From Armigeres subalbatus (lineage: Eukaryota; Arthropoda; Insecta; Diptera; Culicidae), in the NCBI RefSeq assembly GCF_024139115.2, contig NC_085141.1:381193278-381257277 (forward strand): 64,000 bases of DNA, given 5' to 3'. The notes beneath the pieces were generated by a model. It was not told the origin of the DNA. It made no database searches and was given only the letters and a program-made list of their open reading frames with translations. How positions within the stretch are numbered: the stretch's first letter is position 1; every line of letters starts with the position of its first letter. Below are positions 1-64,000 of the stretch, in pieces. The translations under genes were made by a program, and so were the position numbers.

Positions 1-787
1 AGGGAATTTTTTTTGATTTCTTTGACTGATTTATATAATTTATACACTTCAGAAGAAATCAATAAAACATTAATTGGTTTTTCCTTTTTTCGGAAATAAA
101 CAACAAATGGGCCAGAAAAAGTCGAGGGATACATTTTGATTCGAAATGGTTTATGAGATTGAGCAGTAGATGGATCATTATCATTCCCAGAGTTTGTATC
201 ACCTGCATCAGTCTCCATCACGGAGAATTGAGGGGGGGGCTCAAAACCAACAAAATAATGAAAAATAAAAATATAAAATATAAAAAAAATAAAGAAATAA
301 TAAGAAAAGTGATACTTAAAATCTCCAAACTTCGAAACTTCAGTCACCAGACACCAACTCCTGCCGCATCCACACAGTGATTCCAATCTTCAAAATCCTC
401 AATAGCAGGACTTCAAAAGCTCCTACCGCATCCACACAGTGATTCTAATCTTCGAAATCCAGTCCAAAACCTGAAAATAGAGAGAAAAAAAAATGACAAG
501 CGCAGAAAAAACCGTCTAACCTGGTCAAGGCCTACTTACCAAGATGAGCCAGGCATTTAAAACAACCTCAAAAGCCTCAAAAGCTGACAAAAAAAAAAGT
601 AGTGAGAAAATCATCAAAATTCAAAGTAAGTAAACGCGTTTCTGTAAATACCAACTGGTCAATTAACTATAGATTGATGTATATCCATCCTTTATGAAAC
701 CTATCTATTTCTCTTCAGGAGTTTTTAAGAATATTTGCGGGGTTTGATCGTGCTTTTTGTTCAACGCATGATATAATAATGCTATAA
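1..787. other. Low-copy AT-rich DNA, no gene seen
   Basis: Low-complexity A/T-rich sequence with poly-A runs. The only structure I can support is a short direct duplication at 358-460, listed separately. The 75-codon open frame at 153-380 is lysine-rich read-through of A-rich DNA and has no recognisable motif. Confidence 0.5.
358..460. repeat. Two-copy direct repeat, ~62-bp period
   Basis: A block beginning CTCCTGCCGCATCCACACAG at about 358 recurs with few changes at about 420 (CTCCTACCGCATCCACACAG), and each copy continues into GTGATTC and ATCTTC. Only two copies are present, so this is a simple local tandem duplication. Confidence 0.7.
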
Positions 788-862
788 CATAGCTTAGGAA
801 CATTGCAGTTAATAACTATGGAAATGCTTAATGAATACGTAGCCTAGTAGGGGATATAATGG
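788..862 (+). repeat. SINE-like fragment, same family as 17131-17250
   Basis: The stretch TAGCTTAGGAACATTGCAG followed by TTAATAACTATGG and TGCTTAATGAA closely matches the insertion at 17131-17250 in the BEL element. Only the middle of the family is present, with no (AAG)n tail. It is the degraded end of a tRNA/LINE-derived retroposon common in culicine DNA; the family name is not known to me. Confidence 0.55.
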
Positions 863-1560
863 TAACAAAACAAACCATTGCGAGCAAGTCCTTGATTTGG
901 GTTTCAACTAATTCGCAAATTTTGCAACCTATCCACTCAAAGTCTTCACGAACGGAAGAATTCAATCTGCTGGTCGCTCATCAACAGCACTATCAAAACG
1001 AATCTATCTACGAGCGGCAACATCATTCGCCGAGTGGCGGAGCTTCTTAGAATTCGAAAAAGCTTATGTTACTTGACACGAGAGGCGGAACCGCCTCATC
1101 AGCAGTCAGTTCTGTTGGTCAGATTTTTGCTGCTTGCAGATTCCTACCGGGTCTGAATCCGGTATGGCGAGCTACTACACCAGCAGCTCCATCTCATCCC
1201 GTATCATCGCGTCATCGTTCGGTACGGACGCAACTCGTTAGAGGCCGATGATAAATTATCATTAGAGCACCTGGCAATGGCGGGGATGGATAGGGTGGGG
1301 TTCTTCGCGCATCCAAGGTGATCCGTATGGAATTACACAACCCATAAGTCATGGTCGAGGTTTTGGCCGCATGATCAGTCAGTGCTGTGGTACTGGGAGA
1401 GAGTCGCCACGGACGGTTAGCCGCTTGAATGTGTCTGGTAATGAGCTGGGTAATCAATCTTTGTTTTGCGGCACGGTGAATGAAGCATTCAATCAAGACA
1501 ATATCTTGACCCTGGATATTAGGGAGTTGTTGGTGGACGTCAGAGGGGATGCATAGTTTG
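863..1560 (+). other. Unresolved coding-like stretch (possible dead ORF)
   Basis: This region has higher GC than its flanks and open frames on the plus strand at 859-1050, 1066-1251 and 1371-1556, plus one on the minus strand at 1212-1496. The plus frames read peptides of mixed, non-repetitive composition, such as ERQHHSPSGGAS and LTLDIRELLVDVRGDA, but no domain is recognised. They could be pieces of one decayed retroelement or host-derived reading frame broken by stops. I cannot choose a strand with certainty, and no splice structure is evident. Confidence 0.2.
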
Positions 1561-1924
1561 AATTCGATCTATTGGAAAAAGGTAAATGAGAATTTATTAG
1601 AGGCATTTATGGAGTTATGTAACTGTTCTATGGTTAAGATCAATGACGAAACATAAAGAAGCTGGATGACGTAGAAAAAAAAAACAGAGGACAAAGGGTT
1701 TCTTCCACGGTTTTCTTGTTTGAGCCGCTGTGTGTTTAATCGAAAGACTATAATCAATGCCTTGAATTCAGCAACAATCCAAATAGTATTCATTCAAGAT
1801 CACACAGTGAGTGGCTTGCAGAATAGTGTGCACGTGAATTGTTTAGCGTCTATGCAAAACGTGTTAATCTAAGTTATACTCCTAAATAAACTACACTATC
1901 CAACAAAATTGACCTTTTTTTCGC
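1561..1924. other. Low-copy AT-rich DNA, nothing recognised
   Basis: No motif, repeat or plausible reading frame. The 74-codon minus frame at 1569-1793 has random-looking composition. Confidence 0.4.
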
Positions 1925-2330
1925 TTACTTCAAATATTTTCAGTGTACTCAATTGATTTTACGCTGAATTCAGATACATATTCAGATTTTCTGTAACACG
2001 TCCAGTTTTTGAGATAAACAGATTTTAATTCACAAAAGTACGTATTTCCATAGAAATTTGGTTTTTCTCCTCTGCAAAGCTGAATTTCTGCTCCTCACTT
2101 TGAGAATATAGTTTGCTTTCATAGAAAAAGTCATTTAGAATCATTATTGGTTGTTGTATTTTATTTGTCACATACATTTGTTGTGAAAAACGGAATTTAA
2201 TTCACAAAAGTACATATTTTCATAGAAATTTGGTTTCTCTCCTCTGAAAAGCTGAATATCAGCATCTCACTGTGTGAACAAAGTTTAAATATCATAGGAT
2301 GGGCCTTGAAGAATGCACAAGAGTTGTGCA
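1925..2330 (+). mobile_element. Left arm of a long-inverted-repeat (foldback-like) element
   Basis: About 400 bp here match, as reverse complement, the sequence at about 6219-6560 on the far side of the RTE-like LINE. Shared landmarks in the same order are TTTTCAGTGTACT, TTTTAATTCACAAAA, CATAGAAATTTGGTTT, CTCACTTTGAGAATA, TTTTATTTGTCAC and GGGCCTTG. Within the arm a ~60-bp block around CATAGAAATTTGGTTT occurs twice (about 2030 and 2195). The element is read as a MITE or foldback element whose loop received the LINE. Its outer termini and target duplication are not resolved. Confidence 0.75.
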
Positions 2331-2401
2331 AAATAAAATTCAATAACCCATATGCATTTTACCAAAATAAAATTCAATTAACCCATATGCATTACATTTT
2401 A
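2331..2401. repeat. Loop of the foldback element with a local duplication
   Basis: The motif AAAATAAAATTCAAT followed by ACCCATATGCATT occurs twice in 70 bp (about 2331 and 2365). It lies between the left arm and the LINE insertion site. Confidence 0.6.
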
Positions 2402-2660
2402 CATTTTACGGGGGCAGCAGGGACTATGTCCAAGGGCTTGACGATCCCTCCCCAGGCCATCTGCGAGTTGTGGCGCCTGCCTAGGATGTGGTAGGGCTTG
2501 ACAGTGGGGCCTGTTAAACCTCCATAAAAAGGTGCATGTATCCGCAAGTAGGCTCCGCCAAAGCTACCGTGTGCCGCTCAAAGCGCACAAGCCCAAGTCC
2601 TGGTGTTAGGTGGGACGCTAAACAGCCCTGACACGACGGCCCTCCGACGAGACAGGAGGT

Positions 2661-3530
2661 TTGCGCAGGCCCAATAAGCCGCCTGTAAAAACAATTATTA
2701 CGAACGACATAGAAGATAATACGACTCGATACAATCGGCAACGACCTAGGCGACGAATAAAGGATCACGATTGGAAGCTTGGGTCATGGAACTGCAAGTC
2801 GCTAGGCTTCGCAGGTTGCGATAGGATAATCTACGATGAATTACATCCCCGATACTTCGATGTCGTAGCGCTGCAGGAAATCTGCTGGACAGGACAGAAA
2901 GTGTGGAAAAGCGGGCATCGAGCGGCTACCTTCTACCAAAGCTGTGGCACCACCAACGAGCTGGGAACCGGCTTCATAGTGCTGGGAAAGATGCGCCAAC
3001 GCGTGATTGGGTGGCAGCCAATCAACGCAAGGATGTGCAAGCAGAGGATAAAAGGCCGTTTCTTCAACTATAGCATCATCAACGTGCACTGCCCACACGA
3101 AGGGAGATTCGACGACGAGAAAGAAGCGTTCTATGCGCAGCTGGAGCAGACATACGATGGATGCCCACTGCGGGACGTCAAAATCGTCATCGGTGACATG
3201 AACGCTTAGGTAGGAAGGGAGGAAATGTACAGACCGGTCATCGGACCGGAAAGTCTGCATACCGTATCGAACGACAACGGCCAACGATGCATAAACTTTG
3301 CAGCCTCCCGCGGAATGGTAGTCCGAATCACTTTCTTCCCCCGCAAGAATATCCACAAGGCCACATGGAAATCACCTAATCAAGTAACGGAAAACCAAAT
3401 CGACCACGTTCTAATCGACGGTAAATTCTTCTCCGACATCACGAACGTACGCACTTACCGCAGTGCGAATATTGAATCCGACCACTACCTCGTCGCAGTA
3501 TGTCTGTCGGAGTCGTCCGCCGCGGCTTAA
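2661..3530 (+). pseudogene. LINE apurinic-type endonuclease domain (5' part of dead polyprotein)
   Basis: Encodes the exonuclease/endonuclease/phosphatase-fold nickase that opens the genomic target for reverse transcription. Visible motifs in order: WNCKSL near residue 43 (catalytic Asn), VALQEICWTG (catalytic Glu), GDMNA near the first stop (Asp/Asn pair), and SDHY near the end (Ser-Asp-His triad). The frame is cut by TAG at 3207-3209, directly after GDMNA, and resumes in the same frame as VGREEMYRP, so this is a simple nonsense change. It closes at 3528-3530 after SDHYLVAVCL, where the reading frame moves to that of the RT part, indicating a frameshift. There is no strong start; the Met near 2661 is only the first available. 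Confidence 0.9.
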
Positions 3531-6188
3531 CATTGGGCGGCTACAAGATGGTAGACTAGCCCAAGACTACGCGCAGCAGCTGGAAGTGGCACTCCCAACG
3601 GAAGAGCAGCTAGGCGCAGCATCTCTTGAAGATGGCTAGAGAGATATTCGACCCGCCATTGGAAGCACCGCAACCGCTGCACTAGGCACGGTGGCTCCGG
3701 ATCAGAGAAACGACTGGTATGACGGCGAATGTGAGCAGATAGTTGAGGAGAAGAATGCAGCATGGGCGAGATTGCTGCAACACCGCACGAGGGCGAACGA
3801 GGCACGATACAAACGGGCGCAGAACAGACAAAACTCGATTTTCCGGAGGAAAAAGCGCCAGCAGGAAGATCGAGACCGTGAAGAGACGGAGGAACTGTAC
3901 CGCGCTAATAACACACGAAAGTTCTATGAGAAGTTGAACCGTTCACGTAAGGGCCACGTGCCACAGCCCGATATGTGTAAGGACATAAACGGGAACCTTC
4001 TTACGAACGAGCGTGAGGTGATCCAAAGGTGGCGGCAGCACTACGAAGAGCACCTGAATGGCGATATGACAGACAACGGTGGCGGTATAGTAATGAACCT
4101 AGTAGCACGCGTGCAGGACATGCGACTTCCGGCTCCGAATCTCCAGGAAATCCAGGAGGAGATCGGCCGGCTGAAAAACAACAAAGCCCCTGGAGTTGAC
4201 CAACTACCAGGAGAGCTGTTTAAACACGGTGGTGAAGCACTGGCTAGAGCGCTGCATTGGGTGATTACCAAGGTTTGGGAGGATGAGGTTCTGCCGCAGG
4301 AGTGGATGGAAGGTGTCGTGTGTCCCATCTACAAAAAGGGCGATAAGCTGGATTGTAGCAACTACCGCGCAATCACATTGCTGAACGCCGCCTACAAGGT
4401 ACTCTCCCAAACTTTATGCCGCCGATTAACACCAATTGCAAGAGAGTTCGTGGGGCAGTACCAGGCGGGATTTAGGGGTGAACGCTCTACCACAGACCAG
4501 GTGTTCGCCATACGTCAGGTATTGCAGAAATGCCGCGAATACAACGTGCCCACACATCATCTATTTATCGACTTCAAAGCCGCATATGATACAATCGATC
4601 GGGACCAGCTATGGCAGCTAATGCACGAAAACGGATTTCCGGATAAACTGATACGGTTGATCAAGGCGACGATGGATCGGGTGATGTGCGTAGTTCGAGT
4701 TTCAAGGGCATTCTCGAGTCCCTTCGAAACCCATAGAGGGTTACGGCAAGGTAATGGTCTTTCGTGTCTGCTATTCAACATCGCTTTGGAGGGAGTAATA
4801 CGAAGGGCAGGGATTGACACGAGTGGTACGATTTTCACGAAGTCCGTCCAGTTATTTGGTTTCGCCGACGACATTGATATCATGGCACGTAACTTTGAGA
4901 GGATGGAGGAAGCCTACATCAGACTGAAAAGCGAAGCTAAACGGATTGGACTAGTCATCAACACGTCGAAGACGAAGTACATGATAGGAAGAGGCTCAAG
5001 AGAGGTCAATGTGAGCCACCCACCACGAGTTTCTATCGGTGGTGACGAAATCGAGGTGGTTGAAGAATTCGTGTACTTGGGCTCACTGGTGACCGCCGAT
5101 AACGATACCAGCAGAGAAATTCGGAGACGCATAGTGGCTGGAAATCGTACGTACTTTGGACTCCGCAAGACGCTTCGATCGAATAGAGTTCGCCGCCGTA
5201 CCAAACTGACTATCTACAAAACGCTTATAAGACCGGTAGTTCTCTACGGACACGAGACCTGGACGATGCTCGTGGAGTTTTCGAAAGGAAAGTGTTGCGT
5301 ACCGTCAACTGGGGGGAAGATGATCATTGAGGTGAAGATGATCATTTGATGTGTCAGTCAAAAGTGCCAAATTTTTTTATGAAACGGTAGTCAACAATAT
5401 TCTCCGTTCAAGTAATGTTACCGCTAGGTAGAAATCCGAGTTTTTCGATTATAATCATGAAAATGTATTTTGTGGAAGAAAGAGAGAGATAGCCATAAAT
5501 GACGCTATTTCCGTTTCAAATATTGACTTCGTAGACTTCTTTACGTAGTAAATTCAACATTCATACAAATAACCTAGTGTATTTTGACTACTAGGTCATA
5601 ATTATTTTAGTAGAGCTGTCTTGATCAATTTCACCCCAAACCAGATTACTCAAAAAATGTGTGATAATTTAATTTATTTTAATAAATGCGAATGCATTTC
5701 AGAAAACTAAAGTTGTTGATTATTGCAACGTATAGCAGTACATGTTTTGAAAATATTTGTTTTGATTTAAAATGTAAACACACATTGTTATTGCATGTTT
5801 TGTCTTAAAAATGATCATCTTCCCCCCAGTTGACGGTACCATCTATGGTGGGTTGCAGATGGCGGACGGTACATGGAGGAGGCGAATGAACCACGAGTTG
5901 CATCAGCTGTTGGGAGAACCATCCATCGTTCACACCGCGAAAATCGGAAGACTGCGGTGGGCCGGGCACGTAGCCAGAATGTCGGACAGTAATCCGGTGA
6001 AAATGGTTCTCGACAACGATCCGACGGAAACAAGAAGGCGAGGTGCACAGCGGGCAAGGTGGATCGATCAGGTGGAGGACGACTTGCGGACCCTCCGCAG
6101 ACTGCGTGGTTGGCGAAGTGCAGCCATGAACCGAGCTGAATGGAGAAGTCTTTTATGTGCAGCACAGGCCACTCCGGCCTTAGTCTGA
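3531..6188 (+). pseudogene. LINE reverse transcriptase domain (3' part of dead polyprotein, MITE-interrupted)
   Basis: The frame enters at about 3535, carries a TAG at 3637-3639, is open at 3691-5301, and resumes after the MITE at 5837-6188. RT landmarks: the NNKAPGVDQLPGELFK block near 4180, CPIYKKGDKLDCSNYRAI (palm), HHLFIDFKAAYDTID (first catalytic Asp, near 4555), RGLRQGNGLSCLLFN, and the active-site FADDIDI at 4861-4881. The C-terminal part contains YGHETWTM and, beyond the MITE, WRRRMNHELHQLLGEPSI and RRRGAQRARWIDQVEDDL. Before MITE entry the two halves were contiguous (…VLRTI|YGGLQ…). The domain would copy the element RNA onto nicked DNA. This copy cannot make an intact protein. Confidence 0.93.
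5302..5836. mobile_element. 535-bp MITE nested in the RT gene, TA target duplication
   Basis: The ends are near-perfect inverted repeats of ~27 bp starting CCGTCAACTGGGGGGAAGAT at 5302 and ending in the reverse complement at 5836. TA is duplicated at 5300-5301 and 5837-5838; the palindrome GTAC also fits, so a 4-bp duplication cannot be excluded. Removing the element and one TA restores the RT reading frame across the junction, which fixes the boundaries. The motif GAAGATGATCATT is repeated in tandem at the left end. The interior is AT-rich with no coding capacity. A TA duplication suggests mobilisation by a Tc1/mariner-like or similar transposase. Confidence 0.9.
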
Positions 6189-6218
6189 TGATAAATAAAT
6201 AAAAAAAATGCATTTTAC

Positions 6219-6560
6219 AAGGCCCGTTCCATGAAATGCGAACTTTAATCCCAAAATGAAAAGTTTCTATGAAAATACTTTCTTTTGTGAATTTAATTTT
6301 CGTTTTTTACAATCAATGTACGTGACAAATAAAATCCAACAATACACATGCATTCTAGAAGGTTTATTCTACGATATTCAAATTTTATTCTCAAAGTGAG
6401 AAGCCAAAATTTAACTTTGCAGAGCAAAGAAACCAAATTTCTATGAAAATACGTAGTTTTGTGAATTAAAACACGTTTTCCTCAAAAATCTGAATACATG
6501 ACTCAATTAAGCGAAGAAAAATCTTTCAAGTACACTGAAAATGGTTGAAGGTAGTGAAAC
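6219..6560 (-). mobile_element. Right arm of the foldback-like element
   Basis: Reverse-complement partner of 1925-2330. It begins directly after the LINE's 3' target duplication and ends near ACTGAAAATGGTTGAAG. Together with the left arm it proves that the LINE at 2410-6210 landed inside a pre-existing inverted-repeat element. Confidence 0.75.
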
Positions 6561-6620
6561 ACTGTTGAGGCATTCCACGGGGGCATGTCAGTCGATCCTG
6601 AGCGACCATTTCGAAAATAT

Positions 6621-9600
6621 TTGAAACTCTGTACAGTTTTTCAATTTTATCTAAATCGTCATTTTTCGATATCAAATCTTCATATTGAGTCACGACTAAC
6701 TTTTCAAAAGGGTGTATGTGAAAATGGTTCAAAAATATTTAAAAAGCTGCACAGCAAAAACGGAATGTTCGATTGTTATGATTTTTTCAGCAAAGTTAGA
6801 CAACTAAATGGTGATTCTTAAGAAAATGTGCAAAGTAAAAAAAAAATTTTTTTTGCCTTTAAAAATATCATTTTTGTCACAAAAACTCAAATATCTCAAA
6901 ACCCTATCTTTTTTCGAACGTAATTTTTTAGGGAAAACGGTCCATTATATTAGCTATCTACCATAAAAATTTGGTGATGGTAAACTAATAAACAAAAAAG
7001 TTATGACATTTCAAACATTTCACAATTTTCACATTTAGTAAAAAAAAAATTTTTTCTGTGTAAGTTATTTCGAGAATTGCAGTTTGATGCAGATTTTATT
7101 GTTAAGGGACGTGATTTAAACAAGTTGTTTTCATGATATTTTGATTTAATTATTCATAGCATCTATAAGAAACTTAGACACGATCCAGTGTTGTGATCAA
7201 AAGTATTGATAGTGTCATAATTTTCATTGCACGTGACTGGCGAAAAATTCTTTTAATAGTGTTGAAACCTGTTGATAATAACTTTGATAGAAACATATCA
7301 GAAATGTTATTTTTAAGACAAAAGCTGCAAAATCAAAGCTGCAAAAAAAATACCTCTTAGAGAATAGACTTTATGATCGGGAGGAAACGGGTATCTTCAA
7401 CAACAACAAATGCATGATAGGTACATACCATGACAATGCTCACGAAAAAGCAAAAAAATTACTACTACTAAGGTTGTTAAAGATCTTATAGTAATTTTTT
7501 TCTTCAGTCAAGCAAATGACACCAAACTAGTCAGTGAAAACTTAAAAGTGATTTTGTTTATTGAAATATTACGAACAACATGAGTAGCCGCTTTCTCAAC
7601 TGTTGTAGGCCGTTTGATGGAAAAAAGTGTTCAAAAGAATTACGAAATCTCACCGAAAGCACCATAGCTAAACTGAAAGCGACTGGTTATGCTCCAATGT
7701 CCACATTGAATACAAATTTACGCATTTGCACGTCCTGCCGTCTAAACGTTAACAAAAGAGCAATCTGTATATCATCGGTTGAGCAGAGCGCAGGAAGTTC
7801 GAAAACGACAGCAACTGAGGAATTGCCAGATGTATCGACAACAACTGAGGAATTACCAGAAGTATTAAGTGCTGAGAGCCTTGCCACCGTACCATCAGCG
7901 AAATCTGTTTCAACAAATCAATCGGAAGATGAGTGTATCCAAAAGGTCAACATCGAACGCTTTAACGAGGGCATAGCTGGGATAAAAGTGACTCCGATTA
8001 AATGGAGTAAGATGGACTACGTTTATTACCCGGAGAAAAATACCGTGAAATAAACGAAGCTGTACGAAGAAACCTCTTCAAATTAGGACCTGATGATGTG
8101 GAAAATACAGACTACGATGAGGTAATTATAAATATGAAGGAAAGGTTCTCGAATGCAGCCACGACAAGGAAAGAAAAATTATTGATTTTGTCGATGCTGC
8201 CAAGTTCGTGGTCTATTCAGGATGCCATTGATGAGTTCAAAACCAATAGAAATACAGTAAAAGAGGCAAAACAATTGAAGAATAACTGTCTTTCAACCAA
8301 AAAATACTAGGTCTAGTACTGCATTAACAGATGAGACAAAAGAAATAGTAGTTCAATATTTTGAAGATGATGAAGTAAGTCGAGCTATGCCTGGTCAAAA
8401 GATTATGTATCAGTAAAGATGGAAAGCGTCAAGCAATCCAAAAACGATTAATGATGACGACTTTGAAAGAAGCGTACACACGCTTCAAGGAAATTCACGA
8501 TAATATTAAAATAGGTTTTTCCTCATTTGCAAGCCTTCGGCCAAGGCAATGTAAGCTTCTTTCCAATTCAGGAACACATAATGTGTGTGTGTGCACAACC
8601 CATGAGAATATTAATCTTATTTTACATAGTTTGAAAAGAATCAATTTAACAAAGGATATTAAAATGTTAACTGGTAGTCTTTTGTGTGAAAATACAACAT
8701 CAAATTGCTATCTACGATCTTGTTCGGATTGTCCAGATTCTTCATCATTGGAAAATACTTTATTCGCTGAGTTTGAAGAAAAATATATTGATCAGTTATC
8801 ATTTGAGCAATGGGTGACCACGGATAGGTGTGACATAGAAACTATTGTAAAACCTGTAGATGAGTTTGTGTCATATTTTGCTTGAAATTAGAAAGTTTAA
8901 TCCTCACGATTTCATTAAAACAGAACAATCCAGCTTTTTAAAAATACGAAAAATACATTACAAAATGGTGAATTTTTAGTCATTTGTGATTTTTCTGAAA
9001 ATTACAGCTTTGTATTGCAAGATGAAGTGCAGTCCCATCACTGGAACGTACAACAAGCTACAATTCATCCATTCGTTATTTATTTTAATGGAAGTACGCA
9101 AATTGAACACTTAAGTTTTATTATAATTTCCGAAGATTTAAGCCACGATTCAGTATCCGTAAACTTGTTCATTGAAAAAATGATTAACTTTGTACGCGTT
9201 GATAAGCATAAAGAAGTCAAAAAGATATATTTCATGTCTGATGGAGCAGCGTCGCAGTACAAAAATCGTAAGAATTTTTCGAGCCTATGTCAATTTAAAT
9301 CAAGGTACGGAATTGATGCAGAATGGCATTTTTGCTACATCACATGGCAAAGGTCCTTGTGATGCTATTGGAAGAACAATAAAGCGCATGGCCACAAGAG
9401 CAAGTTTAGCCAAAGAACGTGAGCATCCAATTAAAACTGCGAAAGAACTTTTGATTGGGCAAATCGTAGAAAAGAAAAAGATTTAACCAAATTATCATTT
9501 TGTTTTACTACTATTGAAAAGTACGAAATAAAGGCTTCAGAGCTCAGCGAGCAATTTAATAACGCGAAAACGATCCAAGGAACCCAAAAATTTCACTGTT

Positions 9601-10433
9601 TCATTCCATTGTCGGAAAATAAAATTAAAGCAAAACTATACTCAAACTGTGCTGATAATAATTCAAAAGTGTTCAATATTTTCAAAAATTTGAATAAAAT
9701 AAATAAAAAATAAGTATTAATAAACTGTTTTCATGATATCATAACCCATACCAAAATTCAAACCCAAAACTCTTAGAGTTTCTATAACAACATTGTGTAA
9801 CTGCCACATTTAATTTAATACTTAGGATAATATTAATTCATTTTTATTTATTTATACATATAATATTTATACATATAATATACATAATATCGATGAATAC
9901 ATAAATATGGAATATCATACAAACAACTTGTTTAACTCACGCAAGGCCCTTAACAATAAAATCAGCATCAAACTGCGATTCTTGAAAAAAAATACACGGA
10001 ATTTTTTTTTTGTTTACTATATGTGAAAATTGTGAAATGTTTGAAATGTCATAACTTTTTTGTTTATTAGTTTACCATCACCAAATTTTTATGGTAGATA
10101 GCTAATATAATGGACCGTTTTCCCTAAAAAATTACGTTCGAAAAAAGATAGGGTTTTGAGATATTTGAGTTTTTGTGACAAAAATGATATTTTTAAAGGC
10201 AAAAAATTTTTTTTTTTACTGTGCACATTTTCTTAAGAATCACCATTTAGTTGTCTAACTTTGCTGAAAAAATCATAACAATCGAACATTCCGTTTTTGC
10301 TGTGCAGCTTTTTAAATATTTTTGAACCATTTTCACATACACCCTTTTGAAAAGTTAGTCGTGACTCAATATGAAGATTTGATATCGAAAAATGACGATT
10401 TAGATGAAATTGAAAAACTGTGCAAAGTTTCAA
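6621..10433. mobile_element. 3.8-kb DNA transposon with ~0.5-kb terminal inverted repeats
   Basis: Left (about 6621-7150) and right (about 9905-10433) arms match as reverse complements over about 510-530 bp. Shared landmarks include TTTTTCAATTT, CGTCATTTTTCGATATCAAA, GCACAGCAAAAACGGAATG, CTATCTACCATAAAAATTTG and TAAGGGACGTGATT / its counterpart. Between them lies a single transposase-like coding region (7580-9712, plus strand). I could not define a clean target-site duplication at the outer ends (…AATAT|TTGAAACT and AGTTTCAA|CTCA…). Such long arms suggest either an unusual cut-and-paste family or extension of shorter repeats. The superfamily is not named with confidence. Confidence 0.85.
7580..9712 (+). 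pseudogene. Transposase of the 6621-10433 element, frameshifted
   Basis: Start ATG at 7580. The N-terminus has paired cysteines (NCCRPFDGKKC, RICTSCRLNV), compatible with a zinc-binding region. The open frame stops at 8053 and continues in other frames (YREINEAVRRNLFKLGP near 8040; ALTDETKEIVVQYFEDDE near 8325; GFSSFASLRPRQC near 8515; HNVCVCTTHENINLIL near 8580). Acidic motifs spaced like a DDD/E nuclease follow: CDFSENYSFVLQDEVQSHHW near 8980, YFMSDGAASQYKN near 9230, and ATSHGKGPCDAIGRTIKR near 9345. The C-terminal end KFHCFIPLSENKI closes at about 9712. At least four frameshifts make it inactive. I recognise the motif set as a transposase-like family seen in many animals but cannot name the superfamily from memory. 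Confidence 0.75.
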
Positions 10434-10619
10434 CTCAATAGAAAATCATGAATTAAAAATTTTCTTAAATTTTGATGCTGTTGCTTGGAATCGCTCGTTG
10501 ACTATTGTTACTTCACCCAACCAGCGACTGTTAGGTTTTCGTACAAGTTTGTATAAGAACTTTCCAAAATCTGTATAAGAACTGGGGATATGCGAAATTT
10601 GTTATTCGTGATAAAGACT

Positions 10620-12010
10620 TTATCGCCAATGATGCCCGTTAGCATACATAATCGACGTGGCTCGTGAAATTGAGCTTATCGTCGATCATCACATCCAGAT
10701 GCTTTAATGACCTCACGGATTTAACTGTGCAAGTCCATACTTTTATCCTCGCTTGCTGCAACCCATGGGGGTTATGTAGTACAACGACCTCGGTCTTGTG
10801 ATGTGCAAGGGATAACCTCCTCGAGTTGAGCCATTCCTCGATTCTGCCAATCGCATACGAAGCCTTCAGTTCGACTTCAATAAGAGTGTCACCCGTCACC
10901 TCTAGCATTACGTCATCCGCGAAGCCTTCTATTTGTACACTTGCCGGGAGATAAAAAACTTTTCAGTATCCTGCACAGATAATCCGGAATTCGATGCAAT
11001 GCGGAGTCAGCTACAGCTGCCTAGCTGGCATTGTTAAACGCATTCTTTCCATCAAGAGTAATCAATGCGTAGTAGCTAATACCTCGCCAACTCAAACCAC
11101 GAGCTACCTTTACCGTATCCATTACCATCCAAATTGTTAGAACAGCCTTAACGGAAACCATACTGGTTCCTATATAAGTCACCAGTACACTCCAAATAGT
11201 CCAACATTCTATTCAGGATCACCCTCTCTAGCGACTTCCCAGCTGTGTCGAGTAGGCAAATCGGTCTTTATGTCGAAAGGCTTCGGAAATAGCGCCATTT
11301 CGGCCGTTTCCAACGGTCTGGGAAGGTTTCTTCATCCAGGCATCGTTGGAGGCAGCTGCTAAATATATCTGGATCAGCAAGTATGGCGTGTTTAAGGACC
11401 AGGTTTGGAATACCATCCGAGCCTGGTGCATTATTTTTCAAGTTTGTTTATTTGGTAGGCCCAGGCGTGTATAACACTTTACGGAGCCACGGTTCATTGT
11501 GATATGTACAATCGATAATATCTTATTACTCGACTCGTGGTTAGATTCACAATATTTTAGGAAGGACGGATCTTAAGATTCGGGATGAGAAAATTTCGGT
11601 TGCTCATCCGAGTATTAGGCGTCAAGGATGAAGTGGCGTGTCGTCGTGCTCAGGACCTGGTGCTTTATTGAGCTTAAGTTTTCTTGCAACTACGATAAGC
11701 TCATCGTTAGTCACTAGCAGTACCATGTCGACAGACTCGTACGGTGTAGCGAGCCAGCTCGATGATTCATGTTTCGGAAACAACCCTTCTACTATTCTGG
11801 CTAACACCTCTGGGGATCTCTCAGGAGCCGTGCTGTTGGTCTTGGACATCACTATCATGTATGCATCCCGCATGGGGTGTCGTTGACCATCCTGAATAGC
11901 TGCTCAAATTGGTCCTTCTTGGCATCGTTATGTCGCAGGCACGGGTTAGTACCTCGTTTAATTCTTCGCCGCTTAGTCCTGTAGTTCGACTTTCCCATCG
12001 TAGTATCTTC
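10620..12010 (-). pseudogene. R1/I-type LINE reverse transcriptase remnant
   Basis: Read on the minus strand, fragments occur in RT order. ARKLKLNKAPGP (11622-11873) is the N-terminal RT block. VFQTWSLNTPYLLI and KPSQTVGNGRNG (11228-11431) are frame-shifted versions of the next block. MLEVTGDTLIEVELKASYAI followed by AIGRIEEWLNSRRLSLAHHK and LKHLDVMIDDKLNF (10639-10908) is the region just after the catalytic YADD box. The motif EWLNSRRLSLAHHKTE is characteristic of R1-group LINEs in dipterans. Several frameshifts and a 222-bp insertion (11434-11655) make it a fossil. No 5' or 3' end is defined. Confidence 0.75.
11422..11667 (-). mobile_element. 222-bp retroposed LINE-tail insertion with 12-bp target duplication
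   Basis: The sequence CCTGGTGC(A/T)TTA occurs at 11422-11433 and 11656-11667, on either side of a 222-bp insert that breaks the NKAPG block of the older RT remnant. On the minus strand the insert ends in an A-rich tail (AATAAACAAACTTGAAAAA) next to the 11422 copy, preceded by GCCTGGGCCTACC. It is a heavily 5'-truncated retroposon of unknown family. Confidence 0.65.
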
Positions 12011-12132
12011 TCTAACAGCTCCAGCGTGTGTGTATGTGTGTTACGGTGTAAGATATACCAGAGACCTAACTTAAATCTGTCTGTCCTGTCTACTAATTAG
12101 AATAGAGTTTGGATTTGTAACATGTTTCATAC

Positions 12133-14890
12133 CAGCGGTTCTCAACCTGGGGTACATGTACCCCTGGGGGTACCTTCGCCACGCCCAGGGGGTACCTCGG
12201 ACAAAAATGCATAAAGGCGGATTTTAATCAGTTTTAATCAAGACAACTTATTGACAAAGTTTTGACATATGTATATTTTTTTTTTTTCAAAACTTTAATG
12301 TGCGTGGCGATCAGTAACTAAAGATTATTGAATCATTCTCTCCACAACCACCAAAAATGGATGAAGGGCTGTTGGATAAAAAATCAAAAGGACAGAACAA
12401 CGAATAAACAAATTGTAGAAATCTTCTGTAAAATCTACCTGATGGACACAAAATGTTACATGATATGTTAAGAATATGCTTCTGAACTAAAATTTAGAGT
12501 CTACACATTCAGAAGCATCAATTTGAGAGACATGAAGGTTTTTTTTTCGAAAAGACCAGTTGCTTCGTTGCAAAAGGATTTAATGCCTCCTTCTACGCTT
12601 CTCGAAAGCCTCATTATAAGCAGCTCGGAGGACTCCTTTCAAAAGGTTCGGAAACCTACTTTCAAGAGGTTCGAAAACCTACTTTCAAGAGGTTCGGAAA
12701 CCTACTTTCAAGAGGTTCAGAGGCCTCCTTTTAAGAGGCCCGGGCCCCCTTTTTAGAAGCCTGGTAGCCATTTTTCAAAAGCCTCGGATACCTTCTTTCA
12801 AGAGGCTGGGAAGCCTACTTTCAATAGCTCGGAAACCTCTTTTAGAGTGTTTCGGAAACCTCTTTCCAAGTGGTTCGAAGCTTTCAAGAGGCCCAGAAGC
12901 CTCCTTTCAAGAGGCCCGGAAGCCTCCTTTCAAGAGGCCCGGAAGCCTCCTTTCAAGAGGCTCGGAAGCCTCCTTTCAAGAGGCTCGGAAGCCTCCTTTC
13001 AAGAGGCTCGGAAGCCTCCTTCAAGAGGCTCGGAAGCCTCCTTTCAAGAGGCTCGGAAGCCTCCTTTCAAGAGGCTCGGAAGCCTCCTTTCAAGAGGCTC
13101 GGAAGCCTCCTTTCAAGAGGCTCGGAAGCCTCCTTTCAAGAGGCTCGGAAGCCTCCTTTCAAGAGGCTCGGAAGCCTCCTTTCAAGAGGCTCAGAAGCCT
13201 CCTTTCAAGAGGCTCAGAAGCCTCCTTTCAAGAGGCTCAGAAGCCTCCTTTCAAGAGGCTCGGAAGCCTCCTTTCAAGAGGCTCGGAAGCCTCCTTTCAA
13301 GAGGCTCGGAAGCCTCCTTTCAAGAGGCTCAGAAGCCTCCTTTCAAGAGGCTCAGAAGCCTCCTTTCAAGAGGCCCGGAAGCCTCCTTTCAAGAGGCTCG
13401 GAAGCCTCCTTTCAAGAGGCTCGGAAGCCTCCTCTCTGAAGGCCCGGAAGCCTCCTTTCAAGAGGCCCGGAAGCCTCCTTTCAAGAGGCCCGGAAGCCTC
13501 CTTTCAAGAGGCCCGGAAGCCTCCTTTCAAGAGGCCCGGAAGCCTCCTTTCAAGAGGCCAGGAAGCCTCCTTTCAAGAGGCCAGGAAGCCTCCTTTCAAG
13601 AGGCCCGGAAGCCTCCTTTCAAGAGGCCCGGAAGCCTCCTTTCAAGAGGCCCGGAAGCCTCCTTTCAAGAGGCCCGGAAGCCTCCTTTCAAGAGGCCCGG
13701 AAGCCTCCTTTCAAGAGGCCAGAAGCCTCCTTTCAAGAGGCCCGAAGCCTCCTTTCAAGAGGCCAGAAGCCTCCTTTCAAGAGGCCCGAAGCCTCCTTTC
13801 AAGAGGCCAGGAAGCCTCCTTTCAAAAGGCCCGGAAGCCTCCTTTCAAAGGCCCGGAAGCCCCCCTTCAAGAGGCCCGGAACCCCCCTTCAAGAGGCCCG
13901 AAGCCTCCTTTCAAGAGGCCCGAAGCCTCCTTTCAAGAGGCCCGGAAGCCTCCTTTCAAGAGGCCCGGAAAGCCTCCTTTCAAGAGGCCCGGAAGCCTCC
14001 TTTCAAGAGGCCCGGAAGCCTCCTTTCAAGAGGCCCGGAAGCCTCCTTTCAAGAGGCCCGGAAGCCTCCTTTCAAGAGGCCCGGAAGCCTCCTTTCAAGA
14101 GGCCCGGAAGCCTCCTTTCAAGAGGCCCGGAAGCCTCCTTTCAAGAGGCCCGGAAGCCTCCTTTCAAGAGGCCAGGAAGCCTCCTTTCAAGAGGCCCGGA
14201 AGCCTCCTTTCAAGAGGCCCGGAAGCCTCCTTTCAAGAGGCCCGTAATCCTCCTTTCAAGAGGCCCGGAAGCCTCCTTTCAAGAGGCCCGGAAGCCTCCT
14301 TTCAAGAGGCCCGGAAGCCTCCTTTCAAGAGGCCCGGAAGCCTCCTTTCAAGAGGCCCGGAAGCCTCCTTTCAAGAGGCCCGGAAACCTTCTTTCGAGAT
14401 GCTCGAAAGCCTCTCTTCAAGGGGCTCGGAATTCATCTTTCGAGATGATTGGAAGCCAACGTTCAAGAGGCCCGGAAGCCTCCTTTCAAGAGGCCCGGAA
14501 GCTTCCTTTCAAAATTCCCGGAAGCTTCCTTTCAAGAAGCCCGTAAACCTTCTGTCGAGATGCTCATAAGCCTCTCTTCAAGGGGCTTGGAATTCATCTT
14601 TCGAGATGATTGGAAGCCAACGTTCATGAGGCTCAGAAGCGTCCTTCAATGATGCTTATAAGCTTACTGGTTCGAAAGCCACTTTTCAAGAGGCTCAATA
14701 GCTTCTCTTCAAGATCTCGATATAATGAAAATTTCAGCAAACTCTATGGATAGCAATATATCCCGTTTATTTACAGTATAATGTTTAATATATCTTACAC
14801 TTATTTTCATTTACAGCAAAAGTAGGGGGTACCTCAATTGATGAAAAAGTTCGAAGGGGTACCTTTCAAGAAAAAGGTTGAGAACCGCTG
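12133..14890. mobile_element. Non-autonomous hAT-type element housing a giant minisatellite
   Basis: The inverted ends CAGCGGTTCTCAACCT (12133) and AGGTTGAGAACCGCTG (ending 14890) match the widespread hAT signature CAGNGGTTCTCAACCT. The 8-bp target duplication TTTCATAC / TTTTATAC (12125-12132, 14891-14898) differs at one base and has the length expected for hAT. Both ends carry a subterminal GGGGGTACC-type motif (12160-12195 and 14823-14865). There is no transposase; the interior is the 23-bp repeat array described separately. About three quarters of the element is repeat. Confidence 0.9.
12628..14710. repeat. 23-bp minisatellite, ~65 core units with degenerate edges
   Basis: The unit is AAGCCTCCTTTCAAGAGGCC plus CGG, 23 bp. 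The core runs from about 12886 to 14390, with diverged units outside. The first part (about 12958-13370) is mostly the GGCTCGG/GGCTCAG variant and the second (about 13440-14390) the GGCCCGG variant, so at least two amplification phases are visible. Each unit can form a small hairpin, GCCTC-CTTTCAA-GAGGC. Because 23 is not a multiple of 3, three units give a 23-residue period in every frame, which creates a spurious 466-codon frame at 12847-14247. A seed-like CCTTTCAAGAAAAAGG sits just inside the right terminus of the host hAT element. Confidence 0.95.
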
Positions 14891-14898
14891 TTTTATAC

Positions 14899-15249
14899 CA
14901 TGATTGTGCACTTTACAGCATAAGTAGATTAGGGTTAGGTTGGTTTCATCTACTTGGTGGAAAGTTCATTATGTTATGGAACTCATGTTTTCATTATCAT
15001 TACCTAGTACTAAGCTTGTAAATAGATTGATTGTAGCACTAATTATAGGGTAGTTAAGTATTAATTATGATTGATTTAGGATGAGAAATTTACACGCTGT
15101 CTTCAATACAATATAGAGATTTGTTTTCCTTTCTTCTGTTTGTATTCTTACGTCGGTCCTCATGAGTGGATAAGGTTGCTGAGAAAAAAGATGCGCGCTG
15201 GCAGCTATACGCTAGCCAACACTCTCCCCGAGTACGCCGACTCCTAGCC
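14899..15249. other. Flank between the hAT element and BEL remnant, possibly BEL 3' LTR/UTR
   Basis: AT-rich, no reading frame. By position it should contain the 3' untranslated region or LTR of the minus-strand BEL/Pao element. I could not match it convincingly to the sequence beyond the gag start at 28914-29200, so the LTR is not called. Confidence 0.3.
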
Positions 15250-17109
15250 GGCTACTTCTCTTCGCGCACGACGTCTAGTACAGCAAGCTTGACCACCGGC
15301 CGTTCATACACTCCAGCAGTTTTACGAACTGTTGCTGATCGAACCTCTCCATCTTGACTGGGAATTGCTATGATTAAGAGATGAGCCAGCCCTGGGCTGA
15401 AAATCTCTTTAATAAAGATAAAAAAAAAAAAAAAATTGCTATGATCTTCCCCTTTGACCAGCAATTGCGAGGAAACTTCTGATCAGCAATGATGACTATG
15501 TCCCCAACACTGGCCGCATACTGTCTGAGTACCACTTCATCCTTCTTGTTATCTCCGGCAAATATTCTAGTAGCCAACGCTTCCAAAACTGGTTGGCGAT
15601 CATTTGTGAAGAACGCCAGCATTGACGTACTATGGAATTAGAATTCTCGAGCGTAGCTGGCGGTTTCACTCCAATAGAGCTTCCAAGGAGAATGTGGTTA
15701 GGGGTTAAAGCTGGAGCTGAACCGGCCTCTATCGGAATATGCGTAAGTGGCGTGGAATTCAGCGTTTTCTCGATTACGATCAAGGTATTGCGCAAAACTT
15801 CGTCTGATGGTCGATGCGGGAGTTTCAATGACCTCAACGAAATCTTCACGCAGCGAATTAAACGCTCCCAGCTCCCACCCACGTGTGGAGTCAAAGGCGG
15901 ATTAAACGACCAGGTAGTCTCGGTGCTGGTGAATTCGTTCATAAGAGCTCCATCATCTAGTTCTTCCATAGCACCTTTTAATTCTCCGTTAGTCCTTACG
16001 AAATTGGTACCACGGTCGCAATAAATGTACCGCGGTAAACCACGTCGAGCAATTAGGTTGCGTATGACCATCACACAGGATTGCGTGTTGAGCGAGTGAG
16101 CTACTTCAATGTGTACTGCTCGAGTGGCCATACAAGTGGCCAGCATTCCCCAGCGTTTCTCAACTGGTCTACAGAATGCCGCTTACCTTGCACCAGGCAG
16201 ATCCGCCATTATTGAAGGCGAGGGCGTAGCTCGCTCGTTTTAGCAACGTTGGCAGTTTCTCCTCACGTTGGCACAGCAAACGCGAACTCGTGGGATGGAG
16301 TACTACTCACGTAATTCGTTTACCACGGTTTCTTGGTTGAGGTGGTGGTATTTAATGTGATAGTGGGATATGATCAAAGTGGTAACGTGGTGTGGTGGTC
16401 ACGGGGAAGGATTATCAGGTTTTCGCCTCTTCGCTGATGAAGACACAGTTGGACGTCCGGCCGCCCATCCGTAGAACTTTGTTGCCGTCTAAAAACGGGG
16501 TTGATTTGAAAATTGGGCTACTTCTTGGTACACGCTTGTGTTGTTCTATAGCGGTTTCCTCCGGAAAGTTTTGCTGCTGAGCTTCTCGTATAATGCTTGC
16601 CTCTGCGTTTTGTAGCTCTTCCATATGCAAAGGACTTGACCGAATTGGTTGATTTTACCTTTTTCGGCGACAGTTTGCCAAAAAACGAAATAGTAGTCCA
16701 ACTACGAACTACTGGCGTCGACACACGTATGTAGCTCTATTTGTTCTCCTGGGATCATCTGACTACAGTAGCATCGTGGTATTTGAACATTTTCAACCTC
16801 AGGTAACACGCGTAGCCAAGTTTGCCATTTCACAAACAGAAGACCATCCATCGCCACACCTCTTGTAGAAGTATCTTCAAGAAAATGAGAAAGTGTGCGA
16901 TTAATCCGAGTGGATCGAAGATTGACATCTGCACACGCAGTATATCTCGTTTTGTCAGTCTACGCTCTTCAGATAACAGTGCTTCATCGTATCGCGTCCA
17001 GCCTACTTTGAAGGTGATCTTTTCGGTTTCCGTGGCTGGGTTCGATTCCCGGTACCGGTCTAGACAATTTTCGTATTGGAAATTGCCTCGACTTCCCTGG
17101 ACATAAAAG
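15250..17109 (-). pseudogene. BEL/Pao pol: RT C-terminus, RNase H/linker and integrase
   Basis: Minus-strand order from 17106 down. The RT/connection region reads KRDILRVQMSIFDPLGLIAH and then ILLQEVWRWM (16822-17000). The linker contains NKVLRMGGRTSNC (16415-16630). The integrase core (15496-16146) has CMATRAVHIEVAHSLNTQSC, YIYCDRGTNFV (catalytic Asp) and NPPLTPHVGGSWERLIRCVK. The C-terminal end reads VYERPVVKLAVLDV (15252-15362). In BEL/Pao elements this polyprotein copies and inserts the element. Frames change near 16146 and 16400, a 59-bp retroposon sits at 15375-15433, and the RT core upstream is missing, so it is dead. Confidence 0.88.
15363..15445 (+). mobile_element. 59-bp retroposed cassette with perfect 12-bp target duplication
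   Basis: AATTGCTATGAT flanks the insert on both sides (15363-15374 and 15434-15445). The insert is TAAGAGATGAGCC, then a small hairpin AGCCCTGGGCT, then CTCTTTAATAAAGAT and poly-A. It interrupts the BEL coding sequence, and removing it restores the frame. It is the same kind of unit as 60220-60279, so this is a very short LINE/SINE 3'-end module copied by a LINE. Confidence 0.85.
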
Positions 17110-17252
17110 TAACAAATGGTAACAAAAATGGTAACCTAGCTTAGAAACCTCACAGTTAATAACTGTAGAAGTGTTTAATGAACACTAAGCTGCGAGGCGG
17201 CTCTGTCCCAGTGCGGGAATGTAATGCCAATAAGAAGAAGAAGAAGAAGCTC
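17110..17252 (+). mobile_element. SINE-like insertion with (AAG)n tail inside BEL pol
   Basis: It contains TAGCTTAGAAACCTCACAG, TTAATAACTGTAGAAG, TTAATGAACACTAAGCTGCG, GGCGGCTCTGTCCC and ends in AATAAGAAGAAGAAGAAG at 17230-17250. It separates BEL RT C-terminal sequence (up to 17106) from BEL protease sequence (from about 17255). The missing RT core suggests deletion at or near this insertion. A fragment of the same family is at 788-862. No clean target duplication is visible. Confidence 0.7.
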
Positions 17253-17521
17253 CTTCACCGTGCGTACTCCATTCAGCTTGAATTTCTTCGCTCCGTAGTG
17301 GGTTGCTGCAATTGTGATTGTCGTGATACGGGACTCTTCTTCGCAGCGTTCAGTGCCACCAGTCCACAAAAGAAATAATGACGTTTCAAGTCCGTCTAAG
17401 CCGAGCTCATCCGCAAGATCCTGATCCATCAGACTAAGCTTTGATCCCTCATCTAGGAAGGCAAATGTCTTCACGTACCCGTTCCTCCCCTGGATTGTTA
17501 CTGGCAAGCAGCGAAATAGTA
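17253..17521 (-). pseudogene. BEL/Pao aspartic protease fragment
   Basis: On the minus strand the peptide runs LFRCLPVTIQGRNGYVKTFA, then FLDEGSKLSLMDQDLADELG, with FLLWTGGTE and FKLNGVRTVKE downstream. This matches the BEL/Pao protease pattern (…LPV…AFLDEGS…D…LG…W…). The DEG tripeptide sits where the catalytic Asp loop is expected. The upstream half continues at 24815-24902, across element A, as GTSSSRHDCNIHRSSLSAV. The join is in frame. Confidence 0.85.
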
Positions 17522-17648
17522 GGGGAAACCGGACACACATGATCCCCGGGGACACATGATCCCCCCCTGTTTTCTCGAAAACTAATCACATTTTTATACC
17601 AGTGATATGTTCAAACGAATCCGTTAGATAGAATATTGAATCTGAGTA

Positions 17649-18183
17649 GGGGAAGGGGGGGCAATATGCCCTAGCTAAGCAAACACTGCTCTACTGTCTT
17701 ATTTGTAACGCTATTCGTGGGTATTTTTACATTATGCATCAGTTAAACAAGATAGCTAGTTAATGCCATTCAAAAATTGTCAAAAATCTCAATCATATTG
17801 ATAATATTCACATTTCAAAAAAGTGGTGATATTCTGTTGCCGGAAAACTCATGAGGCAAAACGCCTTTTAGCTGGCAGCTCATAGGGAACAAAGTACCAC
17901 GTGTCGGAGAATCAGCATTCTAGTATGGATAGTCCGTGGGGACGCAAGTACTTTGTAGGTTATTGCCACTAGGGCGTTTTGCCTCGCCAAAATGTTAGAT
18001 GTTTCTTCAAAATGTGGAAATTTTCGGTTTTCCCGACTTTCCCATGCACTATTTCGAAACTTTTTTCGCCTATCCTACATAATTTTAGATCTAGTTTTGT
18101 TACGGACATCTTAATGACGGTAAATATGAGGGAAACCACAAAAGGCGTTTTGCATCGGGGGGGCGTTTTGGGGCCTCTTCCCC
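17649..18183 (+). mobile_element. MITE B1, 535 bp, TA target duplication
   Basis: The left end is GGGGAAGGGGGGGCAATATG (17649). The right end, reverse-complemented, is GGGGAAGAGGCCCCAAAACG (18183). The two ends share only GGGGAAGRGG before diverging. TA lies at 17647-17648 and 18184-18185. The interior includes CCATGCACTATTTCGAAAC and GGACATCTTAATGACGG. The same sequence occurs in inverted orientation as B2. Confidence 0.85.
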
Positions 18184-18185
18184 TA

Positions 18186-18519
18186 ACATTTGGTATTAGT
18201 TACTTTATGTATATGAGTTTTAGAGAGGTTTTATTATTCAAGCATTCTCAATCCTTTTTTTTCTTCAAAGGAGAAAAGTTTAATAACTTTGATTATGTCC
18301 AACCAAAACGTACCAAATTTTTACTGGACAAAGTGTTATTATTGTAGAATTGAATAAATTCACTCAATTAACTATTGCTTATTTTCCATTGAATACAAAA
18401 ACAAAACAAGATAAATACTCAACATGGACACACTTGATCCCCCACAGTTTGGACACACTTGATCCCGATATTGCATATATTAAGGCGTTTGTTGTATACC
18501 GTCGCATATTATTGTATTG
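18186..18519. other. Spacer between B1 and B2, part of element A
   Basis: AT-rich, 334 bp. It contains GGACACACTTGATCCC twice (about 18426 and 18451), echoing the terminal GGACACACATGATCCCC of element A. I therefore read it as element A sequence stranded between two MITE insertions. No coding capacity. Confidence 0.6.
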
Positions 18520-20153
18520 TAGGGGAAGAGGCTCCAAAACGCCCCCCCGATGCAAAACGCCTTTTGTGGTTTCCCTCATATTTACCGTCATTAAGATGTC
18601 CGTAACAAAACTAGATCTAAAATTATGTAGGATAGGCGAAGAAAGTTTCAAAATAGTGCATGGGAAGGTCGGAAAAACCGAAAATTTCCACATTTTGAAG
18701 AAACATCTAACATTTTGGCGAGGCAAAACGCCCTAGTGGCAATAACCTACAAAGTACTTGCGTCTCCACGGACTATCCATACTAGAATGCTTATTCGCCG
18801 ACGCGTGGTACTTTGTTCCCTAGGAGCCGCCAGCTGAAAGGCGTTTTGCCTCATGAGTTTTCCGGCAACAAAATATCACCACTTTTTAGAAATGTGAATA
18901 TTATCAATATGATTGAGATTTTTGACAATTTTTGAATGGCATCAACTAGCTATCTTGTTTTACTGATGCATAATGTAAAAATCAGAAGGGTTGTGTACAA
19001 GACACGACCGCTCGACGTAAACTACGTAAAACCTCTTAGTGCAATGAGAATTGTAATATCATATGAACATTAGGTTGAATACATGACACAATAGCGAATT
19101 TCAACCAAAAATTATTTTAAACTGTTTTCAGAACAAACATTTTTCTCAATCACCACCGACGACCATACAGATGTTAGTGGGACCGCTACCGGCGCAGCCA
19201 TCGTCTCAAGTCAATGCAAAAAGCTGCTCTCACGCGCGCGTTTGTGGTTTTGCTTGAAATCATCGTGCGGTTGTCATCAGCATCGGCAGCGTTCAATAGA
19301 ATTTGTTTAAATTTTTTAGTAGAACAGGTTTGTCGACAGCGAGTTAAAATGAGGAGAAAATTGCATTTACACAATTCTGCTGTCACCGACGACAGCCACT
19401 TAATGATTTTCCGCTTATTTGCTACATACCTCATCTTTGTGAATAATTTTCTGCAACAACTACCCGTCGACGGGTAGACAAGACACGTCGACGACAGGAC
19501 ACGATTATGCACAGGAAAAATGAAGCGGTGAGCCAAAAGGTGCGTGCGTTACAGCAATCTGATGTCCGTGTTGGGGATGCATGAACGGAGTTGGTTAGTT
19601 CTGAATCTTTTACCAGACGTGAAAGAACTAAAATTTTCAATAGTTTAACGTTGATAATCAATAGTTTTAAAACAATTAACGAATTGGTGGAAAGTTTCCG
19701 AAACTATTGATAATAAAATGTATCGAAAGATATAGTCGCTATTAACTTTTGAAATTTTACATGATTTCGTGACGGCTCCCAATTTGGAAATTTTCATTTG
19801 GCACCCTGTATCCGAGGCTTCCCCTTAGACGAAGTTTACGTCAAAATGCTGGCAAATTAATTATTTTGTGTAAAATGGTGATTCTGAAAAATCATAATCT
19901 TGAGAGAAAATTTCACTTGGCAACAACTGACGCCATCCATACGAATAGATATTTGCAGCACCTACGATGCTGCTGAAATAACAAAACCGAATAAGAATCT
20001 TGAAAGAATTTCACTGCCACTGAAGCCATCTCCCTCTGATGTGCGCTCGTGATTCTGCTACGGACGGCAGGCAACTTTATGGCGTCGCCAAGCGGTTAAT
20101 TTTCACTTTGAATAAAATTCGCCTCGCCTCAATCTTCCTTTGTGTAGAATGGT

Positions 20154-20169
20154 GGCCCTGAGAAGAACC
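20154..20169 (-). promoter_or_regulatory. Histone-type 3' stem-loop look-alike (1)
   Basis: On the minus strand the sequence is GGTTCTTCTCAGGGCC followed by ACCA and a purine-rich AAAGGAAGA. The six-base-pair stem, four-base loop and ACCA follow the pattern of replication-dependent histone mRNA 3' ends, where the stem-loop binds SLBP and the purine-rich site pairs with U7. There are two G:U-type pairs. No histone coding sequence is recognisable upstream on the minus strand. Confidence 0.4.
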
Positions 20170-20616
20170 GATTAATTCCAAATATGTCGACGACAACCAC
20201 ATGATCCACGACACGAGCTGGTATTCGCTCGGCAACTCTGCCGATGATGGAACCGCTCTCCACGACATTTCAAATGAAATGCTTCGCGCGCGCGGGAGAG
20301 CAGTTTTCTTATAATCAATAAAGATGGCTCATTAGTCCCGCCTCTTTGTTGTACGGTATGAATGAAAATATTGTGTAACCGTCACAAACCCCTCAAAGAG
20401 GCGTGGCTACAGGTTCAACTTTAATGATCACAAGAAAGCAGCTCTTCCGCGCGCGCGAGCCATTTCGTTTGAGATGTCGCGAAGAGCAGACCGTGGTACC
20501 ACCTTTGGCATCGGCGGAGCACCTACCGGAAATTTTATTCCCGGCGATGGTGTGGGTCGCGCGGTTGTCGTCATTAACATTAGCAGCTCTCAGTTTAAAT
20601 TTTCTTGTATGAAGTA

Positions 20617-20790
20617 GGGGGAATGACGGCTTTGGCAGGTTTTGTTCTATTGTCAGGGGGTTTTTGTTGGCCAAATTTTATGAAATTTGGCCACAATATT
20701 TTTTTAGTTTTGGCCAAATTTGAGCATAATTAGTTACAGAAAACCCACTGACAATAATAGAACAAAACCTGCCAAAGCCGTAATTTCCCC
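20617..20790. mobile_element. MITE of the 31675-31865 family, TA target duplication
   Basis: The ends GGGGGAATGACGGCTTTGGC (20617) and the complement ending GCCGTAATTTCCCC (20790) are flanked by TA at 20615-20616 and 20791-20792. The ~50-bp inverted repeats continue with AGGTTTTGTTCTATT. Its 174 bp sit inside block D, making this the fifth layer of nesting (BEL > A > B2 > D > this MITE). Confidence 0.9.
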
Positions 20791-22012
20791 TACTAACGAT
20801 TGGCTACCATCAACGAAAGTAGCTTTTATGTCACAACTTGAGGCGAGATGAATTTTGATCAAAGTAAAACTTAATTGCTTGGTGATGGCAGATTGTTTTC
20901 CGTCGGTAGTAGAATCACAAGAGCACGATTCAGAGAAAGACTTATAATTTTGGTAGATAGTCATCCATGCGAAAACATTTTTGCAGCTTCTCCGTTTGAC
21001 GCGCGCTCGTGATTCTACATACATACAGAAAACATACGATGATTCAACTCATCCATTTTTGCGTTCCGTAATTAAAGGATCTTCCTTTAAGGTGAATCGG
21101 GGAGGCACTACACACCGTGTTATTTTTCCTATCTTTTGTCTTTTTCTAACATTGTCACCTCGTAATTTTGGAGTGGCGTATTTCGGTTTTCAGTTGTTTG
21201 ATGTAACTGTAAATGTATCAGCATGTAGATTTCGAGTAAGCACGCGCCGGTGATACTTTTTCAAAATCATATTTGTTGTAAGAATAAAAATTAAGCATTA
21301 ATGATAATCTGTAGTATCAATAGAATTGGCAAATTGCTGAAGGGTTTCCGAATAGATTGATAAGCAAATGTCGAAAACTCATCGAAAGATAAAGACGCTA
21401 TTAGCGTTTGAAATCTATCCTAATTTTTGTGACAGTCTCGAATTAAGATATTTCCGTTTTACACCCTGTATCTGAGTCTTCCCCTTAGACGAAGTTTACG
21501 TCAAAAAATCTGTAGCAAACATCAATACTGACGCCATACAATTTCCTTCAGTCTTAATGCGAATCAATTGTTTGCATGGTCTCCTTCCGATACTTACTTG
21601 GAATTCAACTACCGACGTTAGCGTTGCGCTTTGAATAAAGTTCATCTCGGAACCGATTTCTTTTTCAATCATCAACAGGAAAAATAAAAAATTAGAGTCT
21701 CGCGGGAAAATTTCATGTTGTGCCGACAACATCCAAATCGTTGCAAACGCCACATTAGTGAATAAATTGCTGTAGCAATCTTCCGATGACAGCCTATGCT
21801 CGGACCGGCACTAATGCTATGATTCCGCTACCGATGCCAAACAATTATGCTTTGTTCTATGAAGAAAGTTCGTCTAATATCAACATTCTCAATCACTAAA
21901 ATCATATAACTCCGAATTACGCTAGAAAATTTCACCGAAGAATTTTCCAGTTCCTAACGGTTGCACTTTAGGAAAATTATTTCAACTTAACCTTCCTCCC
22001 AAATATAATGAT

Positions 22013-22028
22013 GGTCCTGAAAAGAACC
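22013..22028 (-). promoter_or_regulatory. Histone-type 3' stem-loop look-alike (2)
   Basis: On the minus strand GGTTCTTTTCAGGACC fits the histone stem-loop consensus (GG-YYY-T-TTTC-A-RRR-CC). It is followed by ATCA and a purine-rich GGGAGGAAGG. It lies at the same relative place in its sub-unit as the copy at 20154-20169 (both preceded on the minus strand by AATTAATC). Confidence 0.45.
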
Positions 22029-22835
22029 GATTAATTGCCACTTATGTGCCTTATCAGCAGCCACTGGGCTGCGCGACCGCCATCCGATGATTCGGCTTAA
22101 CGAACGCCGTCGATTGCCAGATCCGCCGAAGATGGGACACGGATGAAAATGATGTGCTGCTGCTTCCACGACCGCCACCACCACCGACCGAAAAAATTTC
22201 ATCCGCTGAGACAGCCGTTGTCACTGGGACCGCTTCTGGACTCCCTAGTCCGCTCGCCGTGACATCCAGAATGAAAATGACGCGCGCACGCGAAACACGG
22301 GGCTTTTTATACACAGGGAAAACGAAGCAGTGGATCAAAATGCCCGTACGTTACTGCAATCTGATGTCCGTGTTGGGGAATTATGAACGGAAGTGAATTT
22401 TTCACCCGGTTTGGAAAGAAACAACATTTTCAATAGTTTAAAGTTGATAATCAATAGTATCAATATAATTGGCAAATTGCTGGAGAGTTTCTGAATCGAT
22501 TGATAAGCAAATGTCGAAAATCCATCGAAAGATAAAGACGCTATTAGCGTTTGAAATCTATCCAAATTTCGTGACGGTCTCGAATTTGGAAATTTTGGAT
22601 TTACACCCTGTATCTGAGTCTTCCCCTTAGACGTAGTTTACGTCAAAATACCCATGAATAGCGTTACAAATAAGACAATAGAGCAGTGTTTGCTTAGCTA
22701 GGGCATATTGCCCCCCCTTCCCCTATGTAACTAATTGATCTGTTAAATTCCTTTCTAGTTAAAAAGTATAAATAATCAGTACATTCAAAGTTAATTGCCT
22801 ATATGCCGGGTATTAAGCCACCCGGGGTGGAAATT

Positions 22836-22998
22836 AATTACTATGTCTGAAACTTGATTATGCATATGTACAACATGTGATAGATTTAGTTCGGAAAAGG
22901 TATTGGAGGGTAACCGCCCCTTCGGTGGGGTTTGATCCCACGACCCCAGTTCGCATGACAGGTGCTTTCCCTACTAAGCTACGAAGGACCTCCGTCGT
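22836..22998 (-). mobile_element. tRNA-derived SINE-like unit, minus orientation
   Basis: On the minus strand the string TAGCTTAGTAGGGAAAGCAC resembles a Pol III A box and D arm. Then comes TGTCATGCGAACTGGGG (anticodon-arm-like) and GTGGGATCAAACCCCAC (T-arm/B-box-like). The 3' part runs through GGTTACCCTCCAATACC to a conserved end, CATAATCAAGTTTCAGACAT. Its inverted partner is at 23219-23353. It is not a functional tRNA, since the B box is altered and the flanking stems mismatch. Confidence 0.65.
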
Positions 22999-23218
22999 CC
23001 ACCGTCGGGTTGGGATCTGACGACCAAACTGGCACAACCTCACACAACCCTACTTCATTGAGCGCCGTTGCTGATGAAGCAAGTGTGTAGGAGCCGAACA
23101 ATACTAAATACTCATCCTACTTGGTTGACATGTGTACAAAAATACATTTGAGAGAGTTAGTTCTGAAAATGTATTGCGAGAGATCGGCTGGTACCTGGTG
23201 CTGGGAATTTGGTTTCAT

Positions 23219-23353
23219 CAGTACCCGCTAAGCTGCGGTGGACGACGGAGGTCGTGGGATCAAACCCCACCGAAGGGGCGGTTACCCTCCAATACCTTTT
23301 CCGAACTAAATCTATCACATGTTGTACATATGCATAATCAAGTTTCAGACATA
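23219..23353 (+). mobile_element. tRNA-derived SINE-like unit, plus orientation (partner)
   Basis: It reads GCTAAGCTGCGGTGGACGAC, GTGGGATCAAACCCCACCG, GGTTACCCTCCAATACC and the shared end CATAATCAAGTTTCAGACAT. Over the last ~125 bp it is nearly identical to the reverse complement of 22836-22960, while its 5' A-box part is more diverged. The pair makes a stem of about 130 bp around a 0.24-kb loop. Confidence 0.65.
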
Positions 23354-23870
23354 GTATAAATAATGTTAATTTCTCTTTAATTTTGTCAATCAGACAATAC
23401 ACGCGCAATTTGAATTTCTCAATTGGCTTATTTCATTAACCAGAAAAAAGTGTAGTTGAACATGAACATACTAAGTTTTGATTAGTTTTATTAAATGCAT
23501 TCTAACATTATTTTCAATGAAAAAGAGTGTAAATTAGGCTTTGAAAATACTCAACAAATCACAGGGCCTAAAAACAGTATTGTTCGATCTGGTATTAATT
23601 TTTTTTCCGTTTGAACTAGGAGAAGTTTGCTTACAATCACCATTTATTTGTAAATCTTCTTAAAGATTTTTTTATAAAATAGGCTCATTCAACATCTTTT
23701 GGTCAGTCGTTTAAGAGAAATCGCATTTGTGTAATAATAACACGCACTACAAAAATGATGATGCGTGACAGCAGCATATTGATGTATTTATGAAGTCATC
23801 ATCCTGGTATGATCGCGGTTGTGGTATTGATAGTAGTCTGGCGATCTCGATGTACAGTCGTCGGGAGAGG

Positions 23871-24053
23871 CAATGGGTCAAATAGGGATGAGAATGGGTC
23901 ACTGTTTCAGCTACTTAGAATGCTTGTAGAATAGATTGAATGCATCTGAAGACAAGAAGACCAAAATATAAGAGACCTTTTTGAACAATTTTGCTCTACT
24001 ACCTCTAGACTGCCGGTGAGAACGATGACCCATTCTCACCCTCAGACCCATTG
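23871..24053. mobile_element. 183-bp MITE with compound inverted ends
   Basis: The left end has CAATGGGTCA, then a 7-base gap, then TGAGAATGGGTCA. The right end has TGACCCATTCTCA, a 6-base gap and GACCCATTG. The two-block arrangement is mirrored, so the whole is a MITE-like hairpin. No target duplication was resolved. Confidence 0.65.
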
Positions 24054-24814
24054 TCGACCCGAATGGCGGTATCACACTCTTTTTCTATTGGTCCCAAAAC
24101 AGGTACTCAGGGATATTTACCATTGGCCATGGCATTTGCAGTGTGGCCAATTTTCAGAGATTTAATAGAATAATAAGATTCTAAAATTACAAAGATATAT
24201 TTATGTATCGATCAACCATTTTTGGTATATCATAACTGTATCAATCACAAAGAGAGATCCTCTTGGGAACATCATGGTTGTCGTGATATGACTATAGTCT
24301 TACTGTCTTTTAGTGGAGTCTTTTAGTGGAGTGAATGGTTTGCAGATAAATCATCATCACCATGCAAATTTTCTTGCTATAGCAGACATTCTATCTGTCA
24401 CTATTACTCTATTCGAGAACTAAAATACTTGCCTTGCTTAATACTAACAATATTTAATTTTCGCACGACTGATATTACGGCAGACTATGAAGAATTAAAA
24501 GGATTTGAGGCTAGACCAATTCAACCTTTCATTAGACTTGGAAGAACCTAAACATGTTCAGCTCTGAAAGGGATCAATTTCCCCCTATATGAGGATCAAG
24601 TCTCCCGCAAGTTTTGAAATTGCCAAATTTTCTATCTTTCGGCAAAATCGATTTTTTGGTAACTTTCATGAACAAATAATTGCTTCCAATGACATTTTTG
24701 AATAGCTTATTAAATTCTTTATCAAGTCCATCAAGAAGCGTCCAGATCTGTGCATGTTACATCGAGAAATATGCTAAACAAAAAGTGGGGATCATGTGTG
24801 TCCAGTTTCCCCTA

Positions 24815-24902
24815 CAGCGCTTAAACTGGACCGATGAATGTTACAATCATGTCTCGAGGAACTGGTGCCTGGCTTAGGATCACTTGGGTTAGAAACAGTC
24901 TC
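24815..24902 (-). pseudogene. BEL/Pao gag-protease linker, upstream half of protease
   Basis: Minus-strand frame: ETVSNPSDPKPGTSSSRHDC then NIHRSSLSAV, leading directly into LFRCLPV at 17519 when element A is removed. Joining to gag across element E also keeps the frame (HHELLHNEKRIDK|ETVSN). This 88-bp island is the only BEL sequence left between A and E. Confidence 0.8.
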
Positions 24903-24904
24903 CT

Positions 24905-27234
24905 CCCAAGTAACATTTTAAGATTTATCACGCTCTATAAGAGGTTTTCATGACCAGTTGCTAATAAAACTAATAACTCCACCGAAACCTCTTCATAACA
25001 TCATTAAGATAGCCTTCCGGCCTAATGGACCAATCTAGAAGAAGTTATTAAAACCGTATTAAGAGTAGTAATAAAACTGCAATAAAACATTGTATTGAAT
25101 TTATTGATACTCTATAAGAGGTTGTCATGACCATCATAAGAGTAACAATAAAACTTTTTCAATTTATGGATTATATTTATTGTCGTTCCAGTGCCTTTGT
25201 TTTTGCCTTTCTCGTACAACTAAGTTGTACCGAAAGGCTATCATTTCACTCCGAAAACGAACTTTTTATAGAAGCCTCTGAGACCCATAGTATTATATAC
25301 CAATTGACTCAGCTCGACGAGCTGAGCACATGTCTGTCTGTCCGTGTGTATGTATGTGTGTATGTGTGTGTGTGTGTGTGTGTATGTGTGTGCACAAAAG
25401 CTATAAAAAACATTAGACAACTTTTCGTATAGTAATCCTTAACCGATTTTCTCGCAACAAGTTTCATTCGACAGGGGACAAAGCCTTGTTGATCACTATT
25501 GAATTTCATAACGATCGGTCATTGCGTTTCAAAGTTATGAAGAAAATGGTACATCGGACCATATAAACCCCATATAAGGTTGGTGTCTTAACTAAATGCG
25601 AGAAAGGCACCACCAACGCTAGGTGGATTAATCTGGGTTTTATTTTCACTAGATAACAATGTCCCCTATGTAAAGCTGATGTGTGGAAAATGATGCTTCT
25701 GATTTTACTTGTAATGGTTGATGTTGAAAATGAAGCATTTTTTAAGTAGTTCATACATCAGAATGACATGCGCAACCAAATTTATCGTGAATATTGAGGT
25801 TGTAGAAGCTTAAAATCAACGCGCCTCGGAATTATCGAATAATCACATGAAAATAAGAAATTAAATAATTATCCAAACTGCTCAAAATATTTCAATTTCA
25901 AATAGTTTGTTATGAAGTAACCTTGCTTATATCAAAAAACCTCCGAAATAATTTAATTCCACTAATGAATAGTCTATTTGATGGTAATTGATGTTTTTTT
26001 TTTCAATCACGGCTATGACGTTGATCATTATTTCAACATGGCGACATTCCTTTTTATGAAAACAAAAAATCTGGTGATAAATAGCTCAATGGCTTTTGTG
26101 ATAACCTCAATAATTCGCCTTGGTTACTTCATGACCGTTTTAAACTTGTTATAAAACTTTGCCATGATTACACTTCCCCACAACAGATGGCCTTCGGTTC
26201 GATAACATGCAGCCTAGTGGCTGATGCGGGAAGCACTTTTTCATCCTACGGGCAACGATGCCAAATCTGTGGAAATTAAAGCTCTCGGCGGATTTGCGGA
26301 TACGTATAAGAAATCTACGAATGCTAGTAATTTCCTGAAATTAGTGAACCTACAAATATATGGAACATTACCAATTCGTATTTCCGCCGTAATTTGTAGC
26401 CGTAAATTTCCGGTGTAATTTGTAGCAATTAAATATGTGTGTATGTTACAAGGGAAAATTCTTTAATCAGGAGGACATGTGCATGAGTAAAAATGCAAAA
26501 ATTATTTCCTCCTTCCCTTTTTTTTAGAAACCAGAAACTCGAAATCATCGTGAATTAAAATGATTCTTCATGAAAAGCCACAATTCAAATAAGGGCATAT
26601 TTTTAACAGCATTTCATATTTATGTGTCTCATTTCCCAAATCAAAATCAAAACTAACATAAGAGTTACAGTTCAATAATTTTCAAATAACCCTGCTCATG
26701 GAACAAAATTACTATTGACAGAAAGCGAATTGTTTTTGACAAACCTTTATTGGTATTTTTGGATAGCACCGGAGATTCGTATGACCAGGGGATTTTTTAC
26801 TTGTCGTTCTAAAGTTTTTTTTTTTAATTTGGGAAATGAGAAGCATCTTAAGTTTATCAGAAACACATGTCATTCACATTATGTCGGTAAAAATATACTA
26901 ACCTCATTATGCGTCTTATTGAATGATTAAATTATAAGTTTTACAGCAACACTGCTTTCCAAATTCAACATGGCGAATAGATCGATTCGCGTTGAGTAGT
27001 TTTAAAGCAGTGATCCAAACTGGTTTTATGATGCATTTGAAAGCAATAATAAAACTATTATTAAAACTTCAAAGCTAACAAAAAGCTTAGTTTTAAAACA
27101 TGGTTTATAAGTTTATACCTTTGTTCGTTAGCATTGTTTATGACCACCATAAAACAATAGGCTTTAATTATTCCCATAATAAAACCTTATTAAAATTCAT
27201 ATAAAACCCAACGGTCACAGAATTGTTACTTGGG
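24905..27234. mobile_element. Element E: 2.3-kb element with CCCAAGTAAC ends, in BEL
   Basis: The inverted ends CCCAAGTAACATTTTAAG (24905) and the complement ending AATTGTTACTTGGG (27234) are flanked by CT at 24903-24904 and 27235-27236, so a 2-bp duplication is likely. Excision restores the BEL frame. The interior is rich in AATAAAACT motifs, and CTCTATAAGAGGTT occurs twice (24942 and 25112). There is no transposase. A 77-bp relative is at 45096-45172. It hosts the element at 25204-25660. Confidence 0.8.
25204..25660 (+). mobile_element. Interspersed repeat with TGCCTTTCTCG ends and a TG microsatellite
   Basis: It starts TGCCTTTCTCGTACAACTAA, followed by GTTGTACCGAAAGGCTATCA, GACCCATAGTATTATATACC and CAGCTCGACGAGCTGAG. 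A (TG)n/(TATG)n tract runs at 25340-25395. The right end is CGAGAAAGGCACCACCAACG. The ends are inverted over 11 bp. This architecture is very common in culicine genomes; I do not know a family name. A diverged piece is at 30185-30350. The 101-codon frame across the TG tract is spurious. Confidence 0.7.
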
Positions 27235-27236
27235 CT

Positions 27237-28913
27237 TATCTATCCTTTTCTCGTTGTGCAGAAGTTCATGATGTTTTCTGGCACAGCTGTCCTTACCACA
27301 AACCTTGGTGATGGTGATGGTGATTCTAGATGTGCATTGTGGAATCTAGTACCTTTCCTAGCAGGATGCGTTTCGTTTCTTACACACTTCGGCTCTTGAA
27401 TGCCTGGGATTGTCACCGTGCTGGCAGCCTCATCCATTGAATAAATCCAGTTTCCAAAGGTGACCAGATTTACTCTAGGAAGCATCTGATGATATTTGGC
27501 CCAATCTAACTTGATTGTCGGAGGCAGTCTACTAACCAGCTGATGTAATAACGACACGTTATACATATGCTCTTCTAGCTGGCACGCATTCATTGTAGCG
27601 CAGAAATTTTGGACTTCAACTGCGAAATCCATTATGGTTTCAAGCCTATCTTTTCTCAAGGGTGGCAACACCGTTGTTTTGGTTATTAACGAATGGATAA
27701 TAGTTTCCGGCTGCCCAAACCGCATACGAAGTGTCGAAATGATTCCTCCCACGTTCGAAGGATGCATCAAAAGGCTTTTGACGGCATCGTAGGCTTTTCC
27801 TGGTAAGCACTTTTGTAGCCTTACCGCATTTTTTGCATCCGTAAAACCACACATATAGCAGTTGTATTAGTGTAAGATGCGAAGAATATAGGTCACTCTT
27901 CTGGCTTTCCGGAAAAGTTTGGAAGATCCTTCGATATAGCTTGGCGAGCCGCCAGCTGAGTCTTCGTGAGCGACGCAATTTCGCCGGAAAAGAATCTTTG
28001 GTCTCCTTCTGACTGCTCAATTGGAGGTATTGCGTAGTTCTCCGCCTCAGTTACTCCTACCGTACGATGTTGGGATCTGTGCCCCTCATTACCCAGCGCT
28101 CGTGCGTAATAATGCTGTGCTTGCATCGATGGTTGTACTTCTTCGTTGATGCGTCGATTTCCATGACTATATGCCGAAGGAATATTCGGTCGAATAACCA
28201 CACTGGAGACTTCTCTCAAGGAAAACGTCCGCCCTGCGCCAACAACGGTTTCATGATCCTGCCCCACCGAACGATGATGGTTTGTTGTTACCCTCGGATG
28301 AACAACCGTCGCTTGATTTTGCGTAGAATGCTGGGACGGATTTAAAGTGTCGGGATGAATTGAGGTGTGTTCTTGTTGACCATTGTTGTCATGCAACCAT
28401 TCGTTTACACGGCTCATACTGCAACTAGACGGTGGAACCCTTTTCACTGGCCATTTCTTCCAGGAGGGCGTACTTTCGCTCCAGAAACTCTTTCGCTAGA
28501 CTTTGCTCTTCCTATAACTTCTGCATTTGTAGTTCCAGCAACTTGCGGGCAGCCCTACGAGATGACGTTTGCGACAGATTGTTTTCAGATCTCTTGTCGT
28601 CGCGATCCTTGCCACCATGCTCGGCTCCTGTTACTTCTGAGTTGATCTTATCCACGGTGTTTAACAACCTTCGGTTGTTTCGGATGTGGTGCTGCTTTAC
28701 TGCTCTTCGGTTCACCAACTGGTTGAAGATTTTTGCTGGAAGTTGAACCCTCTCGTCGGACCCATGCAGCAGATACGCATTTTGGACGAAACGAAAATTA
28801 TAAAATGTTGGTTTCGTATCAATTAAAACACAAGAATTTGGTGCTGTTTTACGGTCTATTATAATTTTCCTGATGGAGGTAATTTGTACAAAAATTGTGT
28901 TAATTGTAATCAT
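27237..28913 (-). pseudogene. BEL/Pao gag
   Basis: Minus-strand frames at 28512-28913, 27893-28447 and 27240-27854 cover it. The N-terminal part is a charged, coiled-coil-like segment (SSRRAARKLLELQMQKL, then EEQSLAKEFLERKYALLEEM after a stop at 28509-28511). Next comes a low-complexity H/Q/S-rich linker, then LAARQAISKDLPNFSGKPEE, which is the typical start of the BEL/DUF1759 gag domain. It continues with VRLQKCLPGKAYDAVKSLLM and STLRMRFGQPETIIHSLI. Near 27265 another frame reads CARKHHELLHNE, the zinc-knuckle-like motif. Gag forms the virus-like particle of the retrotransposon. Multiple stops and shifts make it inactive. Confidence 0.88.
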
Positions 28914-29486
28914 TTTTAGTACATGTAGTATTTATCTAAATGTTTCTATGTTCCATATCTGCTTTTGTTAATCTTATGTAAATAAATAATTCTTTGAACC
29001 GCATGTTTGGGCAAAGTCAATTTTCATTTAGTCCCCTTTATGATTGTTCGTAGTCTGTCTTGTCGAAATCTGTCTGCCGTGTCTACGGCCCCTTTGATTT
29101 ATGGCAATCTATATCTAACTAAGGATGAAAATCAGTTGGTACCTTAAATATTTGTAAGACCGACATTCATGTGAATGTGGAGGTATTTTTGTATTACATA
29201 ATGAAAATAATAAAGATTTTATGTAACTTTCCATGTTTGGTTGCTCGACATCATAAAGCGACGCTGCTATATTGCCGCAAAACACTGGAAGTTGGGCAAC
29301 AAAATCCTTTTCTCAGTGGGGAATATGACATAAAATTGCTTCCATCTTCAAAAATATAACGTTTTTCAAATATATGTTTCACTGGTCAAAACGCCCCATT
29401 GTAGGTAGGACGATATGCCCTTTACCTACTTACCACAAGCGCGGTGAACTCAAGCGCAGTTGCTTCCAAATTATATGGAAACTAAG
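28914..29486. other. Upstream flank of BEL gag, possible 5' LTR/UTR
   Basis: AT-rich, no reading frame. The expected BEL 5' LTR should be here on the minus strand. I could not identify LTR ends (TG…CA plus repeat partner), so it is not called. Confidence 0.3.
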
Positions 29487-29650
29487 GGTATGCGATAACA
29501 CACTTTTTCCTAACGAAACGAAACGAAACGAAATTTAAAATGTCTATGTTGATTCGGATCGAAACGAAATATGAATTTTTCTTTCGAGACTTCGAAACGA
29601 TACGAAATTAAAGATAATTTCATTCGAAGTTTTTCGAAACGAAACGATTT
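29487..29650. repeat. GAAAC-rich degenerate repeat (1)
   Basis: Runs of AACGAAACGAAACGAAACG at 29513-29530 continue with diverged GAAACGAAAT and TTTCGAAACGAT units. A similar sequence in mixed orientation is at 33790-33985. Both lie beside a short ATGCG-containing string (GGGTATGCG and CATATGCGGTA in reverse), so they may be diverged inverted ends of one old element. Confidence 0.45.
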
Positions 29651-31059
29651 TTTTTTCCGCGGTATTTTTTTAAAATTGGTTTTACGCAATTCTGATTTTA
29701 CTGTTTCGATGTCGAATAACTGTTTTGCGAACAAAAAAGTTATAATAACAGAAAAGGCAATCTGTGATAAATCGCCACATTCTCGCCGCATATACCATTG
29801 GCAATAAGACAATTCCCCAGTATTTGTGCCGCTTTCAAAGAAATTCATCGTGGAGCGTGTGCTCCCGAATCTGATCAATTTTATATCAGTTTTATATCAG
29901 CAAGTATATAAAAATAAAGAAATTGTGGGATTTTTCATATACCTACGGATTCAAATTTCGTTTAAAACCTTAGTTCACTTAAGAATTATGTAATTATGCT
30001 AAAGCATACTTCATATTTTCTTGTCAGCGTGGACTAAGTACTGACTTAGTCAAAATTAGAAAATGAATGCTTAGATTTATTTTTTATTCAGTGGGATACT
30101 CAATTATGTATCCACATCTGCCAGGCGTATACGTAGATAGAGAATTGATATTACTAGACCAACATTTGAAAGAGCGTATCAGCCAAAATGTATTCCTTCT
30201 TATTCTTCGTCTACATATATAGCATACATTTGCTCACTAGAAGAATCCTGTGCACCTTTCTAAAATGTACGAAGATATGTATTTCCGATTGAATTTATCA
30301 GACCCATAGTCTTATATTCAATCAGCTCGACAAATTAAGCTATTGTCCGCGTTCTTTTTTTATGGTCAGTATAAGCTGAAAGCAATCTTAAGTAAAGAAC
30401 TTCCAGCAATGTTAATGATCTTTCAACCCGTTCTGGATTTTATTTTTGCAAATTCCATGCGAAGATCTAGAAATGCCCACAAATCTGCAATGTTTCTTAC
30501 ATAAAGCGCCGTAACGTACGGTTGGCCAGGTTGGCCTCCACCAAGGGCGCCAGTCTTTAGGGTGCGCCGAAATCAAGGATTACGCTATAAGCAAAAGACA
30601 AATTTATTTAGTTTAGGGTTGGTACAATGGTAGAGATATGTCTTGACAAGATGACAAGTAAGAGATATGTGGAATAATCTAGAGCAATCCATAAATATTG
30701 CCTTTTTTCCACATCAACATGTTATAGGATTTGTTTTAGTTTTGACTGCTAATCCGATTTCTCAAGGACTTCCGAAACCGGTTACAAGAGGACAGTAGAA
30801 AAAAGAGAAAAACAAAAATATAATATTTACCAAGTTATTTGACAATCATGGATTTTTATTATTAACATTGTGTGATTCGGATTATTTAAAATTTTAGCTA
30901 TTACATATTAGGGCCACCAAGGGATTTCCGGAACCATAATGTTTGATAGTAGTGACTATTCGTGAAATGTAGAACTTATTGAAGCAGTGCAGTATACATT
31001 CAAGCGTTTTTTGTATAGAAAATTCTATTACCTTTAAGAACCATATCAGAGAAGAATAA
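29651..31059. other. AT-rich low-copy DNA with a fragment of the 25204-type repeat
   Basis: Contains a diverged fragment of the TGCCTTTCTCG family at about 30185-30350 (GACCCATAGTCTTATATTCA, CAGCTCGAC). Near 30508-30590 there is a GC-richer piece (GGTTGGCCAGGTTGGCC, AAGGGCGCCAG) that partly resembles 32690-32745. No gene seen. Confidence 0.4.
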
Positions 31060-31440
31060 GTCGCATGCAGATCACATCATTAACTGATCGTCGGCGCATC
31101 CTTCATATGTCTACGCTTCATCGACTTGTACATGGTTCTATTCACTGCAGCAGTACTAGTGACCTCCAGTTTTGGTTTCCCACGCATGGTCTACGTCAGT
31201 TGGATCTATTCTACATCCTTAGATCAAGGACAAACCTGGGAAAAGCTGCACCTCTTTCTCGTTTATGCCAGACTTACAACGAGGGCTACAACGAAGTGGA
31301 CATTTTTATGGAGCTTTCGCAATTCAAAAGGATTATCCGAAACTAGCAGCTTTGCTAAGCTTTAAAACTTTATTATATTGTGGTCCGATTATTGGGTAAC
31401 CCTGTAGGACACTATACAATGAATAATATATGAGATAAAT
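31060..31440 (+). pseudogene. 5'-truncated LINE: RT C-terminal tail and 3' UTR
   Basis: The frame at 31065-31346 reads LTDRRRILHMSTLHRLVHGS, GLRQLDLFYILRSRTNLGKA and PLSRLCQTYNEGYNEVDIFM, then ends after QFKRIIRN. This follows the pattern L..L..RR…L..G.I…R…P..R….YN….D.F….F at the C-terminus of Jockey-group LINE ORF2 proteins. After the stop, an AT-rich 3' end ends near GAGATAAATAAATAAC. It is only the last ~90 residues, a classic 5' truncation. Confidence 0.6.
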
Positions 31441-31674
31441 AAATAACTTAATTAACTAAAAAAGGACAATTCACACTCAAATTCATTGGTTTGAATTTAT
31501 TGAGATTTTTAAAGTGGACATTTTTGAAAGGTTACATTCATAATAAACCGATTGACAAAATTTAGAAGTGCCTTTTGTTCTTATATCCGGAAGTAGTGGT
31601 ATGAATTTTTGTGTAATTTATAGTTCAGGTAAATTTCCCGTTTTTTGGTTTTTTTTTCATTTCTTCTTATTATA

Positions 31675-31865
31675 GGGGTAATGACGGCTTTGGCAGGTTT
31701 TGTTCTATTATTGGCAGGGGGGTTTTTTATGACTCATTATGCTCAAATTTTGCCCAAACATTCTTTGCATATCATAGAATATTGTGGCCAAATTTCGTAA
31801 AATTCGGTCGATAAAAACCCCCCTGCCAATAATAGAACAAAACCTGCCAAAGCCGTCTGTTCCCC
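31675..31865. mobile_element. 191-bp MITE, TA target duplication
   Basis: The ends GGGGTAATGACGGCTTTGGC (31675) and the complement ending GCCGTCTGTTCCCC (31865) are flanked by TA at 31673-31674 and 31866-31867. The inverted arms are ~55 bp and include CAGGTTTTGTTCTATTATTG and GGCAGGGGGGTTTTT. It is clearly the same family as 20617-20790. Confidence 0.92.
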
Positions 31866-31929
31866 TAATCAAATGTATATTGGTCCTGAGGTGAACGGCA
31901 ATTCCGACCATTGAACAACCCACTGCATA

Positions 31930-32420
31930 GTTCAATTTTATCAACACAAATATGTACAGGAAGTGACTTCAAACTATCGACAGACACAGTCCTGAGTTAA
32001 GTTTTCCTTGATCCAAACAGATCCGTTGGCGATTTCGACTACCAATCAATCTACACACCATACAGTTATTTTCGATTTGTCCTAACTGGGTTCAGTGGTC
32101 CAAAACTACATTTTACTTGATCCAAATAGGTTCAATGACAACTCCCGGCCACCAACAAACCCACTCCAAAAAATTTTTTTTCCTGATTCGACTAGATCCG
32201 GTAGAATCTCTGACCTTCAAACATCTCACCCCAGAGTGAAATTTTATTAACTCTGTTAGGTCCAGAAGTGGTTTCAAAACACCGTCAGACCCACTCCAGA
32301 ACTCGATTTTCCTTGACGCGAATAGGTCCGATAACGATTCCGATAATCGACCGACGCATTTCAGAGCTGGATTTTATTGACCCAACTAGACCCAGCAGTG
32401 CGTAGGCTCTGAAAAACACC
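31930..32420. repeat. Degenerate ~65-bp tandem repeat, about 8 units
   Basis: The pattern CCACTCCA…ATTTTNCTTGATCC…TAGGTCC…GATTCCGACCA recurs. The ATTTT-type anchor falls at about 31935, 32001, 32068, 32110, 32177, 32241, 32306 and 32371, i.e. spacings of 64-67 bp with one short 42-bp unit. Units are strongly diverged, so the array is old. Confidence 0.7.
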
Positions 32421-32689
32421 TTAACATTTTTAATGAACTTCCAGCACGGCTCTGGGAGGTCGCTTAAATAACTCTTAAATAATCAAAAAAAAAAAGTATC
32501 ACCAAATGGAAACAAATGAACATTCTGCAATTCAAATAAACTACAGGAACAAAAGTTCTTGTTCTCTTCACAGTATTGAATGATGTTGAAAGCATCTTTA
32601 AGCCACTAAACATTCTAATTTTACTCTTGATGCATTTCAAATTGCCAAATTGTTGTTAAATTTTCCCATTTTTACAATAAAAAGAGGGG

Positions 32690-32745
32690 TGCCAAATCAT
32701 GGTTTCCCCAAGGGCGCTAGCAGTCCACGCTACGGCTCTGCTTAC
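32690..32745. repeat. GC-rich element end-like fragment
   Basis: Contains GGGTGCCAAATCATGGTTTC, CCAAGGGCGCTAGCAGTCC and ACGCTACGGCTCTG. Partial similarity to 30508-30570 (CCAAGGGCGCCAG) in the same orientation suggests two pieces of one interspersed family. Neither boundary is defined. Confidence 0.35.
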
Positions 32746-33117
32746 ATATTGTGCAAATAGTCAAAGAAGAGCTTATTTGCTTGATCAACTGTACACATCG
32801 TAGTTGCTAATCATGATTGGCCGAGAAACAGCAAATATGCACAGCTCATTAATTAAATAATATTCTTGGGATACAAAAAAGTTATTCTTATTGAATATTT
32901 GCTTCGGTGTTTCCAATTCATGACCAATAATGATGATGGTCACGTGCTATAAAATTTAGGATTTAGGATTAGGAGAGGAAAATTAGTTTAACACTCATTG
33001 TAATAAGAGACCAAGAAATGCTCTGCATCTCCGTGAGCGCTATGCGAAAGGAATCGCTGGTTAGTTGAGAAGGTAATTCGTGTGAAACCCCTTGGTGAGC
33101 GACAAAATATGTATTAC

Positions 33118-33317
33118 GCACGCAAAAAAATGCGTTCCCGAATTCGTGAACCAGCAAAAATACACCGTGATTTAATTCATGAATTCGGGAACACCAGTCA
33201 CGTTTTCCAGAACGTTCCAGAAAACGTGACTGTATTCCCGAATCCGTGACTGTTGTTCCCAAAAAATACACCGTGAACTCGTTAGTTCACGAAATCATGA
33301 ACGCTTTTTTTGCGTGC
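33118..33317. mobile_element. 200-bp MITE with GCACGCAAAAAAATGCGTTC ends
   Basis: The inverted ends GCACGCAAAAAAATGCGTTC (33118) and GAACGCTTTTTTTGCGTGC (ending 33317) bracket a near-palindromic interior. The interior includes CACGTTTTCCAGAACG and its mirror, and AAATACACCGTGA twice. A target duplication could not be fixed. Confidence 0.8.
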
Positions 33318-33789
33318 AAAGTTATTTTGAAAACAAGAAGACGAAGACTGTGTTTCAAATCAATCCAGCGCAAGATCAATGTGTTTCGTTTAATAATCTT
33401 CTACAACACGATCGATCCCGCACTAAATAATTTTGTGCTCTTGGATGCAGACATTAGTTTTATCACTTCACGTTCTCCCACACTAGTTGGCGTGATCAGC
33501 ATCAACACGATCGATTGCACACTGGTTAAACAAATTTCTGCTACGCGAGGTAGATTTTTTTGCACTTCACGTTCTTCCGGACTAGCTGCCGTCATATGAC
33601 CAGCATCCACATGATCGTTTCCGCATTCATATGGAAGAAAACTACATACGAATTTGTCGACTAAGAATGTGGTTATGTAGTAAGCGTTAATAGGAATATT
33701 GTATAACCTAAAGTTTTGAAAACAACTTTACAATTATGTTCAGCGGCGCAGCCAAAATTTTTGAAAATATAAAGTATGGTTTAAGTTTA

Positions 33790-33985
33790 AATTTGTTTCG
33801 AAATTCCGCGGAATTCCGTTAAATTTCGTTAGAAGCTAGTTTTTTCTAGCGAAATTTTTGTAATTTTACGAAACGAAACGAAATCGAGAAATCAGATTTC
33901 GCCATGCTCAAATTCCGCGAAATTTCGCGGAATTTCGTTTCGAACCACCTGAAACGAAATTTTTCGAAATACCGCATATGCTTAA
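33790..33985. repeat. GAAAC-rich degenerate repeat (2)
   Basis: Contains ACGAAACGAAACGAAATCG and several TTTCGTTTCG / CGCGAAATTTCGCGG palindromes. See 29487-29650 for the possible partner. Confidence 0.45.
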
Positions 33986-34794
33986 TGGAAACCATCAAAA
34001 TGTAATTCAAACCTGCTTAAATGGACTTATGCTATTTTTTTTATGACATAAGCACATAAGCATTTGTAACCTTTTTATTATGGGACAGATAAAATACTAA
34101 TGAAGCGCTATAAAACTTCTTTGGTTCAGGTGAAGCGTTTTGCCAAGGAATTTGTTGAAATCCATTTTTCACGACTTTTTAAAAATGCCTCATTACGTAT
34201 TCTCTGTAATATTCATGTGGTCACAGGCAATGCATTTAAGCATCTCATATTCAAGTAAATTGGATTTGCATGATGCGTACATGCTTATTGAACCAGAGAT
34301 GGTGTATGCCGACGATTAGGACATTGCCAAAGCCTCGATTGATTTGGTAGATACCGTGGGCTGAACTCCAGAACGTATTGGATTATCTTTAACATCTCGT
34401 ATTCAAGAAAATTGGGTTTGCATTATGCGTTTATGATTATTGAACCGAATTGGGTATAAACCGACGATACAACTATTTAAAACTATTCAACTATTTAAAA
34501 AAAAAAAAAGTTTCAACCTGTTGTAGTAATTCGAAAAGAAAGTCAATAACAAGTTTTTTTTATTTCCACTCAGCTGTTGTTATCCAAGAGCGAGTTATGT
34601 GCAACACTAAAGCATAACAGCTAAAATTCTAGAGGGGTCTAGTTCGATCCTAGGGCTATAGATCCGCCCCCTCTACCCCCCTCTAGTTACACCAATTCCT
34701 TCAGCAAACAAAACTGACAATTGCACAGTACAACAGCGCAATGCGGTCTGATTCGTCCAACCTTAATTTATTTAAGGACAACTTGCCCGAAGAA
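33986..34794. other. AT-rich low-copy DNA, nothing recognised
   Basis: Poly-A and poly-T runs only, and no frame longer than chance. A degenerate internal duplication exists: TTGGATTTGCATGATGCGTAC near 34261 versus TTGGGTTTGCATTATGCG near 34411. Confidence 0.4.
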
Positions 34795-34827
34795 CCCATA
34801 ACCCGCACCCAACTATTTTTTAAATTT

Positions 34828-35448
34828 AGCTTGAGCTTGAGCTTGATTGACTGCTCGTAGTAGCTACTCCATTATGACCAGATCAGCTGTTCTTGCACAG
34901 GGAACCAACAGATGTTTGCTTGGGACTAGCACACATCTTCAATGTACAAGAACTGGTGATCTCATTTGTAAGGTCATACTGGCGCCTGCCACGTCAGAAT
35001 GCAAGTCAATGTAGGGAAGGGGGAGGAAATGATGATGCAATCACTCGCCCACTGCAAGCCGAATATACCTCTGCACTTGCCACGAGTTCATGTGGAATTT
35101 GTTGGAATTTCTGGGTTAGGTTGGAGAGGCAGAGGTCCGTCTTGGTTAACGAGCTGCCAATGTGATAGATAGGAGAAGGTAGCTGATGGAATTTCTAATT
35201 GGATGTAGGAAACGAGCTCTATAAGTTCATTTCCAATTCTAGCAGATTACTGTTAGAATACTCAAATTGAAGGTATAGGAATAGTAATGGAAAACGGTAT
35301 GGAAGTTCATTTCCAGTTCTAGCGATTGCTAGAACATGAGAAATAAAGAGAAAGATACAAAGTAGGAGAATGGAACGGACCTGGGATTGAATTCACGACC
35401 TCCTGCGTATGAGGCAGAAGCAGTAGCCATATGACTACCAAGCCCGCC
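34828..35448 (-). mobile_element. tRNA-headed SINE, copy 2
   Basis: On the minus strand the head reads GGGCTTGGTAGTCATATGGC, TACTGCTTCTGCCTCATACG, CAGGAGGTCGTGAATTCAAT and CCCAGG. Its layout is A box, anticodon arm with a CAT-centred loop, and B box (mutated GAATTCAATCC). The body contains CTAGCAATCGCTAGAACTGG, AAATTCCATCAGC and GCAGTGGGCGAGTGATTGC, and ends (CAAGCT)n at 34828-34845. It is collinear with copy 1 at 57017-57646 through the whole length. Its 5' end joins the satellite directly, with only about four extra bases (AGGC) at the junction. Confidence 0.85.
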
Positions 35449-38400
35449 TCGAAACATGAGAGATCACGCACTGAACTAATTATTTTTATTACCGGCCGCG
35501 CAATGCAGAACACAATAATTCGGCCGACCGCGCGATCGTTCTGCTGTCCGAAACATGAGAGATCACGCACTGAACTGATTATTTTTATTACCGGCCGCGC
35601 AATACAGAACACAATATTTCGTCCGACCACGCGATCATTCTGCTGTCCGAAACAAGAGAGATCACGCACTGAACTGATTATTTTTATTACCGGCCGCGCA
35701 ATACAGAACACAATATTTCGTCCGACCACGCGATCGTTCTGCTGTCCGAAACAAGAGAGATCACGCACTGAACTGATTATTTTTATTTCCGGCCGCGCAA
35801 TGCAGAACACAATAATTCGGCCGACCGCGCGATCGTTCTGCTGTCCGAAACATGAGAGATCACGCACTGAACTGATTATTTTTATTACCGGCCGCGCAAT
35901 ACAGAACACAATATTTCGTCCGACCACGCGATCATTCTGCTGTCCGAAACAAGAGAGATCACGCACTGAACTGATTATTTTATTACCGGCCGCGCAGTAC
36001 AGAACACAATATTTCGTCCGACCACGCGATCGTTCTGCTGTCCGAAACAAGAGATCACGCACTGAACTGATTATTTTTATTACCGGCCGCGCAATGCAGA
36101 ACACAATAATTCGGCCGACCGCGCGATCGTTCTGCTGTCCGAAACATGAGAGATCACGCACTGAACTGATTATTTTTATTACCGGCCGCGCAATACAGAA
36201 CACAATATTTCGTCCGACCACGCGATCATTCTGCTGTCCGAAACAAGAGAGATCACGCACTGAACTGATTATTTTTATTACCGGCCGCGCAATGCAGAAC
36301 ACAATAATTCGGCCGACCGCGCGATCGTTCTGCTGTCCGAAACATGAGAGATCACGCACTGAACTGATTATTTTTATTACCGGCCGCGCAATGCAGAACA
36401 CAATAATTCGGCCGACCGCGCGATCGTTCTGCTGTCCGAAACATGAGAGATCACGCACTGAACTGATTATTTTATTACCGGCCGCGCAATACAGAACACA
36501 ATATTTCGTCCGACCACGCGATCATTCTGCTGTCCGAAACAAGAGAGATCACGCACTGAACTGATTATTTTTATTACCGGCCGCGCAATGCAGAACACAA
36601 TAATTCGGCCGACCGCGCGATCGTTCTGCTGTCCGAAACATGAGAGATCACGCACTGAACTGATTATTTTTATTACCGGCCGCGCAATACAGAACACAAT
36701 ATTTCGTCCGACCACGCGATCGTTCTGCTGTCCGAAACAAGAGAGATCACGCACTGAACTGATTATTTTTATTACTGGCCGCGCAGTACAGAACACAATA
36801 TTTCGTCCGACCACGCGATCGTTCTGCTGTCCGAAACATGAGAGATCGCGCACTGAACTGATTATTTTTATTACCGGCCGCGCAATGCAGAACACAATAA
36901 TTCGGCCGACCGCGCGATCGTTCTGCTGTCCGAAACATGAGAGATCACGCACTGAACTGATTATTTTTATTACCGGCCGCGCAATACAGAACACAATATT
37001 TCGTCCGACCACGCGATCATTCTGCTGTCCGAAACAAGAGAGATCACGCACTGAACTGATTATTTTTATTACCGGCCGCGCAATGCAGAACACAATAATT
37101 CGGCCGACCGCGCGATCGTTCTGCTGTCCGAAACAAGAGAGATCACGCACTGAACTGATTATTTTTATTACCGGCCGCGCAGTACAGAACACAATATTTC
37201 GTCCGACCACGCGATCGTTCTGCTGTCCGAAACATGAGAGATCACGCACTGAACTGATTATTTTTATTACCGGCCGCGCAATGCAGAACACAATAATTCG
37301 GCCGACCGCGCGATCGTTCTGCTGTCCGAAACATGAGAGATCACGCACTGAACTGATTATTTTTATTACCGGCCGCGCAATACAGAACACAATATTTCGT
37401 CCGACCACGCGATCATTCTGCTGTCCGAAACAAGAGAGATCACGCACTGGGCAGAGCGTTGTTATTGGCGGCCGCGCAGTGCACGACGCAATCCTTCGGC
37501 CGACCGCGCGATCGTTCTGCTGTCCGAAACATGAGAGATCACGCACTGAACTGATTATTTTTATTATCGGCCGCGCAATACAGAACACAATATTTCGTCC
37601 GACCACGCGATCATTCTGCTGTCCGAAACAAGAGAGATCACGCACTGAACTGATTATTTTTATTATCGGCCGCGCAATACAGAACACAATAATTCGGCCG
37701 ACCGCGCGATCGTTCTGCTGTCCGAAACAAGAGAGATCACGCACTGAACTGATTATTTTATTATCAGCCGCGCAATGCAGAACACTATAATTCGGCCGAC
37801 CGCGCGATCGTTCTGCTGTCCGAAACATGAGAGATCATGCACTGAACTAATTATTTTTATTACCGGCCGCGCAATACAGAACACAATATTTCGTCCGACC
37901 ACGCGATCGTTCTGCTGTCCGAAACAAGAGAGATCACGCACTGAACTGATTATTTTTATTACCAGCCGCGCAATGCAGAACACAATAATTCGGCCGACCG
38001 CGCGATCGTTCTGCTGTCCGAAACAAGAGAGATCACGCACTGAACTGATTATTTTTATTACCGGCCGCGCAGTACAGAACACAATATTTCGTCCGACCAC
38101 GCGATCGTTCTGCTGTCCGAAACATGAGAGATCACGCACTGAACTGATTATTTTTATTACCGGCCGCGCAATGCAGAACACAATAATTCGGCCGACCGCG
38201 CGATCGTTCTGCTGTCCGAAACATGAGAGATCACGCACTGAACTGATTATTTTTATTACCGGCCGCGCAATGCAGAACACAATAATTCGGCCGACCGCGC
38301 GATCGTTCTGCTGTCCGAAACATGAGAGATCACGCACTGAACTGATTATTTTTATTACCGGCCGCGCAATACAGAACACAATATTTCGTCCGACCACGCG

Positions 38401-41400
38401 ATCGTTCTGCTGTCCGAAACAAGAGAGATCACGCACTGAACTGATTTCTTTTCTTACCGGCCGCGCAATGCAGAACACAATAATTCGGCCGACCGCGCGA
38501 TCGTTCTGCTGTCCGAAACATGAGAGATCACGCACTGAACTGATTATTTTTATTACCGGCCGCGCAATACAGAACACAATATTTCGTCCGACCACGCGAT
38601 CGTTCTGCTGTCCGAAACAAGAGAGATCACGCACTGAACTGATTATTTTTATTACCGGCCGCGCAGTACAGAACACAATATTTCGTCCGACCACGCGATC
38701 GTTCTGCTGTCCGAAACATGAGAGATCACGCACTGAACTGATTATTTTTATTACCGGCCGCGCAATGCAGAACACAATAATTCGGCCGACCGCGCGATCG
38801 TTCTGCTGTCCGAAACATGAGAGATCACGCACTGAACTGATTATTTTTATTACCGGCCGCGCAATGCAGAACACAATAATTCGGCCGACCGCGCGATCGT
38901 TCTGCTGTCCGAAACAAGAGAGATCACGCACTGAACTGATTATTTTTATTACCGGCCGCGCAGTACAGAACACAATATTTCGTCCGACCACGCGGTCGTT
39001 CTGCTGTCCGAAACATGAGAGATCACGCACTGAACTGATTATTTTTATTACCGGCCGCGCAATGCAGAACACAATAATTCGGCCGACCGCGCGATCGTTC
39101 TGCTGTCCGAAACATGAGAGATCACGCACTGAACTGATTATTTTTATTACCGGCCGCGCAATACAGAACACAATATTTCGTCCGACCACGCGATCATTCT
39201 GCTGTCCGAAACAAGAGAGATCACGCACTGAACTGATTATTTTTATTACCGGCCGCGCAATGCAGAACACAATATTTCGTCCGACCGCGCGATCATTCTG
39301 CTGTCCGAAACAAGAGAGATCACGCACTGAACTGATTATTTTTATTACCGGCCGCGCAATGCAGAACAAAATAATTCGGCCGACCGCGCGATCGTTCTGC
39401 TGTCCGAAACATGAGAGATCACGCACTGAACTGATTATTTTTATTACCGGCCGCGCAATGCAGAACACAATAATTCGGCCGACCGCGCGATCGTTCTGCT
39501 GTCCGAAACATGAGAGATCACGCACTGAACTGATTATTTTTATTACCGGCCGCGCAATACAGAACACAATATTTCGTCCGACCACGCGATCATTCTGCTG
39601 TCCGAAACAAGAGAGATCACGCACTGAACTGATTATTTTTATTATCGGCCGCGCAATACAGAACACAATATTTCGTCCGACCACGCGATCGTTCTGCTGT
39701 CCGAAACAAGAGAGATCACGCACTGAACTGATTATTTTTATTACCGGCCGCGCAATGCAGAACACAATAATTCGGCCGACCGCGCGATCGTTCTGCTGTC
39801 CGAAACATGAGAGATCACGCACTGAACTGATTATTTTTATTACCGGCCGCGCAATGCAGAACACAATATTTCGTCCGACCACGCGATCATTCTGCTGTCC
39901 GAAACATAAGAGATCACGCACTGAACTGATTGATTTTATTACCGGCCGCGCAATGCAGAACACAATAATTCGGCCGACCGCGCGATCGTTCTGCTGTCCG
40001 AAACAAGAGAGATCACGCACTGAACTGATTATTTTTATTACCGGCCGCGCAGTACAGAACACAATATTTCGTCCGACCACGCGATCGTTCTGCTGTCCGA
40101 AACATGAGAGATCACGCACTGAACTGATTATTTTTATTACCGGCCGCGCAATGCAGAACACAATAATTCGGCCGACCGCGCGATCGTTCTGCTGTCCGAA
40201 ACATGAGAGATCACGCACTGAACTGATTATTTTTATTACCGGCCGCGCAATGCAGAACACAATAATTCGGCCGACCGCGCGATCGTTCTGCTGTCCGAAA
40301 CATGAGAGATCACGCACTGAACTGATTATTTTTATTACCGGCCGCGCAATACAGAACACAATATTTCGTCCGACCACGCGATCATTCTGCTGTCCGAAAC
40401 AAGAGAGATCACGCACTGAACTGATTATTTTTATTACCGGCCGCGCAATGCAGAACACAATAATTCGGCCGACCGCGCGATCGTTCTGCTGTCCGAAACA
40501 TGAGAGATCACGCACTGAACTGATTATTTTTATTACCGGCCGCGCAATACAGAACACAATATTTCGTCCGACCACGCGATCGTTCTGCTGTCCGAAACAA
40601 GAGAGATCACGCACTGAACTGATTATTTTTATTACCGGCCGCGCAATACAGAACACAATATTTCGTCCGACCACGCGATCGTTCTGCTGTCCGAAACATG
40701 AGAGATCACGCACTGAACTGATTATTTTTATTATCGGCCGCGCAATGCAGAACACAATAATTCGGCCGACCGCGCGATCGTTCTGCTGTCCGAAACAAGA
40801 GAGATCACGCACTGAACTGACGATTACTACCACCGGCCGCGCACTACACAACACCATCGCTCGTCCGACCTCGCGATCGTTCTGCTGTCCGAAACATGAG
40901 AGATCACGCACTGAACTGATTATTTTATTACCGGCCGCGCAATGCAGAACACAATAATTCGGCCGACCGCGCGATCGTTCTGCTGTCCGAAACATGAGAG
41001 ATCACGCACTGAACTGATTATTTTATTACCGGCCGCGCAATACAGAACACAATATTTCGTCCGACCACGCGATCATTCTGCTGTCCGAAACAAGAGAGAT
41101 CACGCACTGAACTGATTATTTTTATTACCGGCCGCGCAATGCAGAACACAATATTTCGTCCGACCGCGCGATCATTCTGCTGTCCGAAACAAGAGAGATC
41201 ACGCACTGAACTGATTATTTTTATTACCGGCCGCGTAATGCAGAACACAATAATTCGGCCGACCGCGCGATCGTTCTGCTGTCCGAAACATGAGAGATCA
41301 CGCACTGAACTGATTATTTTTATTACCGGCCGCGCAATGCAGAACACAATATTTCGTCCGACCGCGCGATCATTCTGCTGTCCGAAACAAGAGAGATCAC

Positions 41401-41509
41401 GCACTGAACTGATTATTTTTATTACCGGCCGCGCAATGCAGAACACAATATTTCGTCCGACCACGCGATCATTCTGCTGTCCGAAACAAGAGAGATCACG
41501 CACTGAACT
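35449..41509 (-). repeat. 99-bp satellite array, ~61 monomers, each with an Inr/DPE-like core promoter
   Basis: The plus-strand monomer contains GAAACATGAGAGATCACGCA, CTGAACTGATTATTTTTATT, ACCGGCCGCGC and CGATCGTTCTGCTGTCC. Two linked variants alternate: AATGCAGAACACAATAATTC…CGACCGCGC followed by CATGAG, and AATACAGAACACAATATTTC…CGACCACGC followed by CAAGAG. This gives a loose 198-bp higher-order period. On the minus strand TCAGTT lies with GGACA at +28 to +32 from its A. Two monomers (37448-37515, 40820-40875) diverge in the half that excludes the GGACA/GATCTCTC block. Because 99 is divisible by 3, both strands stay open for over 1,000 codons, an artefact of the period. Confidence 0.95.
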
Positions 41510-41542
41510 CCCATAACCCGCATCCAACTATTTTTTAAATTT

Positions 41543-42040
41543 AAAATAAAAAATCAGAAATTTTCTGATTTGCTGTAACGTTTGTCGAATTTTGAATAAA
41601 CATCAGGCCAAATGTTCAGGTCGGTTTACGTGTGCAGCACTGTTGATATACCACTATATTGTTTAGAATTTTCCTTCTAGAAAAAAATAGAGACTAAAGA
41701 TTTCCTAAACATTACCGAAGCTAGGAAGCCATGTTAACAAAAACGGGTGCCATTCTATTCTATATATAGCTATCAAAATTGAATATCCGAATTCACTATC
41801 ACCGAATTGAAAATCCATAAATATTGAACAGCCCGTTATGAGTTTGAAATACTAATTAAGTGAATATTATATCAAACAGGAGGATTATCGTTGAAAACAG
41901 GTCCCATGATCTAATTAAATGCGAAACACAGAAAATCATCCATTCCTTTGTGGGAGAAACTGATTTCCCGTTAGTTTCGTCCGAAACTTACTTCTCACGA
42001 GATAAAAGACACTAAATCATCTATCGAGAAGTGCCCTCCT
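41543..42040. other. AT-rich low-copy DNA
   Basis: No repeat or frame recognised downstream of the composite's target duplication. Confidence 0.4.
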
Positions 42041-42511
42041 CATGTTTACATTCGTCCACTTCAATCTGCCTCGTCATCTCGCGTTGGCCCTAGATAAACG
42101 TTATTTTATCAATGGACAATAGGCCCAGATTTAAACAGCTTTACCTACCGGTTCAACCTTGAACAAACAAAACAGTTGCATCCAGCGAAACGATCTTCAC
42201 GGTTCAGGGCACGCTTCATTCCGTTCGGGTTCCTCTTCTCCTACGTCAATCAACTATGCTCTATCTAGCGGCCGACGCGACGACGGTGGAGCCGGTTTGC
42301 ATTCTACAGATAAGTGATTATTGTGGGCATCAACCTCCCAGAAATCAATCTGCCGATTCATCGCCGTTAGATAGGCAGGCTGCTGTCCAAAAGTTCAAAT
42401 CAAAACCAATCGAGCCCGTTCAGTTTAGCTGCTTCGGAAGCAGCGCCGCAGCAGCAGCCTTCGGGAGAGCGCGTGATTATCAAAAGTTAGAATGTTTGGA
42501 TTAGGACCTAC
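42041..42511. other. GC-richer unique segment next to the candidate exon
   Basis: No transposon similarity is visible. A plus-strand frame at 42256-42504 encodes 82 residues ending in an alanine run (SSAAAAAFGRARD) without a recognised domain. On the minus strand this would be the first part of the intron after the candidate exon at 42512-42689. The clean, repeat-free composition suggests conserved or regulatory DNA, but that is inference. Confidence 0.3.
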
Positions 42512-42689
42512 CTGGAGGGTCAGCTATATAAATAGTTCTATCGAAGCGGCGAGAAAGCTGAGGCGGTCCCACTTCAAATGGGGAGCCCTCAGTCAAGATG
42601 TTTTCAATCGAGGCGTAAAAGTTGTGCTCCAATTCTTCAAACTGTCCGAATTCTTGGAATGGTGAAGAGAGACGGAGGTTGCTGCCCAT
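42512..42689 (-). CDS. Candidate host coding exon, function unknown
   Basis: The minus frame reads MGSNLRLSSPFQEFGQFEEL, EHNFYASIENILTEGSPFEV and GPPQLSRRFDRTIYIADPPG. Composition is balanced and acidic/aromatic-rich, unlike neighbouring AT-driven frames. It ends at a good splice donor, CCTCCAG|GTAGGT (exon end 42512). At the other end it could start at ATG 42689 (weak context ATTTATGG) or at an acceptor TTTTTATTTATGGGCAG|C, giving a 170-bp internal exon (42512-42681) whose phases are mutually consistent. No domain is recognised, and I see no partner exon in the window, which is plausible given long mosquito introns. It could instead be a chance frame. Confidence 0.35.
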
Positions 42690-44241
42690 AAATAAAAAGC
42701 CTTAAAGTGAAATTTCTTTACGTGTCGAATGAATGCATCGTTTGTGGATGAGGCTCTTAATTGAGTTTACAGTTTTATGACGTGAGCTGAAGTAAACATT
42801 TTTCCTGTCGGAAAGTTATTCCGATTACGCAATACATCGTAAATCTTTTTGCACGCAACAGAGTTGCACTGTTTGCAATCATAAAAGCGTTTGCTGAAAA
42901 TCAAATCCAGATTTATTTGGCAATTACGTTTAAGATGATGCCTTAAATTAATTATATTAGGTATTTAAGTTGGTTCAAAACATACTAACAGTGAGTTCAA
43001 AATGTGTGTCAATAAATCCATCAACAAAAAAAAATCAAACATGCTCATTACCAATTTGCTGTATTATCAAACACAATTGCTGCTGCCAGATGGTACGCAA
43101 GCCAACATAACCGTGCAATCAACCTTCGCCAGCAAACGAATGGACTGAAATGCTTCCCCCCAGTTACTATTAATGCCTTTACCGGAGCCAATTTATTACG
43201 TATCTAGATTCTAGCTATCATCGCCGACCAAAGCAGTTTGTTTCGGTTACAGTACCTTTTTACAATAAGGCAATAACGCTATCCAGCTTCGGGGGCGGCA
43301 GCTCGAACGTTTGGCCGTGGGCCCGGCTGTCGGAAGAAGCAAGTATCTTAGGCTACCGTCTTCTGGAAAATCCCGCTTGGCTGCATTGGGGCACCATTAT
43401 TCAGAATTTACTACGTTTGATTAATTGAAGACCATAAGTCAATATGAGTTTTATTGCGCATTTTATTTAAATGCTTTGTAAGATTTGAATCATCATCGCT
43501 GCTTGTTCGGTGTGGCTGGTTGCTTAAGTAGGGTTGCAACGAAACCCATGTTCAGGTTACCTTGGGACTACCTATTTCGAAGCACAGGGCAAAAATAATA
43601 AAATGCAAAAAAAAAACAATAATTCGGAAAAAAATTGCCGTTCTTCGTACATGAGAACATTTGATTAGACCTGGGTCCCGTACGGTTCGAATAATTTTTT
43701 AACACGTAGATCGCTATAAAAAAAATGCGAAAACATGTTAATGAGTTATGCATACTTTTCAAAAAGGCATTTTTATGAGTAGGTACAGTTTTTTTTAATA
43801 GTGTATATAAGTAACTGATTTTTTTAGAAACATATATTTCCATGTCAGCCATGTGACAATTACACACAATTTTGCAGCATATATTATCACTGCCGATAAA
43901 GTTTACATGTCTAAACCACAAGTGAAACTTCCATGACGCGACAATCAGTTTATTCTCCAGGAAACACGGGTTCTAAAGGTATAAGGTATTTATAGGTTCA
44001 TTACTCCAGAATGTGCTCTAGCCTTCAGCAATTCTGATTCGGTTAACGTTATGACACAAAATGATGGTGAAGCCACTTTCAATATTCGTTATATACTTTT
44101 GAGTGCATATCATTCTTGAACTGCAAAGTTGGCATAACTGATTTGACTAAAGGGACCATTCTTATTTGATAATTATAGCAATAGGCTTCTCTAATTTTTA
44201 TATAACAACTGCTTCATCCTTCAAGAAACTAATAATAATGG
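42690..44241. other. Low-copy DNA, small GC-rich island at 43200-43400
   Basis: Mostly AT-rich. 43255-43390 is GC-richer (GCTTCGGGGGCGGCAGCTCG, GTTTGGCCGTGGGCCC), without a recognisable domain or splice signals. The 117-codon minus frame at 43568-43921 is Phe/Tyr/Lys-rich read-through. Confidence 0.35.
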
Positions 44242-44318
44242 ATGTTTAAAATACAAAGTTCTTTTCGAAAGCTGGGATTCGGCGAAGTCTTCAAAACCTT
44301 ATCATTATGCAGAACCAT

Positions 44319-44525
44319 CTATATGCGCACAAGGAAAAAAAACTTCAAACGTTGTTCTATTAAATCAGGAGGATTAGCAGGAGGTTTTCGAGCCAGTTTT
44401 GAACGTCTTGGTTGTGAATTCGAAGGATCCGCTATCCGCTTCCGCTTCGATCGTATTGCATCGGTGGAAAACTCTTTCGCCCGATTATTAGACCCGACTA
44501 CCAGCACCGCAGCATCTTGCTTGAC
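44319..44525 (-). other. Possible coding fragment, basic and NLS-like
   Basis: The minus frame from about 44525 reads VKQDAAVLVVGSNNRAKEFS, TDAIRSKRKRIADPSNSQPR, RSKLARKPPANPPDLIEQ. It is hydrophilic with a KRKR cluster and looks more protein-like than the overlapping plus frame (44242-44685). It has no in-frame start after the preceding TGA and no strong splice sites. It may be a pseudogenised exon or nothing. Confidence 0.2.
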
Positions 44526-44589
44526 TATGCTATTTGGTCAGACCTTGAAACTGACACCAGCACGTTGGGACTCGTTGATTCACTGTCAC

Positions 44590-44895
44590 CCTGTCACCCA
44601 AAACGGCTTTATCGGCCAAATGACGTGTTCGGCCAAACTATTTCGATCAAATGGTTTGGTTTGGCTAAACGACAACGATTTTTAGTCATTTTGTTTGAGG
44701 GTTAATATCCGTTTCGGTAAAACATTTAACCGTCTAAGACGAGCTTAAAATATTTTTTCTAAAAACATTCAATTCGGCCACATAAAATTTGGCGGAAAAA
44801 ACTTTCGACCTAAAGTGTTAATAGACCAAGTGACATTCAGCCAAATAGCTCTCGAATCAATGACTTTCGGCCAAACGACTTTTCCCAAGAAAGTA
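44590..44895. repeat. Degenerate CGGCCAAA(T/C)GAC repeat
   Basis: Motifs TCGGCCAAATGACG, TTCGGCCAAACTA, TTCGGCCACATAA, ATTCAGCCAAATAGC and TTTCGGCCAAACGAC recur irregularly. It is an interspersed short-period repeat, strongly decayed. Confidence 0.6.
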
Positions 44896-45095
44896 TACGC
44901 TGTCTACTTCACAGGATGCATTTGCACGGTATAATGCAGAGGATGATATTATTCCTTTTTTTCAATTAATGCATTAGCTCAATTTGAAACAAGGGAAAAT
45001 ATTATTCATTTTTTTAAAAGATGCATTTACCCGTCATATGGGTAGGAAGGATATGATTTCTTGTTGAAATTAATCATTTGCTTGGTTCAAGGCAA

Positions 45096-45172
45096 CCCTA
45101 GTAACATTTTGGGTTTATACTGGTTTTATAACACTCTTATAGAGTGTTATAAAACTTGGAATGTTACTTGGG
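45096..45172. mobile_element. 77-bp miniature of element E
   Basis: The ends CCCTAGTAACATTTTGGG (45096) and AATGTTACTTGGG (ending 45172) mirror the CCCAAGTAACATT termini of element E. The centre is a perfect hairpin, ATAACACTCT-TAT-AGAGTGTTAT. This is about the smallest unit that can still carry both ends. Confidence 0.75.
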
Positions 45173-46347
45173 AAAGGAAATATGATCCCTACTTTCAATG
45201 GATGCCTTTGCCCAGCAGTCTCTTTTCATCTGCAGCGTAGAAGAAATGTAATTTTTTGTTCCAACGAAAATATTCAAAAGGATCGACCATATCTTAAGAG
45301 CTGGTTGTATTTTGAGCTTTTTTTTTGGCGCAGCTCGGAACTAGCAACCCTATAATCAGAGACCGGCGGAGTGAAAATCTTTCGAAATGGCAACGAATGA
45401 AAATTCTTGAAATCATGAAAATAATACTGGCAGGACTTAAACTTTTTGCTTGCTTCTTATGGATGCAAAATGTAAACAAGTCGAATTCGAACAGCTTTTA
45501 ACGGTTCGATTGGAAACAAGATGGCGTCTTCACCGATCTTATTCTAGTATTTCTACTCGGAACGGCCTCTGAAGTTTTGATGTCTCATTAGATACGACCA
45601 TACAAGAGCTAACTATTAAAATATAAAACTTCAAGATTTCGTTTTAAATCGAAGAATATTGGAAACTGAGGATGATGAATCAGATTAATTGGATTTGCAA
45701 GACTAAAATTTAATTGTTGTGTTCTTGAAAATATTATGCAGCATGAAGTTGCATCAAAAATATGTGCAAATTATACTCTCACATTTTTCTTAAGGCACTT
45801 CTCGATTTTCTCTAGGACTTCAGTTCGATGTTGTTTCGAAAGCTTTAAAGCTCATTCTATTTTACAGGAATGTTGTTGTTTCAAGGATCTGAGGCGAAAG
45901 ATGATCACTGTTCTCGTTTTGGTAATTTAGTTAATAGAGCGATCTGTATCATCGGTCTCGCAAATAGCCAGCACAGACCAACTTCTTGCCTAATACTGTC
46001 AAATACAAGATCGTCGTTCGTGCGCGATTCAAACCCTTCTTGTAATGAAAGTGGGAATGCAGAACTCGATGGAAAGTCAGTGTCGTGTCAGTTGAAATTA
46101 GAATCAATCAGTTCTCGACTATTGTCTCATCGATAAAGTGCAAAAAGCAAAATGGTTTTATTAAGGAAATTAAGTTAATTTTAATCATCAAAATATTAAA
46201 AAACATTCGAAATAATTTAAACAGATTCCATGAGATATAATCTGTTTTCATCATTATCAGCGTTACTACATTTGTGCTGAATTTGCCCACCCAAACCAGC
46301 CCGGAAGCCGGTTATGTTGTGGGCGACGAGGACTTGGTGTTTGACTT
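45173..46347. other. Low-copy DNA, nothing recognised
   Basis: No motif of note. 46285-46355 is GC-richer and reads EAGYVVGDEDLVFDFL before a stop; it continues across the hAT-like insertion at 47691, but no protein is recognised. Confidence 0.35.
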
Positions 46348-46355
46348 CTTGTGAG

Positions 46356-47682
46356 TAGGGTGACCATATGAAATTTTAACAAAGGAGGACAATTTACACG
46401 AATTGAGTGAAAAAGGAGGATATTTGGCTGAAAAAGGAGGACATAAAAAAAATATTGATAGTTTGTCAGTTTTTAATATGATTAAGAATACCGTTTTGGC
46501 TCAAATCCAGAACATCACTCATATTCCGAACACTGGCGTTTTAGTGCCCTAAAACTAAAACTTTCATTGGTTTTCCGCACTGAGGGTCGAGATTACAAAC
46601 GAATTCAAGTTTCTGTGGAGAAAATAACACGAATAAAGTCAAAATGGACATTTAAAAGCGAGTGTTCAGAATATGAGTTCGGATTTTGTGTCAAAACAGT
46701 TAAAAGACTATTATTCTTCCATTTACTTCCACTATTAACTTTTTTATGTATCAACAAGCAGATACGTATTTCGTTTCCTACTTGGAAACTTCTTCAGTGT
46801 TTGTGATAACTTTGGATTTGGATTTCAATGGAAAGGTTTTAGCTTAATTATTTTTTAAATAAGTTGTGAACAAATGTTGAATATTATTATGCCTGCATTT
46901 TCAACGATATTCCACAGAATTCTAACAAGAATCATTGTTTACAATTCTGAATACTTAATTGCAAAAATAGGTAACTGACCGAACATTAGGTTCTATAAGG
47001 ACTGAATACAAGATGTTTAGTTGCCCAGCAATTTTTTTTTCTTGAATGCTATTCGGAATCACAAATTAGGGCATGTGAATTAGAATGATACCGTTAACTG
47101 TATGACCATAAAGTTCTCAATTGAACAAATTCTAAACTGTTTAGATTTAGACTAAAGAAAATCGAAACTGTAAAGATTAGTTTTAGGTCTTTCTATTCCA
47201 TTCTAGGCATGGCAAGGCGGCTGCTCTTTGGCTCACACTGTAGTAGTCTAAGTAGCATACCGTACGATGCGTATACTCGAATACTCGTAAAAATTTTGAG
47301 AAGCGTTTTCATTCTTTTTTCCTAATCCATTTCTCACAATTCCGATGCTTCTGACATTTTTGACACTTGTATTACTGTAACTCACGCATTGCGTTTTCCA
47401 TATTAACATTATTTTTATTCCAAAACATAAAGGAAAATATTTCAGAACTAAAACCAGAAACGCAAGCGTGTGCAATGCTTTGTTATATAATGGACTTCTG
47501 TTGTTACACAATGGACTTGTTGTATTATTGTTTGTTAAACTAGAATTTCTTCAGCAATAGTTAATCATGCAACATGCAACAAATTCCCAAAAAGGAGGAC
47601 ATTTTAGCGCAAAAGGAGGACATCTGGTTTTAAATGAAAAAGGAGTACATGTCCTCCTTTAGGATACCATATGGTCACCCTA
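46356..47682. mobile_element. 1.33-kb non-autonomous hAT-type element
   Basis: The ends TAGGGTGACCATATG (46356) and CATATGGTCACCCTA (ending 47682) are perfect 15-bp inverted repeats. CTTGTGAG is duplicated exactly at 46348-46355 and 47683-47690, the 8-bp signature of hAT elements. The subterminal motif AAAGGAGGAC recurs many times near both ends (46380-46445 and 47590-47665), as expected for transposase-binding repeats. The interior has no transposase. Confidence 0.92.
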
Positions 47683-47690
47683 CTTGTGAG

Positions 47691-48620
47691 AGAAGGTGCA
47701 GTTGCTGATCAAGATGATTATTGTCTATGCGAGTCATCGCTGGACCGTCGCGTCGCTCAACCAGCGAGCGCTTTCCAGTTTGGTGCTGCAGCGACGCATT
47801 GAAATTGCCTGCGTCGCTAGAGCACTTCCTGGAAATGGTCACCAGCGACCAGCGACGTTTCAGTCGAGCGACGTAGCTGAGACAAGTTCATACATGTTCT
47901 TGATTTGATCTGCATCAACAATATCCTCTCTTCAGCTTATCAAGATTGTCGGATCAGCAGCAAGATTCAGCATGTCATCATCATCAGCACCAATTCGATT
48001 CAGTTCGTTATAACACGATTCGATTCCGATTCCGTTTTTCCGAATTCCGATTCTTTTTTCGATTCCGTCAAAAAGAGCATCCCAATAGCAGAAGTTAGCC
48101 GTGAAGAATCAAAAAATCTGGTTCTACCACGTAGAACAACCTATAACATTTCGCATCATCCAATCAATTTTCTTTTGTGATCAACTACTTTCCGATTCAA
48201 ACACAGAAAAAAATAATGAAAAATAAACAGTGCGTAAAACTTGGTATGCGGAAATTTACGCTACTCTACGCTGAAATGATCATCTTCCTAACAAGATTGC
48301 TTACAACTTGTATGCAATATCGACGATTCACGTCAAATATTGTATACATTTAGGCTATATCACGTGTGGAAATACGCTAATTAAAGCGTTCCATTTATGT
48401 GCATAATTTTTAGCGTGAATTTCAGTGGATTTTTCTATCTGTGCATGTTAAACTTGTTTAAGTTTGTCATCCGGTTGTTTCCACCCCCTGAAGGAGGAGG
48501 AACGCAAGAATTATGGGCAAGAATTAAAGCATCGGTTTTAAGTTTTAAGCACTAGAATTTTCGTTTATTTTTGTTTGTGGATAGTTGAGTTTTCGTTACC
48601 AAGATACAAGAATATCAGAG
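47691..48620. other. Low-copy DNA with GCGACG-rich patch
   Basis: 47730-47880 is GC-rich with recurring AGCGACG and GCGTCGC words. A frame at 47696-47908 covers it, without a domain. 48000-48070 has CGATTCCGATTCC runs. No gene is supported. Confidence 0.3.
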
Positions 48621-48628
48621 ACCCTTAG

Positions 48629-48890
48629 CACAGACAAACAGACGTAACACTAGAGAAATTACCATCGACCATGACTTCAACGATCAATTGGAATTTGATT
48701 GATTACGCCTTTCACAACCAGAGGCGCTAGTGTCGTAATCCTTCGAGTTTGACATTTCACTCTAGCGCCTTCTGGTGACAGTGTCATACGAAACATTGTT
48801 TCGTGTAACATGCTCGCAAGGTAGTGGTAAAGGAGTTGATCGATGGATTTTTCAGCAAAATATTCAAGCTGTTACGTCTGTTTGTCTGTG
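48629..48890. mobile_element. 262-bp MITE with CACAGACAAACAGACGTAAC ends
   Basis: The 21-bp inverted ends CACAGACAAACAGACGTAAC (48629) and GTTACGTCTGTTTGTCTGTG (ending 48890) are flanked by CCCTTAG at 48622-48628 and 48891-48897. A lone left end of the same family is at 49306-49327. Confidence 0.85.
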
Positions 48891-49305
48891 CCCTTAGAAT
48901 GGGAAAATGATTAATGTAATGTTTGTAATACAAGGAGAAAGTAGATTTTTCAGATTCTTTGGGTAACGTAAATTTAGTACACTGGAACCATAAAATCAGT
49001 ACTAATTTGTTCAGACCAGTAGAAGCATAAGTATTAGAACGCTAGTGGCGCTGTAATCAATCAAATTATTTTGATAAATTAAGCTTCTACAAGCTTCAAT
49101 TGGCCACAATTTATGCATCATGTTGTAGTGCATGTTTGGTTTCATCAACCACATCGGTTTGACATTTGTAGTACCGGTACTTTGGCTGTCATGTCGAAGT
49201 AACCTACATGTTAGTCACGCGAACAGTAACGACATTAGCAATCTTATACTTTTGAATCAACTTTCAGATCCCAACATCTTGATAATTATATCTATGATTA
49301 TACCA

Positions 49306-49327
49306 CAGACAAACAGACATAACACAT
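49306..49327 (+). repeat. Solitary end of the CACAGACAAACAGAC family
   Basis: CACAGACAAACAGACATAAC matches the terminus of the MITE at 48629 with one change. No right end is visible in the next 700 bp; the copy is truncated or a solo end. Confidence 0.55.
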
Positions 49328-50049
49328 TAAACATTCACTCATCAAATTCATCGTCGTTCAAACACTAACGACATCTGTTGATTTTAGTTAGTTGGGCAAA
49401 CCACGATCGAGATGGCGGTAGTGTGCAAACGTCAAACTCGAGCAAATCCGATGGGCGCTCCACGAGTGATCAATTGGCCAACCAATGATTATTTGAATTG
49501 ACCAGTAAATCAGTGAACTATGTAAATTTGTAGAGTGTTCTTTTACAAAATATGTTAGAAACATGGTGCAGGATGTTGTTGAAATATCTAAATTTTTGTC
49601 AAAAGCTACACTACTTGAAACAAAAAACTAACAAATTTTGCTACAATTTTATCATAAAAATGTCATATTTTGTTAAAAACTTATATCAGCATCAGATACA
49701 AAATATATTGTTTATTGTGCAGTTGGATTTTTTTTACAGGTCCTGATAGGTCACCAGATTATGATCAACAATCAGAATTTTTTTGTTTTTGTCTGAACAA
49801 TAATATTTTTCAAGAACATGAAACTAACAACATTACAAATTAAGCAACCTTTTCAAACTATATCAGCGTTGTGATATCTATGGTGGGAGACTTTGCTACA
49901 TTTATTTTAACTGCCTCAGTGTTAAGCATTTTTTAAATCAGATTATGATAAAATCCTGTTACAGCATCTGAAAGATAATGGCTACTAAGAACAAAATTGT
50001 GTCAAAATAATTTTATAAATATCACAATTTGTTAAAATTGTGTTCAGTT
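49328..50049. other. AT-rich low-copy DNA
   Basis: No repeat or frame of note. Confidence 0.35.
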
Positions 50050-51590
50050 GTTGTTATGCTCTTCTAGTCGGGTAGGTCTTTTATACTTCTTGCCTCGATC
50101 CGCCAGGAAACACGGGATGCTACTTCGAAGGAGCTGTGCTCATGCACTTCTTCTAAAATTCCGGACCCTAACTTAGGCTAGTTCGTTAACTGGCTGGCTA
50201 AGATCTACTCCTGCTTCTTTGTCTTGATACCTCAGCGGTCGTGCAACAGTCTTCCTGACTCCCCCGGCGTCGAGGATGGTCCACAAGCTCCGGTGAAGGA
50301 AACTTCCGCACTGATGGTGCCCCAACTACCGGCGTCTATCGCAGAGGCCTCTTTCACGCATTGCACCGACTTCATCTTTAGGTTGCATAGGTGGTCCAAC
50401 AGTAACGGTGGTGGATAACGTCCGCATTGGCGGTACCCAACATAACCGAAGCGCTTTCTTTTTTTATTCAACAGATATCCTCTGCTAGGGTTATGCAGAT
50501 TGGAACCATCCTTCCAATAACGGAAACTGCCTTCGATGAAATGGTTCGGTCTTAAGCGCAGCTTCCCAAACTGGAACTCCGTACCTCAGTATTGAGGATG
50601 ATACTGCTGCCTTTCAGACCACCGATGTTCAGGGTGATCCTTGCTAGCACACTGATAATTTTAGCTACTTTTTCGGCCGGTCGTCGATAATCAGTCCTAG
50701 ATGTATCAAAGCCCGCACGGACGTTATGTCGTGCCCTACTACGGCAATCTACATCCACTGGATCCTTCGGTAGCACTGACCAGCATCACTTCCTTTTTGT
50801 GGTGAACAAGCTGCAGCTTGACTCCATTCATCCAGTTTTCAACTGCGTCGGACGTCTCCGCCATCAGCATTTCTACTTCTTCCAGCGACTCTCCGGTTAT
50901 AGTTAAGATAAAGTTGGCCGCGAATGCGAAGATCTTCTTTGGACAACTTCAGCATTAGCACCCTGTTGTTCACGACGTTCCACAGCGTTGGGCCGAGTAG
51001 GGAGCCTCGTGCAACGTCCGCCGTCCCCTTAATCGACTTCTGCCCTGAATTCGTATCGTCAATAAGACTCCGGTTCTGGAAGTAGCTCCTAAGGACCCGA
51101 AGCTTTCTTCATCTTCAATCCTTTTCCACTGATGACAGGTCGTCATTGAAGACTTGCATACCTGCAGCAGTTACTCTCCATCATTGTACGGCGTAGGCAG
51201 TCACGTCGTAGAATCATGCTGCGTCGCTGGACCCCTGATCTTTGCTGCTACGACACAATAAGCGTTGCCCCAAGGATCTTCAATTCTTCAGCTTCAACTT
51301 CTTGGCACAACTGCTTGAAGCAGTTGGATTTGCTGATTTTATTTCTTGTCTGAAAGCCGCTCCAGCTTCACGGAAAACTATCTTACGCTCCTCTCTGACC
51401 ATTTCAGATCTTGCCCTTTGGAAACGTATCGTGGTTCTGAAAAAGTTGTCAAGAGATTCGTTCCACCAGTAATTTGGCCGTCGGCTGTTCATTGGCTTCA
51501 GTTTGCTCGGCCTCGGCGCATCGCAAGCCCTCGATAGCGTATCCGCCAGTTCATCTACTTCAAGATTTGTTGCGTCGTTGCGTTTGTTTG
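50050..51590 (-). pseudogene. R1/I-type LINE remnant (EN-RT linker to RT C-terminus and 3' UTR)
   Basis: On the minus strand from 51540: MNSRRPNYWWNESLDNFFRT, then FQRARSEMVREERKIVFREA (the RPxYWW linker typical between endonuclease and RT). Frame-broken RT follows near 50990 (ARGSLLGPTLWNVVNNRVLM), then NWMNGVKLQLVHHKKEVMLV near 50830, and KVAKIISVLARITLNIGGLK near 50650 (thumb). The RT palm between linker and LLGP is missing. About 400 bp of 3' region end at 50050. It is dead and separate from the 10620-12010 copy. Confidence 0.75.
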
Positions 51591-53467
51591 TTTGAAGCTC
51601 ACACTATTATGCTATTATGCATTCCTAGCCAATGAGATGAGTTCCATGAGACACGCTTACTCAGTTATTTTATCCGCGCTAGCTTCTCTCGTCGCATTGA
51701 ATTGATGCTACGTTAGCTTTTGTAGCTCATGGCACACTTTCTGATCCACGAGAATCAAGCGACTTTGGTTATGACAGGTCGACAGTTTGATAGACCATAT
51801 GGGTTGCTGCGTTTAATAAGTAGGTTTTGTAAAACCAACATTACCGCAACTGTAGGAACACCCACTACTATTGGAACTTTTACCCTAGTGTGCGACTCCT
51901 CTCCGTAGACTTATCTCCAACAATTACCACGGGAAGGAGGTTTTGTTAGTTGGCTATTCTACTAATTGTCTCGGAATATCTGCATGTCCACACCTTGTTT
52001 AACTGTTCATCCTTCGTGAGAATAAATATTCAATTGTCCAAAGTGAGCGACTATGTATTTGAGTTTTGATTCGAGCGTTCGCAACATAATTTCTTCAACG
52101 CGACGAAAGCAGAAAAAACGATCATGAAATTGCAAATAAGGAGAAAATCGCTGTTGTTTAACTACATCGATTATTATCGGAAATCCAATGTCAATCAGCA
52201 AAACTTATTGAATCTCAACCTGAGGTTAAATAAAAATGCACAGCTAGACATAGATTGACAATTTACTTTTTTTCAATATTAATTCATCATGTTGTTTATA
52301 TGTTTCTGTGTCTGGGTTATGAGTATGTTTTTATCCAGTTTTTTAACACATTAATGCATTTGTAATTAATTGTCCAAAACCATGCGCAACATTTATTGCC
52401 GTTATAAAAGTTAAACAAAAACATAATAACAGCAGCAGAAACTTTCTAATCGTAGTTTCTATGACGAAATCATTATATTAGTTAAACTTAGGCTGCACTT
52501 TTAGCTAAATTTAACAGATTGGGGGCTTAAAGAAAGTAATTGAAGTTTAATACTAGAAGTATTCAAGACATGTCATGTCGCATATGCTTCATGCTTCATA
52601 TTTTAATCATCAAATGAATCAATTTTCTGTATCAAAATTCACGTACTGCAAAACTAAACTCCAAAGTGTATAAATATCATACCTAATCGTTTACTTTGCA
52701 AAAATAATCACCAACAAAACTACATTCAGCTTCAAGAATTTGCACACATCAAAATAAGTGCGTTTCTACGAGGAGGTCCGTCCTAAATCCAGCAGGACTG
52801 TATTATTTTTTGGCAGTATGTCTTGAAAACGGAATACATTCGATAATATCAGGAACATGATTAGTGTAAAAATGTAATAAATATAATAAAGCTAATGAAT
52901 ATAATGTCTCAAATAGCTCTACCATCAGCGTATAGTTGTCAATTCAGAGATTCAGTTTGTAGTTTTGGTCCGGTTCAGGATGTTCAGTGTTTGGTAGATA
53001 TTTTTGGTCGTGTGATCGCTAAACCTCAACAGTTTAAAGAAAAATCAGGTTCCCAAATAAAACGCGTTAAACAGAATTTTGTTCAATAAGTTGGGACTAA
53101 GAAGGCTAGTTTATCTCGTGCAATCATTCGCTTTGAATAATGAAAATATAATTATAATTTTATAAATAATTTTTCGGAACCATATAGAGCCAGCTCGCTT
53201 TCACATCGGCATAAATACCACCCATATAAAAAAAATACTCCCTTGCGCGATGAAAACTCCGATGATCTTCTTCTTGAATAAATTTATCACTCACTTTAGC
53301 ACTCAACACCATACGTTTCAAGAGTTGACTTGAAAAACTTAAAATACGAGAAATTTGAACAGAGAAAAAAAGCGTGATAGAGAATTTGACAGTCAACCGT
53401 CCGCGGCAAAGCTTGCTACGTTTTACATTGAGAATAAAACAAAAATACATAGAAAGGGGATTTAGCG
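51591..53467. other. AT-rich low-copy DNA
   Basis: No transposon ends recognised. The frame at 52895-53089 (64 codons) reads a plausible but unrecognised peptide with FGPVQDVQCLVDIFGRVIAK; it has no splice context I can support. Confidence 0.3.
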
Positions 53468-53550
53468 TTTGAATTCTCGCCTAATTTTGTGAAGGATTTG
53501 GTAATTTTCGAGTCATATTTCCTCCTAGACGTAGTCCACGCAAAAAAAAA
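53468..53550 (+). repeat. Fragment of block D tail
   Basis: AGCGTTTGAATTCTCGCC, then CCTCCTAGACGTAGTCCACG, resembles the repeated tail of block D (AGCGTTTGAAATCTATCC, then CCCCTTAGACGTAGTTTACG). It directly precedes the 5'-truncated RTE copy, so the LINE landed in or next to this older repeat. Confidence 0.5.
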
Positions 53551-53568
53551 TCAAATATGTCTCCTCCA

Positions 53569-55490
53569 GATTCTGGAGGAGAAGGAAGCAGCGCGGGCGG
53601 TCGCGCTGCAGCAAGGTACCCGGCAGAACGTGGAACGTTATAGACGGAAGCGGAGACAGCAGACCCGCCTTTTTCAGGAGAAGAAACGCCGCCTGGGAGA
53701 AGCGGAGTGCGAGGAGATGGAACAGCTGTGCCGTTCTCAAGATACACGCAAGTTCTATCAGAAGCTCAACGCATCCCGCAAAGGCTTCGTGCCGCGAGCC
53801 GAAATGTGCCGGGATAAGAATGGGAGCATCTTGACGGACGAACGTGTGGTGATCGAAAGGTGGAAGCAGCACTACGAGGAACATCTGAATCACAGGCAGT
53901 GAAAGTCAAGGCAGCGGAGGAGATGACTACGTCAGTTCAGCGAACGATGGAAGCCAACCAGCCCCCACCTTGAGGGAAGTTAAGGATGCCATTCAACAGC
54001 TAAAGACCAATAAAGCAGCTGGTAAGGATGGTATCGGAGCTGAGCTCATCAAGATGGCCCCGGAAAAGCTGGCCACTTGCTTGCTCAAACTGATAGTCAG
54101 AATCTGGGAAACCGAACAGCTACCGGAGGAGTGGAAGGAAGGATGTGCCCCATCTACAAGAAAGGCGACAAACTGGAGTGTGAGAACTTTCGAGCGATCA
54201 CCATCCTTAATGCCGCCTACAAAGTGATATCCCAGATCATTTTCCGTCGTCTGTCACCATTAGTGAACGAGTTCGTGGGAAGTTATCAAGCCGGCTTCGT
54301 TGACGGCCGCTCGACAACGGACCAGATCTTTACTGTACGGCAAATCCTTCAAAAATGCCGTGAATACCAGGTCCCAACGCACCATCTGTTCGTTGATTTC
54401 AAGGCGGCATACGACAGTATAGACCGCGTAGAGCTATGGAAAATTATGGACGAGAACAGCTTTCCTGGGAGGCTTACCAGACTGATCAAAGCAACGGTGG
54501 ATGGTGTGTAAAACTGTGTGAAGATTTCGGGCGAACACTCCAGTTCGTTCGAATCGCGCCGAGGACTAAGACAAGGTGATGGACTTTCGTGCCTGTTGTT
54601 CAACATTGTGCTAGAAGGTGTCATGCGGAGAGCCGGGTGTAACAGCCGGGGTACGATTTTCAACAGATCCAGTCAAATTATTTGCTTCGCGGATGACATG
54701 GACATTGTCGGCCGAACATTTGCAAAGGTGGCAGAACTGTACACCCGCCTGAAACGTGAAGCAACAAAAGTTGGACTGGTGGTGAATGCGTCAAAGACAA
54801 AGTACATGCTTGTGGGCGGAACCGAGCGCGACAGGGCCCGCCTGGGAAGCAGTGTTACGATAGACGGGGATACCTTCGAGGTGGTCGAGGAATTCGTCTA
54901 CCTCGGATCCTTGCTAACGGCTGACAACAACGTTAGTCGTGAAATACGAAGGCGCATCATCTGTGGAAGTCGGGCCTACTACGGGCTCCAGAAGAAACTG
55001 CGGTCGAAAAAGATTCGCCACTGCACCAAATGTGTCATGTACAAGACGCTTATAAGACCGGTTGTCCTCTACGGACATGAAACATGGACAATGCTCGAGG
55101 AGGACTCCAAGCACTCGGAGTATTCGAGAGACGGGTGCTTAGGACCATCTTTGGCGGTTTGCAAGAAGACGGTGTGTGGCGGCGAAGAATGAACCACGAG
55201 CTCACCCAGCTCTACGGCGAACCCAGTATCCAGAAGGTAGCTAAAGCCGATGGGCAGGACATGTTGCAAGAATGCCGGACAGCAACCCTGCAAAGATGGT
55301 GTTCGCTTCCGATCCGGCAGGTACGAGACGGCGTGGAGCGCAGCGAGCGAGATGGGCAGACCAGGTGCAGAACGACTTGGCGAGCGTTGGGCGTATCCGA
55401 GGATGGAGAGATGCGGCCTCGAACCGTGCATTGTGGCGTCAAATTGTTGATTCAGTGTTATCTGTTTAGATGTTAACTAAATAAATGAAT
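53569..55490 (+). pseudogene. 5'-truncated RTE-like LINE, second copy
   Basis: It lacks the endonuclease. It starts within the EN-RT linker (ILEEKEAARAVALQQGTRQN) and covers RT: LKTNKAAGKDGIGAELIKMA near 54000, CPIYKKGDKLECENFRAITI near 54150, HHLFVDFKAAYDSID near 54385, RRGLRQGDGLSCLLFN near 54560, FADDMDI at 54686, YGHETWTML near 55070, and RRRGAQRARWADQVQNDL near 55330. Lesions: frameshifts near 53900-53970, 54145, 55100 and 55265, and a TAA at 54509-54511. The 3' end TAAATAAATGAATGAATG resembles the first copy's. Similar in layout to 2410-6210 but clearly a different lineage. Confidence 0.9.
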
Positions 55491-56510
55491 GAATGTTGTG
55501 GAGAATTAAAACTATTCAAACATTCAGTTTCTCTATGTACATCCCCATTACACATCATCCAAAGGTGCAATACTTTTTTCACCAAGAATGGTGTCTGCGT
55601 AGTCCTGCTATTTACAGCGCATTCTCCGTCCCAGCCATTGACGACGACGACGACGACAGTCAACCGCAACCAAACCGATTCAGCCTGACCATCGCCGTCA
55701 TCGCCAGAACAAACATCGTTCGGGGTAAAAGTCGTTTGTTATGCAAATGATGAATCCCATTCTGCTGCATTTGTGCGGATCTGCATGTGCATATTCTGAG
55801 GCAGCACAGCATTTGCGGGATACGAAATTGTTTGTATTGCGAGGCGCATATCGACATTGCGGTGAGTGCGCGCAATTGCACTTTTCCTTGGCATTCTGCT
55901 GACTTCTACTGTTCGGTAGTTGGGGGAAAGAGCATTGCCGTGAGGCCCATGCCGTAGAGAAGCTCCCAAAGGTCTCATTGTGTTCATTCGTTATCCCTTG
56001 GCCATGGTTGAATGGTTTGGGATCCGAGCGAACGCGAGGGTCTCTTCGACGAACGGAACAACGGCAATTCGTTAGCTAAAATGATAATGTATTGAAATTG
56101 TGTTTTATTATTTACTGACTTTTGCCTGGTTCTGCCAATTGAACCCAGTGGCCTCTGTAGTCTAGCCGTCTTGCAACGAAAATATGGTCTTCCACTGTGC
56201 TACATAGTTCCAACCCGGACAGGTCCAGTCGTGCGACAATCAAGGCGGAAGAAACCATTTTTCATCTAATTTATACTAATAGAGTTTTCTTGTCGTCACC
56301 TACTGAACTACAGCCGGTGACAAAACGGTACTTTAACCGATTTAATCCGGTTGATTTATGTATTCTGCAGGAGAATTTAAACAAAAAATAATGATTAATA
56401 AATTTATGTAAATAATAACTTTGCTTTATTATTTTGGCCGACGGCTGTTATTCCACGTGCTATACATGGAGCTTTGAATATTTGACTCTGGATTCACTAA
56501 TGAATGCACA
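55491..56510. other. Low-copy DNA, moderate GC, no gene supported
   Basis: Contains a short (GAC)n tract at 55639-55655 and an ATGCAAAT octamer at 55741. Overlapping frames on both strands have no recognised domain. It looks unlike the surrounding repeats and may be host intergenic or intronic sequence. Confidence 0.3.
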
Positions 56511-56994
56511 TTAAGAGCCAGTTCGCGAGAAGCGCGACCCCCTTTCCAAGGAAGGTTGCAACGATGTTCTCCGATTTGGATAAAATTTTCAGGGTTTGTT
56601 CATATATGTAAGAGAAGGCATTTTGCAAATTTTCAGATTTTTTCATTGAGGGGAAGTGGGGTAAAACGGCCCTTCAAAAATTATTGTTCAAAAATCGCTA
56701 AAACCAAAAAAATGCAATAACTTTGGCAATAAGTAATCGATTTTGTTAAAATTTTGCACGTTTTTTCTACTCAATTAGTACTTTATACCAAGTGGTTAAT
56801 AGGGTTATAAAGTTGTTTACTTTAGGAGAAAATAGACTTTTTCGATCAAAAATGGTTGTTTTTCCAAAGGGAATATGTTTCATCAACAGATCTAGGATAA
56901 AAAACTAAATCCGTAAGGCAATCAAGGAACTGAGGAGCTTTCATCTCATATATAATTCAGAAGCGCCAACTCAAGAATTTCTTAGAAAATCGCA

Positions 56995-57668
56995 ATTTTC
57001 TGCAACACTGTTTATTACGGGCTTGGTGGTCATATGGCTACCGCTTCTGCCTCATACGCAGGAGGTCGTGGGTTCAATCCCAGGCCCGTTCCATTCTCCT
57101 ACTTTGTATCTTTTCATATATTTCTCATGTTCTAGCAATCGCTAGAACTGGAAATGGGCTTTCATACCATTTCTATCTTCTATCCCCCTATAACTACAAC
57201 TTGATTAGTTCTAGCAGGTAACTGTTAGAATTAGAAATGAGCGAAAAGTTCGTTTCGGCATCGAATTAGAATACTACACCACCCTTTCATTACTACCACA
57301 TTGGCAACCCGTTAACCAAGACGAACCTCTGCCATAAAAACCCTAACCCCAGATTCCAATAAAATTCCACAGGAACTCGTGGCGAGTGCAGAGGTGTTCT
57401 CGGCTTGCAGTGGGCGAGTGACTGCATCATCAATTCCTTCCCATCCCCGATGACCGTGAGGACGTGGCCAGCGCCATTATCGACCTTCCAAAATACTAGA
57501 GCTCTCGGACTGTGCACATTGAGGTTGGAGTGCAAATCCCATGCTTCCATCCATTGGTTCCCTGTGCAATTGCGATTGTTCTAGTCGATCACGGAGTAGC
57601 AACTACGATATGCACGGTCATCATGCTCATGCTCATGCTCATGCTCATTTTCTGCAACACTGTTTATT
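56995..57668 (+). mobile_element. tRNA-headed SINE, copy 1, with 22-bp target duplication
   Basis: The 22-bp flank at 56995-57016 recurs exactly at 57647-57668. The insert is 57017-57646, and the opposite palindrome arm (around 60975) shows the uninterrupted site. The head is cloverleaf-like: GGGCTTG pairs with CAGGCCC over seven bases, the anticodon arm TTCTGC-CTCATAC-GCAGGA has CAT at the anticodon position, and the T-arm region is GTGGGTTCAATCCC. The ~530-bp body contains CTAGCAATCGCTAGAACTGG and GCAGTGGGCGAGTGACTGC, and the tail is (CATGCT)n. It starts precisely at the tRNA head, unlike copy 2 at 34828-41509, which carries the satellite. Confidence 0.92.
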
Positions 57669-58798
57669 CTTAAGAAAGTTCGCACAAATTTCGACCCTAC
57701 TTATGTTGATGTTTTCCGATCTGGTGAAAACTGTCCAAACTTTTTTGTCTCAGTTGAAATTAAAAATCAGAATTTTCAATTAGCGGAGTGTAGGGTAAAA
57801 TAGTCCTTTAAAAATAAATGTCAAAAAATACATCATTTTTTTATGTGAGTTCTAGCAGAAAATACATAAGTTTAAAAAAAGTGTTTCTTCTTCCTTTCAA
57901 TTCATCTATATTTTTCATCTCAATAGATACGTAAATCCTTCGCTGATCTATATTCGATAGCAAACTATTTGCAGAACAATTTTCAACAGAAGTAAAATTG
58001 GACCAAAATAAGTGCCTTAAACATTAGCACGTCTTTCGCAAACTGAAACAAAAATGAACGAATTCGGCGAACGAGCTTGTTGATATTTTTTTTGAATAAG
58101 CTACAATTAATGTGGGTACCGGTAGTGATATTGCTTTCACATCTATGCGAACAAAAAACAATTATTCTTAACGACAAATGAGCAATTCCGGTAAATTGGG
58201 TAAAATAGCCTTGTCAAAAATTCACAAATTTTTATATGTGAGCTCAAGCAGAATGTACACTAAACTTATTGAAACTTATTTCAGTGCGCCGACTTAAGAA
58301 TAATCAATCAAATTATGAATTTCTGCATATTGCACTTTTTGTTTGCAAGCCAGTTTGTGGGAATCGCAACTCCATTTTATCGATGTTTCAGCATCTAGCT
58401 GAAACTCACAAGGTTTATTTCTATATGTAGAAGAAACTATTTGGCAAAATATTGGGATGGGGAGAGAGCCCGAGCAGCACAAGACAGACAAAATTGGTCA
58501 CAGCAACTTAATTGTGACTAATTCTGGTCACATATGAGTTACAGTAAACTATGTGGAACATGTGTGCTGCTAGGGAGGGGTAAAATAGATCTCCAAATAT
58601 AAATAATGCTACGAAACAAGATAATCGTAACCACACTTTTTAGATTTGATTATTCCGACCCAACTGGCAACTAATCTAGTGATTTTGCTAGTTAGCTTCG
58701 AAATTCTTCCAAGCTTAGTGTTTTTATGGTTTTATCTGTCAACAATTAAATCTTTCACAATCTCTCAATCTCAAAAAATAACGTGAACTAGTCAACTA

Positions 58799-59021
58799 CA
58801 CAGTTAAAAATTCTGAAAATTACACGTCATGGAAATATTTGAACGCATAATTTTGTGTTCAATAACCTCTAATTTCACATCCAACTTTTTCTTGTACGCA
58901 ATATTGAATACAAGCCCCATAGTAACGACGACCTGTAATTTTAAAAAGTGACGGAAAAATGAGTTGAATCGAACGGAGCCTTTTTGTTACATCATATATG
59001 CTGTAACATTTTTATACTGTG
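58799..59021. mobile_element. 223-bp MITE, TA target duplication, copy 1
   Basis: The ends CACAGTTAAAAATTCTG (58799) and AACATTTTTATACTGTG (59021) are flanked by TA. The interior includes CATCCAACTTTTTCTTGTAC, GAATACAAGCCCCATAGTAA and GAATCGAACGGAGCCTTTTT. Copy 2 is at 59810-60032. Confidence 0.85.
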
Positions 59022-59809
59022 TAGTCATGTCATTTCTATGATATTCCGGCGGAGGTATTGTAAACTTTGCACCGTCTTAAACTCCCGTTTAAAATTATTG
59101 TTTCACCAAAATATATTCCCACCAGTTCCTCCATGGTGACGTCTTAATTGCAAGAACGATGCATGGTTCAAGAACGACGTAAAGCAAAATCCAATGCTTT
59201 AGCTAGTTTCCATCCATTCGGAAGTGAGAACATTTGTTTTGGTACTTTGTTTGTTACATTGGTACTTCAACACGGTAGTCTATTCCTCGGTGAAAAAAGC
59301 AATAGAGAGATTTCTCAAAAAGTATTGCAAGCTGTTACTACCCAGGTACTACTTCTTAGCAAACCACACCTTATAATTGGTTGGAAATATGTTCATATAA
59401 GGTTAGCAAAGATTTCAAGAGAAAAAGACTGATATTTAAGGCATCCTTTTTAAAATCAACTACACAGTTTTGTTGAGGTACACAAGCACTTTTAGGTGGT
59501 GTAAATTAAGCCGAGAATAAAACAATTTTGCATGGTAATCTTTTAACTAATTGATTAAGCGATCTAACGTGTATCCTAAAATTTGAAGTATTTTCATGAG
59601 GGGTGTGTTTTCAAATCGTCAGACAATTGATACTCTATCCTATTCAATAGTATACACATTACATTGTTTCGGTCTCCTTGTAAAAAATAAGCTCGTTGTA
59701 GACAAAAAGGTTTCTCCCGTATTGTGCAAAATAAATGCAACATTGTTAAACTTTGGAGTGTTTTTTACACAGTTGTGTAAACATAGAATCGAGGGTATTC
59801 CATTACCTA

Positions 59810-60032
59810 CACAGTTAAAAATTCTGAAAATTACTCGTCATGGAAATAGGTTAACCCATGTTTTTGTGTTCAATAACCTTTAATTTTACATCCAACTTTT
59901 TCTTGTATGCAATATTGAATACAAGCCCCATAGTAATGACAAGCTGTAATTTTAAAAAGTGATGGAAAAATGAGATGAATCGAACGGAGCCTTTTTGTTA
60001 CATCATATATGCTGTAACATTTTTATACTGTG
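59810..60032. mobile_element. 223-bp MITE, TA target duplication, copy 2
   Basis: Same length, ends and interior as 58799-59021, direct orientation, TA at 59808-59809 and 60033-60034, with roughly 20 differences. Extra CACAGTT-like partial ends occur between the copies (59463, 59770), suggesting repeated insertion or excision in this loop. Confidence 0.85.
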
Positions 60033-60207
60033 TATGAGATAAAATTGTCCAACTCTTCAAAATATATACACCCGATTAGAACTGGCATAGTCCATTCAGT
60101 CAAACATTTTGTTTAGATTGTATCTCTGTAATATTAACTAGCAGTTTGAAGGTTAGTAATTCAAAATGTATGAATGGTACACGGTTTGACGTTTTTGCAC
60201 ATTAAAC

Positions 60208-60291
60208 AGAATTTGGTTTCCTCGGAGGTGAACTAGCCTTGGGCTAAAAACCTCTTTAATAAAGATTATAATAATAATAAGAATTTGGTTT
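60208..60291 (+). mobile_element. 60-bp retroposed cassette with perfect 12-bp target duplication
   Basis: AGAATTTGGTTT flanks the insert at 60208-60219 and 60280-60291. The insert (60220-60279) is CCTCGGAGGTGAAC, a hairpin TAGCCTTGGGCTA, CCTCTTTAATAAAGAT and a (TAA)n tail. It is the same module as 15375-15433 but with a TAA tail instead of poly-A. Confidence 0.85.
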
Positions 60292-61459
60292 AAATTGATA
60301 ATTATGGAGGATGAAAGAGAGTTATGAATACCACACAATCGTTACAAGCTACAAAAACAAGCCTATGGTAACCTGATGCAAGTAGGTACAAAAGAAAAAT
60401 ATAATCTGAGAAGCAGCTCCACCAACAAGCTATGTTTAAACGTTACGAAATTGCTCATTTGCCGTTAAGAATAATTGTTTTTTTTTCGCATAGCTGTAAA
60501 AGCAACATCAGTACCGGTACCCACAGTAATTGTAGCTGATTCAAAAAAATATCAACAAGCACTTTCGTCGAATCCGTTCATTTTTGTTTCAGTTTGCGAA
60601 AGACGTGCTAATGTTTAAGGCACTTATTTTGGTCCTATTTTACTTCTGTTGAAAATTGTTCTGCAAATAGTTTGCTATCGAATATAGATCAGCGAAGGAT
60701 ATACGTATCTATTGAGACGAAAAATATAGATGAATTGAAAGGAAGAAGAAACAGTTTTTTTAAACTTATGTATTTTCTGCTAGAACTCACATAAAAAATG
60801 ATGTATTTTTTGACATTTATTTTAAAGAACTATTTTACCCTACACTCCCCTAATGAAAAATTCTGAATTCTAATTTCAACTTAGACAAAAAAGTTTGGAC
60901 AGTTTTCCCCAGATCGGAAAACATCAACTTAAGCAGGGTCAAAATTTGTGCGAACTTTCTTAAGAATAAGCAGTGTTGCAGAAAAATCCGATTTTCTTAG
61001 AAATTCTTGAGTTGGCGCTTCTACATTATATATGAGATGAAAGCTCATTAGTTTCTTAAGTGCCTTACGGGTTTAGTTTTTTATCCTAGATCTGTTGGTG
61101 AAAAATATTCCCTTTGGAAAAACGACCATTTTTTATCGAAAAAGTCAATTTTCTTCTAAAGTAAACAACTTTATAACCCTATTAACCACTTGGTATAAAG
61201 TACTAATTGAGTAGAAAAAACGTGCAAAATTTAAACAAAATCGGTCACTCATTGCCAAAGTTATTGCATTTGTTTGGTTTTGGCGATTTTTGAACAATAA
61301 TTTTTGAAGGGCCGTTTTACCCCACTTCCCCTCAATGAAAAAATTTGAAAATTTGCAAAATGTCTTCTCTTACATATATGAACAAACCCTGAAAATTTCA
61401 TCTAAGTCGGAGAATATCGATACAAGAGGGGGTCGCGCTTCTCGCGAACTGGCTCTTAA

Positions 61460-61900
61460 TTGCATTGTTCTTCCAATACTACAATTCATAGACACACATT
61501 CATCACGTAGTTTGGGTAGCACCTGAATTGCTAATAGATGAACACTACTGATTTTTTTCGCTGCATCGTATAGAAAGACGAAAAATTAATTTAACAGTTT
61601 GGTTTCCTTCGTAAGAAATTTTCAAAATTTCTATTCTAACGCTTTTTACAAGAAGGATAGTGGAAATGGAAACCTAATTTTCTGAAAATTTAAGATTGAT
61701 TTTTTGTTGAAGTTGAATCGGTAGACAGTTTTCAATAATACACATTAAGCATTAAATTCTGCTTCCCAATTAGTGCTTAAATTCTCAACCTTATCCATCC
61801 AGTAAAGTTCAATTAAATCGAATTTCAATAGAATGCACGTAGCAACTCTCTCTGCCCAACACTAAATACAATGCACCTTTGTTCGGTAATCACGTACAAA
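61460..61900. other. AT-rich low-copy DNA
   Basis: No motif or gene seen. Confidence 0.35.
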
Positions 61901-62590
61901 GTTCATCCAAGTTCAAGTGCACAGGCGTGTATCATCCTGCGAAAAGAAAGGAAGATTGCATAAACGATATTCCTGTTTTGTTCCATTCCTGGGGCTTGTT
62001 ATCGCCTCTGCCTCCGCCTGTCTACCGAATGCCATAACATGTTCCACGACCTCCAGACTGTCACTTTTACCAAAATCCCCTGGCTTCGCGCGCGGGAACA
62101 CAGGCCCTACATTTGGAGGAGGCCTACCGCCCGGTATCCAACCGTACATGGTTCCTGGCTGCCAAATTGAATGGGATGAAAAATTCCTCTGCAAACAAGT
62201 CCAGCGGGTTGTCCCTTCTTCGCCGCCGCGACTGCGCGACGATTCGTTTTCGGGAAACGGCTCCGGTGGTGGTGCTGCAGAATCTTCAGATAACGATAAT
62301 AAATGATCCTTTCCGCGAGTTGCCCGCATCGAACGACGACACGGCTTCGGTCGGATGAGCTACGTGAGGAATGAGCAACGATTTGAACTTTGCGCGCTCG
62401 CCTGGTGCTGAAACTAATGGGGGGTACCACACAAAGCAATGGTCGGCGGGGGTTAATTTTCGAATAACTTTGGGGGTATCATCGTTTCATTTGCAAGGAA
62501 GATACCAGGAATTGATTGTTGAAGAGCAATGGAATAATGTGTGTCCTTTGAAATATGTGTTATTCAGTTCGTGCAGCACTTCTTAAAAAA
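61901..62590. other. GC-rich island with overlapping frames on both strands
   Basis: 61917-62306 (plus, 129 codons) reads a hydrophobic stretch FVPFLGLVIASASACLP followed by GGGLPPGIQPYMVPGCQIEW. 61913-62329 (minus, 138 codons) reads GDFGKSDSLEVVEHVMAFGR. A minus-strand acceptor-like CTTCCTTTCTTTTCGCAG|G lies at about 61940. I cannot decide between a host exon, a promoter-type GC island and chance frames. It has no transposon similarity that I recognise. Confidence 0.25.
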
Positions 62591-62955
62591 GAGAAATGTT
62601 ATGAAATTAAGGAATTCAATGGCAAGAAGCATCATTCTGCTTTGAAATGAATAATCATTATTGGAGTGGTTTGAAAAATCTTGAACTCGAATGATTTTAA
62701 CCTACGATCTGAGTGTTTTCCGGAGATGAAAAATCAATAACTACCTTTCAGATTTGTTCACATATTTAGTTTATTAACGTATTTAATCTGTTAATTATGA
62801 GTGTTTATTGATTACAATTCATAGGGGTTCGGTGTTTGATCAACACTTTTGAAAAGTGTGCCGCGTTCACGACTCGACTTTTTTGCGGTTTTATTCTGTT
62901 TCAGCTGATAGAGGCAAAATGTCAGAAAATTGAAATTTTGAACCGAAGGTAGATA

Positions 62956-63851
62956 GGGTAAATGATATATTTTGGACATGTACATATTTTGGACAAGCCT
63001 GAGCTTCTTCGATCAATTTTAGATAATGTGTAGGAAAATTTTTATCGAAAGTATGATCATTGCATACTTTTACCTCAACTCTAGCGGCTCCTGATGAGAA
63101 TTCACAAATCAGCTATTATTTATCTTTAAAATTATCTAAAATGTAAAGCTATCTACCAAAGTGCCTGCTGGATGCCAGTATGCAGGAGAACATGCATTAT
63201 AGGACTCTTCGTAACATGCACATGAAACACGTTTAAATTGGTTCAAACGGCAATCTTGAGGTCCTGCGGCTAAAGTTTGATTGTAATTGAGATACTAACA
63301 TATTCCAATCGCTTAACATGAACTTGAGACGGAATAAAAAGGAGTGACCAAAATGAAGTCATGTTTTTATTCATCAGACATTTATTGGTCACCCCATGTA
63401 CAGTACATGGATGAACCATTAATTGCCAACTTTCAGGCTGTTTTCAATGATATCGATAAGATTGCGAAAAAATGTTAATTTCTGTATTAATCTATGTCAG
63501 TTAAGCAAAATGCATTTAAATGAATGTGGATACGTGTAGGTAAGTCATACCATTGAGATCTGTAGGTGGCCATTTTTAAATTAGGAGAAAATGACTCTGT
63601 CCAAAATATATGCATTTTCCATGTCGAAATTATATATTTGATGTCCAAAAAGAAAATATTTCAATTCGCAGTATATCACAGTTTACGCCTAGTAAACGTA
63701 ATTTACTAAAAAATTGGGCAATGGAGACACAATACTAATCATAGGTTATGAATTTGGATGAACCTAGTGGTTTTCAATTGTTTTATACTATTTAATCTCG
63801 ATATATTTTCTAATGAATGTCCTGCGCTTGTCCAAGATACATCATTTACCC
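62956..63851. mobile_element. 896-bp MITE with GGGTAAATGATATATTTTGG ends, TA target duplication
   Basis: The inverted ends GGGTAAATGATATATTTTGG (62956) and CCAAGATACATCATTTACCC (ending 63851) are flanked by TA at 62954-62955 and 63852-63853. The motif ATATTTTGGACA is repeated just inside the left end. The interior is AT-rich and non-coding. Confidence 0.85.
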
Positions 63852-63853
63852 TA

Positions 63854-64000
63854 GTCCTTTAAATCAGCGTGGTGTGCCACGCTCACGAAGATGGGATTGA
63901 ACCTCATCTGGATAAATGGCTGATCGAGGGAGGAAGTCGACTTTGGTTAGATCAAGCCCAATAACTTTTAGGGTAGCTATATTCTAATTCTAATACAACT
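63854..64000. other. Window edge, nothing recognised
   Basis: Short low-copy stretch; no feature supported. Confidence 0.3.

Follow-up and report, generated by a model that had tools for sequence, protein, structure and literature searches.

How did a long satellite-like array and a SINE come to lie inside one and the same direct repeat? A first-pass annotation of this 64,000-nucleotide stretch of Armigeres subalbatus DNA (the window, to which all coordinates refer) had noticed a 33-bp repeat around the two, and had proposed that a transcript starting in the array and reading through the SINE was reverse-transcribed into one site, delivering a ready-made satellite of about 6 kb. The bracketing holds, with a repeat of 34 bp and one mismatch. 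Its copies, which form a target-site duplication, lie at 34795..34828 on the 3' (tail) side of the element and at 41510..41543 on its 5' side (self-BLAST E = 2.5e-8), and the first 33 bases have no further site in the window within 12 mismatches on either strand. One copy directly adjoins the SINE tail and the other the last monomer. The element lies on the minus strand. Its array (35450..41509), whose 5' end is the A+1 of the Inr described below, comprises 61 full monomers and a 28-bp partial one; 56 of the full monomers are 99 bp long, four are 98 bp and one is 96 bp. A 3-bp join, AGG at this locus (35447..35449), connects the partial monomer to a SINE body of 618 bp (34829..35446), which has a tRNA-like head, a B box reading GAATTCAATCC that has lost the canonical G, and a (TCAAGC)3 tail. 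The monomer matches neither the SINE body nor the remainder of the window. Array and SINE are all that the duplications enclose, and the long open frames are repeats of a 33-codon array unit, so the element has no reading frames of its own as an autonomous LINE would.

The same composite occurs at many other loci. Monomers are present on 19 of the 20 close SINE relatives fetched (20 of the 39 non-window matches listed), L030 being the one without them. Duplications of 22-26 bp around monomers and SINE together were resolved in 14 of these 19, which is the check that the first-pass annotation had suggested, and the many independent insertions bear out its idea of a joint retroposition of monomers and SINE. 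Over the whole sets, duplications were resolved at 15/20 composite loci (the other five gave none) and at 17/20 loci of a sister SINE. These SINE samples are best matches and therefore skewed toward young copies. When arrays were instead picked by monomer, from about 38 array loci listed (40 of 112 candidates scored, with all listed matches on one strand), 20/20 ran into the same SINE head; in the twentieth, L077, a longer fetch (L085) placed the head 31 bp past the last monomer start. No SINE-free array, the sign of an independent satellite, was found among these 20. The array is thus not a separate satellite caught once, as first supposed, but the element's own 5' region. In 35 of the 37 relatives with a readable join after monomer base 28 (L022-L041, L062-L081), the joining bases are AGG or AAG, so that the fusion of monomer and SINE was most likely a single event and was then inherited. 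Monomer sampling covered 34 loci besides the window. A spread sample of 20 x 10 kb + 1 kb yielded two SINE fragments and one 20-bp monomer match, too few for use. Like tRNA-SINEs, the composites are non-coding and dispersed, are flanked by target duplications and end in a simple-repeat tail.

The monomers contain motifs that suggest where the RNA would begin. TCAGTT, which we take to be an Inr, and GGACA at +28, presumably DPE-like, were spotted post hoc by comparison with consensus sequences; most window monomers have both. The pair occurs at 57 sense and 0 antisense sites in the window array and at 6 sites on both strands of the other 57,251 window bases, and 71 of 20,000 dinucleotide shuffles of the monomer contain one by chance. 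Of 151 monomers outside the window, 147 start with AGTT and 143 carry GGACA at positions 28-32. The 5' ends of the relatives fall on monomer base 1, the predicted start, in 14 of 19 cases, inside the monomer in four and beyond the fetched stretch in one. A variable number of 5' monomers combined with a preferred start base is what characterizes a tandem-promoter retroposon such as mouse L1.

An additional G marks most of these ends. It is found in 10 of the 13 resolved base-1 insertions, and in the remaining three, including the window, the duplication itself ends in G. Position -1 is G in 18/18 base-1 starts, while the last monomer base is C or T in 150/151 monomers. G also precedes starts at other monomer bases: base 35 in L027, with one extra G outside the duplication, base 6 in L023 and L082, and base 16 in L035; the start of L041 (base 18) has none. 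These cases may represent further capped starts, or else the G is not strictly linked to the Inr. Together, the motifs lead us to infer that each monomer carries a putative Pol II promoter with an Inr and a DPE-like element.

A sister SINE in the same window allows the tRNA-like head to be compared. This copy (57017..57646, plus strand) has no monomers, a canonical B box and a (TCATGC)n tail; its duplications lie at 56995..57016 (left) and 57647..57668 (right), and a paralogous empty site for the insertion is present at 60965..60985 on the minus strand. None of 20 sister copies has monomers. The B box reads GAATTCAATCC in 21/21 composites and, in its canonical form, GGGTTCAATCC in 19/21 sister copies. 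ARAGORN calls a tRNA-Met in the window's sister copy and no tRNA in its composite copy, and the Rfam tRNA scores are 19.1 and 13.1 bits, respectively, both below the 29-bit cut-off. The loss of the B box, the extra G and the position of the start site argue against Pol III transcription of the composite family. GG is kept at the B box in 2 of 18 readable monomer-picked copies (L066 and L076), and thus some family members may still have been transcribed by Pol III.

Whether the 61 monomers arrived together is a separate question. Ten uninterrupted relative arrays hold only 1-7 monomers each, and longer ones elsewhere reach about 16-23, so that the sampled range is 1 to about 23, against 61 at the window locus. 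Several variants are nearly private to the window array and have multiplied there: T39 is found in 16/61 window monomers versus 1/151 elsewhere, T72 in 28/61 versus 5/151, and C74 in 8/61 versus 0/151. The longest exact repeat inside the array is 439 bp, a length reached by 3 of 100 shuffles of monomer order, and exact matches between the array and the 24 other loci fetched extend to at most 229 bp. Two monomer classes, X and Y, alternate, with 13 adjacent equal pairs versus 25.1 expected (p 0.0004). No strong higher-order period was detected (lowest lag distance over 30 lags, p 0.041); in the type strings alone, the longest repeat is not unusual (reached by 190/500 shuffles), and private changes do not distinguish the age of the array from that of the SINE body (22/5841 versus 5/617, p 0.18, not significant). 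The near-private variants multiplied within the array suggest that most of the 61 monomers arose through local duplication, although these 'local' variants could also be present in a bigger parental array at a locus beyond the 34 sampled. In the long arrays L082-L084, the nearest monomers come mostly from the same array, and local growth may therefore be general.

We then propose a model for how the element spreads. RNA polymerase II would start at the Inr of a monomer, and the capped transcript would run through the remaining monomers and then the SINE. The reverse transcriptase of a LINE would recognize the SINE 3' end and carry out target-primed reverse transcription, during which the RNA cap may be copied as the extra G. 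Transcripts begun in an upstream monomer would include all those downstream, and in this way the promoter would survive every round. The window copy probably had several monomers at insertion and was later enlarged in its lineage by duplication of multi-monomer blocks. We are largely confident, on the evidence of the insertions compared, in this reading as a whole: that this locus belongs to a young family of composite, non-autonomous retroposons, that a SINE once driven by Pol III acquired a tandem Pol II promoter and now retroposes via capped RNAs starting in monomers, and that the 61-mer is mostly local growth. The transcript first proposed, starting in a monomer and reading through the SINE, would fit the insertion evidence from the relatives.

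The ready-made array is the part of the original proposal that fares worse. Reverse transcription of a single transcript of about 61 monomers plus SINE would explain why the duplications enclose the whole unit; insertions of SVA reportedly reach 6.7 kb (PMC12593883), and arrays of about 16-23 monomers do exist. However, the 1-7 monomers of the ten uninterrupted relatives and the near-private variants disfavor such a delivery, long exact blocks lie inside the array, and the element contains 58 AATAAA, which should hinder long read-through; we regard it as improbable. It is less probable still that the array length is an assembly artefact and the true copy has few monomers. Tandem arrays are error-prone in assemblies, and two monomers have odd clustered A/T to G/C changes, but the ordered variants (the X/Y alternation) and the one-base length changes look real.

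Three other explanations were weighed. Renewed template switching, in which SINE RNA is joined to a separate monomer RNA at each event, would place the join at the SINE's own 5' end, where it indeed sits, yet the recurrence of one join in nearly all readable relatives makes this very unlikely. A pre-existing satellite into which a SINE inserted, the 33-34-bp repeat being a coincidence or a dispersed repeat, is scarcely credible: the array is long and homogeneous, but the duplication exactly adjoins both ends, and at many dispersed loci the monomers meet the SINE head at almost one and the same base, within other duplications. An independent satellite with a neighbouring SINE insertion was rejected, as sampled arrays are joined to the SINE and duplications surround both. 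More tenable, though still a tentative idea, is that the monomers are promoter repeats from the 5' UTR of the partner LINE, which would make the element a LINE-ended derivative whose middle is a tRNA-SINE. Some SINEs have LINE-derived 5' ends (Bov-A2 and MAR4, in the account of PMC3747384), and mouse L1 offers a precedent for tandem Pol II promoter monomers (as described in parts of PMC6454616 and PMC9022269). Against this, the 20 sampled arrays include none free of the SINE, and no monomer-bearing LINE was met among the 40 candidates scored of 112, a sampling not directed at LINEs. This origin concerns where the monomers came from and is compatible with the capture of a Pol II promoter by a Pol III SINE, our best explanation.

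We compared the composite with known systems. Feilai is a tRNA SINE of mosquitoes. By description alone, Feilai and Gecko resemble the composite in their tRNA-like head and tandem 3' tail, and, also by description, the composite family differs in its damaged B box and in a different, putative 5' promoter. Gecko of Aedes aegypti is listed as having a tRNA promoter and as sharing its tail with I-74_AAe-type LINEs (PMC3747384). According to the cited passages on mouse L1 (L1Md), its 5' UTR contains tandem Pol II monomers in variable number, averaging 3-4 in the youngest subfamilies; its 5' ends cluster near start sites, and monomers are carried through retroposition (PMC6454616, PMC9022269). As far as those passages go, both elements share variable tandem 5' monomers, preferred 5' ends and carriage in retroposition; mouse L1, however, is autonomous and coding with monomers of about 200 bp, whereas the mosquito element has 99-bp monomers, 61 of them in one copy, on a non-coding tRNA-SINE. 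Promoter activity has been measured for mouse L1, while that of the mosquito monomers is predicted. In SVA/LAVA of apes, VNTR length varies at the DNA level, by the cited parts of PMC4432496 and PMC12593883, and these elements are likewise described there as non-autonomous composites that combine tandem repeats with a SINE-like part and are inserted with target duplications. In SVA, however, the VNTR is internal (Alu-like, VNTR, SINE-R) and the tail is poly(A); the mosquito element has its repeats at the 5' end with a putative start site, a tRNA-like head and a (TCAAGC)n tail, (TCAAGC)3 at the window locus. Squamate SINE-derived satellites also link a SINE with a tandem array, but their monomers, in the portion of PMC10702118 cited, are pieces of the SINE, whereas in the mosquito element the monomer does not match the SINE body. 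The element had no match in plasmids, searched in near mode, or in phages, viral contigs and genome contigs contained none of the exact patterns looked for, protein searches with two array reading frames returned nothing up to E 10, and no description of the composite was found in the open-access papers searched.

An internal Pol III promoter is the usual defining feature of a SINE. On balance we favor, from sequence comparison, a polymerase switch, in which an ordinary Pol III tRNA-SINE acquired a tandem Pol II core-promoter monomer, retained its B box for a time before losing it, and spread from capped RNAs; it would seed promoter-bearing arrays genome-wide, some of which grow into satellites like the 61-mer. 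With a canonical-B-box sister in the same genome, a near-fixed join and possible intermediates that have both monomers and GG, a retroposon's switch from one polymerase to another would become directly testable. The family also indicates a possible route from mobile element to satellite DNA, in which the element scatters short arrays with promoter motifs and some of them lengthen where they landed. Should the monomers prove active in vivo, every array would constitute a dispersed cluster of RNA start sites in the mosquito genome.

In the window copy of the composite family, on the minus strand, 6,681 bp (34829-41509) are enclosed by a direct repeat (34795-34828 and 41510-41543). The unit starts with AGTTCAGTG... 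and comprises 61 full monomers of 96-99 bp each, followed by a 28-bp partial monomer, a 3-bp join and a SINE body of 618 bp, which has a tRNA-like head and ends in a (TCAAGC)3 tail. The end of the tail is the exact edge of the other repeat copy, and the claim of the first-pass annotation that one direct repeat brackets array and SINE together is thus borne out, at 34 bp with one mismatch. At E 0.01, the rest of the window gave no BLAST match to the monomer. In two monomers, m7 (40818-40880) and m41 (37445-37510), the A/T-rich half shows clusters of A/T to G/C changes that set them apart from the rest; they are either genuine divergent units or sequence errors.

We searched the 1.336-Gb assembly (2,076 contigs, the 64-kb window lying on contig C3 at 381,193,278-381,257,277) with the SINE of the window copy, scored the best 40 of 1,738 candidates (98-100% identity) and fetched 20 of the 39 non-window copies listed, in listing order with two small-contig copies skipped (stretches L022-L041). 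The 99-bp monomer lies 5' of the SINE in 19 of these 20 copies, a later insertion separating the two in L029; the single copy without monomers, L030, has a 27-bp duplication with two mismatches. Resolved target duplications of 22-26 bp enclose monomers and SINE in 14 of the 19 monomer-bearing relatives (the others being L023, L032, L034, L035 and L038), which supports the earlier proposal that monomers and SINE move as a unit. In the ten arrays that are uninterrupted and complete at the 5' end there are one (L026), two (L025, L028), three (L022, L032, L038), five (L033, L036, L037) or seven (L040) full monomers; the arrays of L024, L029, L031 and L039 are interrupted. Longer arrays are found in L082 (~23 monomers), L083 (~21), L084 (~16) and L034 (at least 14), the largest among the copies examined being that of the window.

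A single monomer used as genome query gave at least 249 matches, those listed being all one-stranded. The best 40 of 112 candidates were scored; from the ~38 array loci among the matches listed, 20 that were absent from the listed SINE-query matches (L062-L081) were chosen and read beyond the listed array end. The array continues into a SINE head at 19 of the 20; the fetch of L077 ended within the array, and L085, a longer stretch from that locus, reaches the SINE head 31 bp past the last monomer start. Since all 20 sampled arrays continue into a SINE head, this sample contains no free satellite of the monomer, and within it the view of the array as a separate satellite does not hold. At the join, readable in 37 of 40 loci (19/20 SINE-chosen, 18/20 monomer-chosen), the monomer runs up to base 28 and is followed by three bases (AAG in 27 loci, AGG in 8, ATG in 1 and AAT in 1) and then CGGGCTTGG. 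The join of L073 deviates slightly, and none is visible in L030 and L077. The near-constant join thus points to a single ancestral fusion of monomer and SINE.

A second SINE in the window, of the sister subfamily (57017-57646, plus strand), is 78% identical to the composite-unit SINE and lacks monomers. Because it has its own 22-bp target duplication (56995-57016 and 57647-57668) and a SINE-free paralog of its host repeat provides an empty site at 60965-60985, the SINE is able to move alone. With this copy as query, the best 40 of 4,330 candidates were scored and the 20 best matches outside the window fetched; none of the 20 has monomers in the 400 bp upstream. Fifteen of them start exactly with ACGGGCTTGG, L058-L060 have the common start base but are substituted, and L051 and L055 start two bases downstream. 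The latter two, at about 119.9 and 119.5 Mb of C2, share target duplication and flank, so that segmental duplication probably gave rise to one of them from the other. A lone extra G at the 5' end was found in none of the 17 copies whose duplication a script located; what they carry there instead is A, AA, TA or ACA, with TGTTG in L059 and no extra base in seven.

Nineteen of 21 sister copies have the B box GGGTTCAATCC, and all 21 composite copies have GAATTCAATCC; judged from sequence, the composite family appears to depart from the promoter usual in SINEs. Among the monomer-chosen loci, 18 of 20 have a readable B box, 16 with the AA change and 2 with GG retained. The latter, L066 and L076, possibly represent a stage on the way to losing the Pol III promoter, with monomers gained first and the B box decaying afterwards. 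Mean divergence is 0.9% for composite copies, 2.6% for sister copies and 23% between the groups, both being best-match samples biased to close copies.

The window also contains two related LINE copies (2622-5349 and 53567-55192; ~67% DNA likeness). Reverse transcriptase frames occur in both, accompanied in the first by an endonuclease frame. The best named matches of the LINE protein at 3640-5349 are from the mosquitoes Wyeomyia smithii (71% over 96%) and Aedes albopictus (79% over 78%), which makes a culicid the probable host. Frames at 15496-16182 and 27240-27866 match DUF5641 and DUF1759, domains that typically mark remnants of BEL/Pao-type retroelements. At 12626-14586, a 23-bp unit is repeated in tandem 86 times, with long open frames, and the left arm of a 107-bp perfect inverted repeat (22839-22945 and 23250-23356, spanning 22839-23356) overlaps a tRNA-Ala call at 22916-22988.

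The monomer contains one pair of motifs, TCAGTT and, at +28 to +32, GGACA, that resemble the Pol II promoter motifs Inr and DPE. The unit begins with the A+1 of TCAGTT (monomer base 1, the predicted start). The pair occurs 57 times in sense and 0 times in antisense in the window array; it occurs six times on both strands of the remaining 57,251 window bases and in 71 of 20,000 dinucleotide-shuffled versions of the monomer, figures that are descriptive because the motif was picked after viewing the sequence. Monomers of relatives start with AGTT in 147 of 151 cases and have GGACA at the DPE position in 143 of 151. A 20-bp exact monomer match around the DPE-like motif, at 527-546 of L014, lies within a different, inverted-repeat-like region and is either chance or a shared motif.

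Insertions start at A+1 in 14 of the 19 monomer-bearing relatives; L023 starts at base 6, L027 at base 35, L035 at base 16 and L041 at base 18, while L034 begins beyond the fetched stretch. A G precedes A+1 in 18 of 18 base-1 starts (the 14 relatives, L083-L085 and the window), although 150 of 151 monomers end in C or T. This G lies outside both duplication and monomer in 10 of the 13 base-1 insertions with a resolved duplication; in the other three (the window, L025 and L033) G is the last base of the duplication. An untemplated 5' G is the expected trace of a copied RNA cap. The G may not be strictly tied to the Inr, since L027 also has one extra G and a G stands ahead of L023, L082 (base 6) and L035; L041 has no extra G. 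In L023 and L082 the array starts at the same sequence, AGTGCG, and base 6 is perhaps a second start site.

For the origin of the window array, the first-pass annotation had proposed delivery of a ready-made ~6-kb satellite. At 0.81% divergence from the composite majority, the SINE body of the window copy falls inside the range of the other copies (0.16-0.97%), and the copy is therefore an ordinary recent member. Among 151 monomers from 34 other loci, 104 are of the C54 type and 41 of the A54 type; since both types are found elsewhere, more than one monomer type probably arrived with the insertion. Other variants are nearly confined to the window array: T39 (16/61 vs 1/151), T72 (28/61 vs 5/151), C74 (8/61 vs 0/151) and T39 with T72 in one monomer (11 vs 0). 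For 29 window monomers the closest relative is in their own array, for 4 it is elsewhere and for 28 there is a tie, a pattern like that of the long arrays L082-L084 and unlike that of L085 (own 2, elsewhere 6, tied 6). Exact internal blocks reach 439 bp, a length attained in 3 of 100 monomer-order shuffles, while the longest exact block common to the window array and any of 24 other fetched loci is at most 229 bp. Because of these near-private variants, own-array relatives and long internal blocks, the sequence evidence speaks for block duplication, in the window copy or its direct lineage, rather than for 61 monomers having been delivered ready-made. A 6-kb read-through RNA is also disfavoured by the 58 AATAAA in the element. 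However, a parental array with the window variants could be missing from the 34-locus sample, and the difference in private changes between array and SINE body is not significant.

We propose a model, drawn from this anatomy and known retroposons, in which Pol II would initiate in the monomer, and a LINE reverse transcriptase would act, with the SINE tail being recognised. No description of such a composite element was found in the open-access literature searched. For SVA, the reading of an extra 5' G as a copied cap is mentioned in PMC12593883. Among working systems, the tandem promoter of mouse L1 comes closest: full insertions there carry the parental start site at their 5' end and differ in monomer number (PMC6454616, PMC9022269). 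The closest composite retroposon is SVA/LAVA, whose repeat length likewise varies, the VNTR changing length at the DNA level according to PMC4432496 and PMC12593883. However, the composite element has neither LINE reading frames nor SVA parts, and thus stands outside the mouse L1 and SVA classes.
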